A DNA stretch of 64,000 nucleotides from Woeseia oceani (GTDB lineage: Bacteria; Pseudomonadota; Gammaproteobacteria; Steroidobacterales; Woeseiaceae): positions 372,001-436,000 of the forward strand of contig NZ_CP016268.1 in assembly GCF_001677435.1 (NCBI RefSeq), in the 5' to 3' direction. This document shows, piece by piece, positions 1 through 64,000 of the stretch. A model generated the notes under the pieces. The model was not told the DNA's origin. It saw only the letters and a program-made list of their open reading frames with translations, and made no database searches. Position numbers and translations under genes: made by a program. Each line of letters starts with the position of its first letter. Positions within the stretch are counted from its first letter, which is position 1.

Positions 1-404
1 CAACTATTTTGCACGGCTCCTGGGTGCCGGCAGCGCCGGAGCAGGGGCTTAGTGCGCGCGAGCAGCACGTTGCCGGCCGTCGCCAGCTCTACCAGTTGAC
101 CTTCGATGACTTTGAGCAGGATATTATCGACAAGCTGTCGGGCGCGCTTGCGCCCGGTGGTTTCGACGCAGAACGCGATATTGCCGCGATCACTGTTAAT
201 CGGTGGCCGCATGGCTACGCCTACGAGTACAACGATTTGAACGACCCGGCGGGCTTTACTCCGGAGAACGGACCGCACGTTGCTGGCCGGGCGCAAATTG
301 GCCGAATCTCGATCGCCAATTCCGATGCGTCTGCGTATGCCTATGTCAACGGTGCGGTTGATGCGGCGGACCGGGCAGTCAACGAACAGCTGCACACGGG
401 CTGA
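1..404 (+). CDS. C-terminal part of an FAD-dependent amine oxidase / spermidine dehydrogenase-like protein (5' truncated)
   Basis: The reading frame is open from the window edge (first full codon at base 3) to a TGA ending at 404, so only the last 134 residues or so are visible. The segment ending HVAGRAQIGRISIANSDASA followed by an alternating Ala/Asp helix is, from memory, like the C-terminal FAD-binding part of spermidine dehydrogenase (SpdH) and related flavoprotein amine oxidases: a Gly-rich flavin-contacting strand, then the conserved 'IANSDA' loop. The catalytic region is outside the window. The next two genes belong to putrescine breakdown, which supports a polyamine substrate. A generic NAD(P)/FAD amine oxidase cannot be excluded. 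The TTG at base 9 is not a real start. Confidence 0.6.
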   Translation, partial: TILHGSWVPAAPEQGLSAREQHVAGRRQLYQLTFDDFEQDIIDKLSGALAPGGFDAERDIAAITVNRWPHGYAYEYNDLNDPAGFTPENGPHVAGRAQIGRISIANSDASAYAYVNGAVDAADRAVNEQLHTG

Positions 405-559
405 AGGCGGGCGCATTTCGACGGCGCCACCCCGGTTCGGGGCGTATCCCGACTCCAGCAATCACCCATAATGCCGGCTTTCCTGCCGCGCACGTAAAGC
501 GGATAGCGCTCCTGGGCCGGGCGGCCGGACCTGATATGGCCGCAGGCAAGCCCCTCGAA

Positions 560-589
560 TTGTCAATTTCGTCCTGACGTGGCTAGAAT
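560..589 (+). promoter_or_regulatory. Candidate sigma-70 promoter of the putrescine catabolic pair
   Basis: TTGTCA at 560-565 and TAGAAT at 584-589 are separated by 18 bp and lie about 35 bases before the ATG at 624. They predict a transcript start near 596. No strong Shine-Dalgarno precedes the ATG. The rest of the 405-623 gap shows no gene. Confidence 0.45.
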
Positions 590-623
590 GCGCCTATTCT
601 TGCCCAGATAGGCTAATTTATTC

Positions 624-1964
624 ATGTCGACAGCCAAGGACTTTTTTGCGGCCAATCCGCATCTCGATTCCCTCGATCTGATGATCGTGGACGCCAACGG
701 GTGCTTGCGCGGCAAGCGGCTACCCGCCGATGAGATCAGTGCGGCCATGGACAAGGGCGTCCTGTTGCCGCAGTCGCTGTACGCGTCGGATATCTGTGGA
801 CATACGGTGTCCGGCACGGGTCTGGGCATCGAGTCTGGCGATCAGGATCGGCTTTGCTATCCAGACCCGAAAACCTTGCGCCTGGTTCCTGGCAGCGACG
901 GCCGTGCCGCCCAATGCATGCTCGACATGCAAAACGATGCTGGCGGGCCGAACGAGGCCAGCTCGCGTCAGGTGCTGCGCAACGTCATCGCCAGGTTTCA
1001 CGAGCGTGGACTCAAACCGACTGTCGCGATCGAACTCGAATTTTACTTGCTACGCAGCCGTCTCGATCAGCACGGCATGCCATGCCCGTTGCTAGACCCG
1101 GTAAGTGGCACGACCACGACACAAACCCAGGTTCTCAGTCTGGATGACCTCGACGATGTCGCGCCGTTCATCGATGCGGTGCGCGATGCTGCGGCATTGC
1201 AGTCGGTGCCGGCTTCAGCCGCATCGGCCGAGTACGCGCCGGGCCAGTACGAAATCAATTTGCGTCATACCGATGATCCGCTGGCTGCCTGCGATGACGC
1301 CATCTACCTGAAACGCATTGTTCGCCGCGCAGCGAAACAACACGACATGCTTGCGACCTTCATGGCCAAGCCGTTCGAGCACCTGTCCGGTTCCGGTTCG
1401 CACATCCATATCAGTCTGCCGGATGACAACGGGGTCAATCGATTCGCGGTGGAGCCAGAAACCCTCAAAATGGCCATCGCCGGCCTGCAAAGAACCATGC
1501 GCGAGGCGATGTTGCTGTACGCACCGAATGCCAACTCGTTTCGACGCTACCAGGAAGGGTCGTACGTCCCCATGTCGCCGAGCTGGGGTTACAACAACCG
1601 TTCCGTGGCATTGCGCATACCCGGCGGTTCCGTGGACGCCACCCGGATCGAACACCGCACACCGGGCGCCGATTGCAATCCCTACCTGGCGATGGCCGCG
1701 GTACTGGGAGGAATTCTGTACGGCCTCGATGAGGGCAAACAGCCGCAACCGGCGATTGAAGGCAACGCGGCAACCCAGTGCGAAACATCATTGCCTACAG
1801 ACTGGCTGACCGCCATCAACGAATTCAACAACAGCCGCTGGGCGGCTGACTATATCGGGACAGAATTTCAAACATTGCTGTCCATCATTAAGCGCGCGGA
1901 ATTCGCCGAGTTCCAACGCCGTGTGCCGGCACTGGATATCGAGTGGTACCTGCATTCCGCGTAG
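624..1964 (+). CDS. puuA: Glutamine synthetase-family gamma-glutamylpolyamine synthetase (PuuA-like)
   Basis: 446-residue member of the glutamine synthetase fold, the length of PuuA/SpuI enzymes that ligate glutamate to putrescine with ATP rather than making glutamine. Visible motifs are the metal-binding Glu strand (VAIELEFYLL, about residue 135), the EYAPGQYEIN strand, GSGSHIHISL (the ammonia/ATP-site His motif) and the C-terminal EHRTPGADCNPYLAMAAVL segment. The N-terminal beta-grasp (LDLMIVDANGCLRGKRL) is of the polyamine-type subgroup. It lies 21 bp before a putrescine aminotransferase gene and downstream of an amine-oxidase-like gene, so a role in cytosolic polyamine catabolism is likely. 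A true nitrogen-assimilating GlnA is unlikely because the adenylylation-site Tyr motif of GlnA is not seen. Substrate preference (putrescine, spermidine, ethanolamine) is inferred from context. Confidence 0.8.
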   Translation: MSTAKDFFAANPHLDSLDLMIVDANGCLRGKRLPADEISAAMDKGVLLPQSLYASDICGHTVSGTGLGIESGDQDRLCYPDPKTLRLVPGSDGRAAQCMLDMQNDAGGPNEASSRQVLRNVIARFHERGLKPTVAIELEFYLLRSRLDQHGMPCPLLDPVSGTTTTQTQVLSLDDLDDVAPFIDAVRDAAALQSVPASAASAEYAPGQYEINLRHTDDPLAACDDAIYLKRIVRRAAKQHDMLATFMAKPFEHLSGSGSHIHISLPDDNGVNRFAVEPETLKMAIAGLQRTMREAMLLYAPNANSFRRYQEGSYVPMSPSWGYNNRSVALRIPGGSVDATRIEHRTPGADCNPYLAMAAVLGGILYGLDEGKQPQPAIEGNAATQCETSLPTDWLTAINEFNNSRWAADYIGTEFQTLLSIIKRAEFAEFQRRVPALDIEWYLHSA

Positions 1965-1985
1965 TACCGCAATGGGAGAACTATC

Positions 1986-3380
1986 ATGACCAACCGCAAG
2001 CCGCTACAGCCGGCAACTGCCGATGGCGCCAACAAACTGCACAATCTCGACCGGCTGCACCATCTGCATCCGTTTACGGACTTGCAGCAATACGCGAACA
2101 AAGGCGGTCGTGTAGTTTCACGCGCGGAACACATTTACATCTTTGACGCGACCGACAAAAAAATCATGGATGGTATGTCGGGATTGTGGTGTTGCAATCT
2201 CGGTTACAGCCAACCAACTATTGTTGCCGCAATAACGGAGCAGTTGCAGACGCTGCCTTATTACAACAGTTTCTTCAATTGTTCGAACGAAGCAGCGATC
2301 ACGCTGGCTGCCGAACTGGCGGATGTAATGCCGTCGGGCTTCAATCGTTTCTTCTTTACCAATTCGGGATCAGAAGCGAACGATACGAACATACGACTCG
2401 TGCACCGCTACTTCGATATCCTGGAAAAGCCGCAGAAAAGAATCTTTATCAGTCGCAAGAATGCCTACCATGGCAGCACCATCGCCGCTTCCAGCCTCGG
2501 TGGTATGTCTGCCATGCACAAGCAGATTACCGGCCTGACCTACGTCGAGCACATTGAGCAGCCGTACTGGTTCGAGAATGGCGGCTCGAATACGCCCGAA
2601 GAGTACGGTCTGATCGCGGCTCGTGCGCTTGAGGCCAAGATCGATGAACTGGGCGAAGAGAATGTGGCTGCATTCATTGCCGAGCCCATCCAGGGAGCAG
2701 GCGGCGTCATTGTGCCGCCGACAAGCTACTGGCCGGAGATCCAGCGCATTTGTGACGAGCGCGATATCCTGCTGATCAGTGACGAAGTCATTTGCGGGTT
2801 CGGTCGCACCGGCAATTGGTTCGGCTGCGAAACGTACGGGATGAAGCCGGATTTGATCACCTTTGCGAAGGGCGTCAGCAATGGCTTTCAGCCACTAGGC
2901 GGCGTCGCGGTTAGCGACAAAGTGGCGAATGTCATTACCACCAGCGATGGCGAATTCGCGCACGGTTTCACCTACAGCGGTCACCCCGCCGCCTGCGCTG
3001 CAGGCATCGCAACGATCGCGTTGTTGCGCGATTCCGGAATTCTGGAGCACACCCGGCAACACCTTGGTCCCTATTTCCGGCAGCGCTGCCAGGAATTATC
3101 GGAGCACGCGATTGTTGGTGAGGTCCGCACACAGGGAATGCTCGCGGCATTCGAGTTGGTGAAAAACAAGGATTCGAAAGAGCGTCTTGGACCGGATGGG
3201 AGCGGCGCGCAATTTGCCAGGGACTGCGCGATAGAGAGTGGGCTGATGGTGAGAGCGGTCGGTGATTCGATTATCTCAGCGCCGCCTTTCGTCTGCAGCA
3301 ACGACGAGATCAACATTCTTATCGATCGCTTGGTCGCTGCTCTCGATGCAGCCAGCGATGAGTTTGGTGTGCGCGGCTGA
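1986..3380 (+). CDS. spuC: Putrescine--pyruvate aminotransferase (class III PLP enzyme)
   Basis: 464-residue class III aminotransferase. The PLP lysine is Lys295 in LITFAKGVSNG, and the cofactor-binding Asp lies in LLISDEVICGFGRTG. The N-terminal motif GMSGLWCCNLGY and the NSGSEANDTNIRL loop are typical of SpuC-type omega-aminotransferases, which convert putrescine plus pyruvate to 4-aminobutanal plus alanine. ATG 1986 follows a GGGAGA ribosome site at 1974-1979. It forms a two-gene operon with the upstream gamma-glutamylpolyamine synthetase-like gene. The reading frame ends 15 bp from the convergent TetR regulator. Alternative substrates such as cadaverine or beta-alanine are possible. Confidence 0.85.
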   Translation: MTNRKPLQPATADGANKLHNLDRLHHLHPFTDLQQYANKGGRVVSRAEHIYIFDATDKKIMDGMSGLWCCNLGYSQPTIVAAITEQLQTLPYYNSFFNCSNEAAITLAAELADVMPSGFNRFFFTNSGSEANDTNIRLVHRYFDILEKPQKRIFISRKNAYHGSTIAASSLGGMSAMHKQITGLTYVEHIEQPYWFENGGSNTPEEYGLIAARALEAKIDELGEENVAAFIAEPIQGAGGVIVPPTSYWPEIQRICDERDILLISDEVICGFGRTGNWFGCETYGMKPDLITFAKGVSNGFQPLGGVAVSDKVANVITTSDGEFAHGFTYSGHPAACAAGIATIALLRDSGILEHTRQHLGPYFRQRCQELSEHAIVGEVRTQGMLAAFELVKNKDSKERLGPDGSGAQFARDCAIESGLMVRAVGDSIISAPPFVCSNDEINILIDRLVAALDAASDEFGVRG

Positions 3381-3395
3381 GAGATCACGCAGCGT

Positions 3396-4028
3396 TCAGT
3401 TAACGTCACCGCGCACGATCGAGTTGACCAGCGAAACAATTCGCCGCTTGTACCGTGAATCATCAGCGAACAGCGTGGGCCTGAACGCCGAAACGGTGTG
3501 CAGGCCTTCGAGAACAGCAATGGCGGTCAGCACGCGTCGCTCCAGCTCCTTTGCCTGGACGTCAGGTTCAAGCCGGCGGGCAAAGCCCAGTAGCGCTTCG
3601 GTAAAGGACTCATAGATTTCATCGCGTTTGCTGGCGATGCGACTGCTGGATTCCGCCACCGAAATGATCTGCGAGAAAAATACCCGCACGGTCGGGTCCT
3701 GGTACTCGTCTATCCAGCGACTGACGTAGTCGTCGAACGCCGCCTGCGGATCATTCTCGTCTACCTCCGACTCGGGATGATGCCGTCGGTAATATTCGGA
3801 CAATTCATGGTCGATGACTGCCAGCCACAAGGATTCCTTGGTTGGAAAATAATAGCTGACATTGCCGTCACTGATATTGAGCCAGCTGGCAACGCTGCGC
3901 TTGTTCAGCGCGCGAAAACCGTTCTTGGCAATGATGGCAGACGATGCCTCAAGAATTTGATTAACCCGCCGGCTTCCCTTGCTGGTCAACTCGGTGCGAA
4001 CGACCCCGGTAGTCTTTTCTTTTCCCAT
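3396..4028 (-). CDS. TetR-family transcriptional regulator
   Basis: 210 residues from ATG 4028. The frame can be extended upstream to 4253, but the extra 75 residues look unlike TetR, so the internal ATG before KEKTTGVV is chosen. An N-terminal TetR helix-turn-helix (about residues 24-70, with VASWLNISDGNVSYYFPTKESL) is followed by an all-helical ligand domain. The gene is convergent with the putrescine aminotransferase, so it probably controls the polyamine genes, though it could act on its own promoter in the 4029-4265 gap. No clear palindrome was found there. Effector unknown. Confidence 0.8.
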   Translation of the reverse strand: MGKEKTTGVVRTELTSKGSRRVNQILEASSAIIAKNGFRALNKRSVASWLNISDGNVSYYFPTKESLWLAVIDHELSEYYRRHHPESEVDENDPQAAFDDYVSRWIDEYQDPTVRVFFSQIISVAESSSRIASKRDEIYESFTEALLGFARRLEPDVQAKELERRVLTAIAVLEGLHTVSAFRPTLFADDSRYKRRIVSLVNSIVRGDVN

Positions 4029-4265
4029 CTGACTCTGCCGCAGTTCTTGAGACCATTGCGAAGCTGATCGCAGGTTGTTTGCCGGTATTCGACCGGCCCA
4101 TACTAGCAAGTTAGTGACGAAGCCGCCGTCAAATGTGCAGGCGCTGGGGAGTCGGCAGCGCACACCTGTCCTTGTCGCGATCGGTAATAGACACGCTACG
4201 ATGCGCCTGATAGTCGCTGGTGCCGCAAGATGCTCGGCTTTGGAAGCTGACAAGGTCGGCTGCAG

Positions 4266-4991
4266 TCACGGCTGTCGCGTTGCAGTTTGCTCGCACGGCT
4301 CGCCGGTCGCTTCTTTAACCTGGCGGCGCTGGTAATCAATGAGTCGTTTGCCTTTCTCGTCAACAAAATGTTCCGCAAGAATGTCCAGCTGGCTCATAAG
4401 GTCGAGCCGGAAGTTTCTGAAGTCCTGACGCGCTTCGCACCAGCTCGCGAGCAGCCAGACCGGTCCGAAAAAGGCGAGGCACAGTGGCCGGACCGTGCGT
4501 ACGGTCTTCGCGCCGCTCAGTGCCTGGTAGTGAAACGCGACTTTATTGCGCGTTCGAATGGCGTGTCGCAGTGATGCGAAGTCAATCGTAATCGTTGCCT
4601 TCGCCCGACTGGGCGGTGAGAACAGGGCGGTTTGCAGAATTTCGGCACGTAACGGCGCCGGCAGCACTGCCGTGATCTTATCGATCGCGCGTTGCGCTGC
4701 CCGTGCAATATCGCGGTCCCCCCAGCTGCCGACCATTTGCGCCCCGAGAGCCAGCGCGTCCAGCTCTTCAACGTCGAAGACCAGCGGTCGGACAGTGTAG
4801 GCACGATCCAGAACGTAGCCTATGCCCGCTTCACCGATGATCGGCACATTGGCAGCGCACAGGTCGGCGATGTCCCGATAGACCGTGCGGACACTAACCT
4901 CCAGTTCGGCGGCCAGGCTGCCGGCCGTCACGGCTCTTTGGCGTGCCTTTAGACACTCGACGATTCGAAACAGCCGGTCGGCTCTGCGCAT
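4266..4991 (-). CDS. YafY-type HTH/WYL-domain transcriptional regulator
   Basis: 241 residues. It has a DeoR-like winged HTH at residues 1-55 (RRADRLFRIVECLK and VSVRTVYRDIADLCAANVPI), a linker, and a WYL ligand domain at about 140-205 (KVAFHYQALSG, RPLCLAFFGPVWLLASWCEAR, FRLDLMSQLDIL). The canonical W-Y-L triad is WLL here, a common variant in the YafY subgroup. It is divergent from a glutathione S-transferase gene across a perfect 10-bp-arm palindrome, a typical arrangement for YafY regulators controlling a small detoxification gene. The inducer is not predictable from sequence. Confidence 0.85.
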   Translation of the reverse strand: MRRADRLFRIVECLKARQRAVTAGSLAAELEVSVRTVYRDIADLCAANVPIIGEAGIGYVLDRAYTVRPLVFDVEELDALALGAQMVGSWGDRDIARAAQRAIDKITAVLPAPLRAEILQTALFSPPSRAKATITIDFASLRHAIRTRNKVAFHYQALSGAKTVRTVRPLCLAFFGPVWLLASWCEARQDFRNFRLDLMSQLDILAEHFVDEKGKRLIDYQRRQVKEATGEPCEQTATRQP

Positions 4992-5032
4992 GACGTCACT
5001 CCGTAGTTCAGCACTGTGTAGCGTACTGACAG

Positions 5033-5058
5033 CCTCCTGACAACACGCTGTCAGGAGG
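5033..5058. promoter_or_regulatory. Perfect inverted repeat, probable operator of the WYL regulator
   Basis: Arms CCTCCTGACA (5033-5042) and TGTCAGGAGG (5049-5058) are perfect complements around a 6-base spacer. A further CTGACAG half-site sits at 5026-5032. The repeat lies in the 113-bp divergent gap between the WYL regulator (start 4991) and the GST gene (start 5105). It could also fold as RNA, but no T-run follows and its position fits an operator. Confidence 0.6.
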
Positions 5059-5104
5059 GGTGGCGGATGCTACGCGTGTTCCCACCTGCCCAGGAATGCC
5101 CGCC

Positions 5105-5710
5105 ATGCTCACGCTTTATCATCACGCATTCTCCCAGCACGCACGTCGCGTCACCGCGCTGCTTGATGAGGCCGCCATACCGTATTCCATTCAGCACGTT
5201 GCGCTGAACGAAGGGGCGCACCTGCGGGCCGCATACCGGACGGTGAATGCCAACCGACAGGTGCCCACCCTGGTCGACGGCACACTGACAATCCACGAGT
5301 CGAATGCGATCCTGCGCTACGTGTGCAACAAGTATGCGCTGGTCGACTGGTACCCGACCGACCCCGAAACGCGGGCGATTGTGGATCAATGGCTGGACTG
5401 GAATCAGTGCCGCTTGGCCCCGCCAGTGACCGATATCGTATACAACAGGGTGTTCATGGGTGCCGGCGCCGATGCGGCGGTGATCGCCAGCGGTGAATCT
5501 CAATTAGCGGAGCTCGCCGAGATCCTTGCTGGCACGTTATCCAGCAGCCCCTATCTCGCAGGTAACGGGCCCACTATCGCGGATTTGTCGGTCGGCTCGA
5601 ATCTCACCCAGCTGTTGCTCGCGGAGATGGCGATGGCTCACCCCGTGGTAGAAGCGTGGTACCAACGTCTGTCGTTGATTCCAGGGTTCGCCAGATCGCT
5701 GCCTAGCTAG
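5105..5710 (+). CDS. Glutathione S-transferase family protein
   Basis: 201 residues from ATG 5105, where the canonical GST start MLTLYHHAFSQHARRV begins. An in-frame ATG at 5096 and a longer frame from 5060 (which would start inside the operator region) are less likely. The thioredoxin-like N domain has the cis-Pro motif QVPTLVDG and the glutathione-binding ESNAILRYV segment. The all-helical C domain has the N-capping motif TIADLSVGSNL. A cytosolic enzyme that conjugates or dehalogenates electrophiles is likely. Divergence from a WYL regulator suggests inducible expression. Substrate unknown. Confidence 0.85.
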   Translation: MLTLYHHAFSQHARRVTALLDEAAIPYSIQHVALNEGAHLRAAYRTVNANRQVPTLVDGTLTIHESNAILRYVCNKYALVDWYPTDPETRAIVDQWLDWNQCRLAPPVTDIVYNRVFMGAGADAAVIASGESQLAELAEILAGTLSSSPYLAGNGPTIADLSVGSNLTQLLLAEMAMAHPVVEAWYQRLSLIPGFARSLPS

Positions 5711-6228
5711 TAGATGGGTCATCGCTTGCCTGGTGAGCGCGATTGAACGTGTTGTTGAATACATTGCCGTTGCTCGGGCTTTAGCGGGAGTCAGGAATGA
5801 CCAAATTGACGTTGCCGGTATCAGTCCAGTCCGGTGCGAGAAAGCAGGGAACTTCGTTAGAGTAGGTCACTGCAAGAGGCCGGCAGTTTCACAGTATTTT
5901 CTCCGCAGAGGCCAAAAGCGGAAAATCGGCGAGCGGAACTCGATAGCGAACATTGAACTCGCGATGCGAGGCAAAAGAATTTGTGGCAGAGCTATTGATT
6001 CGTCATCCCGGAGGGCGGCCAGCCGGGCCCTCCCGTGCGTCTATCAACGAAAAAGCAGGACCATCACGCGTCGTTCTGCTATTTCCGCCAAACTGCGAAC
6101 GTGACCCTTGACTTTAACCCTTGGCAACGGTGTAGGCTTGGTTGATCGTAGCGATGCGTTATTGCTGCCCACGGATTGGGCGACAATGACGTTGACTACG
6201 CTTAACCAGGCACACAGGAAGAACCCGC
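5711..6228. other. 518-bp intergenic region with no supported gene
   Basis: No reading frame here has family-like composition; a 123-codon frame at 5733-6104 is basic, low in structure-forming residues and lacks a ribosome site. A GC-rich inverted repeat (GGAGGGC ... GCCCTCC, near 6010-6033) is present without a T-run. The 3' part carries the MerR-type promoter candidate listed separately. Confidence 0.5.
6108..6138 (+). promoter_or_regulatory. Candidate MerR/CueR-type promoter for the cus cluster
   Basis: TTGACT (6108-6113) and TAGGCT (6133-6138) are separated by exactly 19 bp, the over-long spacing typical of MerR-family activated promoters. The internal dyad is degenerate (ACTTTAACC versus GGCAACGGT, about 5 of 9 pairs) and lacks the CCTTCC arms seen before cueR. 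CueR control is therefore plausible but not shown. Confidence 0.35.
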
Positions 6229-6696
6229 TTGACCCCAGCCGCCTACAATCGACGAACACGCAAACCCAGCGCGCGCAACGCGTTGGCCGTGTTCGTCGTG
6301 GCGTGGCTCAACCTGGCCCTGGCTCCGTGTGCCATGGCATTCGGCGGTGTACCCGAGCCTGATTGTCCGCATTGCCCGCCGTCTCAGGCTGACGCGCATG
6401 CGGGTCATGATATGTCCGGACATGCCGTAGCAGATCACGATGGCATGGAAGACGCGATGCCGTGTGCAAGCAGTGCGACCGATTGCAACGTCACTGATGA
6501 GCTCAACCATGACGGTCGTACGCTCAAGCTCGAACCCAAAGATTCGCCGAGTGACCTCGTCATCGCGATTCACCCCGCGCTCCCGAGTGTGGCGACTCTG
6601 CGCACGGCGGATGCGGCTGGCTGGCATCGAACCCGAAGTCCGCCCCTTGGCGCAACCACCCCACTCAACATTCTTTACTGCGTCTATCTGAAATAG
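6229..6696 (+). CDS. Small secreted Cys/His-rich protein at the head of the copper cluster
   Basis: 155 residues from a TTG start preceded by AGGAAG at 6216-6221. An N-terminal basic segment and hydrophobic stretch (about residues 18-37, ending PCAMA) look like a Sec signal peptide. The mature region has a CPHC pair (46-49), a His/Met/Asp-rich stretch (DAHAGHDMSGHAVADHDGME, about 55-74) and two more Cys (79, 86). This composition suggests periplasmic Cu(I)/Cu(II) binding. It recalls CopL-like leader proteins of copper operons, but I cannot assign it to a named family. It lies 56 bp before cusC and probably shares its transcript. Confidence 0.65.
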   Translation: MTPAAYNRRTRKPSARNALAVFVVAWLNLALAPCAMAFGGVPEPDCPHCPPSQADAHAGHDMSGHAVADHDGMEDAMPCASSATDCNVTDELNHDGRTLKLEPKDSPSDLVIAIHPALPSVATLRTADAAGWHRTRSPPLGATTPLNILYCVYLK

Positions 6697-6752
6697 CGAT
6701 CCCTTCGCGCGAAACCGGTATTTGTCGGTGACACCCGAAGGAGATTGTTCAG

Positions 6753-8075
6753 ATGTTGTTACGTTGTTGGGAAAACTCCCACCAGAATAAGCCCGCATTT
6801 TCAGGCTGCCGTCTTGCGACTGCCTTGAATGCTGCGCTGTTGCTTTTTGTTTTTGTGGCGCTCGCGCCGATCTACGCGCAAGAGCTCCCGCCTCTTACGC
6901 TGACTGAGGCCGAGGAGCTGGCGTTACGTCAGGAACCGGGGCAGGCGGCGTACCTGGCTCGCGCCGATGCTCTTCAGGAACAGGCGGTCGTAGCTGGCCA
7001 GTTGCCGGACCCGACGCTGCGCATCGGCCTCGCGAACTTCCCGGTTGAGGCCGGTGGCTTCAGTACTGAAGCTATGACTCAGGCGCAGCTTGGGTTGCGG
7101 CAGTCGTTCCCAGCCGGCAAGTCGCGGGTATTCAGTGCGCAGAGATTCCAGTCTCTTGCAGCGGAAATGGAGCAGAACGCCGAAGCTCGTGGTCGCGATG
7201 TGCTGTCGATGGTTCGTGGCGCATGGCTTGATGTGTACTACTGGCAACACGCAACCGCGACTGCCAAAGAGTCGCGCCGATACTTTGATGACCTGGTGAC
7301 TGTCACGCGGTCGTTGTACGCCGTTGGCAAAAAGGACCAGCAGGATGTATTGCGTGCGGACCTCGAGTTGAGTCGGCTCGATGATCGTTTGATCGACTTT
7401 CAGCGGCAAGCCGGCACTGCACGAGCGGCGTTGTCGGAGTGGCTTGGTGCCGATGCCGATCGAGCTGTTGCGTCAGAATTGCCGGCGTGGAGCCGCGTTC
7501 CTGCGATTGAAAGGTTGCAAGATGAACTGGCCAACCATCCGGCATTGCGCGCTGTCGATTCACAGATAAATGCGCGCCTCGCCGACATTGATATTGCTAA
7601 AGAACGTTTCAAGCCCGGGTGGGCGCTGGATCTCGGCTACGGGTATCGCGAGGGCTCGCTGCCGAGCGGGCAACCCCGATCAGATTTCGTTTCTCTTTCC
7701 GTGACCGTCGATCTGCCGGTGTTTCGCAAGAACCGCCAGGACCGCTCGCTGGCCGCTGCGCTCGGCGAACGCCGCAGCGCTGTCGAATCCCGCGAGGCAC
7801 TTTATCGCCGTCTCGCAAGCCAACTCGGAGGCGAGTACCAGCGTTGGCAGGAATTGTCACGCCGCCTTGATCTATACGAGCGAAAGATCCTGATTCAATC
7901 AAAGGATCAGGCCAATGCAGCACTGGCTGCTTACCAAAGCGATGCTGGCGATTTTGCCGACGTATTGCGCGGCTTAATCGATGACCTGAACACCCAGCTC
8001 GACTACCTGCGTATTCAGACTGATCGCGCGCAAAGTTACGCCGTGCTCGCAAACCTCGGGGGATTGCAGCGATGA
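6753..8075 (+). CDS. cusC: Outer-membrane efflux protein of the TolC/CusC type
   Basis: 440 residues, ATG 6753 after an AAGGAG ribosome site (6738-6743). A signal peptide ends near residue 43 (IYAQELPP); no lipobox Cys is seen, unlike E. coli CusC. Two OEP repeats follow (TLTEAEELAL... about 50-235 and 250-435), each with the long helical hairpins and beta strands of the TolC barrel; the stretch ending FSTEAMTQAQLGLRQSFPAG is typical of heavy-metal TolC proteins. It forms the outer channel of the CusCBA pump. The stop codon overlaps the cusB start by 4 bp (ATGA), indicating translational coupling. Confidence 0.85.
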   Translation: MLLRCWENSHQNKPAFSGCRLATALNAALLLFVFVALAPIYAQELPPLTLTEAEELALRQEPGQAAYLARADALQEQAVVAGQLPDPTLRIGLANFPVEAGGFSTEAMTQAQLGLRQSFPAGKSRVFSAQRFQSLAAEMEQNAEARGRDVLSMVRGAWLDVYYWQHATATAKESRRYFDDLVTVTRSLYAVGKKDQQDVLRADLELSRLDDRLIDFQRQAGTARAALSEWLGADADRAVASELPAWSRVPAIERLQDELANHPALRAVDSQINARLADIDIAKERFKPGWALDLGYGYREGSLPSGQPRSDFVSLSVTVDLPVFRKNRQDRSLAAALGERRSAVESREALYRRLASQLGGEYQRWQELSRRLDLYERKILIQSKDQANAALAAYQSDAGDFADVLRGLIDDLNTQLDYLRIQTDRAQSYAVLANLGGLQR

Positions 8076-9556
8076 AATTCACAGTGCCTACTGTAATTGC
8101 AATCGCTGCCGTGCTGGCAGTGGGAGTCGCGCTCGGTCGCTGGTGGCCGGCCAGCACTGATACTCCAGCAGGCTCCGATACAGCGGAGAAAGAAGTGTTG
8201 TATTGGCAGGCTCCGATGGATGCCAGTTTCCGGCGTGATGCTCCCGGCAAATCGCCTATGGGAATGGACCTGGTACCGGTTTATGCCGTTGATGCAGCGA
8301 GCGAGGACGCTGGCGTTGTGTCCATTGATCCACGAATCGTCAACAACCTCGGTATTCGTACTGCCTCTGCGGAATTGAGTCCCCTGTCGCGGCGTATCGA
8401 AACCGTCGGCTACGTTGGCTACGACGAGGACACGGTGCATCACGTGCATACCCGCGTCGATGGCTGGATCGAAGAATTGTCGATCAAGGCAAGTGGCGAC
8501 CGGGTTCAGCGCGGGCAGGTGCTGTTCGCCCTCTATTCACCCACGCTGGTAAATGCACAGGAGGAATACCTCGCCGCATTGAAGAGTCGGAATTCTGCAT
8601 TGCACGAGGCTTCTCGTGAACGTCTGGCTGCACTTGGCGTGGCAGCAGACGAGATCGAGCGGCTTGATCGCGAGCGCAGTGTAAAGCAGCGGTTGCAGGT
8701 GCTGGCCCATTCCGACGGTGTCGTTGCGCACCTGGGTGTGCGTGAAGGCATTTACGTCACGCCATCGATGGATGTGATGTCGATCGCAAATCTTGATCGG
8801 GTGTGGGTGCTGGTTGAAGTCTTTGAACGGCAATCGGCCTGGCTTAAGGAAGGGCAGAAAGCGGAAGTTGAGCTCGATTATCTCCCCGGTGTGCGTCTAA
8901 CGGGTGAGGTTGATTACATCTACCCTGAGCTTGATTCGGGCACTCGCACGGTGAAAGCTCGGCTGCGCTTCGACAATGCGGGCGAGACTCTGCGCCCCAA
9001 TATGTTTGCGAGGGTCATGATTTATGGCACTCCTACCTCGCCAGTCGTGCATGTGCCTCGCGAGGCGTTGATTCGTGGCGGTGAAACGAATCGCGTTGTT
9101 CTTGCTCTGCCGGACGGGAAGTTCAGGGCACAACCCGTCGAAGTGGGTATAGAGGCGGGCGATAGGGTGGAGATTCTTTCGGGCTTGAGTGCTGATGATT
9201 CGGTGGTGACGTCCGGTCAGTTCCTTATTGATTCCGAATCGAACATCGAGTCGGCGCTGGCCCGTTTGGGGCCTGCTGACAATGCGGTGACGACTGATGA
9301 CCACGCCGGTCATGCAATGCCTTCCGAACCGGCGCCGCAGGATCACAGTGGTCATCACGGCATGTCGATGAATCACGGCGCTGATCGCGGAGTTTCAGAT
9401 GAACAGGTGCCAGAAAATCACAGTGAGCATTACGACGTGTCGTTAGAGTGCGATGCTGAGCACAGAATTTCAGCCGAACACGAATCACAGGATCACAGTG
9501 AACATGAGGGCATGTCGATGGATCACGCTGCTGACAAAGAAGAGTCGCAGCGATGA
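8072..9556 (+). CDS. cusB: RND periplasmic adaptor CusB with a C-terminal His/Met-rich tail
   Basis: 494 residues. An N-terminal membrane anchor or signal (about 5-22) is followed by a degenerate heavy-metal-binding domain (43-71) in which the usual Cys are replaced (YWQAPMDASFRRD, then PMGMDLVPVY). Next come the lipoyl/barrel-sandwich, beta-barrel and membrane-proximal domains of CusB-type fusion proteins (DGWIEELSIKASGDRVQRGQ, REALIRGGETNRVVLAL). After about residue 400 there is an unusual tail of three 25-residue His/Met-rich repeats, annotated separately. The protein links CusA to CusC and, in this family, hands Cu(I)/Ag(I) to CusA. The start overlaps cusC and the end overlaps cusA, each by 4 bp. 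Confidence 0.9.
   Translation: MKFTVPTVIAIAAVLAVGVALGRWWPASTDTPAGSDTAEKEVLYWQAPMDASFRRDAPGKSPMGMDLVPVYAVDAASEDAGVVSIDPRIVNNLGIRTASAELSPLSRRIETVGYVGYDEDTVHHVHTRVDGWIEELSIKASGDRVQRGQVLFALYSPTLVNAQEEYLAALKSRNSALHEASRERLAALGVAADEIERLDRERSVKQRLQVLAHSDGVVAHLGVREGIYVTPSMDVMSIANLDRVWVLVEVFERQSAWLKEGQKAEVELDYLPGVRLTGEVDYIYPELDSGTRTVKARLRFDNAGETLRPNMFARVMIYGTPTSPVVHVPREALIRGGETNRVVLALPDGKFRAQPVEVGIEAGDRVEILSGLSADDSVVTSGQFLIDSESNIESALARLGPADNAVTTDDHAGHAMPSEPAPQDHSGHHGMSMNHGADRGVSDEQVPENHSEHYDVSLECDAEHRISAEHESQDHSEHEGMSMDHAADKEESQR
9341..9556 (+). repeat. 75-bp tandem repeats encoding the His/Met-rich tail of CusB
   Basis: Three in-register units encode residues 424-448, 449-473 and 474-494, starting DHSGHHGMSM, NHSEHYDVSL and DHSEHEGMSM. 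Units 1 and 3 keep HxGMSM; unit 2 has drifted and gained a Cys. A shorter half-unit (DDHAGHAMPSEPAPQ) precedes them. The pattern points to tandem duplication of a metal-binding module. Confidence 0.8.
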
Positions 9557-12500
9557 TCTCTGCGCTCATTCGCTGGTCGATCGACAACCGCATTCTGGTG
9601 TTAGTCGCTACCGCCATGCTGGTTGCGGGCGGAATCTACTCGCTAAAAGAAACACCGGTCGACGCGTTACCGGACTTGTCCGACGTTCAGGTCATCGTAA
9701 AAACGTCGTACCCGGGGCAGGCCCCGCAGGTTGTCGAGGACCAGGTGACCTACCCATTGACGACGGCTATGTTGTCCGTGCCGAAGGCCGTCACTGTGCG
9801 CGGCTATTCATTCTTCGGCGACTCCTACGTGTACGTCATATTTGAAGATGGTACTGACCTGTACTGGGCGCGCTCGCGCGTACTGGAATACCTGAGTCAG
9901 GTCGCCGGGCAACTGCCGGAGAGCGCAAAGCCAGCGCTGGGCCCCGATGCCACAGGCGTTGGCTGGGTTTTCGAGTACGCGTTGGTCGACCGTAGCGGCA
10001 AGCACGATTTATCCGAACTGCGCAGTCTTCAGGACTGGTTCCTGAAGTACGAGTTGCAAACGGTGCCCGGTGTAGCCGAGGTCGCGACGATCGGCGGCAT
10101 GGTTCGCCAATACCAGGTGGTCGTCGAACCGGACAAGCTGCGTGCCTACGGCATGACACTCGCCAGAGTCAGGGCGGCCATTCAGTCGGGCAATCAGGAG
10201 GCCGGTGGTTCGGTGATAGAGATGGGCGAGGCTGAGTACATGGTGCGCTCTTCGGGCTACCTGGAAAACCTGGACGACCTCGCCCAAATTCCGCTCGGAG
10301 TTGACGTGAATGGCACGCCAATAGTGCTATCCGATATCGCGGAATTACGCATGGGGCCGCAAATGCGTCGCGGCATCGCCGAGCTGAACGGCGAAGGTGA
10401 GGTGGTTGGTGGCGTCGTTGTGATGCGCTGGGGCGAGAATGCGTCGAAAACGATCGAGGCCGTGAAAGAACGTCTGGCGATGCTACAGCAAAGTCTGCCC
10501 GACGGCGTTGAGATAGTCACAACGTACGACCGTTCGGCATTGATCGACCGTGCAGTGGATACATTGCAAGGCAAGCTGATCGAAGAATTTCTGGTCGTTG
10601 CGCTGGTCTGCGCTGTGTTCTTGTTTCATCTGCGTTCTTCAGCGGTGATCATTCTGAGCCTGCCGGTCGGAATCCTGGCCGCGTTTATTGTCATGCGTTT
10701 GCAGGGGTTGAACGCCAACATCATGTCGCTTGGTGGTATCGCTATTGCGATCGGGGCCATGGTCGACGCCGCGATCGTGATGGTTGAGAACATGCACAAG
10801 CACATCGAACGCGAACCGTTGACCGCTGAGAATCGCTGGCGAGTGGTGGGTGAAGCAGCGAGTGAAGTGGGCCCGCCCCTGTTCTTTTCGCTGATTATTA
10901 TCACGCTGAGCTTTCTGCCGGTGTTCACACTCGAAGCTCAGGAAGGGCGGATGTTCGCACCGCTTGCGTTCACCAAGACTTACGCAATGGCGGCTGCGGC
11001 GATACTGTCGATCACGCTGGTCCCTGTGCTGATGGGCTATTTCATCCGCGGCAACGTAACACCGGAACACAAAAACCCCATTAATCGCGGGCTGGTTGCC
11101 ATCTACCAGCCGGTTATCCATTGGGTTATGCGCTTTCCGAGAATCACATTGGCGTTAGCGGGGCTCGTGCTGTTGATTGGTTTTTGGCCGGCGACGAAAC
11201 TGGGTTCGGAGTTCATGCCGCCACTGGATGAAGGCGATCTGATGTACATGCCCACGACCTACCCCGGAATCTCCATCGACAAAGCTCGCGAGATATTGCA
11301 GCAGACCGACAAGATGATTCGTACGCTGCCGGAAGTGAAAAGTGTATTCGGCAAAATCGGCCGGGCGGAAACCGCGACTGACCCGGCGCCGTTGACGATG
11401 ATCGAGACCGTTATTCAGTTCAAGCCTGCCGAAGAATGGCGCGACGGCATGACGATGGATGACCTGCATGCCGAACTGAATCGCATCGTCAACTATCCGG
11501 GCCTGACCAATGCCTGGGTTATGCCGATCAAGACTCGCATCGACATGCTGGCAACCGGCATCAAGACGCCGGTGGGTATCAAAGTAGCGGGCCCTGACCT
11601 CAGCGTAATTCAACAAATAGGTAAAGATCTTGAGCAAGTGCTTGCCGATGTCCCCGGCACGGCGTCCGTGTACTCAGAGCGGGTTGCCGGTGGTCGCTAC
11701 GTTGATGTCGATATCGACAGGCAGCGCGCATCGCGCTATGGCCTCAACATTAACGACATTCAGGACATCGTGCGTACGGCGATCGGTGGCATGAACATCA
11801 CCCAGACAATCGAAGGGCGGGAACGCTACCCAGTTAACTTGCGCTACCCGCAACGCGTTCGGAATTCGTTGGAGCAATTACGCCTGCTGCCCATCGTTAC
11901 GCCGCAAGGTGCGCGCATTGCTTTAGCTGACGTCGCCAATGTGCGGGTTGTTGACGGACCGCCGATCATAAAAAGCGAAAACGCACGATTGAACGGCTGG
12001 ACTTACGTGGATATTGCGGACCGCGATCTGGGGTCCTATGTTGCGGCGGCGCAGCGCACAGTGAACGATCAATTTTCGTTACCTGCGGGCTATTCGTTGT
12101 CGTGGTCTGGTCAGTACGAATACATGGTTCGCGCCAAGCAGCGACTGTCACTCGTTGCGCCGGTCACGCTGGCGATTATTGCGCTGTTGTTGTTCCTGAA
12201 CTTCCGTCGTTTTGCGGAAGTTGCGATTATTCTCGGAACTTTGCCGATGGCGCTCGTCGGCGGTATCTGGCTGCTCTACCTGTTCGACTACGATCTGTCG
12301 GTTGCGGTTGGCGTCGGCTTTATCGCACTGGCCGGTGTAGCCGTTGAGATCGGCGTGGTCATGCTGGTCTATCTGAATCAGGCGATCAGGAAACACGCAG
12401 CACTTGCTACTGCTGAGCGGCGAAAGCTAACTCGCGACGACGTGCGTCAGGCAGTCATTGACGGCGCTGTTCTGCGTGTGCGGCCCATCATGATGACGGT

Positions 12501-12678
12501 TGCCGCCATCATCGCAGGCCTGTTACCGATCATGTTTGGCAATGGCACGGGCGCGGAGGTGATGCGTCGTATTGCAGCGCCGATGATTGGTGGCATGGTC
12601 AGCGCGACGGTTCTGACCTTGATCGTTATACCTGCGCTGTTCTTGCTGTGGCGAGAGCGATCACTGGCGCGAGGATAA
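9553..12678 (+). CDS. cusA: Heavy-metal efflux RND transporter CusA
   Basis: 1041 residues, the normal HME-RND length. It begins MISALIRWSIDNRILVLVAT and has the twelve-TM RND plan with two large periplasmic loops. Family-typical segments are ETPVDALPDLSDVQV, FVVALVCAVFLFHLRSSAV, GGIAIAIGAMVDAAIVMVEN (TM4 acidic residues for proton relay) and IDMLATGIKTPVGIKVAG in the periplasmic cleft. The Met-rich MPIKTRIDM region agrees with a Cu(I)/Ag(I) rather than a Co/Zn/Cd (CzcA) substrate, as do the neighbouring CueR and CopA. It uses proton motive force to move metal from periplasm or cytosol through CusC. It is the last gene of a tightly coupled cusCBA unit. Confidence 0.92.
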   Translation: MISALIRWSIDNRILVLVATAMLVAGGIYSLKETPVDALPDLSDVQVIVKTSYPGQAPQVVEDQVTYPLTTAMLSVPKAVTVRGYSFFGDSYVYVIFEDGTDLYWARSRVLEYLSQVAGQLPESAKPALGPDATGVGWVFEYALVDRSGKHDLSELRSLQDWFLKYELQTVPGVAEVATIGGMVRQYQVVVEPDKLRAYGMTLARVRAAIQSGNQEAGGSVIEMGEAEYMVRSSGYLENLDDLAQIPLGVDVNGTPIVLSDIAELRMGPQMRRGIAELNGEGEVVGGVVVMRWGENASKTIEAVKERLAMLQQSLPDGVEIVTTYDRSALIDRAVDTLQGKLIEEFLVVALVCAVFLFHLRSSAVIILSLPVGILAAFIVMRLQGLNANIMSLGGIAIAIGAMVDAAIVMVENMHKHIEREPLTAENRWRVVGEAASEVGPPLFFSLIIITLSFLPVFTLEAQEGRMFAPLAFTKTYAMAAAAILSITLVPVLMGYFIRGNVTPEHKNPINRGLVAIYQPVIHWVMRFPRITLALAGLVLLIGFWPATKLGSEFMPPLDEGDLMYMPTTYPGISIDKAREILQQTDKMIRTLPEVKSVFGKIGRAETATDPAPLTMIETVIQFKPAEEWRDGMTMDDLHAELNRIVNYPGLTNAWVMPIKTRIDMLATGIKTPVGIKVAGPDLSVIQQIGKDLEQVLADVPGTASVYSERVAGGRYVDVDIDRQRASRYGLNINDIQDIVRTAIGGMNITQTIEGRERYPVNLRYPQRVRNSLEQLRLLPIVTPQGARIALADVANVRVVDGPPIIKSENARLNGWTYVDIADRDLGSYVAAAQRTVNDQFSLPAGYSLSWSGQYEYMVRAKQRLSLVAPVTLAIIALLLFLNFRRFAEVAIILGTLPMALVGGIWLLYLFDYDLSVAVGVGFIALAGVAVEIGVVMLVYLNQAIRKHAALATAERRKLTRDDVRQAVIDGAVLRVRPIMMTVAAIIAGLLPIMFGNGTGAEVMRRIAAPMIGGMVSATVLTLIVIPALFLLWRERSLARG

Positions 12679-12797
12679 TGGATGGCAAAGAGTGGGTTAG
12701 CCGATGTTGCTGACGATCACGGACTCGTCCACTTTCGACATTCGTCCGCACTTCTTTGACCCGCGACACCGCTGAGTCCGGCTGTGCAAGAAAGAGC

Positions 12798-12828
12798 TTG
12801 ACCTTCCCACGATGGGAAGGTCTACGAT
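12798..12828 (+). promoter_or_regulatory. CueR-type promoter with perfect dyad
   Basis: TTGACC (12798-12803) and TACGAT (12823-12828) have the 19-bp spacer of MerR-family promoters. Between them lie perfect 9-bp arms ACCTTCCCA (12801-12809) and TGGGAAGGT (12813-12821) around CGA. The CCTTCC/GGAAGG arms match the CueR operator type. The site lies 46 bp before the cueR ATG, so it should drive an autoregulated cueR-copA transcript. Confidence 0.85.
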
Positions 12829-12873
12829 CTGTTCGTGCTTAAGAAGCATTGGCAACAAACGAGGAATGACGCG

Positions 12874-13269
12874 ATGAAGATCAGTCAGGCCGCCGCCGCT
12901 ACAGGTTTATCGGCGAAACGCATTCGCTACTACGAGGAAATCGGGCTGTTACCTGCCACTGGCCGCAACGATGCGGGCTATCGGCTGTATGAGGCCGCCG
13001 ATATTCATACCTTGCGGTTCATCCGCAGCGCCCGGCGACTGGGCTTTTCGATGCCGCAAATCTCGACGTTGCTGGAGCTTTGGCACGACAAGGAGCGCAG
13101 CAATGCATCTGTCCGAAAGATCGCATACGCGCACATTGATGAGCTGAACGGCAAGATCAGTGAGCTGCAGGCGATGGTAAGCGCGCTGACGGATCTGGCG
13201 GATCGTTGTCACCGAAGCAACCGCCCCGAATGCCCTATCCTCGAAGAGCTGGAAAAGAACGCCCAATGA
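12874..13269 (+). CDS. cueR: Copper-responsive MerR-family regulator CueR
   Basis: 131 residues from ATG 12874, preceded by GAGGA at 12861-12865. A longer frame from GTG 12835 would begin at the predicted transcript start and is rejected. MerR winged HTH at residues 1-70 (MKISQAAAATGLSAKRIRYYEEIGLL), then a dimer coiled coil. Cys112 and Cys120 in RCHRSNRPECPIL match the spacing of the Cu(I)-binding pair in E. coli CueR, and no third Cys of the Zn/Hg/Pb sensors is seen. It should activate the dyad promoter just upstream, and hence copA 20 bp downstream, when Cu(I) or Ag(I) rises in the cytosol. Confidence 0.92.
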   Translation: MKISQAAAATGLSAKRIRYYEEIGLLPATGRNDAGYRLYEAADIHTLRFIRSARRLGFSMPQISTLLELWHDKERSNASVRKIAYAHIDELNGKISELQAMVSALTDLADRCHRSNRPECPILEELEKNAQ

Positions 13270-13289
13270 ACACACTTTGGAGCTGACCT

Positions 13290-15698
13290 ATGCACCCCAA
13301 GAATGAATCGGAAACCGTCGGCAACTGCCACAAACATGGCACGGCACTGAACAAACATTCGGCGGCGCCGACCAGTGCGCCGTACACGTGCCCGATGCAC
13401 CCGGAAGTTGGGGCGGATGCACCCGCCAGTTGCCCGGAGTGCGGCATGGCGCTGGAGAAGAATTTCCTCGCGGCAACCAGCGCGAAATACACCTGCCCCA
13501 TGCACCCGGAAGTTGAGTCCGACAAGCCCGGCAGTTGCCCGAAGTGCGGTATGGCTTTGGAGAAGAAAACCCCGGCCGGCAAGAAGAAACAGTACACCTG
13601 TCCGATGCACCCCGAGATTATGGAGGACGAACCTGGAAGCTGCCCGATCTGTGGCATGGCGCTTGAGCCGGTCATGGTCACCGCGGAAGAGGACACCAGC
13701 GAACTCGACGATATGACGCGGAGGTTCTGGGTCAGCACGATCCTGACTCTGCCCCTGTTTATCTACGCGATGGGTGACATGATCCCGGGTCAGCCGCTTG
13801 AACACCTGGTGCCGGTCGCCTGGCGGCAGTGGGGTCAGTTCGTACTGGCAACCCCCGTGGTGTTGTGGGGTGGCTGGCCGTTCTTTGTGCGCGGCTGGCA
13901 GTCGCTGCGAACCATGAACCTGAACATGTTCACACTGATAGCGCTCGGCGTTAGCGTGGCGTTCGTGTACTCGCTGGTGGCAACGGTAGTGCCGGGTGTT
14001 TTTCCATCCGCTTTCCGTAACGCGTTTGGCGAAGTCGCGGTGTATTACGAGGCGGCAGCAGTGATCACGACCCTCGTGCTCTTGGGCCAGGTACTTGAAC
14101 TGAAAGCGCGCAGCCAGACTTCCGGCGCAATCCGCGCTTTGCTCGAACTCGCGCCGCCGACAGCGCGCCGAGTTAATGCCGATGGCAGCGAGAAAGAAGT
14201 GTCGCTTGATGAGCTGTCGATCGGCGATCAGCTGCGAGTACGGCCGGGCGAGAAAGTACCTGTCGATGGCAGTGTGAAAGACGGGCGCAGTGCCGTCGAC
14301 GAATCCATGATCAGTGGCGAACCGCTTCCTGTTGAAAAGCAGGAAGGCGACAAACTGATCGGTGGCACGGTCAATGGCACTGGCAGTTTCGTGATGACAG
14401 TAACGCAGGTGGGTGACGACACCGTGCTGTCCCAAATCGTACGCATGGTTGCCGAGGCGCAACGCAGTAGAGCACCCATTCAAAAACTCGCCGACCAGGT
14501 AGCATCGTGGTTTGTGCCTGCCGTGGTTATCGCGGCGTTGTTAACGTTAGTCGTCTGGACGATCTGGGGCCCGGCGCCGGCAATGGCCTATGCCATCGTC
14601 AACGCAGTCGCGGTGCTGATTATTGCCTGTCCCTGTGCGCTCGGACTGGCGACGCCGATGTCGATCATGGTCGGTACGGGCAAAGGCGCGCAGAACGGCA
14701 TTCTGATCAAGAATGCCGAGGCACTCGAAACGCTGGAGAAGGTCGACACGATCGTCATAGACAAAACCGGCACATTGACGGAAGGCAAACCTGCGCTGGT
14801 ACTGATCGAACCTGCCGAAGCTTATACGGACGAGCGTCTGCTGAGCCTCGCAGCGGCAGTGGAAAATGCGAGCGAACACCCGCTTGCACAAGCGATCCTG
14901 GCAGCTGCTGAAGCCCGTTCACTTCGCGTTGAAACTGCTCGAGATTTCGAGTCCGTCACGGGAGAAGGCGTGCAAGCCCGCGTTGGCGATGAAGTAGTTG
15001 CAATCGGTAATAGTAAGTACATGAACCGACTGGGTGCGCACGACTCGCTGCTGGCTGATACCGCGGCAGAGCATCGGCGTGACGGAAAGACGGTCGTGTT
15101 TGTCGCAGTGGATGGCCGGCCTGCAGGACTCATGGGCGTTGCTGACCCCATCAAGAGTACAACGCATGAAGCCATTGCCCTGCTGCACAAAGCGGGCTTG
15201 AGGGTTGTCATGCTGACAGGCGACAGCCGCGCAACGGCGGAGGCCGTGGCACGGCAGACCGGCATCGACGAAGTGCACGCGGACGTTTCGCCGGAAGACA
15301 AGAATCGCGTTGTGCGGGAGTTGCAGGCCAGCGGCGCGATAGTCGCAATGGCCGGTGACGGCATTAACGATGCGCCGGCGCTGGCGCAGGCCGATGTTGG
15401 TATTGCGATGGGAACGGGTACCGATGTGGCGATGGAAAGTGCCGGCGTGACCCTGGTCCGCGGCGATCTGCTGGGTGTCGCGAAGGCCCGGGTCCTCAGT
15501 CAGGCGACGATGCGCAACATCCGTCAGAACCTGTTCTTCGCCTTCGCGTACAACACCGCCGGAATCCCGATTGCTGCCGGTGTGCTCTACCCGGTATTCG
15601 GTTTGTTACTCAGCCCGATGCTGGCCGCAGCGGCGATGAGTCTGAGTTCGGTCTCCGTCATCGGCAATGCGTTGCGCCTGAGGAATCTGAAAATCTGA
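13290..15698 (+). CDS. copA: Cu(+)-translocating P1B-type ATPase with three N-terminal CPMHPE metal-binding domains
   Basis: 802 residues. Instead of ferredoxin-like HMA domains with GMTCxxC, the N terminus carries three heavy-metal-binding domains (32-57, 67-92, 102-127), each CPMHPE...CPxCGMALE, and a degenerate Cys/His stretch at 12-22. The P-type core follows with the TM6 metal site CPC (447-449), the phosphorylated Asp491 in DKTGTLTEG, and [10 protein letters not shown] (689-698). The YN of TM7 (FAYNTAGIP) and MSLSS of TM8 are the Cu(I) signature of subgroup P1B-1. It exports Cu(I) from cytosol to periplasm, where CusCBA can take over. It lies 20 bp after cueR and is very probably co-transcribed from the CueR promoter. 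Confidence 0.92.
13383..13670 (+). repeat. 35-codon-period repeat of the CPMHPE domain inside copA
   Basis: The three domains begin at residues 32, 67 and 102, an exact 35-residue (105-bp) period. Units 1 and 2 also share the stretch ATGCACCCGGAAGTTG at DNA level, which points to recent tandem duplication. Unit 3 is more diverged ([20 protein letters not shown]). Confidence 0.8.
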
Positions 15699-15781
15699 TG
15701 GCCGTTTGCGGGACAAGCGTCGGTATCAAACACCGTGATGGCAATCCAGGCGAAAGTGCCGGAGGGACCAACAACCCGGTC

Positions 15782-15820
15782 AAAAAAAATAGCAGCGGAG
15801 CGTTGTCAGCGCTCCGCTGC
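15782..15820 (-). terminator. Rho-independent terminator of the phytase-like gene
   Basis: An 11-bp perfect stem (GCAGCGGAGCG at 15792-15802 with CGCTCCGCTGC at 15810-15820) has a 7-base loop. Read on the minus strand it is followed almost at once by a run of eight T (15782-15789 on the plus strand is AAAAAAAA). It sits 30 bp after the stop of the minus-strand gene. It may also stop copA transcription from the other side, though without a good T-run. Confidence 0.85.
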
Positions 15821-15850
15821 ATTTCACTTCACATGTTGGTGCGTTGGAAA

Positions 15851-18217
15851 TTATCGGCGCTTGAACAGCTTCCAGACCCGTCCAAGATTCAGAAACGACG
15901 TTTCCCCGGACCAGTCCTCAACACCATCATTGTCCGTTACGAGGAAAACCTGACCATTGCGGGTCACGGCAACGCCTTCCGGCTTGTCGGTAATCCAGCC
16001 GTTGGATCGCTGCATTGCCGGCAGCAAGTCGAATACGGCTTTCTCATGCTTTTCGATCACGCCATCGTAAGCCGCCCGCAGCGGTACCCGGACCAGGGTC
16101 TTCAGTTCCGTGAAGTCCCCGGTGCGGTTGTCACGTTCGATGATCAGGTAGGAGCCATCGCCAACCTGGGTAATTTCCGACAACCCTACCCAGCTGGCAT
16201 TCTCGCCTATGTCTTCCAGCTCGTAAGCAATGTGGTCCCATTCGCCGGTGCGGGGATCGAAAATCCAGATACGGGTCTGCGCAGGTTCTGCCGGGTCAAG
16301 GCCGTCCGGGTCATCGTCCAAAGCCTCGCACTCCGGTGTCGTGTAGTTCCAGCCGCGTTGCTGGGCAACAAGAAGCTTGTACCCCCGCCACCACTCTCGC
16401 TTGACGGCTACGCCTTCAAAGCCGGAGCCTAAGGTGCCGCGCGTTGTGCTGGCGGCACGACAGGCGAGGATATTTTCCGGCAGACCAACTTCGCGAATAA
16501 CCAATCCGGTTTGCGGGTCTACCTGAAACAAGGTGTTCGGCCGGGTATCCGTTGCGTTTCCTTCGCTGGCGATCCAGTAGGTGCCATCCGGAGCAACGGC
16601 GATGCCCTCGCTATCCATGTCCACCGTGTTGCCGACGATTGGCAGCTCGTTCGTAATGACGGCAGGCTCTTGGGATGCATCAATGGTGAACACGCGACCT
16701 TCGCTGTAGTAGGAATCCCAGACTGCGAGCAGCTCGTTCTTCCGACTCCATGGCTTGGCAACCATGCCGGACAGGGCAGACCAGCCGATGGGCAAGCCTT
16801 CTGCATTCGGACCGGAAACCAGTTGCGGGTAATCCGCTTTGCCGCGCTGGAGTTCATAGATCATGACACTTGAACGCACACCATACGGTGGGTCGTCTTC
16901 CTCGCCCGAGGCAATCAACAAACCGCGATCAGGAATAGCCAGTACGCCTTCCGGTCCCAGCGGCGCGGGCAGGACCTGTCGGAAGCTCGGTTCGCCTTTC
17001 TTGTTCAGTTCATAAACAGCGACAAAACTGCCTCGTTCTGAACCGACAAACAGGTAATCGGTACGGCCATAGCGGCCGAACTCAACCGATTCCGGTTCTG
17101 CGCCCTTGTTCTCGGAGCGGTCCTCCGGGTAGTGCCCGTGGGCAACCGCAATCTTCTCGAACTCGTTGCCACTGTCGTACACGATGCTGCCTTGCCGGTC
17201 GAATACGGAGAAGCCGCGGCTGCCACCGAACAAGTCACCTTCATTGGCTGTCGCAATCCGGTAGCTGCCGTCCGGCAACTCTATCCAGCTGATCGCGTCT
17301 GGCTCGCGAGGTACGCCTGCAATGGAGTCGGTCAGGGAAATCAGGCCGTCTTCATTGTTATCGACGTTGTACAGATCGACTGTGCCCATCGAGAAATGGC
17401 TGGTGACGGCACCCGTTGCCAGATCGACGATCGCCAGGTGATTGTTCTCCTGCAGTGACACCGCGGCTTCGTTATTGGCATTGATGTCGACAAATTCCGG
17501 TTCCGGGTCTGCAGGCGCGTACAGGGACAATCCGCTCAGATCAACCTGCCGGATGTTCCAGTCAGCAGGCTTGCCATCAATATCCACGATCAGCAGAAAG
17601 CCTGCCGGCAGCTGCGGCAAACCGCCTTCTTCACCGTTGACTTCAATATCTTCGTCGCGTTCGTTCTCGATGACGATTGCAGCGTACTTGCCATCAGGGC
17701 TGACTTTCAGCGAATCAGGTTGTCCGCCGAGTTCGTGGGTCGCGACAATGTTCCGCTGCGCGATATCGACAACGTGCAGCTGGCCGCTTGGGGCAAGCAG
17801 GTCGGGGCTCGTGTTGACCGCGACGAGGGCAAACTGGTTGCCGAGGATGTCGACTGAGGTCGGTTCACCGCCGACATTCAACGTGCCGAAAGAGACCGGC
17901 TGCCGGGGGTTGCTGATGTGTATGAAACCGACGGATTCCGTCGAGGCGTCTGTGTAGACCAGCGTCTTGCCGTCTTTGGTTGCGGCAATGATTTCTGAAA
18001 CCGTCGAGTCCCCGATTTCGTCATTGTTGACGTAGTTCGGGACGGTCGCTATCCGTTGAAAGCTCATGTTCTTCGAGCTATGCCCGCGGTCATGGCTGTA
18101 GCGGTCGTGGTGGCCGTTGTAGCCTCGATTGTCGTTGGCTTTCTGGCCGGCGTGTACTGTTGCACTCACGCATAACGTGACAGCAACAGACAGCAGTACC
18201 GATGTGATGGGTCGCAT
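15851..18217 (-). CDS. Secreted esterase-like phytase-family beta-propeller protein
   Basis: 788 residues from ATG 18217 (a TTG codon just upstream is ignored); AGGAGA stands 10-15 bases before it. A Sec signal peptide (RPITSVLLSVAVTLCVSATVHA) is followed by a His/Arg/Asp-rich linker (about 25-50, GHHDRYSHDRGHSS). The first half has beta-propeller-like repeats (VSPDGKYAAIVIENERDEDI, PEFVDINANNEAAVSLQENN, an EPESVEF segment). The second half matches the 'esterase-like activity of phytase' domain (DSEGIAVAPDGTYWIASEG, GSGFEGVAV, ISDKPEGVAV-like ending). Such proteins are periplasmic or extracellular and may act on phosphate esters, but the reaction is untested for most. A terminator follows. 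It stands alone on this strand. Confidence 0.75.
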   Translation of the reverse strand: MRPITSVLLSVAVTLCVSATVHAGQKANDNRGYNGHHDRYSHDRGHSSKNMSFQRIATVPNYVNNDEIGDSTVSEIIAATKDGKTLVYTDASTESVGFIHISNPRQPVSFGTLNVGGEPTSVDILGNQFALVAVNTSPDLLAPSGQLHVVDIAQRNIVATHELGGQPDSLKVSPDGKYAAIVIENERDEDIEVNGEEGGLPQLPAGFLLIVDIDGKPADWNIRQVDLSGLSLYAPADPEPEFVDINANNEAAVSLQENNHLAIVDLATGAVTSHFSMGTVDLYNVDNNEDGLISLTDSIAGVPREPDAISWIELPDGSYRIATANEGDLFGGSRGFSVFDRQGSIVYDSGNEFEKIAVAHGHYPEDRSENKGAEPESVEFGRYGRTDYLFVGSERGSFVAVYELNKKGEPSFRQVLPAPLGPEGVLAIPDRGLLIASGEEDDPPYGVRSSVMIYELQRGKADYPQLVSGPNAEGLPIGWSALSGMVAKPWSRKNELLAVWDSYYSEGRVFTIDASQEPAVITNELPIVGNTVDMDSEGIAVAPDGTYWIASEGNATDTRPNTLFQVDPQTGLVIREVGLPENILACRAASTTRGTLGSGFEGVAVKREWWRGYKLLVAQQRGWNYTTPECEALDDDPDGLDPAEPAQTRIWIFDPRTGEWDHIAYELEDIGENASWVGLSEITQVGDGSYLIIERDNRTGDFTELKTLVRVPLRAAYDGVIEKHEKAVFDLLPAMQRSNGWITDKPEGVAVTRNGQVFLVTDNDGVEDWSGETSFLNLGRVWKLFKRR

Positions 18218-18660
18218 CAAGCTGGTCTCCTGGGATTTGAAAGAGCGAGCTTTCGACCGTAAGCCTGCTTGATGACGAACCGTTTAAGGTTGTATTGCCA
18301 TTTTCTTGCAGGCAGTTTTACGACAGGCTTGTGCGCTGTCGACGCCGGCAATTGCGAGCGGCATGCGCCCGCGTTGGTCACAAACCTCAATCCACGCAGA
18401 ACCCGGGTTGATTGGATCACAGCGGTTCTCGCGTGAAGTTGGCAAGTTGGCAGCGGCCGGTTTCCCTGCTGACACCGGGCGCAGATTTTGAGACGGCAAC
18501 GGCGAGCCAGGCCGCGGCACCGAGATGGTGCGCGTCTGTTTGGCTCAAAAGACGCGACCAGCCGGCGAGCCGCGAGTCGTAGCCACGGATTAGAGCGGCA
18601 GAGTAGCCCTGAAATTGGTAACATCGCCGCACAAAAATAAGAATCCGGCAGGGAAATCCA
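18218..18660. other. 443-bp divergent intergenic region, no supported gene
   Basis: It separates the divergent phytase-like and TolB/TPR genes and must hold both promoters. Frames on either strand (for example 18217-18675 minus) have biased, Arg/Cys-rich composition without a domain or ribosome site. No palindrome with long arms was found. Confidence 0.5.
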
Positions 18661-20805
18661 GTGTCCGTTTTTCAAGAGCTCAAGCGCCGTAATGTCTTCC
18701 GGGTAGGGATTGCCTACCTTGTCGCTTCCTGGGTGTTGCTGCAGGTCGTCGACGTCATTTCGGCAGTGCTCGACCTCCCTGCCTGGGCGCCAAAACTGGT
18801 TCTTGTCATCCTGCTTGTCGGCCTGATTCCCGCTTTGGTCTTTGCCTGGGCGTTTGAGATGACGCCGGAGGGCCTCAAGAAAGAGTCTGACGTAGACCGC
18901 TCAGACTCCATTGCCGGCGCCACCGCCCGCAAACTGAATTACGTTATAACCAGCTTTCTGGTGCTGGCTGTTGTGTTGCTACTGGTGGAGCGGCAGATGC
19001 GGCCGGCGGTCACAGCGCCGGCGGACGTTGCGCCGGTAGCGGCGGCGATTGAGGTGGAGCGCGACCGCTCCATCGCCGTGCTGCCGTTCGTCAACATGAG
19101 TTCTGATGTTGAGCAGGAGTTTTTCTCTGACGGTATCACCGAGGAAATTCTTAACTCGCTGGCCTCGGTCAAAGAGTTGAAAGTGGCGGGCCGCACTTCC
19201 TCTTTTGCGTTCAAGGGGCAGAACGACGATCTGCGCCGGATTGGCGATTCACTTGGCGTACAGCACATTCTTGAAGGTTCGGTACGGAAGTCGGGTGCAA
19301 AAGTCAGGATCACCGCCCAGCTCATCCAGGTCGACAACGGCTTTCACCTGTGGTCGGAAACCTACGATCGTGAACTGACCGACGTGTTTGCCATTCAGGA
19401 TGAGATCGCGAACGAGATATTAAAGCAGCTCAAATCGCACCTGGTCGGCGCGGAAGAAGTGCTGGCCGAGGCCATGCGCACGACTCCCGAAGTGTACGAA
19501 TTGTACTTGCGTGCAAAACAACGCATTTACGCGCGCGAACGTAACGAGATCAAGCTGGCGATAGCAGAACTCGATGAGGCCATTCGTCAGGATGAGAATT
19601 ATGCACCTGCCTATGCGCAGCGCGGCATAGCGACCATGTTGTCATCCGATCAACAATACGGTGACATTCCGCATCAGGAAGCACGTCGCCGCGGTAAACG
19701 ATACATTGATGAAGCACTGCGTCTCTGGCCGGAGTCGGCGGAGGCCTGGGCCGGATTGGGGCTCTACTACGACAGAGATAGTGAGTTGGCGACGGATGCA
19801 TTGGTCAAAGCACTCGAAATCAACCCGAACATGATTGACGCGAGCAACTGGCTGCAAATCTCTTTGCGTAATGCCGGACAGATGCGCAGTGCGCTGAACA
19901 TCCTGCGGGATATCGTGGAACGAGATCCGCTGTACCGGCCCGCCTTCAGTAACGCCATGCAGATGTTTCATGCCTATGGGCTGAGTGACGAAGCAGATAA
20001 ATTGCTGCAGCGCATTGAAGCCTTTGACCCTGATCATTCCAGTCTGTTTCTGGCACGTGCTACCAGCTACTTATACGCCGGAGAAACGGGCAGGGGTCTG
20101 CAGCAACTTGAGGAGTCGGCGAAGCTCGGTGAATTGAGCGGTGTGGAGCAGCTGTATCTCAGTTACGGTCTGATGGACACCGGGCAGGCAGAGCGCGCGC
20201 TGAATGAGGGCTCGATCTACTTCCGGCCTGATGCCCTGTACCAGGTCGGCCGCAAGGAAGAGGCCATTGCGCTGGCTTACGAGCACGCTCGTGGTGGCGA
20301 GCCTTATTCCCTGTTCTTCATGCTGGTTCGGGAAAACCGGGACAAGGAACTGGTTGACTACATCGAGGAACGCTGGCCGGGACTGCAGGCGTTTGCAGAC
20401 GAAAACCCGGGCGATGACGCCGGTTACAGTTTGATGATTCAGGTCGCGCTGGCGTATCGTCGCACGGGCAACGACGCCCGGGCAGACGAAGCGCTACAAC
20501 TGGTGGACTCCTGGATGAACGTGCTGGAGAGCAATGGCGTTGACAATACCTTGTACACGCTTGGCCAGGCTTCCTACCTTGCCATGCTGGGCGACGTCGA
20601 GGGCGCGCTTGCCGGACTGAAAGAGGCCGCTGATGAAGGTCTTTCATCGGCGACGGATCCTGACATCACATACCCCGAATTTGCCGTGCTGCAGGGTGAC
20701 CCGCGCTACGCCTACATCAAAGCGACGATGCTGGATAACCTCAACTACAATCGGCGCATCCTTGAGTTGCCGCCGTTCGATGCGAACTACCAGGTAAGGC
20801 AATAG
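18661..20805 (+). CDS. Membrane-anchored TolB-like / TPR protein
   Basis: 714 residues from a GTG start after GGGAAA. The N terminus (VFQELKRRNVFRVGIAYLVASWVLLQVVD) is a conserved head seen on adenylate-cyclase-like and CadC-like TPR proteins. Three hydrophobic segments follow (about 13-32, 44-65, 93-110). Next is a TolB N-terminal/FlgO-like domain (about 135-240: SIAVLPFVNMSSDVEQEFFSDG and VLEGSVRKSG-like ILEGSVRKSGAKVRITAQLI), then TPR-like helical repeats to the end. No cyclase or kinase domain is present. Its role is unknown; a signalling or envelope scaffold function is an inference. Confidence 0.75.
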   Translation: MSVFQELKRRNVFRVGIAYLVASWVLLQVVDVISAVLDLPAWAPKLVLVILLVGLIPALVFAWAFEMTPEGLKKESDVDRSDSIAGATARKLNYVITSFLVLAVVLLLVERQMRPAVTAPADVAPVAAAIEVERDRSIAVLPFVNMSSDVEQEFFSDGITEEILNSLASVKELKVAGRTSSFAFKGQNDDLRRIGDSLGVQHILEGSVRKSGAKVRITAQLIQVDNGFHLWSETYDRELTDVFAIQDEIANEILKQLKSHLVGAEEVLAEAMRTTPEVYELYLRAKQRIYARERNEIKLAIAELDEAIRQDENYAPAYAQRGIATMLSSDQQYGDIPHQEARRRGKRYIDEALRLWPESAEAWAGLGLYYDRDSELATDALVKALEINPNMIDASNWLQISLRNAGQMRSALNILRDIVERDPLYRPAFSNAMQMFHAYGLSDEADKLLQRIEAFDPDHSSLFLARATSYLYAGETGRGLQQLEESAKLGELSGVEQLYLSYGLMDTGQAERALNEGSIYFRPDALYQVGRKEEAIALAYEHARGGEPYSLFFMLVRENRDKELVDYIEERWPGLQAFADENPGDDAGYSLMIQVALAYRRTGNDARADEALQLVDSWMNVLESNGVDNTLYTLGQASYLAMLGDVEGALAGLKEAADEGLSSATDPDITYPEFAVLQGDPRYAYIKATMLDNLNYNRRILELPPFDANYQVRQ

Positions 20806-20820
20806 CCAATACGGTCTGCG

Positions 20821-21567
20821 TTACGAGCGCGAACCCAATGATGCCTGTGCGGCGAATCCTCGCACGGCGTCGATTTCTGCTTGTATGCCGCGCTCTTCCA
20901 TCACGTAGCTCGGGAATGTGCAGCTCATGGCTCCGGCTACTTCGCCGTCGATGCCCAGAATAGGTGCGGCAACGCACACAAACCCGCGGGTAATTTCTTC
21001 GTTGTCCACGGCGTAGCCGTCGGCTCGAATCTGCCTCAGCTCGAGGCGCAGTTTTTTCGGATCGGTAATGGTGTTTGGCGTGTGCGCCTCCAGCTTGCGG
21101 CTGATGACCCGTCGCACGGTGGCGGTGTCCGCCAGACTCAGAAAGACCTTGCCCATCGCCGTGCAATGCAAAGGGAACGACTTGCCGACCTCCGAGTGCA
21201 GGCGCAATCCAAAACTGCTCGCTTCGATTTTGTCGATGTATACGCCGGAGTCATCGCTAAGTATCCCGAGCGTAGCAACATGACCGAACTGGTCATGCAG
21301 TGCTTGCAAAAACGGACGTGCGGCAAGTCGCAGGTCGTAGTTCGTGGTTACGGATGCGCCAATGCGCGCGAGCAGCAGTCCGCCGCGGTAGTGACGTGTT
21401 TGCGCGTCCAGTGAGAGTGCGGAAAGTTCGCAGAGTTCGTGGAGCAATCGATGAGTACTGGCCTTTGGCAGGCCGGTGGTTTCGACGATGGCGGCGAACG
21501 GCAGGCCGGCGGTGCCTGCGGAAGTCACGGCGTCGATAATCTGGAATCCTTTGCTTAAGGCGCTCAT
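20821..21567 (-). CDS. IclR-family regulator, probable controller of the KDG genes
   Basis: 248 residues from ATG 21567; the longer frame to 21648 adds an unlikely hydrophobic leader and runs across the operator. Winged HTH at about 5-60 (LSKGFQIIDAVTSAGTAGLPF, TTGLPKASTHRLLHELCE) and an IclR effector domain at about 75-245 (GKSFPLHCTAMGKVFLS, DNEEITRGFVCVAAPI). It is divergent from eda-kdgK with a perfect palindrome between them, so 2-keto-3-deoxygluconate or its phosphate is a plausible effector, as for KdgR. The effector is inferred from neighbours only. Confidence 0.85.
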   Translation of the reverse strand: MSALSKGFQIIDAVTSAGTAGLPFAAIVETTGLPKASTHRLLHELCELSALSLDAQTRHYRGGLLLARIGASVTTNYDLRLAARPFLQALHDQFGHVATLGILSDDSGVYIDKIEASSFGLRLHSEVGKSFPLHCTAMGKVFLSLADTATVRRVISRKLEAHTPNTITDPKKLRLELRQIRADGYAVDNEEITRGFVCVAAPILGIDGEVAGAMSCTFPSYVMEERGIQAEIDAVRGFAAQASLGSRS

Positions 21568-21640
21568 AACCTGGGGTCCTCGCGAGGCGCTTGACAAAGG
21601 CAGCGCGCAGAGTGATAAAGCAACATCAAAAAAGAAACTT

Positions 21641-21658
21641 AGTTCCATATATGGAACT
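21641..21658. promoter_or_regulatory. 18-bp perfect palindrome, probable IclR-type operator
   Basis: AGTTCCATA followed directly by its reverse complement TATGGAACT. It stands 74 bp before the IclR start and 60 bp before the eda start, in the divergent gap. The GTTCCA...TGGAAC arms are of the kind bound by IclR-family proteins. Confidence 0.65.
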
Positions 21659-21717
21659 TGTCAAGAGGCCAGAGGCGGTTGTTTCCCCTCGAGGGCCGTC
21701 GCTAAGGAGTGAGTTCT

Positions 21718-22365
21718 GTGTCTGACGAAATCAACAATACGCTGCAGTCGGTGCCGGTTGTGCCGCTGGTGCAATCTGACAATCCGGCAACTGCCGTCAA
21801 AATTTCGAAAGCCCTGGCTGCCGGTGGGCTTACCGTAGCGGAAGTCGTGTTCCGTACAGACCGCGCGCTCGAATGCTTGCAGGCAGTTGCGGACCAGGTT
21901 CCCGAAATGGTTGCCGGTGCGGGCACTGTCCTGAACGCCAAGCAGGCGGAAGCTGCCGTCGATGCAGGTGCGCGGTTTATCGTTTCGCCCGGGCTCGATG
22001 ATGGAGTCGTGGCCGTTGCGCGCGAACGGGGCGTTCCTGTGTACCCCGGCATCGTTACGCCAAGCGAACTGCAGCACGCTTTCAACCTGGGCCTGGACGT
22101 TGTGAAATTTTTCCCCGCTTCCATCGCTGGTGGTGTGCCGGCATTGAAGGCGCTGTCCAGCGCTTTTCGCACCATGCGCTTCATGCCTACGGGCGGGATT
22201 TCACCCGACAATCTTGCCGACTACCTCGCCGTGCCGGCCGTACTGGCATGTGGTGGTAGTTGGTTGACACCCGCGGCAGCAATCGCTGCAGAGGATTACC
22301 AAAAAATAACTACACTTGCGAAAGAGGCTTTTGCTACAGCCCGCAAAGCCCGAGGAGGTGCGTAA
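21718..22365 (+). CDS. eda: 2-dehydro-3-deoxy-phosphogluconate (KDPG) aldolase
   Basis: 215 residues from GTG 21718, chosen because TAAGGAG (21703-21709) lies 8 bases before it; a GTG at 21709 overlaps that site. It has the class I aldolase Schiff-base Lys130 in [10 protein letters not shown], the catalytic Glu42 and Arg46 in [12 protein letters not shown], and the GAGTVL phosphate loop. It cleaves KDPG to pyruvate and glyceraldehyde-3-phosphate in the cytosol. Its stop overlaps the kdgK start by one base (TAATG). Placement with kdgK and an IclR regulator indicates a hexuronate/KDG role rather than the glucose Entner-Doudoroff operon at 60-64 kb, although the enzyme could serve both. Confidence 0.9.
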
Positions 22366-23393
22366 TGTCCAGGTTCATGAGTTTTGGCGAGATTATGCTG
22401 CGGTTGAAATCACCCGCCCATGAACGCTTTTTCCAGTCGCCGCAATTGGAAGCCACTTTCGGCGGTGGTGAAGCCAACGTGGCGGTGTCGCTGGCCAATT
22501 ACGGCCTGGATGCCGGTTTCATCTCGGCGCTACCTGCCAACGACATCGGTACTGCGGCGATCCGCGAATTGCACAAACACGGCGTCAACACAGCCGGTGT
22601 GATCCGGCAGGGTGATCGGGTCGGTATCTATTTCCTGGAAACCGGTTCGAATCAGCGCCCGTCGAAAGTGGTTTACGATCGCGCGCATTCATCCATCTGC
22701 GAAGCAAAGACCGGTGATTTCGATTGGCCGGCCATACTCAAGGGTGCAAAGTGGTTCCACATCACCGGCATTACGCCTGCGCTGAGCCAAAGTGCGGCGG
22801 ACCTTTCGCTGGAAGCGTGCCGGGCAGCGAAACAACTGGGCGTTACCGTCTCTTGTGACTTTAACTACCGGGGCAAGCTGTGGAAGTACGGCAAGTCGGC
22901 ACCCGAGGTCATGCGTGAACTGGTCAAGTACGTCGACGTTGGCATCGCGAACGAAGAAGACTGCCAGAAATGCCTCGATATTCACGTCGACGTGAACGTC
23001 GATAGCGGTGAGCTCGATACCAAAAAGTACGAAGCGCTGACCGCCAAGGTCCTGGAAGAGTTTCCGGACATGTCAGCCATTGCTGTCACCTTGCGAGAAT
23101 CCCGCAGCGCCGATCGCAACGGCTGGTCCGCTTGTCTGCGTGATGCCGCTGGGTTTTATCTGTCAAAGCACTACGAACTGACGGACATTGTCGACCGGGT
23201 CGGCGGCGGCGACAGCTTCGCTTCAGGGTTGATTGCCGGATTCAACCTGTACGAAGACCGGCAACAATCGTTGGAGTTTGCCGTGGCAGCGAGCTGCCTG
23301 AAGCACACGATTCAGGGTGATTTCAATCGAGTAAGCCTCTCTGAAGTGCAGCATCTGATGGGTGGCGATGGTTCGGGTCGCGTGCAACGCTAA
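22365..23393 (+). CDS. kdgK: 2-dehydro-3-deoxygluconate kinase (PfkB family)
   Basis: 342 residues from ATG 22365, after AGGAGG (22352-22357). The PfkB fold is clear: [14 protein letters not shown] at the start, [16 protein letters not shown], the substrate-side [18 protein letters not shown] and the anion-hole/catalytic-base motif GGGDSFASG near residue 281. It phosphorylates KDG to KDPG, which the overlapping eda product cleaves. An insertion with [18 protein letters not shown] (about 208-225) is longer than in ribokinase-like relatives but, as I recall, fits this KdgK subgroup. No KDG-producing dehydratase or uronate isomerase is in the window. Confidence 0.85.
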
Positions 23394-23519
23394 AGCGAAC
23401 CATTACCAACCCCGGCTGGGCTGTGGACGCGGAAACCTGTCTGCGCTGTGCGCGCGCAGCCTGAGGATTCCCGGAGGGCCCCGGCAGAGGGCAGGTTAAA
23501 AGCCTGCTGAATTTACTGC

Positions 23520-23545
23520 TGTCCCTCCACGTCCCTCGTGCGTCT
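23520..23545 (+). promoter_or_regulatory. Candidate ECF-sigma promoter before the sigma gene
   Basis: TGTCCC (23520-23525), 13 bases, then TGCGTCT (23539-23545). The same two blocks with the same spacing occur before the TonB receptor gene (25136-25161). CGTCT-like -10 elements are usual for ECF sigma factors. The site would start a transcript about 17 bases before the GTG at 23569. Confidence 0.55.
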
Positions 23546-23568
23546 TTAGTAGCATCGAGTGCCAATAC

Positions 23569-24096
23569 GTGACAAACAACGTCGAAATGAAGCAGTTCCA
23601 GCACGCAGTCCAGGATGATTTCAGCAACCGTTGGTGGCCGGTCCTTGTAGCGTATTTCCTGCGCAGAGTGGATAACCGGGCCGAAGCCGAGGATCTGACG
23701 CAGGATGTCTTCAAGAGGCTGTTGACCAGCGATACGAGCGACGTGCAATCAGCCGAAGCCTATGTATTCCGGGTTGCAAGCAACTTGCTTGCTGACAGGG
23801 CGCGCAGGAGCAAGGTTCGCAATGAATATCTCCATAACGCGGCGACCACCGAGGAACGGCATGTTGAGTGGCTCGATCCCAGCCGGATCGCTTCAAATCA
23901 CGAGGCCATCGACAAACTGGCAGCGTCCGTTTCGGCCTTGCCGAAAAGGACCCGCGACATATTCGTACTTTATCGCTTTGAAGGAATGAGTCAGGACGAT
24001 ATTGCCGACTCGATAGGCATATCCAGAAGCGCAGTCAAAAAACACGTTGCTAAAGCCCTTCGGTATCTTGTTATCCAGTTAAGAGACAGCAGATGA
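23569..24096 (+). CDS. ECF-type RNA polymerase sigma factor, FecI-like
   Basis: 175 residues from GTG 23569 (an ATG at 23587 is an alternative). Sigma region 2 lies at about 20-90 (LVAYFLRRVDNRAEAEDLTQDVFKRL) and region 4 at about 120-172 (ALPKRTRDIFVLYRFEGMSQ, ISRSAVKKHVAKAL). It overlaps the fecR-like gene by 4 bp (ATGA), and an STN-type TonB receptor follows. This sigma/anti-sigma/receptor triplet is the Fec trans-envelope signalling arrangement, in which ligand binding at the outer membrane frees the sigma factor. The repeated motif at 23520 and 25136 suggests that it drives its own gene and the receptor. Confidence 0.88.
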   Translation: MTNNVEMKQFQHAVQDDFSNRWWPVLVAYFLRRVDNRAEAEDLTQDVFKRLLTSDTSDVQSAEAYVFRVASNLLADRARRSKVRNEYLHNAATTEERHVEWLDPSRIASNHEAIDKLAASVSALPKRTRDIFVLYRFEGMSQDDIADSIGISRSAVKKHVAKALRYLVIQLRDSR

Positions 24097-25121
24097 AGGA
24101 ACGACGCGACAAGGAAAGAGCAGACCCGGTTCGCACAGCGGCAGAATGGTGTCTGCGGCTGGTCGAGAACGATATGACCATTAGTGATCGCCGCGAATTC
24201 GACCGTTGGTGCGAAGATTCATCCAATGCGCAGGCTCTCGAGGAAGCAATGACCACGTGGTACGCGCTGGATGACCTCACTGAACATCGGCAAATTGCGG
24301 AGCTGCGCGACGGTGCTGTAGAGCGTCATCGCTACCGCAAGTATCAAGGCCGTGCACAGCGCTTGATTCGGCCGGTCGCCTGGTTGGTTTCCGGAGGGCT
24401 GGTGGCATTTGCTGCACAGCTCTTGATCGCGGGCTTTCTGCTTCAGCACCAACCGAAAACGTATGAGACTGGTTTGGCCGAGCGCCGGGTTGCCGTACTC
24501 TCCGATGGATCAAGCGTTTCATTGGACGCCAGTACGAAAGTCATTGCGGAAATACACGGCAAGGAACGCGAACTGAAGCTCGAACGAGGCCGCGCTCGTT
24601 TCGATGTTGTCAGCGATCCGTTGCGGCCCTTTACCGTAGCCGCTGGAAACAAACTGGTCGTTGCTACTGGCACGTCATTCAGTGTCGAAGTACTTTCAAG
24701 CGATATCCGGGTACTGTTGTACGAAGGCAGTGTGACGGTGCTCGATAGACCCGCGACTACGAAGTCAAACAAGCCCGCACTTGCCGAAAGCAGGAAACAC
24801 CTGACCCAACTGGCGCCAGGTCAGCAGCTGATTCTACCGACAGTTGGCGAAAGCATCCTGGAGCCCGCCGATTTGTCCAAATCCATGGCGTGGGAGGCTG
24901 GGCAGGTAAGCTTCGCCAATGAGCCTTTGGTGGTGGCGGTGGAACGTCTCAATCGTTACACGAGTTCCAGACTGGAAATTGGTGATGAAGCTCTGCAGGA
25001 AATTCACGTTAGCGGTGTTTTCTCCACGCGTGATACCGCAGCATTTATTGAGGGACTGACAACTCTCTATGATGTTCGTGTTGAGAAACATGGTGATCGC
25101 ATAGTGCTGAAGGAACGATAG
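24093..25121 (+). CDS. FecR-family anti-sigma / signal transducer
   Basis: 342 residues. It has an N-terminal DUF4880-like cytosolic segment (13-60: RTAAEWCLRLVENDMT, FDRWCEDSSN), one membrane span (about 95-117), a periplasmic FecR domain (about 125-225: RRVAVLSDGSSVSLDASTKV, GTSFSVEVLSSDIRVLLYEG) and a C-terminal DUF4974/STN-like domain (about 272-342: FANEPLVVAVERLNRYTSSR, GVFSTRDTAAFIEGLTTLYDV). It should hold the upstream sigma factor and receive the signal from the STN domain of the downstream receptor. Its start overlaps the sigma gene by 4 bp. Confidence 0.88.
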   Translation: MKERRDKERADPVRTAAEWCLRLVENDMTISDRREFDRWCEDSSNAQALEEAMTTWYALDDLTEHRQIAELRDGAVERHRYRKYQGRAQRLIRPVAWLVSGGLVAFAAQLLIAGFLLQHQPKTYETGLAERRVAVLSDGSSVSLDASTKVIAEIHGKERELKLERGRARFDVVSDPLRPFTVAAGNKLVVATGTSFSVEVLSSDIRVLLYEGSVTVLDRPATTKSNKPALAESRKHLTQLAPGQQLILPTVGESILEPADLSKSMAWEAGQVSFANEPLVVAVERLNRYTSSRLEIGDEALQEIHVSGVFSTRDTAAFIEGLTTLYDVRVEKHGDRIVLKER

Positions 25122-25135
25122 TTTTACGAAAGCGG

Positions 25136-25161
25136 TGTCCCCGACTGTTTGTCATGCGTCT
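25136..25161 (+). promoter_or_regulatory. Candidate ECF-sigma promoter before the STN-TonB receptor
   Basis: TGTCCC (25136-25141), 13 bases, TGCGTCT (25155-25161), identical in both blocks and spacing to the site before the sigma gene. A transcript would start near 25168, leaving a leader of about 40 bases to ATG 25210. Confidence 0.55.
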
Positions 25162-25209
25162 AAACCTTACAAAGCCATATCAGTATGTGACTTACAAGAA
25201 GGGGACAAA

Positions 25210-28200
25210 ATGAAACAGGCGGGAACTGGTTCGGTAGGGTCGCGTAAGACATTTCTATTTCTGGCGATTCTTGTGTGGATTTATCCCGCAGTCATTGCTG
25301 CGCAGGATGCAACATACAATTTCAGCATGGATGCGCAGGAGCTTTCGAAGAGCCTTCGGGAGTACGCGCGTATCACGCGAGCTGAGGTTACCTTCCGAGA
25401 AGAAGTAGTAGCAGGAAAAACAGCCCCGGTACTGCGAGGCGTTTACACCGCTAGTGACGCATTGAATATGCTCATTGAGGGCAGTGGTCTGGTCGTTGAC
25501 AGAGGGCGCAGTGGTGTCCTGATATTGCGCCGTGCTCCCGAACAAGTCCCCGAGACGACAGCGCAAGCCCAGCCGATACGGCAAAACGCAGCAAGCGATT
25601 CGTTTGATCTGGAAGGTGATTACGACGAGAGGGCGCCGGAAGAAATCGTGGTTTCCGGGTCGCGAATTACTCGAAGCGGTTTCGTCACCCCAACTCCAAC
25701 GACGATGCTATCTGCTGAGGAAATGCGCCAATTTGGTGAGAGCAACGTCGCTGACGTCTTAAACACATTGCCGGCATTTGCCGCAACGAGCACGCCGCAG
25801 ACCGCAACCCGCAATATCAATCTCGCCGGCGGAAACTTTCTGAACCTGCGAAATCTTGGTGTAATTCGTACCTTGGTTTTGGTCGATGGACGGCGCTTTG
25901 TCCCAACGTCATACAAAGGCTATACGTCTATCAACGTGGTCCCTTTCGAGGTGGTCAAGCGAACTGAGGTGGTCACCGGCGGTGCGTCGGCAGCCTGGGG
26001 CTCCGGTGCTGTTGCGGGTGTTGTGAACATTATCCTCAACGATGACCTCCAGGGGTTCCGGGGTGGCATACAGGCAGGGATTTCAGAATACAGCGACGCA
26101 GAAAGTTACCGCGGCTCATTCGGCTGGGGTAGCGACTATCAGGGCGGCCGCGGCCACCTGCTGATTGGTGCCGAATTCAATACCAGCAAGGGAATTACTA
26201 CCCAGAGTGATCGGCCCTGGACGCATTGGCAGATGGCGCTGAACCCGAATGCGACATCGACCAACGGCCAATACCGCTACTTTTTCACTGAAGACGTACG
26301 GCATTCGAATATGACGCCGGGCGGTCTGATCACGACCACCGCACTTGCGGGCACGCAGTTCCTGCCGGGTGGCGTATCGGCACCGTTCAACTATGGAGAT
26401 TTTCGTACCAGTTCTTACATGGTAGGCGGTGACGGGATGATGGTGAAGCCGGATCTGCTGTTGCGCAACCCACTGGACCGGGCAAATTTTTTCGCGCACT
26501 CAACATACGAACTTAATGAAAACGTTGAGCTGACCGCGGAGCTGTCCTACGCCGTAACTGCGACCGAGTTTGATTTCTGGCCGCATACAGACTCTGGTCT
26601 CTTGCTCATCCGACGGGACAATGCATTCTTGCCGGGCGATATTGCCGACCGTATGGATGCGGAGGGTATTTCGTTCTTTCGTATGGGCCGGGCGAACCTC
26701 GACATGGGTTTCCTTCACGACAAGATCGAGAACGAAACCATACGTGCGGTTGTCGGAGCGGACTTTGACCTCGCAAATAGCTGGAAACTTTCCACCTATT
26801 ATCAGCACGGACGCAACACGAACGACGTCGAGTTGACCAATGCGCGGATCCGCGACAACTATACTGCGTCCGTAGACTCAGTTATCGGGCCGAATGGCAC
26901 CCCCGTATGCAGATCCTCTATAGCCGATCCCGGCAATGGTTGCGTACCTATCAATTTGTTCGGTGAAGGCTCACCGAGTCTCGCGGCACTGGACTACGTA
27001 CATGGTTCCGCTTGGCGCAATCATCTGACCAAGCAGGACGTGATCGCGGCGACCGTGCAAGGTGAGCCAATCAGCAACTGGGCCGGGCCTGTGTCCGTAG
27101 CGTTTGGTGCCGAGTACCGTCGCGATAGTTTGGTTACGACAGTCGATGAAATATCGGCAGCCAGTGGCTGGACTACGGGTAGTTTTCTGCCTTTCAGTGG
27201 CAAAGTGAACGTACGGGAGGCCTTTGTTGAGACGGTCGTTCCCCTGCTGGTCGACAAGCCGTTCGCGCGCTCGCTGGACCTGAATGCATCTGCTCGCTAT
27301 TTCGACTACAGCACCAACAGTGGCTCATTGCACTCATGGAAGATTGGTACGACCTGGGATATTACTGACGAATTCCGCCTGAGGGCTACCTTGTCCGATG
27401 ACATGCGTGCGCCGACGATGGAGGAGTTGTTTACCGAAGCATTGTATTACACCGCAAACATCTCGGACCCGGTGCTCAACGAGGTCTATCGTATTACTGA
27501 CAAGCGCTCTGGGAACCCGGACCTGGAGCCGGAAACGGCACGGACCGTAACGGCCGGTATCGTCTACACGCCGCAATGGACAGACCGGCTGCGTATGTCT
27601 CTTGATTACCATCGCATTGGTGTCGATGGCTACGTTACGACGGAGACTGTGCAGCGCATACTCAATCGCTGCATGGATGGAAATGCCCGTTTATGCGATC
27701 TGATAACGCGCGACAGCGATGGTCGAATCGATACTATCAATCGCGTGAACGTGAACCTCGCTGAGAGGATCTCGGAAGGTTACGATCTGGAGACCGTGTA
27801 CAAGGCACCGTTGGCTGTTGGCAGCCTGGACGGCAATCTCACCGTGCGGGCCATCGTAAGTTATCAGTCCAGACTCAGCTACGACGATGGCATTACTTCA
27901 TACGATGCGGCGGGCGTAGTCGGCACGGGTAACGCGAGTTCGCCGCATTGGCGAGGCCGGGTCACGGCGACGTACGCCGTGAACGGTTACCAGACCTCAA
28001 TGGCGGCACGTCATGTCGGCGATGGTGCATACAGCAAGACGTATCCGGACTGGTATCTTGAAGACCGCCATATTTCCTCCAGGACCTATTTCGACTTCTC
28101 CCTGAACAAGTTGATCAGTCTTGACCGCAGCGATACGAAAGTGAGATTGAGCCTTAGTATTCGCAATCTGTTCGGTGCTGAGCCGCCGCTGAATCCGTCA

Positions 28201-28281
28201 ACGGGTTACACGCCAAACAACCCGGCCCTGTATGACTATTACGGTCGTTACTACCGTGTCGGCGCACGCGTCAGCTTCTGA
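25210..28281 (+). CDS. TonB-dependent receptor with N-terminal STN signalling domain
   Basis: 1023 residues from ATG 25210, after AAGAAGGGG. The frame is open from 25135, but that start would lie inside the candidate promoter. Signal peptide (about 1-31, ending VIAAQ); STN secretin/TonB domain (about 33-108: FSMDAQELSKSLREYARIT, VYTASDALNMLIEGSGLVV); linker; TonB box EEIVVSGSR (144-152); plug with SAEEMRQFGESNVADVLNTL and VVKRTEVVTGGASAAWGSGA; 22-strand-type barrel to a C-terminal Phe (YYRVGARVSF). The STN domain and the upstream FecI/FecR pair indicate that it senses as well as imports its ligand. Given the genes that follow, a peptidoglycan fragment, peptide or beta-lactam-like ligand is an inference; a siderophore cannot be excluded. 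Confidence 0.88.
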   Translation: MKQAGTGSVGSRKTFLFLAILVWIYPAVIAAQDATYNFSMDAQELSKSLREYARITRAEVTFREEVVAGKTAPVLRGVYTASDALNMLIEGSGLVVDRGRSGVLILRRAPEQVPETTAQAQPIRQNAASDSFDLEGDYDERAPEEIVVSGSRITRSGFVTPTPTTMLSAEEMRQFGESNVADVLNTLPAFAATSTPQTATRNINLAGGNFLNLRNLGVIRTLVLVDGRRFVPTSYKGYTSINVVPFEVVKRTEVVTGGASAAWGSGAVAGVVNIILNDDLQGFRGGIQAGISEYSDAESYRGSFGWGSDYQGGRGHLLIGAEFNTSKGITTQSDRPWTHWQMALNPNATSTNGQYRYFFTEDVRHSNMTPGGLITTTALAGTQFLPGGVSAPFNYGDFRTSSYMVGGDGMMVKPDLLLRNPLDRANFFAHSTYELNENVELTAELSYAVTATEFDFWPHTDSGLLLIRRDNAFLPGDIADRMDAEGISFFRMGRANLDMGFLHDKIENETIRAVVGADFDLANSWKLSTYYQHGRNTNDVELTNARIRDNYTASVDSVIGPNGTPVCRSSIADPGNGCVPINLFGEGSPSLAALDYVHGSAWRNHLTKQDVIAATVQGEPISNWAGPVSVAFGAEYRRDSLVTTVDEISAASGWTTGSFLPFSGKVNVREAFVETVVPLLVDKPFARSLDLNASARYFDYSTNSGSLHSWKIGTTWDITDEFRLRATLSDDMRAPTMEELFTEALYYTANISDPVLNEVYRITDKRSGNPDLEPETARTVTAGIVYTPQWTDRLRMSLDYHRIGVDGYVTTETVQRILNRCMDGNARLCDLITRDSDGRIDTINRVNVNLAERISEGYDLETVYKAPLAVGSLDGNLTVRAIVSYQSRLSYDDGITSYDAAGVVGTGNASSPHWRGRVTATYAVNGYQTSMAARHVGDGAYSKTYPDWYLEDRHISSRTYFDFSLNKLISLDRSDTKVRLSLSIRNLFGAEPPLNPSTGYTPNNPALYDYYGRYYRVGARVSF

Positions 28282-28311
28282 TTGCCTCGCGTTACACGGT
28301 TTTGGTCAGGG

Positions 28312-28341
28312 CGGCATGCCCGGTGATTACCGGGCATGCCG
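28312..28341 (+). terminator. 12-bp perfect hairpin after the TonB receptor
   Basis: CGGCATGCCCGG (28312-28323) and CCGGGCATGCCG (28330-28341) pair perfectly around TGATTA. The stem is very stable, but only TGTT follows, so termination may be partial. It could separate receptor expression from the beta-lactamase-like gene that begins 40 bases later, or protect the receptor mRNA end. Confidence 0.5.
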
Positions 28342-28380
28342 TGTTAAAGGTGCTTTGTCAGTTATTCAGGGTCTCAGTTG

Positions 28381-29415
28381 ATGCATAACGAATCCAGGCG
28401 ATCGTTCGCCGACACCTACCGGGCATTCATCGGCATGTGGACGGCACTTGCCGCGCTGGTACTGCTAAGTAGTCCGGTATTCGTCCAGGCAGCAACACCG
28501 GCCGAGCGGCTGGAGGCGGAGATTGCGCGCATAGCCGCCGGCACTAAAGGCGAGGTCGGTGTCGCTATGCGACGTATTGGTAGTGACACAACCATCGGCT
28601 ATAACCTGCGTCAGCGCTTCCCGATGGCGAGTACCTTCAAGATCGCGGTAGCAGGTGCAACGCTCGCAATGGCAGAACGCAACGAAATCACCCTGCAAGA
28701 AATGGTGATGGTTGATCCGTTGCTGGTTGTGCCATCTGACGGTATAGACAAGATGGCGAGGCACCATCCGGGTGTCATGTTGTCGGTACTAAATCTTATC
28801 AACCTGGCTCTAACGGTCAGCGACAATACTGCGACTGATGTCTTGCTGAGCAAGATCGGTGGCGTGGACACTGTCAACGACTGGTTGAAGTCGATAGGCA
28901 TCAAGGGGCAACGGGTCGATTCCAACGTTGCACACCTTTTGTACCGCGCCTACGGGGTAAAACCCGGCGAGGGCAGCTATCGGCAGAATATCCAGGACGC
29001 GGCCAGAGAGCGTCGTGCAACAGGCAGAAAAATTGACGTCTTGTCCGTGCGCCGTCGATTTGCCGCGGATCCCAGGGACAGTTCCACACCGCTGGCAATG
29101 GTCGACTTGCTGGAAAAAATCCAGACAGGTGCAGCGTTGGGGGCAGAGGCGACACACATCCTGCTCGATATCATGGACAAAGCGACCAGCGGCAAAAACC
29201 GGCTGGCTGGCAGGCTGCCGGAAAATACGCCCGTTGCGCACAAGACCGGAACACTTGCTGGCATGGCGAATGATGCAGGACTCGTCGAGCTGCCGGACGG
29301 CAGCAAATTTGCCATTGCGGTGTTCATTAAACTTGATGAGGGTAGCCTGGCTGCGCGCGAACGCATCATAGCCAATATCAGTCGAGCGGCTTATGACTAC
29401 TACCTGTACTTCTAA
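28381..29415 (+). CDS. Class A beta-lactamase-related serine hydrolase with atypical omega loop
   Basis: 344 residues from ATG 28381 (a TTG codon lies just upstream). Signal peptide about 15-37. The penicillin-binding superfamily motifs are Ser84-T-F-Lys87, Ser147-Asp-Asn149 and Lys288-Thr-Gly290. The omega loop (178-230) does not show the class A RxExxLN motif carrying the deacylating Glu166. Instead QRVDSNVAHLLYRAYG is followed by about 30 extra residues before ADPRDSSTPLAM. I recall related 'class A beta-lactamase-related' proteins with a similar loop, but not a proven function. Possible roles are a weak or altered beta-lactamase, a DD-peptidase or an esterase acting on D-amino-acid compounds. 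It follows an STN-TonB receptor and precedes a D-aminoacylase-like gene. Confidence 0.8.
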   Translation: MHNESRRSFADTYRAFIGMWTALAALVLLSSPVFVQAATPAERLEAEIARIAAGTKGEVGVAMRRIGSDTTIGYNLRQRFPMASTFKIAVAGATLAMAERNEITLQEMVMVDPLLVVPSDGIDKMARHHPGVMLSVLNLINLALTVSDNTATDVLLSKIGGVDTVNDWLKSIGIKGQRVDSNVAHLLYRAYGVKPGEGSYRQNIQDAARERRATGRKIDVLSVRRRFAADPRDSSTPLAMVDLLEKIQTGAALGAEATHILLDIMDKATSGKNRLAGRLPENTPVAHKTGTLAGMANDAGLVELPDGSKFAIAVFIKLDEGSLAARERIIANISRAAYDYYLYF

Positions 29416-29498
29416 AAATGGCGACCTCGTCAATGCATGTTTCGTGTGTGTCAGGAACGACCGGGCAAGATTGTCTGTGACAGGAAAGGCAGTAGTTC

Positions 29499-31184
29499 AT
29501 GAGTCTGTATAGCGTAAGCAGCGTTATTGTTGCTGCTACTTTTACTTTCGTTCTCAGTCCGGCGGTTGCCGCGGATGACTACGACCTGCTAATTCGCGGT
29601 GGCACGATATACGACGGTTCGGGCGCAGACGGCTACCTCGGCGACCTCGCGATCAGCAAAGACCGTATAGCCTATGTGGGTGAACAGGCGCCCGGAACAG
29701 CACGCGAAGTGATCGATGCCAAAGGGCTTGCGGTCGCACCTGGCTTTATCAATATGCTGAGCTGGGGATATCGAACCCTGTCGCGAAACGGTCGCGGTGA
29801 AAGCGACATCCGGCAAGGCGTCACGCTCGAGGTGATGGGCGAGGGCTCAAGTAACGGGCCCTATACGAGTGCTATGCAGAAGAGCCGCAAGGTGACGTAT
29901 TCGACCCTGGGTGGAGCGTTGGATGCCCTTGTGGAGCGTGGCGTGTCGCCCAACGTTGCTTCTTTCGTTGGCGCGTCAACTGTACGTGTCAACGTGCTTG
30001 GGCAGAGTGATGCAGAACCTGACGAGGCAGAGCTGTACGAGATGCGCGCGTTGGTGCGCGAGGCCATGCTGGAAGGTGCGATGGGGGTCGGTACGGCATT
30101 GATCTACTCGCCGGGATCGTATGCGTCGACCGATGAGTTAGTAGCATTGGCCAGTGAAGCCGCGCAGTGCGGTGGCATCTATATCAGCCACATGCGGTCA
30201 GAAGGCGACCGTTTGCTGGAAGCGATCGACGAACTGATTGACATATCTCGCCGCAGTGGCGCGCCTGCCGAGATATTTCATCTAAAGCAGGCGGGCCAGC
30301 ATAACTGGGGAAAACTGGATGCGGCCATTGAACGCATCGAAGAAGCGCGAGCCTCAGGTTTGCGTATCACCGCCAATATGTACCCCTATACAGTTGCGGG
30401 AACCGGCTTGTCAGCGGCCATGCCGACATGGGTGCGGAAGGGTGGTTTCGCCAGCTGGCGTGAACGCCTGCAGGATCCGGCGATACGTGCACGTGTAGCG
30501 GCGGAAATGCAGCAACCTGGCGATGGTTGGGAAAATCTCTACTACGCGTCCGGTGGCCCCGGGAACGTGATCTTCTCCAGCTTCAGAAGCGAAGCGTTGC
30601 GGCCGCTGGCCGGGCGTACGCTGGCTGACGTAGCGAAAGAGCGCGGTACCACGCCGGAAGCAACCATGATGGACCTGGTCGTCGAGGACGGCTCACGCGT
30701 AGAGGTTCTCTACCGCCTCATGAGTGAAGATAACGTTCGCCGGCAGATTGGTTTGCCGTGGATGAGTTTCGGTTCGGACGGTGCGGCGGCTACGATCACG
30801 CAAAAATCCGCAAGCAGCCGCGGACATCCCCGCGTTTATGGAACATTTGCACGTGTTCTGGGGCACTACGTTCGTGAGCTCGACGCTATGCCACTGGCGG
30901 ATGCTATTCGGAGAATGACGTCGCTGCCCGCGGCGACCCTGGGGCTGCGCGACAGGGGACGATTGCAGGAAGGTTATTACGCCGATATCGCCGTGTTTGA
31001 TCCCGAGAGCATTATTGATCGCGCGACAGTTGAAGTACCGGCTGTGTACGCCGTCGGTATGCAGCACGTTCTGGTCAACGGCACGCCTGTGCTTCGGGAT
31101 GCTGAGCACACGGGTGCGACCCCGGGTCGCGTGGTCCGCGGGCCCGGCTGGCAAGGTTGGGAGGATGGCGGCAAATGCCCATAG
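29499..31184 (+). CDS. Secreted D-aminoacylase / N-acyl-D-amino-acid deacylase-family amidohydrolase
   Basis: 561 residues with a signal peptide (about 1-25, ending AVAADD). It belongs to the D-aminoacylase branch of the amidohydrolase superfamily: YDLLIRGGTIYDGSG at the start, His231 in YISHMRSEGD, His261 in EIFHLKQAGQ, Asp427 in SFGSDGAA, and a C-terminal beta-sandwich (GRLQEGYYADIAVFDPE). The usual APGFIDxHxH metal strand reads APGFINMLSWGYRTL (80-94), so both His of that strand are absent, and the Cys of the next strand is replaced in LEVMGEGSS. I recall a subfamily sharing this change. It would release D-amino acids or cut D-residue amides, but the metal content and activity are open. 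It lies 83 bp after the beta-lactamase-like gene. Confidence 0.8.
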   Translation: MSLYSVSSVIVAATFTFVLSPAVAADDYDLLIRGGTIYDGSGADGYLGDLAISKDRIAYVGEQAPGTAREVIDAKGLAVAPGFINMLSWGYRTLSRNGRGESDIRQGVTLEVMGEGSSNGPYTSAMQKSRKVTYSTLGGALDALVERGVSPNVASFVGASTVRVNVLGQSDAEPDEAELYEMRALVREAMLEGAMGVGTALIYSPGSYASTDELVALASEAAQCGGIYISHMRSEGDRLLEAIDELIDISRRSGAPAEIFHLKQAGQHNWGKLDAAIERIEEARASGLRITANMYPYTVAGTGLSAAMPTWVRKGGFASWRERLQDPAIRARVAAEMQQPGDGWENLYYASGGPGNVIFSSFRSEALRPLAGRTLADVAKERGTTPEATMMDLVVEDGSRVEVLYRLMSEDNVRRQIGLPWMSFGSDGAAATITQKSASSRGHPRVYGTFARVLGHYVRELDAMPLADAIRRMTSLPAATLGLRDRGRLQEGYYADIAVFDPESIIDRATVEVPAVYAVGMQHVLVNGTPVLRDAEHTGATPGRVVRGPGWQGWEDGGKCP

Positions 31185-31310
31185 CTCAATTGCTTTTGCT
31201 GTTCGCGCCGGGCGTGAATACCTGTCCTGACAGAGGCACTCCGTAACCACATAGTGTGGGCCGCAACAAAGACACCTGTACGGATACTGGCAATAAGACA
31301 AGGAACCGCT

Positions 31311-32426
31311 ATGTCAAAAGACTGGAGGGCAAGATCCGTTCTTGCCTGCGCGTTACTGCTGGCAACGTCCCTGTGTGCGGCCGACGCGACGCAGGACAGC
31401 ATGGTGTTTCCGGGAGATAGCTGGGAGTTCGTCCAGAAAGCCGAACTTGGGCAGTATGGCTGGGATGCCGAAGCGCTTGATGAGCTGACCCGGTTTATTG
31501 CCGATAACTCCAACACGACAGGCGTTGTTGTCGCTGAACGTGGACGTGTTGTCTATTCGTTTGGTGATGTTGCCGAGCTGTCAATTATCGCGTCCGTGCG
31601 CAAGAGCATACTCTCAATCCTTTATGGAACGTGGGTTGAACAGGGTGTCATAGACCTCGATGCAACGCTGGCCGAGCTCGGAATCGACGACGTTGGCGGT
31701 TTGCTGCCGATCGAAAAAGAAGCAACTGTGGAGCATTTGTTGACTTCGCGCTCCGGTGTTTATCATCCGGCGGCAAATGGCGGTGACCATCTGGCCGACG
31801 CGCCCGGCCGCGGTTCACAACGCCCGGGGGAGTACACGCTCTATTCCAACTGGGATTTCAATGCGGCAGGGGCTGTGTTCGAACAGTTGACTGGCCGCAA
31901 TATCTACGATGAATTCGATCGCCAGCTCGCGGCCCCCCTGCAACTGGAAGACTGGGACCGCTCTTTACACAGCAAAAGTCACAATCCGACAGTATCCCGA
32001 TATCCCGCTTATCACTTCTACCTGTCGACCCGCGACATGGCACGTATTGGTCACCTCATGCTCAATCAGGGCCGCTGGGGCGGAGTGGATATTACCTCCG
32101 GCGAATGGGCGCAACGTATCGTCAGCACAGTGACACCGCTGGAAAAAATGAACCCGGCCAGACTTCGTGACCGCTACTTTGGTTACGGGTACATGTGGTG
32201 GGTATGGGATGGCCCGCGTGCTACCGGACCGTTCGAAGGCGCGTACACCGGGCGCGGTTCCCGGGGTCAATGGCTTACTGTCTTTCCAAAGCTGCAGCTT
32301 GTCTTCGCGCACAAGACCAAGCACGCGTATCGCCGCAATACGAGCTGGAAGTCCTGGCATGGCATCATTGAACGCCTGCTGGAAGCTCGCGGTGTCACTG
32401 TCAGTGCGCCGTATCCTTGGCAATGA
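31311..32426 (+). CDS. Secreted beta-lactamase/DD-peptidase superfamily serine hydrolase
   Basis: 371 residues from ATG 31311, after AAGGA. Signal peptide about 1-24 (ACALLLATSLCAA). Class C/DD-peptidase-like motifs are Ser95-V-R-Lys98, Tyr178-Ser-Asn180 and His334-Lys-Thr336 in place of KTG. Typical segments are GVIDLDATLAELGI, EHLLTSRSGVYHP and HFYLSTRDMARIGHLMLNQG. Members include esterases, D-aminopeptidases, DD-peptidases and class C enzymes, so the substrate is not fixed by sequence. It is the third secreted hydrolase after the TonB receptor, spaced 126 bp from the amidohydrolase. Action on D-amino-acid-containing peptides is an inference from its neighbours. Confidence 0.8.
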   Translation: MSKDWRARSVLACALLLATSLCAADATQDSMVFPGDSWEFVQKAELGQYGWDAEALDELTRFIADNSNTTGVVVAERGRVVYSFGDVAELSIIASVRKSILSILYGTWVEQGVIDLDATLAELGIDDVGGLLPIEKEATVEHLLTSRSGVYHPAANGGDHLADAPGRGSQRPGEYTLYSNWDFNAAGAVFEQLTGRNIYDEFDRQLAAPLQLEDWDRSLHSKSHNPTVSRYPAYHFYLSTRDMARIGHLMLNQGRWGGVDITSGEWAQRIVSTVTPLEKMNPARLRDRYFGYGYMWWVWDGPRATGPFEGAYTGRGSRGQWLTVFPKLQLVFAHKTKHAYRRNTSWKSWHGIIERLLEARGVTVSAPYPWQ

Positions 32427-32614
32427 GCTTGTTGATCTGGTGACCCGTTATTCGTTGGGGCACCACGTGGTCGGTTTGCAGCTGCGAAAGCACTGTGAAC
32501 TACACAACAGTGGAAGCCGGTCATCGAAGACAGGTCGAATATGCTGCCGTGAATCACTGCATTGACAACCGCGGTCGGCAGGCAGCCACGCACGAGCAAT
32601 TCACACGTTAACGG

Positions 32615-33964
32615 CTATCGCAGCTGTTGCACGAAAATGGCGAGGATTGCGGCAGGGCAGACAAAGCGCACGTAGCCGGGCCAGATTTTCCAGAACAAGC
32701 CGTTGTCGCTGCCGTCTGTACCTTTGCGTATCTCTTCGATCACCGTACTGCGCTGCCAGACCCAGCCGGCGAACACGCACATCAACAGACCGAGCAGCGG
32801 TTGGCTGTAGCGGGTCGTCAGGGAAACGACGAAACCGAACAGCGTGCCAAAGTTGAAAATGAGCACGGAGCTGACAAGAAGTATGGCGCCACCGATCATG
32901 AATGTCGCACGCTTGCGGTTCATGCCACGGCTCTCCACTGCGTACGCGACCGGCACTTCGAGCATGGAGATCGACGAGGTCAGCGCGGCCACGGCCATCA
33001 GCAGGAAAAATGCCAGCGCGACCACCAGTCCGGCGACGCCCATCGTGTTGAACAGTTCCGGCAGTACCGTGAAGATCAGCGTGTCTTCCGCGATCAAGCG
33101 GCCAGCGGCATCGTAAATTTCGACGCCGTTGTGCTGTGCGACGTACATGGCCGGGACAATCAGCATGCCTGCCGTGACAGCTATGCCGATGTCGAACAAA
33201 GTGACCGAGCGTCCCAGCGATACAATGTTTTCGCGGTCGCTGACATAGGAGCCGTAAATAAGCATGGTGCCGACGCCCAGGGACATCGAAAAGAACGCCT
33301 GGCCCATGGCACTGAGTATTAATGCCGGGTCCGTGATGCGACTGAAATCCGGTACAAGGTAGGCCCGGACGCCGTCGCTGGCGCCATCCAGAGTCAGTAC
33401 GTACACGATCAGCAACACCAGTATCGCGATCAATGCCGGCATCAGCCGCGTGCACCACTTTTCGATGCCTTCGCGGACGCCGCCACAGATTATCGCCACG
33501 GTCAGAACCATGAACACGCTGACGAACAGTAAATTGCGTTCCAGCGAGAAGTTGGTCAGCCAGGCGGATGTATCCGGCATGCCGAGTATGTCCGTAACGG
33601 CTGCCAGCGCGTAGGCGATCATCCAGCCGCCGACGATGCCGTAGAAACTCAGGATCAGGCTCGCCGTGACTATCCCGATGTAGCCGGTGCCAGCACCGAG
33701 TCGCCGGGTGAAGTCACCGCTTGCTATGCCGCGCAATGCGGCAACCGCGTTCGATTTGGCATGGCGACCAATGATCAGCTCGGCCATCAGCGCTGGAAAC
33801 GCGAGGCAAAACGCCAATACCAGGTACACCAGCAAGAATGCGGCACCGCCGTTGCTGGCCGCCTGTGTCGGGAACCCCCAGATGTTGCCGAGACCAATCG
33901 CGGAACCCGCTGCTGCGAGTATGAAACCGATTCTTGAACTGAATTCTCCGCGTGCGGTGGCCAA
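32615..33964 (-). CDS. Sodium-dependent neurotransmitter-symporter family (NSS/SNF) transporter
   Basis: 449 residues from a TTG start with AAGGAG eight bases before it. The LeuT-fold N terminus is clear: FSSRIGFILAAAGSAIGLGNIWGFP, with the unwound TM1 that binds Na+ and substrate. About eleven to twelve membrane spans follow, with the EGIEKWCTRLMP loop and the TM6 segment AFFSMSLGVGTMLIYGSY. Such bacterial transporters import amino acids with Na+. It is convergent with the three secreted hydrolases and could import amino acids they release (inference). The Na+ dependence agrees with a marine lifestyle. Confidence 0.88.
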   Translation of the reverse strand: MATARGEFSSRIGFILAAAGSAIGLGNIWGFPTQAASNGGAAFLLVYLVLAFCLAFPALMAELIIGRHAKSNAVAALRGIASGDFTRRLGAGTGYIGIVTASLILSFYGIVGGWMIAYALAAVTDILGMPDTSAWLTNFSLERNLLFVSVFMVLTVAIICGGVREGIEKWCTRLMPALIAILVLLIVYVLTLDGASDGVRAYLVPDFSRITDPALILSAMGQAFFSMSLGVGTMLIYGSYVSDRENIVSLGRSVTLFDIGIAVTAGMLIVPAMYVAQHNGVEIYDAAGRLIAEDTLIFTVLPELFNTMGVAGLVVALAFFLLMAVAALTSSISMLEVPVAYAVESRGMNRKRATFMIGGAILLVSSVLIFNFGTLFGFVVSLTTRYSQPLLGLLMCVFAGWVWQRSTVIEEIRKGTDGSDNGLFWKIWPGYVRFVCPAAILAIFVQQLR

Positions 33965-34253
33965 TGCGTGCTCCTTATCGTTAGTCCCTGCCTGTGGGAT
34001 CGGAGGATTCTATCGCAAGTCGGCTTCATAAGTGGCCGGCCTGCGCCAGCGGCCGCTGTGGCGGGGCCGCGGGCCCGGGACACGCCAGGCGCCGGGGTTG
34101 TTGGCTGACGCGCCCGGGGAACCGGCCTGCAGCGGGTGGCTCGCGCCGACCGGGCGATGACGGGCCCTGGCGTCGGTCAGCTCCCGCGATGCAGTTATCG
34201 TCTGCCGCCAACGTGCCTGTTCGGCCGTGTGGAATTGGCTGGCAGAGTGCCGG

Positions 34254-35528
34254 TCAGCGGATGCATTTGATGCCCGTCATAGCTTGCAGGTGACTGAGCG
34301 ATTCATCGCTGTGCAGTTGCAGGAACGGCGATACTGAAACGCCGCCTGGTGCATTGCGCACAAAACTGCCGGTTCCGGTCATGTAGTTCAGCGCACTCGC
34401 GTCGTGTATGACGTACGGCTCTTCGTTGATCGCGCCGAGATACAGCATGACGTGGCCCGGCGTGTAAATAAGATCGCCCGCCTGCAGCGAGCGCAATGCA
34501 GCGCGTTTCTCATCGTTCGTGCTCTGGTCGCTGAAACGGAGGTTCTCGCCAATCGGACTGGCACCCTGATCGTCCGAATTGCGCGGCAAATAGATGCCGA
34601 AGGTTCGGTAGATCTCGGCGACAAACCCGGAGCAGTCGCGGCTGTTGCGCGAGTGCCCCCAGCCGTAGACCTCACCCAGAAAGCAAAACGCCTGACGGAT
34701 CACGTGGCGTCGGGTGTAACTCAGGTAACCCGGGTGCACGTCGGCATCTTGCGGGATCAGGGCCGGCGCGAATCGCAACAGACCGTCCTCGCCACGCACG
34801 GGGAGTTCGACGATGTGGTGGTTGTTGCGTGCGTTCGGCGGAACGTTACACGGGCCGCTGTAGAGTGGCAGGCGGATACTCATGTCCAGCTGTATGCCGG
34901 AGGTTTGCGGCAAGGCGGGGTTGCTGGTGGTGTAGATCTTGGCACCGGTAACCAGCAAGAACCCGGTGTTCTCGGGTGATTCGAGCACCTGATCCCGCTC
35001 ACCGATGGCGACGGCATTGGCGTGCACCCAGCCGAGGTAGTTGTAGCTCTGTACCAGCAGCCAGCCCCGGTCTTTGCTTTGGTGCAGCACGGCAACCCTG
35101 TCCGTCGGGAACAGGCCGTTTTCCTGAAAGCGATCGAAGTCTTGCGGCGCCGTGGTCTTGCTGACGATGTCGTCTGTCGGGTAGCGACGCATGCTGGTGC
35201 GACGAACAATCAGGCCGAAACGAACGGGATTGCGATCCGCGATACCGGGGATGTTCAAACCGGCCTCGTACCGCGCATAGTCGTCGCGCTGCAACGCAAC
35301 GCCGCTTCGGTAGTAGTGCGTCTCATGCGGGATACGACTGACCCGCCTTAGCATCGCTGTTAATTCTGCCGCTGACAGTGTTGTCGGAAACGCGCGCAGG
35401 TCGGCGAGCGAGCGGGTCGTGGCAAAAGAGCGCTCGTTCATGGCGCTGATCTGCGCTGCCGTTAACAACCGCTCGTCAACGTTCGCCGTGTTCCCGATCC
35501 AGAATTCGGGCGTCAGGACGTCAGTCAC
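34254..35528 (-). CDS. SH3-domain NlpC/P60 peptidase (YkfC / dipeptidyl-peptidase VI type)
   Basis: 424 residues from GTG 35528; the ribosome site is weak. Two SH3b-like domains (about 95-180 with VRRTSMRRYPTDD and WLLVQSYNYLGWVHANAVAI, and 185-250) precede a C40 NlpC/P60 domain with catalytic Cys299 (SRDCSGFVAEIYRTFG), His359 (TPGHVMLYLG) and His375 (YVIHDAS). The family cuts gamma-D-Glu-meso-diaminopimelate or L-Ala-D-Glu bonds in muropeptides. No signal peptide is visible, so like YkfC it may work in the cytosol on imported peptides, unless the true start is further upstream. It lies 57 bp after the AmiD-like gene on the same strand, likely one operon. Confidence 0.85.
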   Translation of the reverse strand: MTDVLTPEFWIGNTANVDERLLTAAQISAMNERSFATTRSLADLRAFPTTLSAAELTAMLRRVSRIPHETHYYRSGVALQRDDYARYEAGLNIPGIADRNPVRFGLIVRRTSMRRYPTDDIVSKTTAPQDFDRFQENGLFPTDRVAVLHQSKDRGWLLVQSYNYLGWVHANAVAIGERDQVLESPENTGFLLVTGAKIYTTSNPALPQTSGIQLDMSIRLPLYSGPCNVPPNARNNHHIVELPVRGEDGLLRFAPALIPQDADVHPGYLSYTRRHVIRQAFCFLGEVYGWGHSRNSRDCSGFVAEIYRTFGIYLPRNSDDQGASPIGENLRFSDQSTNDEKRAALRSLQAGDLIYTPGHVMLYLGAINEEPYVIHDASALNYMTGTGSFVRNAPGGVSVSPFLQLHSDESLSHLQAMTGIKCIR

Positions 35529-35585
35529 GGCGCCGCCCGCGCTGTCGATAGCGTGTCATGCCGGTGTCGGCAAGCCGGGTGAGAC

Positions 35586-36551
35586 TCACGAGCGGTCAGT
35601 GGTATCGATGTCGGCCGGCATTGCCTCTGGTGCCGGGGCGACCTCTGTGCGCAACAGTTCTTCAAGGCGTGCAGGAAAGTATTTTTCAATCAGCGCATAA
35701 AGAGTGGCGGTCGTTTCGAGGGTCGGTTCGCCGGTTACCTGGTAAGGGCGAAAATGCATTTGAAACGCGCTGATCACGTCCCGGGTCTGCTCGTCCAGTT
35801 CACCGCTTATCTCGATGCCGTAGCCGTAAGCGTTCAAGGCGCGCTGGATATTGTCCAGTGGCATGGGTTGCTGGCGGAATTGTTCCCAATAGCGAACGAC
35901 TGTTTCGTCATCAAACCACGCGCCATAGCCGAGCCGGTAAAGGCGTTGCCACGGGAAGCGCGGACCCGGATCGATCTTGCGGCCCGGCGCGATGTCCGAA
36001 TGGCCGACGATGTTGGTCGGCGAAATATCCGGATACCGCTTCAGCAAGTCATCGAGTAATTCGATGACAAGTTGCATCTGCGATTCGGCAAAGTCCGGGT
36101 AGAAGCAGAGGCGCTCGGTTTCTGCTCCGGTCGCCGACGTTATCGCGGGGCTGGAATGGCAGTACGTCTGATTCACGATTTCGATACCCAGCGACTGGTC
36201 ATTGAGCGCCGTGCGCCCACCCCAGTAACTGTGCCCGGCATGCCAGGCTCTGCCAGTTTCCGGAACGAGCTGGAATACCTTGAGTTCCTTGTCGGTGTAG
36301 CTGGCGTCGTCAGGCTCGGGAATGAGGTAGTGCGAGCTGACCGGGCGGCTTGAAGGCTGGGTCAGGATACGCAGCGAGTCGCCGAAATTGGCGGTCGTGT
36401 GGTGCAGAACGATGATGGAAATTCGGCTGTTGTAGTTCGCGGAATCTGCGCGAACCGGGGCGCCGTTTGCGCAACCTTGTAGCAAATACGCGACGGCCAG
36501 CAGGGCGACGGGAATACGGGCGTTCCGTGCTCGGAAATAACGAAAAAGCAT
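35586..36551 (-). CDS. amiD: Lipoprotein N-acetylmuramoyl-L-alanine amidase (AmiD-like)
   Basis: 321 residues with a lipobox (AYLLQGC, Cys27). Amidase_2/PGRP domain with zinc ligands His50 or His51 (IVLHHTT), His184 (IVGHSDIAPGR) and Asp194 (KIDPGP), plus Glu124 in LGIEIVN. A C-terminal peptidoglycan-binding_1-like domain (about 235-292: LDNIQRALNAYGYGIEISGE, DVISAFQMHFRP) follows. This is the E. coli AmiD plan: an outer-membrane lipoprotein that removes the peptide from MurNAc, including anhydro-MurNAc. It would produce free peptides for the NlpC/P60 peptidase encoded next. The Asp zinc ligand rather than Cys agrees with Amidase_2 enzymes. Confidence 0.88.
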   Translation of the reverse strand: MLFRYFRARNARIPVALLAVAYLLQGCANGAPVRADSANYNSRISIIVLHHTTANFGDSLRILTQPSSRPVSSHYLIPEPDDASYTDKELKVFQLVPETGRAWHAGHSYWGGRTALNDQSLGIEIVNQTYCHSSPAITSATGAETERLCFYPDFAESQMQLVIELLDDLLKRYPDISPTNIVGHSDIAPGRKIDPGPRFPWQRLYRLGYGAWFDDETVVRYWEQFRQQPMPLDNIQRALNAYGYGIEISGELDEQTRDVISAFQMHFRPYQVTGEPTLETTATLYALIEKYFPARLEELLRTEVAPAPEAMPADIDTTDRS

Positions 36552-36786
36552 GTGTGAGGTACCGTTTATGGCTGTCTTGGCCCGTCAGGGGCATACTGTG
36601 GGCGAATATGTTATTCCAAATGGCCGGAAAATGTTGCGCTCACGGCACAGAATCTGGCCCAATCTCACCGGTGCAACCTGTGTGGAATAAATAATTCTTT
36701 ACTTTTCAGCGCCGAACGATATTTTACGCGTTGATATCAATTCCAGTTCTGAGAAAGTCCGGTGTGGACTTGGGAGAAAGGACGTC

Positions 36787-39759
36787 ATGCGTCAACAACC
36801 ATGGTCGGCTGAAAGGTCGAATTTTCGCAACAAGTTGAATCGGGTGTGGGCAGTGCTCGCCCTTGGCCTCGCGTTTTTCGCAGCGCCGGCATTCGCCCAG
36901 CAAACGGGTGATATCAGCGGTAAGGTCACCGACAGCAGCGGTGCCGGTGTGGCCGGGGTGTCGATCACCGCGAGCAGTAATGTACTGCCGCAGGCGCGCA
37001 CGACCAGTTCGTCCGCCAGCGGTCGCTACCGCATGCCGTTGTTGCCACCCGGTAATTACGAAGTGCGTTTCACCTTCCCCGATGGCTCTACTCTGGTGCG
37101 CAATGCCGCGGTAATTCTGCAGCAAAACTCCGAAGTCGATGTCACCATGGGCGTCGCCCAGGCACAGATGGAAGAAATCATGGTGCTGGGCACGCAGGCG
37201 CTCGCCGATACGGGCCAGGCCTCGCTCAAGAACTCAGTGAATGCGGCGACCATTGACGCATTGCCTGTCGGTCAGGAATACCGCGATCTGATGAAGCTCA
37301 TTCCGGGCGTCCAATACAGTGAAGACACCGTTCGTGGCCCCAGCTCCGGCGGCAGCGGTCAGGACAACGGTTACCAGTTCGACGGCGTTGACGTTTCTCT
37401 GCCGCTATTCGGTACTTTGTCTGCCGATCCTTCCTCGCACGATATCGCGCAGGTATCCATCGTTCGCGGTGGTGCCAAAGCTATAGGCTTCAACCGTTCT
37501 GGCGGTTTTTTGATGAACACGGTGAGCAAGTCCGGTACGGACGAATTCACTGGCGAAGTCAGTTACAAGATGCAGTCCGCGAGCCTGACCGGTGACCGCG
37601 AAACCGGCGACAACCCGCTGGAGTTCGATGAAGACAAAGACTGGCTGACAGCCAGCTTCGGCGGCCCGATCTTGCGAGATCGTCTGTATTTCTACACGTC
37701 TTACTATGCGCCGACCGCAACCCGCGACAACACCGCCAATGCGTATGGCCCGGTTGGTGATTTTGACGACTCGCGTGACGAGTTCTTCGGCAAACTGACC
37801 TTTTCGCCGACTGACAACATCCTGCTGAATGGCAGCTTCCGCACGTCTGAGCACGAGATTAGAAATCGCAGTGTCGGCACGTTCGGCGCTGCTTCAACGT
37901 CCGAAGGCGACAAGTCCACGCTGGATATTGCCATTCTTGAAGGCTCCTGGATTGTCACCGACGATGACGCGATAAACTTCAAGTACACGCATTTCCAGAA
38001 CGACAACTCATCGCGTCCTGACACATTGTTCGGTTTCCAGATCGCCGAGGGTGATTCGCTGAACATTAACGCGCTGGATCAGCTGGGTAACTTCACGGTT
38101 CCCACTCCGATAGCCGGCGAAACGGCGTACAACGCCTTCATTCAGCCTTACATTGACCAGTACGGCTACAGTGACGGCGGTGTTGCGACCGGCGGCGGTA
38201 ACGTTGGCGGTGGCAGTACCCTCGATGACCAGAATTTCATGCGGGAAAGCTTTGAAATCGGCTACGACCGCCTGTTCTACGCGGGCAATGTTACTCATGA
38301 TCTGCACATTGGCTACCAGTACCAGACCATTGAGGAAGAGCTGTCACGTACTTCGAATGGCTGGGGTTCGATCACTGTGCCCGGTGGCCGCGTAATGGCA
38401 ACTGACGGTGTTACGCCGATCTTCTTCCAGGCGACGTTCGAGCAAATGAGTCTGCTGACCGGTGGGGGCGCGGCGATTCCGCCGATCGTTTCCACGGTTG
38501 ACATGCAGAGCTTCGAGATCAACGACACGATCGAAGTTGGTGACTGGACTTACAACGTTGGCGTTCTGTTCAGCAATGACGTTCTGTACGGCCAGGGTCT
38601 GGCTGCAGACTCATCCAATCCGCTGACCGGGCTGACCCCGTCACCGGGCTCCGTGTACAAGATGTACGAAGTGGACTGGAAAGACATGATCCAGCCACGC
38701 CTCGGCGTGAACTGGGATTACTCCGACACCAGTTCCATGTACGTTAACTACGCGAAGTACAACCCGTCGGCCTCGTCACTGGCTCGCGCCGCATCGTGGG
38801 ACAGAAACCTGCGTCGCAGCATTCGTGCCAATTTCGATCAGAACGGCAACTTCATCGAAGTTGATCCGGTGGGTTCATCCTCGGGCAAGGTTTTCGATGA
38901 CGACCTGACACCGCGTTCCATCGACGAGTACCTGGTCGGTTGGACGAAAGACGTCAACAGCGACCTCGTGGTACGTGCGCACGTTCGTTACCGCAAGGGC
39001 GGTCACTTCTGGGAAGACACCAACAACACGGCGCGCGTTGATTACAACCCGCCGGCTGGTATCCCCCGCGAGCCGTACGTTCCGAACCTGGACGACATCC
39101 GCGCTGAAATCGGCGGTTCGTCTTACGTGATCGCCGAGCTCGATGGTGGTTATACGAAGTACTACGAGGCGAGCGTCGAAGCCGAGTGGAATCTCGACAA
39201 CCTGTTCCTGCGCGGTTCCTACGTGTGGAGTCACTACTACGGTAACTTCGATCAGGACAACACCACTACGGACAACGATCAGAACATTTTCATCGGTTCG
39301 TCTAACATCGGTGACGATGCAGGACGTCAGTTGTGGGACTTCAAGGACGGCAATCTGAAAGGGGACCGTCGCCACATGCTGAAGGTGTACGGTTACTACC
39401 TGTTTAACTGGAACGGTTCAGCCGGTGCCTACCTTGTGTATCAGTCCGGTCAGCCGTGGGAGTCATGGGACGTCGAAGTCTATCGGGCACTCACTTCCAG
39501 CACCAGCGACACGATCCGTTACTCGGAGCCTGCGGGTTCTCGTACGACCTCGGCTCACTGGCAGCTTGACCTGAATTACACGCACAACTTCCAGGTCTTT
39601 GGTGATCAGAATATCCAGTTGCGAGCGGACATCTTCAACGTGTTCGATCGTCAGACCGGGTACAACATCGAGCCACGTGTGAACAATGACAACTACGGAC
39701 TCCCGCAGGATTTCTTCAATCCGCGAAGAATCCAGCTGGCGGTCAAGTACCAGTTCTAA
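36787..39759 (+). CDS. TonB-dependent receptor with carboxypeptidase-regulatory-like N-terminal domain
   Basis: 990 residues, ATG 36787 after GGGAGAAAGG. Signal peptide about 14-39 (WAVLALGLAFFAAPAFAQ). A CarboxypepD_reg/Ig-like domain (about 42-115: GDISGKVTDSSGAGVAGVSI, GRYRMPLLPPGNYEVRFTF) is followed by a TonB box (EEIMVLGTQ, about 122-130), a plug (LPVGQEYRDLMKLIPGVQYS) and a long barrel ending VKYQF. This is the Oar-like type, without an STN domain, so it imports but should not signal. A hairpin separates it from the lipoprotein-phosphoesterase, symporter and nagAB genes. An amino-sugar or muropeptide ligand is inferred from that context. Confidence 0.85.
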   Translation: MRQQPWSAERSNFRNKLNRVWAVLALGLAFFAAPAFAQQTGDISGKVTDSSGAGVAGVSITASSNVLPQARTTSSSASGRYRMPLLPPGNYEVRFTFPDGSTLVRNAAVILQQNSEVDVTMGVAQAQMEEIMVLGTQALADTGQASLKNSVNAATIDALPVGQEYRDLMKLIPGVQYSEDTVRGPSSGGSGQDNGYQFDGVDVSLPLFGTLSADPSSHDIAQVSIVRGGAKAIGFNRSGGFLMNTVSKSGTDEFTGEVSYKMQSASLTGDRETGDNPLEFDEDKDWLTASFGGPILRDRLYFYTSYYAPTATRDNTANAYGPVGDFDDSRDEFFGKLTFSPTDNILLNGSFRTSEHEIRNRSVGTFGAASTSEGDKSTLDIAILEGSWIVTDDDAINFKYTHFQNDNSSRPDTLFGFQIAEGDSLNINALDQLGNFTVPTPIAGETAYNAFIQPYIDQYGYSDGGVATGGGNVGGGSTLDDQNFMRESFEIGYDRLFYAGNVTHDLHIGYQYQTIEEELSRTSNGWGSITVPGGRVMATDGVTPIFFQATFEQMSLLTGGGAAIPPIVSTVDMQSFEINDTIEVGDWTYNVGVLFSNDVLYGQGLAADSSNPLTGLTPSPGSVYKMYEVDWKDMIQPRLGVNWDYSDTSSMYVNYAKYNPSASSLARAASWDRNLRRSIRANFDQNGNFIEVDPVGSSSGKVFDDDLTPRSIDEYLVGWTKDVNSDLVVRAHVRYRKGGHFWEDTNNTARVDYNPPAGIPREPYVPNLDDIRAEIGGSSYVIAELDGGYTKYYEASVEAEWNLDNLFLRGSYVWSHYYGNFDQDNTTTDNDQNIFIGSSNIGDDAGRQLWDFKDGNLKGDRRHMLKVYGYYLFNWNGSAGAYLVYQSGQPWESWDVEVYRALTSSTSDTIRYSEPAGSRTTSAHWQLDLNYTHNFQVFGDQNIQLRADIFNVFDRQTGYNIEPRVNNDNYGLPQDFFNPRRIQLAVKYQF

Positions 39760-39801
39760 GCTAAACAGCTGCACGGCTGCGCCGTGACAGCTATCGTACT
39801 C

Positions 39802-39833
39802 AGGCCCCTGTCTTTCCGTTAAGGCAGGGGCTT
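39802..39833 (+). terminator. Hairpin between the TonB receptor and the lipoprotein gene
   Basis: AGGCCCCTG (39802-39810) pairs with CAGGGGCTT (39825-39833, one G-T) around a 14-base loop. It ends 15 bases before the next ATG. Only weakly T-rich sequence follows, so it may act as a partial terminator that lowers expression of the downstream genes relative to the receptor. A second small hairpin (CACGGC-TGC-GCCGTG) lies at about 39772-39786. Confidence 0.45.
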
Positions 39834-39848
39834 GATACGTTTAAAGCC

Positions 39849-42290
39849 ATGCTCTGGAAGAAACAGCCCATCCTTAAACTTATAAAACCGGCCGTGTTGA
39901 CGGCAGCGATCCTGCTTCTCGGCGCCTGCAAGCCAGCGACTTCGTTGTCGGATGATGCCTTGCTCCTGCCGGCGCTTGATGCGGCCGAAATGCGCTGGAT
40001 CGCAAGTCGCATCTACCAGAACGAAACCCGCGGCCAGGCGCGCTACCTGACCCATTGGGGGGCTGGCGAGGATTTTCCGTCGCTCGGCATCGGTCATTTC
40101 ATCTGGTTTCCTGCCACCGTCGATGCACCGTTCGACGAATCGTTTCCCGCTCTGGTGAGCTACCTCAACGCACATGAGAATGCCTGCGCAGTAATGCCGG
40201 ACTGGCTTGCCGAACTCGAACCGTTTGCCGCTCCCTGGGCGGACCGGGAAGGATTCGAAGCGGCGCTGGATTCCGACAACATGCTGCAGCTACGCCTTTG
40301 GCTGGCCGCAACCGCTACCGAGCAAGCGCAGTACATCGTCGACAACTTCAGTCGGCGCTGGAGCGAGATTGACCTGCCGACCGAAGACTACCGGGCACTC
40401 ACCGCGCTACTGCAGGACTTGATGCAGACCTCCGGGGGGCGTTTCGCGGTCATTGATTACGTGAACTTCAAAGGTCTGGGCACCAATCCCCGGGAACGCT
40501 ATGCCGGTGAAGGCTGGGGCCTGATGCAGGTGCTGAGTGACATCGTTGCCGCTCGCGCAGACGGAGATGCGACCGGCAGTCTCGTCGAACAGTTCAGCGC
40601 GGCCGCCGCCGCGCGGCTGCGACAACGGGTCGAACTCGCACCGCCGGAGCGTAACGAGGCGCGTTGGCTTGCCGGCTGGATGCGGCGGGTCGGCGACTAT
40701 GCCTCGCTCCCCGTCGAGTCCGCGCGCGCGCAGTACGCCGGCTTCAGGGTGCAGCCTTACCTGCAAAACCCGACGTCGACTTCCATGAACGTGATCTGGT
40801 TCAGCGATGCCGCAACGGCGGGAGAGCTGAGCCTGCTTGCCGGCGAGGAAAACGGCGGCGTCGTGCAGGTCATACAGACCACGCCAGCCGCGGCATGCGA
40901 GCTCGGCTACCACCCAAGAGAGCTGGCCTCGCTTGAGAATGGCCGCTTGCCCACAGCGCCTTTCAAACACGTCGTGGAATTGTCAGACCTGCAGCCGGGC
41001 GCTGCTTATCGTTACACCGTCGTGCAGAACGGCCAGCAGGCCAGTGGTGAATTTCGTACACCAGGCCCGGCCGATGAAGCACTGCGGTTCGTCGTCTATG
41101 CCGACAGCGAGACGGAGCCGGAATCGGTCGGCAAGCCGTCGGCTTGGGGCGGCTGGGACGATGCGCCCGGCGAACGGCCATACCCTGTTGATCAGGACAC
41201 CGGCTATCGCGAGAACCTGCGGGTGATGGCCAATGCCAAACCGGATTTTATCGCCATCGCGGGTGACCTTGTGCAATCAGGCGGTGAGCAGCGCGACTGG
41301 GATGAATTCTGGCGACTGAATGCGGCTATCGCGGCCACCACACCCATTTATCCGGCGCTCGGCAATCACGAGTATTTTGCCGGGCCCGGCGCATTCGGTG
41401 ATTACGGTGCGGATGCGAGTCGGCGTGCCGTCCAAAAGTACAAAGGCTATTTTTCGTTCCCTGACAACGGTGCTGACAATGAAGCACACCAGGGTTCCTA
41501 TTACGCAATCCAGCGCGGCCCGGTCAGCCTGATTGTCATCGATGGCAATGACGGCGTCCCGCACCGCAGCGATACAGACACGAACTGGTACTTACGTGAC
41601 CAAAGTCAGGGTGGTGTCGCGCCGGCCTGGAATCCGGGCTCTCGCCAATACGTATGGCTGGAAGAGCGTTTGCGACATGCGCAGCAGAACAGTGCATTTA
41701 CGTTTGTCATGTTCCATGCCGCACCGTATTCATCGGGCGTACATGCCTTGCCGCCCGGGCTGGGCGAGGGCAAGGACTACCTGCCGGGCACACCGCTGCG
41801 GGCGCTGACGCCGCTGTTCTCACGTTACGGTGTCGATGCCGTGTTCAGTGGTCACGATGAACTCTACGAGCATTCTGTGGTGCCCGGTACCGAGGTGCTG
41901 CCCGGCGGCGGCAGTGCAGAACATGCCGTGCATTTTTACGTCGTCGGAATTGGTGGTGACGGTTTGCGTGGCGCCGCTCGTGAGGTGCGCAATCCGTACC
42001 GGGTGTTTTCTGCCGCGGCCGATGCGCCGGAACAGTACGATGACAACGGCATGCTGATCGACGGTGGTATCCACTACGGACACTTGCGGGTAACGGTGAA
42101 TCAGGCTTCTGCCGGCTACTGGCAGGCACAACTGGAACCGGTTTACCTGTTTCCGCTGTTTGCCGCGGATGGCACGGTGCGGGCATTCGAGCCACGAAAC
42201 TATGCCGATGTGACGGTGTTGCGCGGCATGCAGGTCAATGCCGACAACGAAGCTGCAGTCAACAATGCACGGGAGACGGACGAGCAATGA
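39849..42290 (+). CDS. Lipoprotein with a lysozyme-like N domain fused to a purple-acid-phosphatase-type metallophosphoesterase
   Basis: 813 residues. Lipobox LLGAC with Cys27. Residues about 40-290 form a separate domain with IYQNETRG (Glu59) and SLGIGHFIWFP (80-88), then VNFKGLGTNPRERYAGEGWG. The Glu followed by a GIGH turn resembles the catalytic entrance of T4-type lysozymes, so a muramidase-like activity is possible but unproven. Residues 297-405 look like a fibronectin-type PAP N domain (VQPYLQNPTSTSMNVIWFSD). Residues 412-680 are a metallophosphoesterase with YADSE, AGDLVQSGG, GNHEYF (505-510), MFHAAP (His623) and SGHDELYEHS (His669, His675). It overlaps the symporter gene by 4 bp and heads a likely nagAB operon. 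Confidence 0.75.
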   Translation: MLWKKQPILKLIKPAVLTAAILLLGACKPATSLSDDALLLPALDAAEMRWIASRIYQNETRGQARYLTHWGAGEDFPSLGIGHFIWFPATVDAPFDESFPALVSYLNAHENACAVMPDWLAELEPFAAPWADREGFEAALDSDNMLQLRLWLAATATEQAQYIVDNFSRRWSEIDLPTEDYRALTALLQDLMQTSGGRFAVIDYVNFKGLGTNPRERYAGEGWGLMQVLSDIVAARADGDATGSLVEQFSAAAAARLRQRVELAPPERNEARWLAGWMRRVGDYASLPVESARAQYAGFRVQPYLQNPTSTSMNVIWFSDAATAGELSLLAGEENGGVVQVIQTTPAAACELGYHPRELASLENGRLPTAPFKHVVELSDLQPGAAYRYTVVQNGQQASGEFRTPGPADEALRFVVYADSETEPESVGKPSAWGGWDDAPGERPYPVDQDTGYRENLRVMANAKPDFIAIAGDLVQSGGEQRDWDEFWRLNAAIAATTPIYPALGNHEYFAGPGAFGDYGADASRRAVQKYKGYFSFPDNGADNEAHQGSYYAIQRGPVSLIVIDGNDGVPHRSDTDTNWYLRDQSQGGVAPAWNPGSRQYVWLEERLRHAQQNSAFTFVMFHAAPYSSGVHALPPGLGEGKDYLPGTPLRALTPLFSRYGVDAVFSGHDELYEHSVVPGTEVLPGGGSAEHAVHFYVVGIGGDGLRGAAREVRNPYRVFSAAADAPEQYDDNGMLIDGGIHYGHLRVTVNQASAGYWQAQLEPVYLFPLFAADGTVRAFEPRNYADVTVLRGMQVNADNEAAVNNARETDEQ

Positions 42291-43792
42291 ATATCGGCAT
42301 AGGTCTCACCGACTCCGTTGTCATTGTCAGCTACATGTTGCTGGTATTGGCCATCGGCTTGTGGATAGGCCGCGGCAAGCAATCGTCGGCTGACTATTTC
42401 CTCGGCAATCGTTCCATGCCGAGCGCCGCCTTGCTGTTGTCGATTGTCGCGACAGAGACCAGCACGGTTACCTTCCTCAGCATTCCCGGCATTACCGCAG
42501 CGGCCGGTGGCAACCTGACTTTTTTGCAGATCACCATCGGCTATATCGTCGGCCGCTTGTTTGTCGTTTTCGTCTTGCTGCCGTTGTACTTTCAGGGCAA
42601 GCCGTTCACTGCCTACGAGGTGCTGGAGACGCGCTTCGGCCGGCTCAGCCGGCGGATGGTGTCGACCCTGTTTCTCGTGACCCGCAATGCCGGCGATTCT
42701 CTGCGCCTGTTCCTGACCGCGCTGGCCCTGCAGATCGTGCTGGGTCTGGACCTGACGATGAGTGTGATAGCGATCGGTAGCGTCACGATTCTGTATACCT
42801 TCATCGGCGGGGCGAAGTCTGTCATCTGGAACGATTGCATCCAGTTCATCATCTACATGCTGGGCGCAGCGATTGCAGCGGTCATTATCACTGACGCTGT
42901 GCCCGGCGGACTGGGCGACATCATTGCGCTCGCCGAGGCAGGGGACAAATTCCGCTTTCTGGATTTCAACCCGAGCCTGGTGCACCCGACCATGACGTTC
43001 TGGGCGGGGCTGGCCGGCGGCGCCTTCCTGACCGCGGCGACGCACGGCACGGATCAATTGATGGTGCAGCGCTACCTGTCGGCGAAAAGTCAGCGCGGAG
43101 CGGCGATTGCATTGGGTCTCAGTGGTTTCATCGTCTTGCTGCAGTTCGCGGTTTTTCTGTTGATCGGTATCGGACTCGCGGCCTTGTTTCAAACCACCGG
43201 TGTAACCGGTGGAGAGCAGGCGATGAAGAGCGATCAGCTGTTCGCCTACTTCATCGTCAACTACATGCCAGTCGGTTTGCTCGGGCTGACCCTGGCGGCC
43301 GTCTTCGCCGCGGCGATGTCCACTTTGTCGAGTTCACTCAACGCCTCTGCCGCCGTGTTCATGAATGACCTGTACAAGCGCTCGCGGCAACGAGAACCTG
43401 GCTCGGAAATGCGCGCGAACCGCACGGCGACCATCTTCTTCGGCATCGTGCAAACCGGTCTTGCGATTCTGTTCGGGATGCTGGAGTCGAGTGAAAGCAT
43501 CGTCGCTAATGTGCTGAAAGTTGCCGGCTTCGCCATCGGCCCGGTGCTGGGCATGTACTTCCTGGCGGTATTCACAACGCGTGTGCAGCAGGCCCATGCG
43601 TTAGCGGGATTTGTGACGGGCGTCGTCGTACTATCATTGGTGGCGTTCGGCAGCAATGTGTTCTGGGCGTGGTACGCCCTGATCGGTTCGCTGGTAACGC
43701 TGGCCGCCGGTCAGCTGGCCTGCGTGCTGGATACCCGATCATTGCCAATGAGCGAGACCAGCGGAAGCCCGGATAAGAATTCAGCAACGTGA
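42287..43792 (+). CDS. Sodium:solute symporter (SSS family)
   Basis: 501 residues with about thirteen membrane spans. SSS signatures are GRGKQSSADYFLGNRSMP after TM1, LLLSIVATETSTVTFLSIPG, the TM4-5 loop TRNAGDSLRLFLTALALQI and GTDQLMVQRYLSAKSQRGA. The family moves sugars, sialic acid, amino acids or vitamins with Na+. Its 4-bp overlap with the lipoprotein gene and the 10-bp gap to nagA indicate an amino-sugar substrate such as GlcNAc or a GlcNAc/MurNAc saccharide (inference). A kinase for free GlcNAc could be the BadF-family gene at 47.9 kb. Confidence 0.85.
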   Translation: MNIGIGLTDSVVIVSYMLLVLAIGLWIGRGKQSSADYFLGNRSMPSAALLLSIVATETSTVTFLSIPGITAAAGGNLTFLQITIGYIVGRLFVVFVLLPLYFQGKPFTAYEVLETRFGRLSRRMVSTLFLVTRNAGDSLRLFLTALALQIVLGLDLTMSVIAIGSVTILYTFIGGAKSVIWNDCIQFIIYMLGAAIAAVIITDAVPGGLGDIIALAEAGDKFRFLDFNPSLVHPTMTFWAGLAGGAFLTAATHGTDQLMVQRYLSAKSQRGAAIALGLSGFIVLLQFAVFLLIGIGLAALFQTTGVTGGEQAMKSDQLFAYFIVNYMPVGLLGLTLAAVFAAAMSTLSSSLNASAAVFMNDLYKRSRQREPGSEMRANRTATIFFGIVQTGLAILFGMLESSESIVANVLKVAGFAIGPVLGMYFLAVFTTRVQQAHALAGFVTGVVVLSLVAFGSNVFWAWYALIGSLVTLAAGQLACVLDTRSLPMSETSGSPDKNSAT

Positions 43793-43802
43793 CAGGCGAA
43801 GC

Positions 43803-44954
43803 ATGAAACAACGACTCACAAACTGCCGGCTTTTTGACGGTGAGAACGTTTACCGCGACAAAGACCTGTTGCTCGCCAATGGCCAGGTAGTCGATGTGAT
43901 CGATACCGCCGACGGTTTTTCGGCCGACTACGTTATCGACGACATCGGCGGCCGGTTGCTCGCACCCGGATTGATCGATCTGCAGGTTAACGGCGGTGGT
44001 GGCGTGCTGTTCAACGACGCGCTAACGGTCGATGCGCTGCGAACCATCGCGGCCGCACACCGGCAATACGGGTCGACGGCTATCCTGCCGACACTCATCA
44101 CCGATAGCGACGACGTTGTGGATGCCGCGCTGGCTGCTGTTACTGATGCGATTGCGGCAAAGGTACCGGGCATCATCGGTATTCATCTTGAGGGCCCGTA
44201 CCTCAACCCCCGCTACAAAGGGGTCCACGATGCGGGTCGAATGCGGGCCATGGATGACGCGGCCGTTGCACGCATCGAGGCGTCTCGTGCCGGGCCGACA
44301 TTGCTAACGCTGGCGCCGGAAACAGTGGCGTCAGAACTGATCAGCCGGCTCAGTGACAGCGGAATTATTGTTTTCGGCGGTCACAGCGCGGCCACTTACG
44401 AACAAACCCGCCAGGCGCTCGACGCAGGCATGCGCGGTTTCACGCATCTCTTTAACGCGATGTCGCCGATGCAAAGCCGCGCTCCGGGTATGGTCGGCGC
44501 AGCGCTGGAAGATCGCGACAGTTACTTCGGCATTATCGCCGACGGTCACCACGTGCACCCCGCGGTATTCAGCATTGCCGTAGCCGCGAAGACACAGGGC
44601 AAGGCATTGCTGGTTACCGATGCGATGCCCAGTGTGGGTTCGGACAGGAAAACATTCGACCTGTTCGGTGTTGCCGTTCGCGCCGAGGGAGGGCGCTGCC
44701 TGACGGTGGACGGCACGCTGGCGGGTGCGGACATTGGCATGATCACGGCGGTAAAAAACGCCAGCACGTTCGCCGGGCTCGACCGCTTCGAAGCCTTGCG
44801 TATGGCATCCGCGTACCCGGCCGCCGCATTGGGCGTTGATGATCAGCTCGGTTACCTCAAAGCAGGTTACCGCGCGAACCTGATCGAACTCGATGCCGAC
44901 ATGAACGTATGCCGTAGCTGGATCGACGGCGACGTGCAAATTCACAGTCACTGA
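43803..44954 (+). CDS. nagA: N-acetylglucosamine-6-phosphate deacetylase
   Basis: 383 residues, normal NagA length. Motifs: LAPGLIDLQVNGGGG near the start, IHLEGPYLNPRYKGVHD (metal Glu), FGGHSAAT and THLFNAM (metal His), IIADGHHVHP and VTDAMPSVG (catalytic Asp). It converts GlcNAc-6-P to glucosamine-6-P and acetate in the cytosol. It lies 10 bp after the symporter and 6 bp before nagB, clearly one operon. It receives GlcNAc-6-P from the MurQ etherase and the amino-sugar kinase encoded just downstream. Confidence 0.92.
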   Translation: MKQRLTNCRLFDGENVYRDKDLLLANGQVVDVIDTADGFSADYVIDDIGGRLLAPGLIDLQVNGGGGVLFNDALTVDALRTIAAAHRQYGSTAILPTLITDSDDVVDAALAAVTDAIAAKVPGIIGIHLEGPYLNPRYKGVHDAGRMRAMDDAAVARIEASRAGPTLLTLAPETVASELISRLSDSGIIVFGGHSAATYEQTRQALDAGMRGFTHLFNAMSPMQSRAPGMVGAALEDRDSYFGIIADGHHVHPAVFSIAVAAKTQGKALLVTDAMPSVGSDRKTFDLFGVAVRAEGGRCLTVDGTLAGADIGMITAVKNASTFAGLDRFEALRMASAYPAAALGVDDQLGYLKAGYRANLIELDADMNVCRSWIDGDVQIHSH

Positions 44955-44960
44955 CTGCGT

Positions 44961-45758
44961 ATGGATATCGTTATCCTGAGAGACAGCGCGGCAGTGGCTG
45001 CCGAGGGTGCGCGTCGGGTACGGACGTTGCTGCACAAGAAACGTGACGCGGTGCTGGGCCTCGCAACCGGCGGCACGCCGCTGGCAATGTACCGGCGGCT
45101 GGTTGCGGACTACGAGCAGGGCCGGGTGTCATTCGCCAAAGCCATAACTTTCAATCTCGACGAATACGTGGGTCTCGGTGCCGATGATCCGCAAAGTTAT
45201 CGTTATTACATGAACCGCGAGTTGTTCGACAAGACCGATATCTTGCACAGCAACACGCATCTCCCCGTGTGCGCCGACGGAGACGATCCCGATTCGGTCG
45301 GGCCGGTTTACGAAGCGGCAATTCGGGCCGCGGGCGGAATCGATCTGCAGATACTCGGCATCGGCCGCAACGGTCACATCGGCTTTAACGAACCAACCTC
45401 CAGCCTGCGTTCACGTACGCGGGTGAAAACGCTGACCCGTGAGACTCTGGAAAGCAACAGCCGTTATTTCGATGACCCGGCACGGCAGCCGAAGATCGCA
45501 ATCACCATGGGCATTGCCACTATTCAGGAGGCCGCTGCGGTGTTGTTGCTGGCAACCGGCGAGGCCAAGGCGGAGGCCGTGCAGCAAATGATCGAAGGCC
45601 CTGTGTCAGCGATGTGGCCCGCGACCGCATTGCAGTTGCACGAGAAAGCCACGGTGCTCATTGACGATGCCGCGGCCAGTCGTCTGCAACAGCGTGATTA
45701 CTACGATTGGATCAGCGAGCAGCGACGGGCCCTGGAGTCGCAGTACGGTGGCGGTTGA
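44961..45758 (+). CDS. nagB: Glucosamine-6-phosphate deaminase
   Basis: 265 residues. LGLATGGTPLAMYRRL is the phosphate loop, Asp67 lies in FNLDEYVGL, and GIGRNGHIGFNEP (133-145, His139) is the active-site stretch. It converts glucosamine-6-P to fructose-6-P and ammonia, the exit from the amino-sugar route to glycolysis or, here, to glucose-6-P and the Entner-Doudoroff genes at 60 kb. It ends 46 bp from the convergent namZ-like gene. No allosteric C-terminal extension was evident. Confidence 0.92.
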   Translation: MDIVILRDSAAVAAEGARRVRTLLHKKRDAVLGLATGGTPLAMYRRLVADYEQGRVSFAKAITFNLDEYVGLGADDPQSYRYYMNRELFDKTDILHSNTHLPVCADGDDPDSVGPVYEAAIRAAGGIDLQILGIGRNGHIGFNEPTSSLRSRTRVKTLTRETLESNSRYFDDPARQPKIAITMGIATIQEAAAVLLLATGEAKAEAVQQMIEGPVSAMWPATALQLHEKATVLIDDAAASRLQQRDYYDWISEQRRALESQYGGG

Positions 45759-45804
45759 ACCCCAGCTGCAATCCGCTCGCCGTTTGATGGGCGAAAGGCC
45801 CGCA

Positions 45805-47019
45805 TTAGTGGTACAGCAGGTAGGACTCGCGACGTTCGCGAAATGCGCCAAGCTCGTCAGCATAGACGGCAAGTATTCCTGCGTACGGCGTGCCCGCGCG
45901 AACCGCCTGCAATGTGCGTTCATTGCCAAGCAGTCGCAGGTAGCGATCACTTTCCCAACCTTCCCCGTACGACAATGCGAGTTGCCGGGCAATCTCGAAA
46001 CCGGTTCGCAGCGGATCGAAGCGCGCGCGGTCGGTGATGGTGAAACGCACACCGTGGCAGAGTTCGTTCGCAAATTTGCTGGCATCGGGCGTAAACACCG
46101 TCGCCGCAAAGTGAATGCCCGGGAGCTTGGCCGCATTGAGCTGGCTTGCAAGCCTGTCGCCATCCAGCCAGGGTGCGCCGATGATTTCGAACGGTGTCGC
46201 GGTCCCGCGCCCGACCGACAGATTGGTCGTTTCCAGCAGACCAATACCGGGGTACAGCAACGCTTGCGTGAGGCTGCGCATGTTCGGCGACGGATTCACC
46301 CAGCGCAGGCCGGTGGCATCGAAATACTGCTGGCGTTTCCAGCCCTGCAACCCGACCACTTGCAGGTCGACACCGATGTCCAGTTCAGCGTTGAACAAGC
46401 GCGCCAGTTCACCAACGGTCATGCCGTGCCGAACAGGAATGCGATGAATGCCGACAAACGATTGCCTGCCTTCGTCGGTAACCGGCCCGCTCACGTCGAC
46501 ACCGTTGATGGGGTTCGGGCGGTCGAGCACGACAAAGCGCATACCGTGTTCGGCCGCTGCCCGCATGGCTTCTGCCATGGTCGAAATGTACGTGTAGAAG
46601 CGGGTGCCGATGTCCTGGATGTCGAAGACCAGCGTATCGATACCGGCAAGCATTTCGGCAGTTGGCCGGCGCGTCTCGCCGTAGAGACTGAATACCGGGA
46701 TTCGGCTCAGTTGATCGACGCCGTGATCGATGTGCTCAACATCCAGTGTGCCGGCAATGCCGTGCTCGGGGCTGAATATTCGGACCAGCTCAACGTTCGG
46801 GGCGCTGTGCAGGAGTTGTATCGTGCTTCGCCCGTCGCGGGCGATGCCGGTGTGGTTGGTAAGCAGCGCAACGCGTTGCCCGGCAAGCGGCCGGAAATCG
46901 TCGCGCGCCAGAACATCGACGCCAGTGAGTACCGGGCTGGCACCGCAAGCGGCGAGCACGAATGTACAGGTAAGCAGCGCCAGGAGCGGCAAGTGTTCTA
47001 CGAAGCGGAAGCGCAGCAA
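45805..47019 (-). CDS. namZ: NamZ-type exo-beta-N-acetylmuramidase (DUF1343), lipoprotein
   Basis: 404 residues from TTG 47019 (another TTG nine codons in is possible). Lipobox VLAAC with Cys25. DUF1343 core: RVALLTNHTGIARDGRST, FSPEHGIAG, VFDIQDIGTRFYTYISTM, LDRPNPINGVDVSGP and VNPSPNMRSLTQALLYPG. Family members (NamZ of Bacillus and Tannerella) release MurNAc from the non-reducing end of peptidoglycan glycans. It is divergent from murQ with only 44 bp between starts. It would supply MurNAc or MurNAc-containing units for the murQ-kinase-permease operon. Confidence 0.85.
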   Translation of the reverse strand: MLRFRFVEHLPLLALLTCTFVLAACGASPVLTGVDVLARDDFRPLAGQRVALLTNHTGIARDGRSTIQLLHSAPNVELVRIFSPEHGIAGTLDVEHIDHGVDQLSRIPVFSLYGETRRPTAEMLAGIDTLVFDIQDIGTRFYTYISTMAEAMRAAAEHGMRFVVLDRPNPINGVDVSGPVTDEGRQSFVGIHRIPVRHGMTVGELARLFNAELDIGVDLQVVGLQGWKRQQYFDATGLRWVNPSPNMRSLTQALLYPGIGLLETTNLSVGRGTATPFEIIGAPWLDGDRLASQLNAAKLPGIHFAATVFTPDASKFANELCHGVRFTITDRARFDPLRTGFEIARQLALSYGEGWESDRYLRLLGNERTLQAVRAGTPYAGILAVYADELGAFRERRESYLLYH

Positions 47020-47063
47020 AATAGACAGGCTCGCGGGTCAAGGCGGACAGGTATAGTAGTGCA

Positions 47064-47960
47064 ATGCAAAAAGAACTGACAACAGAGGCGCGCAATCCGG
47101 CGTCGATGGAACTGGACCGACTCAGTACCATCGAGTTCGTTCGCTTGATGAACAACGAAGACGCGAAACTCGCGGCGGCGGTTGCCGAACAGGCGCCAGC
47201 CATTGCTGAAGCGATCGATCTTATTGCCAGCCGGCTGGCGGCTGGCGGCCGACTGGTCTATGCCGGTGCTGGTACGTCCGGGCGGCTCGGTGTGCTGGAT
47301 GCGTCCGAGTGCCCGCCGACTTTCAATACCGATCCCGGGCAGGTGCTGGCATTGATTGCCGGCGGTGCAGAGGCCGTGTACCGGGCCGTTGAAGGTGCAG
47401 AAGATTCGCGAGCGCAGGGTGCGGAGGATTTACGTGGCATCAACTTCACGACCGGCGACGTGCTGGTCGGCATAGCCGCCAGTGGTCATACCCCGTACGT
47501 CCTCGGTGGCTTGCAGTACGCCCGGCAGATCGGCGCTGCTACGGTGGGCTTCAGCTGCAATGCAGGCAGCCCCGTGGTGACGGAGGCGGACATCGGCATA
47601 GCGGTGACCGTCGGGCCGGAAGTGTTGTCGGGATCAACCCGCCTTAAAGCCGGCACGGCGACCAAGATGGTGCTGAACATGTTGACGACCGGTGCGATGG
47701 TGAAGCTCGGCAAGACCTACGGCAATCTGATGGTGGATCTGCAGGCCAGCAACCAGAAGTTGGTCGAACGTTCGCTGCGGATTGTGCAGCAGTTAACAGA
47801 TCTTTCGGATACTGACGCACGTGAGCTGCTGAACGACTGCGACGGCGAGTTGAAGACTGCCATCGTCTGTCAGCAGCTCGGAATTACCCCGGAGTCAGCG
47901 CGTGCCCGGCTGACCGAAACCGGCGGTCGCTTGCGTGCGGCACTGGAAGATCATGACTGA
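47064..47960 (+). CDS. murQ: N-acetylmuramic acid 6-phosphate etherase
   Basis: 298 residues, the size of E. coli MurQ. The SIS fold is clear: LTTEARNPASMELDRLSTIE, LVYAGAGTSGRLGVLDASEC with catalytic Glu82 in ECPPTF, then AVEGAEDS, GIAASGHTPYV and the KMVLNMLTTGAMVKLGKTYG helix. It cleaves the D-lactyl ether of MurNAc-6-P to GlcNAc-6-P, the substrate of the neighbouring nagA. No clear ribosome site precedes the ATG, and a TATAGT at 47052-47057 lies 6 bases upstream, so a leaderless message is possible. It overlaps the next gene by 8 bp. Confidence 0.93.
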   Translation: MQKELTTEARNPASMELDRLSTIEFVRLMNNEDAKLAAAVAEQAPAIAEAIDLIASRLAAGGRLVYAGAGTSGRLGVLDASECPPTFNTDPGQVLALIAGGAEAVYRAVEGAEDSRAQGAEDLRGINFTTGDVLVGIAASGHTPYVLGGLQYARQIGAATVGFSCNAGSPVVTEADIGIAVTVGPEVLSGSTRLKAGTATKMVLNMLTTGAMVKLGKTYGNLMVDLQASNQKLVERSLRIVQQLTDLSDTDARELLNDCDGELKTAIVCQQLGITPESARARLTETGGRLRAALEDHD

Positions 47961-48906
47961 CGCTCAGCAAACGCTGATCATCGGTGTGGACGGTGGCGGC
48001 ACCAAGACCACCGCGCGGGTGGCAAGCATCGCGGCGGACGGCAGTATCAACACACTGGGGACCGGCTTCGGCGGCCCGTCGAATGTCCGCGCGGTCGGCA
48101 CCGTGCACGCCCGCACGAATCTCGACGTTGCCGTTGATGCGGCTCATGAAGTCGCGGGTACCGCCAGTCAAAAAGTCCGAAAGGCGATTCTCGGGCTCGC
48201 CGGCAGTTCCTTGCCGGACGTGCAGGCTGTCATTCGCGACTGGGCGGAACGTCGCGCGCTGGCGGAGCAAATCGATATCGTCCATGACGCCGAGTTGTTG
48301 CTCGCGCTGGGGGTGCGCGCCGGTTGCGGGATCGGGCTGGTCGTCGGCACGGGCTCGGTCGCTGTCGGTATCAATGCCGCCGGTGAGCGCGCTGTCATCG
48401 GTGGCTGGGGGCACTGGTTCGGTGATCAGGGCAGCGGTTTTGACACGGGTCGACGCGGACTGTCGGCGGTGGCCGACGCCGTCGACGGCATCGGTCCGCC
48501 GACGGCGCTGGTTGCAGGGTTGACCCGGCGACTGCAGATCGATGATCCGCGGGAAATTACCCGGCAGCTCGGCCGTTCGGTCGACATACGTCAGGAAATT
48601 GCGGCCCTGGCACCCGTGGTCATGCAGGCGGCAATCGATGGCGATGCGGTCGCTGTTGCGCTCATCGACAACGGCGCCAAGGCTACGGCGGCGCTGGTTG
48701 CCGCGACCGTTCGCAAGCTGGGGCTCAGCGACCGTGTACCGCTGGCCATGGCCGGTGGCATCGCCTGTTCCGGCGACTTCTATCGCGACAAACTGCTGAG
48801 CCAGCTGGGTGCCCAGGGTATAAAGCCGCACCCTTTGACGGTCGTAAGCGAACCCGTCGAAGGCGCGCTCGTGATGGCCCGCGACCAGATACGTTCAGGA
48901 AGCTGA
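47953..48906 (+). CDS. BadF-family amino-sugar kinase (MurK/NagK-like)
   Basis: 317 residues from ATG 47953, overlapping murQ by 8 bp. It belongs to the ASKHA/BadF fold: phosphate-1 loop IIGVDGGGTKTTARV, GFGGPSNVRAVG, adenosine region VVGTGSVAVGIN and GGWGHWFGDQGSGFD. Relatives phosphorylate GlcNAc, and MurK-type members phosphorylate both MurNAc and GlcNAc. With MurQ next to it, MurNAc 6-kinase activity is the best inference, since no PTS transporter (MurP) is present to phosphorylate MurNAc. The stop is directly followed by the TTG start of the permease gene. Confidence 0.85.
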   Translation: MTDAQQTLIIGVDGGGTKTTARVASIAADGSINTLGTGFGGPSNVRAVGTVHARTNLDVAVDAAHEVAGTASQKVRKAILGLAGSSLPDVQAVIRDWAERRALAEQIDIVHDAELLLALGVRAGCGIGLVVGTGSVAVGINAAGERAVIGGWGHWFGDQGSGFDTGRRGLSAVADAVDGIGPPTALVAGLTRRLQIDDPREITRQLGRSVDIRQEIAALAPVVMQAAIDGDAVAVALIDNGAKATAALVAATVRKLGLSDRVPLAMAGGIACSGDFYRDKLLSQLGAQGIKPHPLTVVSEPVEGALVMARDQIRSGS

Positions 48907-50187
48907 TTGCAGGCGCCGCAAAAAACCAGTCCCTGGCTCTGGATACCGAGCGTCTATTACGCGCAGGGCATCCCGTTCGTCGTCGTGATGATGGTCTCCG
49001 TCATCATGTACAAACGGCTGGGTGTCTCCAACGCCGACATCGCGTTTTACACGAGCTGGCTTTACCTGCCGTGGGTGATCAAGCCGATCTGGAGCCCGCT
49101 GGTCGATATCGTGAAGACCCGGCGTTACTGGATAGTGGCGATGCAGTTGCTGATCGGTGCCGGTCTTGCGGGCATAGCGCTCACTTTGCCGACCAGCGAT
49201 TTCTTCCGCTACTCGCTGGCCGTGTTTTGGTTGCTGGCCTTCAGCTCCGCCACCCACGATATTGCGGCAGACGGCTTTTACATACTGGGCTTGAGTGAAC
49301 GGCAGCAGGCCTGGTTCGTCGGCTTTCGCAGCACCTTCTTTCGCCTGGCGATGGTGACCGGCCAGGGGCTGCTGGTCATGCTGGCGGGTTATCTTGAGAC
49401 CCGTACCGGCAGCATCACGCTGGCCTGGAGCCTGACCTTCTATTGTCTGGCCGGGCTGTTCGTCGCACTGTTCGTCTGGCATCGCTTCGTATTGCCGCGC
49501 CCGGCCGGGGATGTCGCCGGGCGCAGCGATGCCCTGAGCGTCATGTTGCGCGAAGCCGTCGATACCTTCGTGAGCTTTTTTCGCCGGCCGTACATAGGCC
49601 GGATATTGGCGTTCTTGCTGTTGTACCGCTTCGCGGAAGCACAGCTGGTGAAAATGTCCGGGCCGTTCATGCTCGACACGAGAGCCGAGGGCGGTCTGGA
49701 GCTGAGTACTTTCGACGTCGGTTTCGTCTACGGCACCGTGGGCGTCGCCCTGTTGACCATTGGCGGGATATTGGGCGGCATTCTGGCCGCCCGGCACGGA
49801 CTCCGCCGCTGGTTCTGGTGGATGGTGCTGGCCATCAATCTGCCCAATGTGGCCTATGTGTTCCTCGCTTATCTGCAGATCGAGAATCTGCTGCTCATCA
49901 ATATGGCCGTGGGCATAGAGCAATTCGGCTACGGCTTCGGTTTTACGGCGTACCTGTTGTACATGATTTACGTCGCGCGCGGTCCGCACAGTACTGCGCA
50001 CTATGCGATTTGCACCGGCTTCATGTCGCTCGGCATGATGCTGCCGGGCATGGTGAGCGGCTGGCTGCAGGAGCTGTTGGGCTACCAGAGTTTCTTTATC
50101 TGGATACTGGTCGCTACAATCCCCTCTTTCCTGGTCGTCTGGGCGGTACCGCTCGATCGGGATTTTGGCAAGAGCGGCGCGCCATAA
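48907..50187 (+). CDS. AmpG-like MFS permease for muropeptides or amino sugars
   Basis: 426 residues from TTG 48907, directly after the kinase stop, with AGGAAG 4-9 bases upstream. It has the MFS plan with about twelve spans and AmpG-like segments: IPSVYYAQGIPFVVVMMVSV, PWVIKPIWSPLVDIVKTRRYW, SSATHDIAADGFYILGLSERQQ. The last two agree with AmpG/AT-1-like permeases of the inner membrane. Coupling to murQ and the kinase resembles the MurT-MurK-MurQ set of Tannerella, so MurNAc or GlcNAc-MurNAc import is plausible. Classic AmpG transports anhydro-muropeptides, but no cytosolic AmpD, NagZ or AnmK is seen here. Confidence 0.82.
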   Translation: MQAPQKTSPWLWIPSVYYAQGIPFVVVMMVSVIMYKRLGVSNADIAFYTSWLYLPWVIKPIWSPLVDIVKTRRYWIVAMQLLIGAGLAGIALTLPTSDFFRYSLAVFWLLAFSSATHDIAADGFYILGLSERQQAWFVGFRSTFFRLAMVTGQGLLVMLAGYLETRTGSITLAWSLTFYCLAGLFVALFVWHRFVLPRPAGDVAGRSDALSVMLREAVDTFVSFFRRPYIGRILAFLLLYRFAEAQLVKMSGPFMLDTRAEGGLELSTFDVGFVYGTVGVALLTIGGILGGILAARHGLRRWFWWMVLAINLPNVAYVFLAYLQIENLLLINMAVGIEQFGYGFGFTAYLLYMIYVARGPHSTAHYAICTGFMSLGMMLPGMVSGWLQELLGYQSFFIWILVATIPSFLVVWAVPLDRDFGKSGAP

Positions 50188-50275
50188 TTTGCCATTAGTT
50201 TCACGTATCGTCGCCACATCACTGGTCCAGAGTACTCAAAGCTCGATCAGCAGCAGGTCATTCGGAGATAAGCAT

Positions 50276-51538
50276 TTGCAATCCATCAAAGTAGTTGGCG
50301 GCCGTACCCTTAGTGGGTCGGTGGACGTCAGCGGCTCAAAAAACGCGGCGTTGCCGATACTTTTCTCCACGTTGCTGGCGGACGGGACGCACCGTTTCGA
50401 GAATGTCCCGCAATTGCGTGATATCGATTCGACCGAATTGTTGCTGCGTGCCCTGAATTGCCAGATCGAGCGCAATGGCAACTCGATGCAAGTGACTGTT
50501 TCGCGGCCGGAGAAAATGGAGGCTCAGTACGACCTCGTGCGCAAAATGCGCGCCAGCATCCTGTGTCTCGGCCCGTTGCTGGCTCGCTATGGCGAAGCCC
50601 GGGTGAGTTTGCCCGGCGGTTGTGCCATCGGTTCAAGGCCTGTCGATTTACACGTGCAGACGATGAAGCGTCTCGGTGCGGAAATTGAAATCGAGGAAGG
50701 CTACGTCATTGCCAAAACCCGCCGTCTGCAGGGTGCGCAAATTCTGTTCGACAAGGTCACGGTCGGCGGGACTGAGAATGCGCTGATGGCTGCCGTGCTG
50801 GCACGCGGTACAACGGTTATCGAGAATGCAGCAAAAGAGCCGGAAGTGATCGACCTCGTGCATTACCTGCGCGCGATGGGCGCACAAATTGAGGGCGAGG
50901 GCACCAGCGTTATCACGATCGACGGCGTGGACGAATTGCACCCTGCCAAGCACCGCATCGTCGCCGACCGTATTGAGGCCGGAACACTGTTGATAGCGGG
51001 TGCGATCACCGGTGGCGCAGTGACCATCAATCAATGCGTCCCGCTCCATCTGCAGGCACTGACTGACAAAATGCAGGAGTGCGGCTTTACCACGCATTCG
51101 GATGCTAATTCGATAACGGTCGATGCAACCGACGAATGGTCGGGTACCGACGTCGCAACAGCGCCGTACCCCGCATTCCCGACCGACCTGCAGGCGCAGT
51201 TCATGGCGCTGATGACGCAGGCCCGCGGCACTTCGGTTATTACCGAAGGCATATTCGAAAACCGCTTCATGCACGTGCAGGAGCTGGTGCGTCTCGGCGC
51301 GAATATTTCGCCGATGGCGCAGGTCGCGGTAGTGCGCGGCAAGCGCGGCGGGCTCAGTGGCGCCAGCGTGATGGCTACCGACCTGCGTGCCAGTGCCTGC
51401 CTGGTCATCGCAGGGCTGGCTGCCAAAGGCGTGACCACGGTGAACCGCATTTATCACCTGGATCGCGGTTATGAGTTCCTCGAACGCAAACTGGCCAGCC
51501 TTGGTGCCGAGATCGAACGGGTCAGTGAATCGGCGTAG
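50276..51538 (+). CDS. murA: UDP-N-acetylglucosamine 1-carboxyvinyltransferase
   Basis: 420 residues from TTG 50276, eight bases after CGGAG (50263-50267); the frame is open from 50165, but the extra part would overlap the permease gene and does not resemble MurA. Motifs: DVSGSKNAALPI (Lys22), RKMRASILCLGPLLARYG, and SLPGGCAIGSRPVDLH with the catalytic Cys116 that makes the enzyme fosfomycin-sensitive. It performs the first committed step of peptidoglycan synthesis. Its place 88 bp after the murQ-kinase-permease genes is unusual, since murA usually sits near hisG or bolA-type genes. It may be the sole copy or a paralog dedicated to wall recycling; the window cannot tell. Confidence 0.92.
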   Translation: MQSIKVVGGRTLSGSVDVSGSKNAALPILFSTLLADGTHRFENVPQLRDIDSTELLLRALNCQIERNGNSMQVTVSRPEKMEAQYDLVRKMRASILCLGPLLARYGEARVSLPGGCAIGSRPVDLHVQTMKRLGAEIEIEEGYVIAKTRRLQGAQILFDKVTVGGTENALMAAVLARGTTVIENAAKEPEVIDLVHYLRAMGAQIEGEGTSVITIDGVDELHPAKHRIVADRIEAGTLLIAGAITGGAVTINQCVPLHLQALTDKMQECGFTTHSDANSITVDATDEWSGTDVATAPYPAFPTDLQAQFMALMTQARGTSVITEGIFENRFMHVQELVRLGANISPMAQVAVVRGKRGGLSGASVMATDLRASACLVIAGLAAKGVTTVNRIYHLDRGYEFLERKLASLGAEIERVSESA

Positions 51539-51681
51539 CGAGCGGTAGCCGTCAACTTGCTGCCGGTGCGAGCGCGACAAAAGCTGAAAGCCCTCATGTT
51601 GCCCGGTGGTTTGCGCCTGCACGCGCTGCGAGTGCCGACAGAACGATACTTGCGTTCACTTTCTATGCCCGGAGTTTGTTA

Positions 51682-52371
51682 ATGACGACGTATGTCTTTT
51701 CGCCCGCTGAACGACCAACGGTGACTGTGTTTGCCAGCGAGCAGCGATTTCCCGTACGGCGGGTATTTTGTGTTGGCCGAAACTACGCGGCGCACGCCCG
51801 CGAGATGGGTGGTAATCCCGAACGGGAAGAGCCCTTCTACTTTACGAAATCCGCGCACGCGGTCACGGCATCCGGTGCGACGATTCCTTACCCGGCCGGG
51901 ACCGGTAACTTTCATCACGAGATCGAACTGGTTGTCGCGATCGGCAAGAGTGGCTTTGAGCTCGATCAGAATGCGGCGCTGGAGCTGGTGTTCGGCTATG
52001 CCAGCGGTCTTGATATGACGCGGCGCGACCTGCAATCAGCGGCCAAGGAGAAAGGCCGGCCCTGGAGCATAGCGAAGGATATTGAAGACGGTGCCATCAT
52101 TTCCCCGATTCGTCCGGTCGCGGAAACCGGTCATCCGAAAAACGCCCGCATCTGGCTGGCGGTCAATGACGTCGTGCGCCAGGACGCCAGTATCGACGAC
52201 ATGATCTGGTCAGTGCCGGAAGTGATTGCGCACCTGTCGCGTTTCTACCATTTGGCTCCCGGCGATCTGATTTACAGCGGCACCCCGGCAGGTGTCGGGC
52301 CGGTCGTGGCTGGCGACCGTATTACCGGTGGGGTGGACGGCGTCGCCGAGCTTACGCTGCAAATAGAGTAG
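51682..52371 (+). CDS. Fumarylacetoacetate hydrolase (FAH) family protein
   Basis: 229 residues from ATG 51682, after GGAG (51671-51674). FAH core: RRVFCVGRNYAAHAREMGG, PFYFTKSAHAV, NFHHEIELVVAIG (metal Glu pair), GLDMTRRDLQSAAKEKGRPW, IYSGTPAGVGPV. The short single-domain form resembles fumarylpyruvate/acylpyruvate hydrolases or oxaloacetate decarboxylases (FAHD1-like). No aromatic-degradation genes are nearby, so a housekeeping acylpyruvase role is the simplest reading. It is 143 bp after murA and may have its own promoter. Confidence 0.8.
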   Translation: MTTYVFSPAERPTVTVFASEQRFPVRRVFCVGRNYAAHAREMGGNPEREEPFYFTKSAHAVTASGATIPYPAGTGNFHHEIELVVAIGKSGFELDQNAALELVFGYASGLDMTRRDLQSAAKEKGRPWSIAKDIEDGAIISPIRPVAETGHPKNARIWLAVNDVVRQDASIDDMIWSVPEVIAHLSRFYHLAPGDLIYSGTPAGVGPVVAGDRITGGVDGVAELTLQIE

Positions 52372-52443
52372 CGAGCGGCTGCTTGCCCGTGCGCATTGAG
52401 TCTGTACGCTCACAGCGCTGGCTTGTTGCACAGCGCGAAAACA

Positions 52444-53697
52444 TTACTCGTAACGCAGTGCGTCGATAGGGTTCAGACGAGAGGCCTTGATCGCCGGCAA
52501 CATGCCGAAGAGCACGCCGACGGCGGAGCAGAATAACAGGCCGATCAACGCCCACTCCAGCGGCACGGCGGTTTCGAACGAGTCGGACATGCCCAGCTTG
52601 ACTAGCAGGTTGCCGAAGCCGAAGCCGAGGGTCACGCCGATGAGTCCGCCGACATTGCACAGGACGACGGCTTCCAGCAGAAATTGTTGCAGTATGTCCC
52701 TGGGGCGGGCACCCAGCGACTTGCGTATGCCAATCTCCTTGGTGCGCTCGGTAACCGACACCAGCATGATATTCATGATGCCAATTCCGGCAACCAGCAG
52801 TGCGATGATGCCTACAATGAAAGCACCGATTTTGATGCCAAAGGTCAACTGGTTGAACTGAGCGATGGAGCTCTCGCTGTTGAACATCGTGAAGTTATCT
52901 TCTTCCGTGCGCGGCACATTGCGGACCCGCCGCAAAACCTGGCGGGTTTCTTCCATGGCATCGGCGACAACCTCCGGAGTGCGTGCGTGTAAGGTGATGT
53001 TGACCGAACGCGCGAAACCGTCGTTGTTGGTGAGTCCGTAGATATTGATGAACGTGCTGACCGGAATGAGCACGTAATTATCGTATTGACCACCGAATGC
53101 GGAGTTCTTGGTGTCAAACACGCCGACGACCTGGTACTTGCGCCCGTCCACCCGGATATCGCGGCCGATCGGATCCACAAACGGGTAAAGCCGGGATGCG
53201 ATTGCCGAGCCGATGACCGCGACCTTGCGAGCGGCGCGCACATCCATCTCCGACAGGTTGCGACCGTACTGCACGACGTGGCTGTTGTTCTGCGGGTACT
53301 CCGGTGTGCCGCCGCATATGGCGATGTTGTCGTTCGTCGTTTCACCACGGTACTCGGCCGAGAAGCCGAACTCCCACAGCTCCGAGCCCACGATGTCAAC
53401 GTTCTGTACCTGTTCCCGAACCGCCGCGGCATCATCGAGCGTTAGCGGTGGTCGCCGCATGGCTTTGCGCCGTTCTTCGTCCGTGGAAAAGCCGGTCGGC
53501 CACTTTTGCACCTGGAATGTCTGTGCACCGAGTATGGTCATCTCCTTTTCCATCGTTCCCTGCACAACGGTAATGCCGGTCATCACCGCGATAATGGAAG
53601 CAACGCCGAGAACGATACCAAACAGCGTCAATGACGAACGCAACTTGTTGCTGCGAATGGCTTGCAGGGACATCAACAAGGTATCGACTTTTTGCAT
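52444..53697 (-). CDS. ABC transporter permease of the MacB/FtsX type (second permease)
   Basis: 417 residues. An N-terminal span (SLQAIRSNKLRSSLTLFGIVLGVASIIAVM), a large periplasmic MacB_PCD domain (about 45-280) and three C-terminal spans with the FtsX motif (SVTERTKEIGIRKSLGARPRDI) are seen. It ends NPIDALRYE, as does its neighbour. It is the last gene of the minus-strand operon 57000-52444, 15 bp after the first permease. The two permeases are only moderately alike, so the exporter is probably a heterodimer. Confidence 0.88.
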   Translation of the reverse strand: MQKVDTLLMSLQAIRSNKLRSSLTLFGIVLGVASIIAVMTGITVVQGTMEKEMTILGAQTFQVQKWPTGFSTDEERRKAMRRPPLTLDDAAAVREQVQNVDIVGSELWEFGFSAEYRGETTNDNIAICGGTPEYPQNNSHVVQYGRNLSEMDVRAARKVAVIGSAIASRLYPFVDPIGRDIRVDGRKYQVVGVFDTKNSAFGGQYDNYVLIPVSTFINIYGLTNNDGFARSVNITLHARTPEVVADAMEETRQVLRRVRNVPRTEEDNFTMFNSESSIAQFNQLTFGIKIGAFIVGIIALLVAGIGIMNIMLVSVTERTKEIGIRKSLGARPRDILQQFLLEAVVLCNVGGLIGVTLGFGFGNLLVKLGMSDSFETAVPLEWALIGLLFCSAVGVLFGMLPAIKASRLNPIDALRYE

Positions 53698-53712
53698 GGT
53701 GGTTTCCGGTCG

Positions 53713-54951
53713 CTACTCGTAGCGCAGGGCTTCTATCGGATCCAGTCGCGCCCCTTTCCAGGCTGGGACAAATCCGGCGGCGACACCAACCAGTACCGAA
53801 ATCAGCACTGCAGCGGTCAGGATGGTGGGGGAGTTGCTCGCCGGCATCAGTCCACTTGAATTGATCAGCGCTGTTATCCCGGAGGCCGCGGCGATACCAA
53901 TCAGGCCGCCTACCAGGCAGATGATGGCCGACTCGAACAGAAACTGCAGCAGGATGCTTCGGCGTCTCGCACCGATGGCCTTGCGTATGCCAATTTCGCG
54001 AGTGCGTTCAGTAACCGACACAAACATGATGTTCATTACCCCGATGCCGCCAACAAACAGCGAGATACTGGTTACCAGCAGGCCGATGGCAAGCACGGCG
54101 CCAACGACGCTGTTGAAGGCGCCCATCAGCGAATCGAGTTTGTTGATCGAGAAGTCTTCTGCTTCGCTGGGTCGAAGTTTGCGAATCTGCCGCATCTCGC
54201 CAATGACCTCGTATTCGAGATCTTCCATGTCAGTCATGCTGGCCGCTTTGACGGCGATATCCACGTCATTGCTGCGACGGCCGCCAAATACCTTCAGAAA
54301 GGTCGAGATCGGAATGAAAACCTGGCGGTCGAAGTCCGGGCCGCCGAAGGTGCTGCCACCCTGCTTTTCCATGACGCCGACAATACGGAACTTGTGGGCG
54401 CCAATGTTGATTTCCTTGTTTATCGGATTCACGTTCTCGAACATACCTTCGGCGACACCGTGACCAATAACCACAACAGGCTTCTTGTAGAGGTTGTCAA
54501 AGCTCATCAGGAAGCGGCCGAATTCCGGCAGTCGGTTGGTGACAACCGGCAGCAATTCGGTCGTACCTATGACGGTAATGCCTTCCTGTACCGAAGAGCG
54601 GTACTTGATGTCGCGACGACTGTTCATCGTTGGATTGACTATCGCACGGCCGCGGAAAGCGGTGCGCAGACTGTCAGCTTCGTCCATGCTCAGGTTGGGC
54701 CGGTTACGGTACTCAAACCAGTCGTTCATGACGATCCAGGGCATGCGCGATACGTAAATGACATCGGCACCCACGGCAGCGGCACCCTGGCGGAACGCGG
54801 TTTGCATGCCGTTGAACGCGGTCATCGTTGTGGTGACGGCAACAATGCCGATGATGATGCCCAGTGTGGTGAGTATTCCGCGCGCCTTGTTCGCGACGAT
54901 GGCGCTCATCGCGATCTTCAGGGATTCATTGACATCGACAAACATTCTCAT
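53713..54951 (-). CDS. ABC transporter permease of the MacB/FtsX type (first permease)
   Basis: 412 residues, with the same plan as the next gene: [28 protein letters not shown] at the N-terminal span, a periplasmic domain with [15 protein letters not shown], and the FtsX segment [22 protein letters not shown] before the last spans. It ends DPIEALRYE. It overlaps the ATPase gene by 4 bp. Together with the ATPase and adaptor it forms a MacAB-like mechanotransmission exporter; the substrate is unknown. Confidence 0.88.
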
Positions 54952-55739
54952 GATTGATTGTCCTGCAGTGCGGCACTACCCGGTTTGGAGTCGCCGCGGG
55001 GAGTTGCAGAGCGGTGACCATCAGAACTTACGGGAGAGTCATTCGGTAAATCGCTTTCGACCAAACCGTCGCGCAGTTTCACGGTGCGGTGTGCGTGTGC
55101 GGCGACGTCATCTTCGTGCGTCACCAGGATGATGGTCTGGCCCTCGCTGTGCAGTTCGTCAAACATGGCCATGATTTCGTCGCCTGTCTTGCTGTCCAGG
55201 TTACCGGTGGGTTCATCGGCGAGAATGATCGAGGGGTTGAACACCAGCGCGCGGGCGATCGCGACGCGTTGCCGCTGACCGCCTGACAATTCATTGGGCC
55301 GGTGCAGCATCCGGTTCGCAAGGCCCACGCGATCGATCGCCTGTTCAGCCCGGGCGCGTCGTTCGGACTTTGAGACTCCGCCGTAGATCAACGGCAGTTC
55401 GACGTTGTGCAGCACGTTTGCCCGAGGAATCAGATTGAACGTCTGAAACACAAAGCCGATCATGCGATTGCGGATGTCTGCCAGTTCTGTTTCGGATTTC
55501 GCATCCACCATTTCGCCGCCGAGCGAATAGCTGCCGCTGGTGGGTACATCGAGACAACCGATGATGTTCATCAATGTCGACTTGCCGGAGCCGGACGGGC
55601 CCATGATGGCGACGTACTCGTTCCGGCCGATATCCAGTGACACACCGCGCAGGGCATGCACTTGCTGCGAGCCCATGTCATAGGTCTTGACGATATCGCG
55701 TAGCGTCAGTACGGCGGAGAGTTTACCGTTTGTTGCCAT
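54948..55739 (-). CDS. ABC transporter ATP-binding protein, LolD/MacB type
   Basis: 263 residues from ATG 55739; the frame extends to 55847, but that part would overlap the adaptor gene. Walker [10 protein letters not shown] (47-55), Q-loop [10 protein letters not shown], signature LSGGQ (151-155), Walker B IILADE (171-176) and the H-loop in [13 protein letters not shown]. It is of the MJ0796/LolD class that powers FtsX-like permeases. A polar tail (about 232-263, Asp/Ser/Gly-rich) is longer than usual and of unknown use. It lies 10 bp after the adaptor gene. Confidence 0.9.
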
Positions 55740-55749
55740 CGTGAAGTGC

Positions 55750-57000
55750 TCAGGCCCGGTTGCGCTTGTCGCCATCATTGTTGATTGTGACCTCCGCGCC
55801 ATTGTTGAGGTCTGCGGAAATCGCACGGTAACTGCCGGTAACGACAACGTCTCCCGCCTGGACGCCGGAAACGATCTCGATCATGTTGTCGCTTTGAATA
55901 CCGGTCTTGACCTGGCGGGCTACGGCTTTGCCATTCTCGATGCAAAAGACGATCTCCACGAAGCCGTCGGCATCGGCGCTAAAGCGTTGCTCTGCTTCTT
56001 CAACGGACTCGTTTTCCAGTGTCAGTTGATCGATCGTGCGTACCGCAACACTTTGGATAGGGACGCCGACGACGTTCTCCTTGGTCATCGTGAACATGTC
56101 GGCGCTCGCCGTCATGCCGGGACGAAGGCGGGAGATTTCGCCGTCGATGGCAACTTTAACTTCGAACTCTGTTTTCTGATTGTTGGTGCCGGGCTCGCTG
56201 GTATTGGCCGTATTTGCAATCTCGTACACTGTGCCGCGCAGGGTTTCGCCGAGCAGGGCGTCAACTTCAACCTCTGCCTGCTGGCCGATCTGGACGTTGA
56301 CGATATCGTTCTCATCAACGTTGACCTGGGCTTCCATTTCCCGCAGGTCAGCCACAATCAGGATCATGTCTTCCTGGAATTGCGAGCCGATGGCGATCTC
56401 GCCTTCTTCCTTGTCGAGGTCGCTGATCGTGCCGGCCATCGGTGAATAAATGGTTGTCTTCGACAGGTCATCCTGTGCCTGTTTCAACGTCGCCCGCGCC
56501 TGCTCGACATCGTCAAGCGCTGCTTCGTAACGCGCGATCTCCACCTGATACGCCGCTTCAAAAGAGTCCATTGCTGACTGCGACTCCAGCTTGCGCGCGA
56601 TCATGTCGCGGGCCCGGTCGTAATCTTTTTCCGCTTTGTTGCGGTTCTGGAGAATGAGTTTTGCATTGGCCTGCGCGGAACGAACATTGGCTTCGGCACG
56701 CTCTACGGCGGCGAGATAACGTTCGCGGTCCAGTTCGATCAGCAATTGCCCTTTCTCGACCGACTGACCTTCTTCGACGTGCAGCGCCATGATCTTGCCG
56801 CTAACGTCTGCGCTTATACGTACTTGTGTCTTGGGTTGGATGCGCCCGGTCGCATTCACTTTTTGGATGATGGTCTCGAGCTTTACATCCGCTGTCTGCA
56901 CTTCAACCAGCGTGTCCTTCCCGTTTCGGAAATTCATGGCGCCGGCGACGGCCACGACAAGCAGGGCGACCCCTGCAATCCAGATAGTCTTCCGCTTCAT
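55750..57000 (-). CDS. MacA-like periplasmic adaptor (HlyD family)
   Basis: 416 residues. An N-terminal membrane anchor ([22 protein letters not shown]) is followed by the barrel-sandwich half ([20 protein letters not shown]), a long coiled-coil hairpin (about 95-190: [20 protein letters not shown]), the second lipoyl half ([20 protein letters not shown]) and beta-barrel/membrane-proximal domains. It is the first gene of the four-gene exporter operon. An outer-membrane TolC partner is not encoded here. An antibiotic, peptide, lipoprotein or siderophore substrate cannot be decided from sequence. Confidence 0.88.
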
Positions 57001-57462
57001 TCGTATCCCCGCTTGATCAGCATCGTCCGGACGCGTGCGGCGACAGGCGATGTCGTAGGCACGATACTGGAACTGCTCAGTAAACTTGTTTCTTGATTAT
57101 CGCGCTGCTGATTGGTCTGACTTCATGTTAGACGATGTCGGCTGGAAAGGTTCGGCAAGAACATCGCAACCCGGCATTCGCCAATGCTTCGTCCGTTTCA
57201 TAGGCCATAGATGCATAAGATCGGTATTTGGTTTATTCCGCCGGAGTGATAACTGCACAGTTGGGTGCCCGGTGTCAGGCACAAGGCGGGGCCTGCGCCC
57301 ACGCAGGTTGGCGGCCGTACGCAGGGGTGCAGACGGCCCGTCGCTGCACACCGTTGTGATGCGCGGGCGGCCTGGTGTGGTTGAAGGCCGGTGTCAATGC
57401 TTGTACTAACCGGTCGTACAATTCTCAGCATGGTTGCGACGACTAAGCTTCGCACTGCCACG
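57001..57462. other. 462-bp intergenic region, no supported gene
   Basis: It lies between the exporter operon and the 3' end of malQ, both on the minus strand, so it should carry the exporter promoter and any malQ terminator. Short frames here (for example 57198-57461 minus) have no recognizable domain. A GC-rich part around 57270-57380 has several short inverted repeats without T-runs. Confidence 0.45.
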
Positions 57463-59010
57463 TTACGGCGGTGGACGACGCCCTGCGGTGTCTACCATGC
57501 CCGCGATCTGCGCGGACAGCGAGTCCGACAATGCGGCCTCAGTAACCCGCCAGCGCCAGTTGTTGGCGGTGGTGCCAGGTATGTTCAGACGCGCTTCCGA
57601 GCCCAGTCCGAGGTAGTCCTGCAGCGGTGCAATCGCGAGGCGGGCTTTGGTGGAAAAGGCGGCCTTGATCATTGCATTGGCAACATCACTGCCGTCGCTG
57701 CTGGTCAGCACGTGAACCTTGTGACGGGTAGCGGCAATGTCATCGGCAGAGCGCAGGTCGCCGGGACTGCCGCGGTACCAGCCCAGCGTTGTGTCGTTGT
57801 CATGCGTGCCCGTGTAGCAAACCCGGTTTTCAGCGACCCGGGCGAGGTCAAAGCCCTCGTCGTTGATGGCGAATTGAAGGACGGTCATGCCCGGCAGAGC
57901 AAGGCGATCACGCAGTGCCTCAACCTCCGGTGTAATGATGCCGAGGTCCTCGGCGACGATGGGCAACTCACCGAGCTCTTTTTTCACGGCCTCGAACAAG
58001 GCGTCGCCCGGTCCGGTTTCCCATTGACCCAGGCGCGCGGTCAGTGCATCCGCGGCAACGGCCCAGTAAGACTCGAAACCACGGAAGTGATCGATACGGA
58101 TAATGTCCGCCTGTTCCAGCGTCGAGCGGATGCGGTTTATCCACCAGCCATAGTTGCTTTTGGCATGCCGTTGCCAGTCATACAACGGGTTGCCCCACAG
58201 CTGGCCATCGGCACTGAAGTAATCGGGCGGTACACCGGCGACCGCGAGCGGCCGACCGTTGGCGTCCAGCCGCAACATTTCGGGGCGCGACCAGGCATCC
58301 GCGCTGTCGAGTGCGATATAGATGGGCATGTCACCGAACAGGGTCACTCCCGCATCGTGCGCGTACTGGCGCAGTAGTTGCCACTGCCGGTTGAACAGGA
58401 ACTGCAGCACCTTGATGGCGTGCAGCTCATTCACTGCGGTTGCTTCCAGTCGCTTCAGCGCCACCGGGTCTCTTTCTATGAACGGCTGTGGCCATTCCGT
58501 CCACGGCCGTTGCCGGTGCTGAGCCTTGAGCACACGAAACAATGCGTAGTCGTGCAGCCAGTGCGTGTCGTGTCTGGCACAGAACTGGTCGAGCTCCGCT
58601 TGCAGATTGCTGGTCGCGCATTTATCGAAGCGACCGGCGGCCGCGAGCAAGGCCTTCCACTTGAGAGCAATGACCTGCGGGTAATCGACATACGCCGCTG
58701 GCAATGCTCGCAAGCCGGCGAGTTCCTCATCCGCAAGCAGGCCGAGTTCCCGGAGGTTCTCAAGATCGATATACAGTTCGTTGCCGGCAAAGGTCGACAA
58801 GGCCTGGTAAGGGGAATCGCCGTAGGCGGTCGGGCCAAGTGGCAGAAACTGCCAGACGCCGAGCCCGGCGCTCTGCGCGAAATCCAGGTAGCGATACGCG
58901 CCGCGGCCCAGATCACCGATGCCATGCGGCCCGGGCAGCGAGGCGACAGGCAGCAGCACACCGGCTTGGCGGCCGGTCTTCAGCAGGGCTGCGTAGTTTG
59001 CTTTGCTCAT
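57463..59010 (-). CDS. malQ: 4-alpha-glucanotransferase (amylomaltase)
   Basis: 515 residues, the GH77 amylomaltase length. Motifs: RQAGVLLPVASLPGPHGIGD, FLPLGPTAYGDSPYQALSTF, the nucleophile strand IIRIDHFRGFESYW, the acid/base AEDLGIITPEVEAL and CYTGTHDNDTTLGWY. It disproportionates malto-oligosaccharides, releasing glucose for the nearby Entner-Doudoroff pathway. Its start overlaps the hexR stop by 4 bp (ATGA), so it is translationally coupled to the regulator. No glycogen phosphorylase or maltoporin gene is in view. Confidence 0.92.
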   Translation of the reverse strand: MSKANYAALLKTGRQAGVLLPVASLPGPHGIGDLGRGAYRYLDFAQSAGLGVWQFLPLGPTAYGDSPYQALSTFAGNELYIDLENLRELGLLADEELAGLRALPAAYVDYPQVIALKWKALLAAAGRFDKCATSNLQAELDQFCARHDTHWLHDYALFRVLKAQHRQRPWTEWPQPFIERDPVALKRLEATAVNELHAIKVLQFLFNRQWQLLRQYAHDAGVTLFGDMPIYIALDSADAWSRPEMLRLDANGRPLAVAGVPPDYFSADGQLWGNPLYDWQRHAKSNYGWWINRIRSTLEQADIIRIDHFRGFESYWAVAADALTARLGQWETGPGDALFEAVKKELGELPIVAEDLGIITPEVEALRDRLALPGMTVLQFAINDEGFDLARVAENRVCYTGTHDNDTTLGWYRGSPGDLRSADDIAATRHKVHVLTSSDGSDVANAMIKAAFSTKARLAIAPLQDYLGLGSEARLNIPGTTANNWRWRVTEAALSDSLSAQIAGMVDTAGRRPPP

Positions 59011-59861
59011 GGTTGTTGTCGACTCGTGACGTCTGAATACTGTGATGAAATGGCGTCCTTGCTGGCGCGCAGATTGGCGCTCGCCTCGTCGCCCATGGAC
59101 AACGCAAGGGAAACCAGGAGTGCGTCCAGTATGGCGAGGTGCGCGAGGCGCGATCGCATTGGTGTGTAAACACCGGTGTCTTCCACCGGTTCACACGGCA
59201 ACACAATACTGGCGGCATTCGCAAGGCGTGACATCGGGTCGGTCAGGGCAATGACAGTTGCGCCTCGCTTGTTTGCGATCTCGGCGGCGCGCGCCGAATT
59301 GGCCCATGCACCGTTCGTCGAAACAAATACCAGCACGTCGTGTGGTCGGGCGATCGCGGCCATTTGTGCAATCCCGGGACTGTCGATTAACGCCGAGCAG
59401 GGGATGCCGAGGCGGAAGAACTTGTGGCAGGCGTCGCCTGCCACATGTCCGGAAGCGCCCAACCCGATGAATACCAGCTGACGTGCCGCCTGCATCGCGG
59501 CGACGGTCTGTTCCAGTGGCATCATCGCCAGCAATGCGCGGGTATCGACCAGTGCCTGAATAGAGGCATCGATGACTTTGGAGACGGCATCAGGGAGTGC
59601 ATCGTTTGCATCGACATCGCGATGAATGTAACTGGCAGGCCGACTGAGGGCTTCAGTGAGTCGCAGGGTCAGGTCACGAAAGCCACGCAGACCAACCCGC
59701 CGGCAGAAGCGAATCACTGACGGTTCGCTGGCGCCGGAGGCCTCGGCGACCTTTGCCAGTGTCGCCCCCGCCGCCTGGCGGGGGTGCGCGAGTACCCAGC
59801 GAGCCACGCGCTGTTCGGCGGGGCTGAGCTTGGGCAGGAGGTGGTCGATGCGGTTCAGCAT
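59007..59861 (-). CDS. hexR: HexR-type RpiR-family transcriptional regulator
   Basis: 284 residues. It has an N-terminal HTH_6 domain (about 1-77: LPKLSPAEQRVARWVLAHPR, ASEPSVIRFCRRVGLRGFRD) and a SIS sugar-phosphate domain (about 115-250: LVFIGLGASGHVAGDACHKF, VLVFVSTNGAWANSARAAEI). HexR binds 2-keto-3-deoxy-6-phosphogluconate and represses zwf-edd-type genes in proteobacteria. It is divergent from zwf, with a perfect HexR-like palindrome touching its own start codon. No Shine-Dalgarno is possible within that palindrome, so the message may be leaderless. It is followed by malQ with a 4-bp overlap. Confidence 0.92.
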   Translation of the reverse strand: MLNRIDHLLPKLSPAEQRVARWVLAHPRQAAGATLAKVAEASGASEPSVIRFCRRVGLRGFRDLTLRLTEALSRPASYIHRDVDANDALPDAVSKVIDASIQALVDTRALLAMMPLEQTVAAMQAARQLVFIGLGASGHVAGDACHKFFRLGIPCSALIDSPGIAQMAAIARPHDVLVFVSTNGAWANSARAAEIANKRGATVIALTDPMSRLANAASIVLPCEPVEDTGVYTPMRSRLAHLAILDALLVSLALSMGDEASANLRASKDAISSQYSDVTSRQQP

Positions 59862-59875
59862 GTAGTAAAACTACA
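59861..59875. promoter_or_regulatory. HexR box 1 (perfect palindrome) overlapping the hexR start codon
   Basis: TGTAGT-AAA-ACTACA, 6-bp perfect arms around AAA. It closely resembles the known HexR consensus (TGTARTNNNAYTACA-like). The first base is also the first base of the hexR start codon on the minus strand, which indicates autoregulation by blocking transcription or start-codon access. Confidence 0.8.
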
Positions 59876-59924
59876 GTAAAGTCGGAGTAATACGCAAACA
59901 ATAAGGCCTGTAAATCGTTCGCTA

Positions 59925-59939
59925 TGTAGTAAACTTTCA
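59925..59939. promoter_or_regulatory. HexR box 2 (one good half) before zwf
   Basis: TGTAGT-AAA-CTTTCA keeps the left half and centre of box 1 but only part of the right half. It lies 21 bp before the zwf ATG and 49 bp from box 1, so the two could bind co-operatively and repress zwf-pgl-edd. Confidence 0.6.
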
Positions 59940-59959
59940 GGCTCTGTTTCGGAGGCATT

Positions 59960-61429
59960 ATGGCCAAACTGGTTCCGGTCGACGAGTTCGACCTGATAAT
60001 TTTCGGCGGCACGGGCGATCTGGCGATGCGCAAGTTGTTGCCCGCTTTGTTCCATCGCGAAGGCGACGGGCAAATTACGGGTGACAGCCGGATCATTGCC
60101 GCCAGTCGCGGTGAGGTTAGTCGTGACGATTACCTGGCACGCGTCGAGACAGCGTTGCGCGAAAACCTTGCCGATACCTTCAACGAGCAGCAGTGGCAGA
60201 CGTTTCGCAATCGCATTCACTACGTTCAGGCTGACGCCGGGGCGCACGACCAGTGGGGCGAGCTTGTTGCAATACTCGCTGGCCACGACCACCGCACGCG
60301 CGTCGCGTACCTTGCGACGGCGCCCGGACTGTTCGGCGCGTTTGCCAATGGCTTGCGCCACAACGGCTTGATAACCGGTGACAGCCGGATCGTTCTGGAA
60401 AAGCCGGTTGGCCATGACTCGGCCTCGGCTGATGCCATCAACAATGCGGTCGGTGAATGCTTTGCCGAAAACCAGATATTTCGTATCGATCATTACCTTG
60501 GCAAGGAAACAGTGCAGAACCTGCTGGCCCTGCGTTTCGGCAATTCATTGTTCGAGCCGTTGTGGCGGCGCGGCACGATCGACCACGTACAAATCACGGT
60601 TGCGGAAGATCTCGGGGTCGGTGGTCGAGGGGAGTACTACGATCGCATCGGCGCATTGCGCGACATGGTGCAAAACCACCTGCTGCAGCTGGTTTGCCTG
60701 GTGGCGATGGAGCCACCTTCGAGTCTCGACCACGATGCGGTACGCGATGAAAAAATAAAAGTCCTGCGCGCGTTGCGCTTGATCTCTGCCGACAACGTGA
60801 AGACCAACACGGTACGCGGTCAATACGCGGCCGGCGCGATCAAAGGTCAGCCCGTCGAGAGTTATCAGGACGAGATGGGCGGTGTCGCAAGCAGCTGCGA
60901 GACTTTCGTTGCGTTGAAACTCGAGATCGACAACTGGCGCTGGTCGAATGTGCCTTTCTATATCCGTACCGGCAAGCGTCTGAAGGCCAAGCATTCGGAG
61001 ATCGTGCTGCAGTTTCAGGATGTGCCGCATTCCATCTTTTCAGAACAGAGCTACGACATCTCGCCGAATCAGCTGATGATTCGCCTGCAGCCTGATGAAG
61101 GCGTAAAGCTGTCCGTTATGGCCAAGGAGCCGGGACCGGGTGGTTTCGATCTGCGTCCGGTCTCGCTTGATCTGAGCTTCGAAGAAACCTTTGGTGTTCG
61201 TTACCCGGATGCCTACGAGCGTCTGCTCATGGAAGTCCTGCGCGGCAATCCGGCGCTGTTCATGCGTCGCGATGAAGTAAGTGCGGCCTGGAACTGGATC
61301 GACGCGATTATCGCGGGATGGGAAGAAACCCATCAGAAAGTCGAATCGTACGTTGCCGGCTCGTGGGGGCCGACGTCGTCATCCTTCCTGCTCGACCGTG
61401 ACGGACGCGCCTGGCATCCGGAGAGTTGA
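59960..61429 (+). CDS. zwf: Glucose-6-phosphate 1-dehydrogenase
   Basis: 489 residues, the usual Zwf length, ATG 59960 after GGAGG (59951-59955). NADP site IIFGGTGDLAMRKLLPALF, IVLEKPVGHD, and the active-site signature RIDHYLGKETVQNLLALRFG. It oxidises glucose-6-P to 6-phosphogluconolactone and opens the hexR-controlled zwf-pgl-edd operon. pgl follows after 3 bp. Expression is likely repressed by HexR through the boxes at 59861 and 59925 and released by KDPG. Confidence 0.95.
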   Translation: MAKLVPVDEFDLIIFGGTGDLAMRKLLPALFHREGDGQITGDSRIIAASRGEVSRDDYLARVETALRENLADTFNEQQWQTFRNRIHYVQADAGAHDQWGELVAILAGHDHRTRVAYLATAPGLFGAFANGLRHNGLITGDSRIVLEKPVGHDSASADAINNAVGECFAENQIFRIDHYLGKETVQNLLALRFGNSLFEPLWRRGTIDHVQITVAEDLGVGGRGEYYDRIGALRDMVQNHLLQLVCLVAMEPPSSLDHDAVRDEKIKVLRALRLISADNVKTNTVRGQYAAGAIKGQPVESYQDEMGGVASSCETFVALKLEIDNWRWSNVPFYIRTGKRLKAKHSEIVLQFQDVPHSIFSEQSYDISPNQLMIRLQPDEGVKLSVMAKEPGPGGFDLRPVSLDLSFEETFGVRYPDAYERLLMEVLRGNPALFMRRDEVSAAWNWIDAIIAGWEETHQKVESYVAGSWGPTSSSFLLDRDGRAWHPES

Positions 61430-61432
61430 GTT

Positions 61433-62119
61433 GTGACGGAATTTGAATTCAATACACGCGAGGAAGCGTCAGTAGCGGCGGCCGCGCGCTTGCAGGCCGC
61501 ACTCGAACGGCGGTTGGCTTCCGGCGCCGAAGCCTCGCTGGTTATCAGCGGCGGTACGACGCCCGGTCGTTGCCTGAGCGAGCTGTCCACCGCGAGCCTT
61601 GACTGGAACAGGGTGCATGCGGTGCTTAGCGATGAACGCTGGGTGGCGACCGATTCCGACGACAGCAATGAGAAACTCGCGCGGGAGCTGTTGCTAAGGA
61701 ATGCCGCAGCGGCAGCCAGGCTGCACGGTGTCTTTCGTGCCGATATGAGCGTCGACGAGCGTGCCAGGCGGTTGGACAGGGAGCTGCGTCTGCAACCGCT
61801 GCCGTTCGCATGTGCACTTCTCGGTATGGGTACGGACGGCCATTTCGCGTCGCTGTTCCCCGACGCAGACAACCTGGCCAGCGGTCTCGACCCGGATTCG
61901 CCATTGCTTTGTATTCCTGTCCGCACGAAAGCCAGTCCGCACGCCCGGATCAGCCTGACGCTGTCGGCGCTGTCACGCAGTGATGAGATCGTCTTGCTGA
62001 TTTTCGGCGCAGAAAAGCGGGACGTCTTGCGCGCGGCGAAGCAATCGGCGACTGCTCTGCCGGTCTCGCGCCTGCTGCTACAAAAACGCGCGCCGGTAAA
62101 CATTTACTGGGCGCCCTAA
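61433..62119 (+). CDS. pgl: 6-phosphogluconolactonase
   Basis: 228 residues from GTG 61433, with GGAGAG about 9 bases upstream and only 3 bp after zwf. DevB/SOL-type Pgl motifs: [56 protein letters not shown] and [18 protein letters not shown]. It hydrolyses 6-phosphogluconolactone to 6-phosphogluconate. Second gene of the operon; edd follows after 34 bp. Confidence 0.93.
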
Positions 62120-62153
62120 CGACGACGAATGCACGGCGCATCGAGGTTCAGGC

Positions 62154-63992
62154 ATGCACAAGACTATTGAAGAAGTAACCCGGCGGGTCATCCGTCGTAG
62201 CGCACAAGAGCGCGCCGCGTATCTGCTGCGGATTCGACAGGCTGCGGATCAGGGCCCGGCGCGCAACGCGCTGTCGTGCAGCAATCTCGCACACGGCATG
62301 GCCGCTTGTGGCCAAAAAACCAAAGAGCAGTTGGCTGGCAATGTAACGCCGAATATCGGCATCGTTTCCGCCTACAACGACATGTTGAGCGCGCACCAGC
62401 CGTTTGCGGACTACCCGGACAAAATTCGTGCAGCGGCCGCCGCTTGTGGCGCGACCGCACAGTTTGCCGGTGGTGTGCCGGCGATGTGCGATGGCGTTAC
62501 CCAGGGTCAGGACGGCATGGACCTGTCGTTGTTCAGTCGTGACGTTATCGCGCTGTCGACGGCCGTCGCACTCTCGCACAACATGTTTGACGCGGCAGTC
62601 TGTCTCGGTATTTGCGACAAAATCGTACCGGGCTTGTTGATCGGAGCATTGTCGTTCGGTCATCTGCCGGTGGTCTTCATACCGGCAGGTCCGATGACCA
62701 CGGGCTCGTCGAACAAGGAAAAAGCGCAGGTTCGTGAGGACTACGCGGCCGGACGGGTTGGGCGTGACGAATTGCTGGCCGCGGAGTCGGCGGCTTACCA
62801 CGGTCCCGGCACCTGCACGTTTTACGGCACCGCCAACAGCAATCAGATGCTGATGGAGTTCATGGGCCTGCAGTTGCCAGGCGGCTCATTTGTAAACCCG
62901 GGCAGCGCAATGCGGGACCGGCTCACTGACGAAGCGGTGCGGGTAATTCTGGGACTCACGCACCTTGGCGATCAGTACACTCCTATCGGTGAGATTATTG
63001 ATGAGAAGGCGGTCATCAACGGCATCATCGGTTTGCTGGCGACAGGTGGCTCGACGAATCACACGATACACCTGGTCGCGATCGCTGCGGCCGCGGGCAT
63101 CAGGATTGACTGGGACGACATCGCGGAGCTGTCGTCGGTCGTACCGCTCCTGGCCCGTGTCTATCCCAATGGCATGGCAGACGTGAATCAATTTCATGCG
63201 GCGGGCGGTCTGGGTTTCGTTATTCGCGAACTGCTCGATGCCGGTTTGTTGCATGACGAGGTGCGGACGATACTTGGCACGGGTCTGCGACGCCTTTGTC
63301 AGGAGCCATGCACAGATAATGGCGAGCTTGCGTGGCGCGATGGCGAAACTGCGTCGCTTGATCCGGATATCTTGCGGTCGGTTGCCGAACCGTTTGACTC
63401 CGAGGGCGGTCTGCGGGTCGTGCAGGGTGATATCGGCCGTGCGATTGTCAAAGTATCTGCCGTTGATCCGGCCTACCAGAACATTCGTGCTCCCGCTCGG
63501 GTCTTCCCGAGTCAGGAGGCATTCACTGCGGCATTCAACGATGGCGAGCTCGAATGTGATTTCGTTGCGGTGCTGCCGGCGCAGGGTCCGCGTGCAACCG
63601 GCATGCCGGAACTGCACAAGCTGACACCGTACCTCGGGGTATTGCAAAGTCGTGGCTTCAAAGTGGCGTTGCTGACGGACGGCCGGATGTCCGGCGCTTC
63701 GGGAAAAGTACTGGCTGCGATCCAGGTAACTCCGGAGGCCGTTGCAGGTGGTTTGATTGGCAGGATTCAGGATGGCGACATGATCGAGATTGATTCTCAC
63801 AATGGCGCGCTGAAAGTGGCGAATGCCGAATCACTGGCTGCCAGGCAGCAACCACACTACGATCTGACCAGCAGTCACAATGGCATGGGGCGTGAACTGT
63901 TTGTGACTTTCCGCAACAATGTCTCGGGTGCGGAGGCGGGTGCCAGCATCTTTGCCGGCAGCGGTGCAGGCTCGCAGATGCTGCAACGTTAG
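62154..63992 (+). CDS. edd: 6-phosphogluconate dehydratase
   Basis: 612 residues, complete, with TAG-type stop (TTAGAC context) at 63990-63992 just before the window end. IlvD/Edd iron-sulfur dehydratase motifs: [50 protein letters not shown] and [16 protein letters not shown], which hold the cluster Cys, plus [19 protein letters not shown] and [13 protein letters not shown]. It makes KDPG, which the eda product (encoded at 21.7 kb or another copy) cleaves. Edd rather than Gnd next to zwf points to Entner-Doudoroff as the main glucose route. Genes further downstream are out of view. Confidence 0.95.
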
Positions 63993-64000
63993 ACAGAATC

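Follow-up and report, generated by a model that had tools for sequence, protein, structure and literature searches.

A fusion gene found in several genomes

The gene at positions 39849 to 42290 of the window analysed here (the whole stretch of 64,000 nt between 372,001 and 436,000 on the forward strand of Woeseia oceani NZ_CP016268.1) appears to code for an exported protein with a lysozyme-like half and a phosphoesterase half, which raises the questions of whether the fusion is real, what each half is and which function the whole protein could have. The open reading frame is present as it had been given in the original prediction, and the protein has the domain order lipoprotein signal, lysozyme-fold domain as predicted (N domain), purple acid phosphatase (PAP) N-terminal or FnIII-like domain and metallophosphoesterase, located as follows:

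39849..42290, + strand: fusion gene, 813 amino acids, ATG start (open reading frame; architecture also in other genomes and loci)
39849..39929, + strand: signal peptide with the lipobox LGAC, Cys27 being the predicted lipidation site (hydrophobic stretch and lipobox scan)
39981..40703, + strand: predicted lysozyme-superfamily domain, residues 45-285 (AF2 pLDDT 95; VIA top rows GH46, T4L and pesticin)
40746..41057, + strand: PAP N-terminal (FnIII-like) domain, PF16656 (Pfam; FnIII and PAP rows in Foldseek)
41082..42197, + strand: metallophosphoesterase domain with PF00149 core and altered metal ligands (Pfam, 54 bits; Foldseek)

The lipobox with Cys27 makes the product a candidate exported lipoprotein, as had been claimed, and the N domain contains the NET (58-60, with Glu59) and SLGIGHF (78-84) sequences described in it. 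Complete fusions were also found in 11 further genomes or loci (G340, G348, G357, G358, L040-L043 and L045-L047), with about 53-57% identity. Given the relatives of the N domain, at least 570, and the invariance of Glu59 and His83 (see below), the observation is far beyond chance, confirming that the open reading frame with its N domain is real. In the literature searches, the architecture of a lysozyme-like domain fused to a phosphoesterase was found nowhere described.

Predicted fold of the N domain

Residues 39-298 had no match in Pfam, NCBIfam or the PDB sequences, and residues 45-285 none in PHROGs either. Their AF2 model, built with a 50-sequence alignment, reached a pLDDT of 95 and a pTM of 0.91. 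Comparison of this model with the PDB by Foldseek alone gave no significant match, only unrelated rows, and the relation to lysozymes emerged only after the 379 Foldseek candidates were re-aligned with VIA-align. Rows 1-11 of the resulting list are all GH46 chitosanases, with 190-209 residues aligned at Z 9.1-10.7 (up to Z 10.7, with 206 residues aligned and an rmsd of 4.6), values around 10 being possible by chance for helical models. Rows 12-34 comprise the VgrG3 hydrolase domain, T4 lysozyme (T4L) and many of its chimeras, pesticin, the DLP12 and EC340 endolysins and 2nr7; some rows labelled as receptors or kinases are T4 lysozyme fusion constructs. The first unrelated rows, bromodomains, appear at rank 35 with a Z of 4.8. 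The rows from the BFVD viral library were headed by three weak matches with non-significant E-values, namely a phage glycoside hydrolase (probability 0.92), a PlyB-like endolysin and a protein of the lysozyme family. It is the consistency across these structure lists, and not any single score, that leads us to predict for the N domain a lysozyme-superfamily fold with a central helix and a beta-hairpin at the cleft; structure prediction gave no confident non-lysozyme fold, in agreement with the original prediction.

The comparison of profiles was in part at variance with it. The hhalign probability was 6% against a small GH24 alignment and 0.3% against a small GH46 alignment, neither of them significant, although the GH24 alignment does sit on the GIGH hairpin, the only part aligned. 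Neither PF00959 (GH24) nor PF01374 (GH46) matched in the Woeseia oceani genome or in 50 homologs of the N domain. With these probabilities, sequence homology to GH24 or GH46 is not claimed and the N domain is filed in neither family.

Judged by structure, the nearest family is the GH46 chitosanases rather than T4 lysozyme, both belonging to one superfamily. The GH46 enzymes (PF01374; 1qgi, 1chk and 7c6d) resemble the N domain in predicted fold over about 200 residues, and both have a Glu that ends the first helix and a hairpin with Ser or Thr, whereas the second acid is Glu in the N domain and Asp in GH46, and the genomic context of the N domain points to peptidoglycan. The T4-type lysozymes of GH24 (PF00959), pesticin and the endolysins have in common with it the lysozyme fold and the GIGH hairpin turn, mostly with 143-179 residues aligned at Z 5-7.6 by VIA. 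Compared to T4 lysozyme, the N domain is about 100 residues longer and has GEDFPS in place of the T4 segment preceding GIGH.

Candidate active site

In all families of the lysozyme superfamily the general-acid Glu lies at a helix end (E11 in T4 lysozyme, E37 in GH46), and a beta-hairpin, with a water-positioning Ser or Thr (T26 in T4 lysozyme, T60 in GH46), is the most conserved region (Wohlkonig et al., PMC2976769). The helix-end Glu, the conservation of the hairpin and its Ser or Thr were all three found in the N domain:

40023..40025, + strand: Glu59, the putative general acid, closing the first helix at its C-terminal end (110/110; model helix 7-22)
40065..40106, + strand: beta-hairpin GEDFPSLGIGHFIW (73-86) with Glu74 and Ser78 (conservation; strands in the model)

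The original prediction depended on the conservation of Glu59 and His83 among homologs, and both are invariant in 110 of 110. Glu59 corresponds to residue 21 of the model, ending the long helix 7-22. Glu74 is likewise invariant in all 110, next to a variable Asp75, and position 78 is occupied by Ser in 109 homologs and by Thr in one. The most conserved 11-residue segment of the N domain is FPSLGIGHFIW (76-86), within the hairpin. As VIA reports alignment ends only, the residue register had to be inferred from the start positions, in which model residues 1, 5, 3 and 11 pair with chain residues 17 (1qgi), 6 (1chk), 7 (4olt) and 1 (T4L, 1jqu), respectively. If no gap precedes it, Glu59 would fall on Glu37 of 1qgi, Glu22 of 1chk, residue 25 of 4olt and Glu11 of T4L.

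On the basis of the conservation, the position at the helix end and the VIA register, we propose that Glu59 would donate the proton, Glu74 would act as the base and Ser78 would hold the attacking water, in an inverting mechanism comparable to those of T4 lysozyme (E11/D20/T26) and GH46 (E37/D55/T60).

Genomic context and proposed function

The fusion gene is located in a conserved peptidoglycan-catabolism cluster, made up of the following genes:

34254..35528, - strand: NlpC/P60 endopeptidase with SH3 domain (Pfam; conserved neighbour)
35586..36551, - strand: N-acetylmuramoyl-L-alanine amidase, Amidase_2 plus PG_binding_1 (Pfam; conserved neighbour)
36787..39759, + strand: TonB-dependent-receptor-like outer membrane protein, CarboxypepD_reg (receptor inferred, the regulatory domain alone being matched; conserved neighbour)
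42287..43792, + strand: SSS sodium:solute symporter, its start overlapping the fusion stop (family matches; conserved neighbour)
43803..44954, + strand: NagA-type deacetylase (Pfam)
44961..45758, + strand: NagB-type glucosamine-6-phosphate deaminase (Pfam)
45805..47019, - strand: NamZ exo-beta-N-acetylmuramidase (Pfam NamZ_N and NamZ_C)
47064..47960, + strand: MurQ N-acetylmuramic acid 6-phosphate etherase (TIGR00274 above cutoff)
47935..48906, + strand: BadF/NagK-type amino-sugar kinase (family matches)
48907..50187, + strand: candidate AmpG/MFS-like muropeptide transporter (by inspection of its translation)

A MurA gene is also part of the cluster, and a NagZ-type GH3 and AnmK are encoded elsewhere in the Woeseia oceani genome. 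An antisense open reading frame (48895-50217, - strand) was dropped as the transporter, whose gene is on the + strand. The fusion gene shares four bases with the symporter gene (ATGA, 42287-42290), after which come nagA and nagB, both as anticipated; a candidate exported lipoprotein beside genes of peptidoglycan catabolism also agrees with the cell-wall setting that had been suggested. The gene order is kept in L040-L046, some of these loci ending at contig ends. Among 61 genomes of the family to which the window belongs, the N domain was found in 8, a close NamZ in 8 and both in 7. The N domain of L041, a Woeseiaceae locus, is identical to that of one of these genomes. The deepest fusion, L047, is not in such a cluster but beside a RpiR regulator, a beta-lactamase-fold protein, an alanine racemase and an NlpC/P60 fragment.

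Some further genes were observed around the cluster and in its relatives. Upstream, the region 25135-32426 codes for a TonB receptor, a class A beta-lactamase-type protein, a D-aminoacylase-type amidohydrolase and a second beta-lactamase-fold protein, and may extend the peptidoglycan and D-amino-acid catabolic region; an SNF-type sodium symporter gene (32615-33964, - strand) also lies beside the cluster. In L041, a gene for a GlcD-type FAD oxidase that by inspection resembles D-lactate dehydrogenase (11642-13030) is located between the SSS and NamZ genes, at a place from which nagA and nagB are absent. As MurQ forms D-lactate as its by-product, this oxidase would fit the catabolism of MurNAc.

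We consider it likely that the fusion protein is an exported, probably lipid-anchored, endo-acting murein glycan hydrolase with an accessory phosphoesterase. The N domain would cut inside the glycan strands of peptidoglycan, the fragments would be trimmed by the adjacent amidase and NlpC/P60 peptidase, by NamZ and by the NagZ of the genome, and the trimmed products would be imported and then degraded by the kinase, MurQ, NagA and NagB. The contents of the cluster are alike those of the NamZ/NagZ/MurQ pathway of peptidoglycan recycling and scavenging, with the difference that the endo-acting step would be carried out here by an uncatalogued family of predicted lysozyme fold, fused to a phosphoesterase. 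The cluster thereby offers a testable role for the protein, as the missing endo-acting step of cell-wall scavenging in a dominant marine sediment group.

The GH46 chitosanases at the top of the structural list could also be taken to mean that the N domain is an endo-hydrolase of another amino-sugar polymer, such as chitosan or chitin oligomers, with its products used by NagA and NagB, which serve GlcNAc whatever its source. However, NamZ, MurQ, the amidase, NlpC/P60 and the AmpG-like transporter are specific for peptidoglycan, and similarity to GH46 is absent at the sequence level, making this reading unlikely. Quite unlikely too is that the N domain acts as a lytic transglycosylase, supplying AmpG with 1,6-anhydro-muropeptides. 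Lysozyme-fold lytic transglycosylases retain the single catalytic Glu, and the AmpG-like gene in the cluster and AnmK in the genome could be read in the same sense, but the invariant second acid Glu74 and the hairpin Ser/Thr78 suit a hydrolase, and NamZ and MurQ process ordinary MurNAc ends.

The phosphoesterase half

Pfam assigns only the second half of the protein, with the PAP N-terminal domain at residues 302-403 (PF16656, 30.6 bits for a cut-off of 30) and Metallophos at 456-670 (PF00149, the calcineurin-like metallophosphoesterase superfamily, 54.3 bits against a curated cut-off of 21.5). Foldseek with the full-length model retrieved plant PAPs (3zk4, E 3e-16) and PhoD (2yeq). Like plant PAPs (3zk4, 1kbp) and PhoD, the fusion has an FnIII-like N-terminal domain followed by the metallophosphoesterase core, and it keeps Asp419, Asp473, Asn506, His623 and His669. 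These canonical residues, with the pair Asn506-His507, are invariant in 8 aligned fusions. Two positions differ from the PAPs:

41274..41276, + strand: Gln476 where PAPs have the Tyr of GDxxY; homologs carry Gln or Glu (alignment with 3zk4 and fusions)
41853..41861, + strand: His669-Asp-Glu671 for the HxH of GHxH (alignment with kidney bean PAP and 8 fusions)

In the sequence alignments, GDLVQ of the fusion pairs with GDLCY of 3zk4, and its GHDE with GHVH of kidney bean PAP. The seven-ligand metal set of PAPs is consequently incomplete, with two iron-site ligands changed (Tyr to Gln/Glu476, and the second His of GHxH to Glu671), and a purple chromophore is not expected. Position 476 is Gln or Glu in the 8 fusions, and Glu671 is invariant in them. 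The phosphoesterase had been described as completely PAP-like, which is right for the fold, but too strong for a protein with two replaced iron-site ligands. As the confidence of the full-length model is low around the PAP active site, the geometry of the metal site is not argued from it.

The same changes were detected in L039 (from G342), a secreted PAP-like protein without N domain, 34% identical, which carries GDLVQ and GHSE, has lost the His of GNH (GNW instead) and ends in a repeat-rich C-terminal tail; these changes hint at a subfamily whose metal sites are drifting. Since the ligand changes are kept in the 8 fusions and found in the distant L039, the phosphoesterase half is, judged from these alignments, a distinct subfamily with a putatively acidic metal site, and we would regard it as an accessory phosphoesterase.

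In the tree of N domains all fusions fall in one clade (support 97/91). L036 and L037 have the N domain without phosphoesterase, flanked by the TonB gene on one side and the symporter on the other, and group with a fused sequence within this clade (93/88). The simplest reading of the tree is one fusion event followed by a loss of the phosphoesterase in the L036/L037 lineage. Since this lineage lost the phosphoesterase but retained the N domain together with its translational overlap with the symporter, the N domain appears to be the core of this slot in the cluster and the phosphoesterase an accessory to it.

This bears on the function put forward originally, that of a dual enzyme cutting glycan and removing phosphate from teichoic acids or from phosphorylated muropeptides, here taken to be those of other bacteria. 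Fusions of about 53-57% identity have both halves conserved, and enzymes of the metallophosphoesterase fold include phosphodiesterases such as PhoD, but the replacement of the two iron-site ligands and the loss of the half in L036 and L037 do not support phosphate removal from wall polymers, and teichoic-acid genes were not seen among the neighbours, leaving the teichoic-acid proposal without support; we regard the dual enzyme as improbable.

Spread of the N-domain family

Among 299 genomes sampled from the phylum, 50 have the N domain, and in almost all of these it forms a protein by itself, some 270-330 residues long. The scan of genome contigs yielded at least 578 candidate stretches, of which at least 570 were confirmed by tblastn, and no relatives were found in viral contigs with the patterns used. 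Marinobacter, Thiomicrorhabdus, Saccharospirillum, Verrucomicrobia, Chlamydiae, Kapaibacteria/Ignavibacteria, Campylobacteraceae and Sumerlaeaceae are among the carriers of the 80 relatives kept, giving at least six phyla, a count to be taken cautiously because many carriers are metagenome bins. Of 110 sequences, 106 have a strongly hydrophobic segment ahead of the domain and 48 contain a lipobox, so that the family is predicted to be one of exported proteins. The 50 homologs had no convincing match and no common family in Pfam, NCBIfam or PHROGs. The N domain thus appears to represent a large and widespread family within the lysozyme superfamily that none of these three libraries lists.

A lysozyme-fold domain that only binds glycan or regulates, without catalysis, is highly improbable. 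Its invariant Trp, Phe and Tyr residues could bind glycan, but a binding module would not usually have the acid, the second acid and the Ser/Thr conserved in 110 of 110 sequences over many phyla.

Beyond the murein hydrolase proposed above, we suggest tentatively that the N domain founds a new family of lysozyme-superfamily glycoside hydrolases acting on peptidoglycan, and that in Woeseiaceae the fused phosphoesterase, with an acidic metal site unlike that of PAPs, acts on a phosphorylated wall fragment, which would be an undescribed two-step enzyme. Lysozyme-fold hydrolases being well catalogued, a family of many phyla absent from the three libraries is worth naming and testing, and it would aid the annotation of hundreds of exported proteins now called hypothetical in Marinobacter, Verrucomicrobia and others.

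Among the neighbours of the standalone homologs no consistent link to peptidoglycan was found; most of them, from Marinobacter and Verrucomicrobia, have no obvious peptidoglycan genes alongside, and the recurrent neighbours are mostly Marinobacter housekeeping genes. In several Marinobacter genomes (L054, L055, L056, L059 and L101) the standalone gene lies near transporter genes of the MacB/FtsX-HlyD type, which resemble genes at 52444-57000 of the window.
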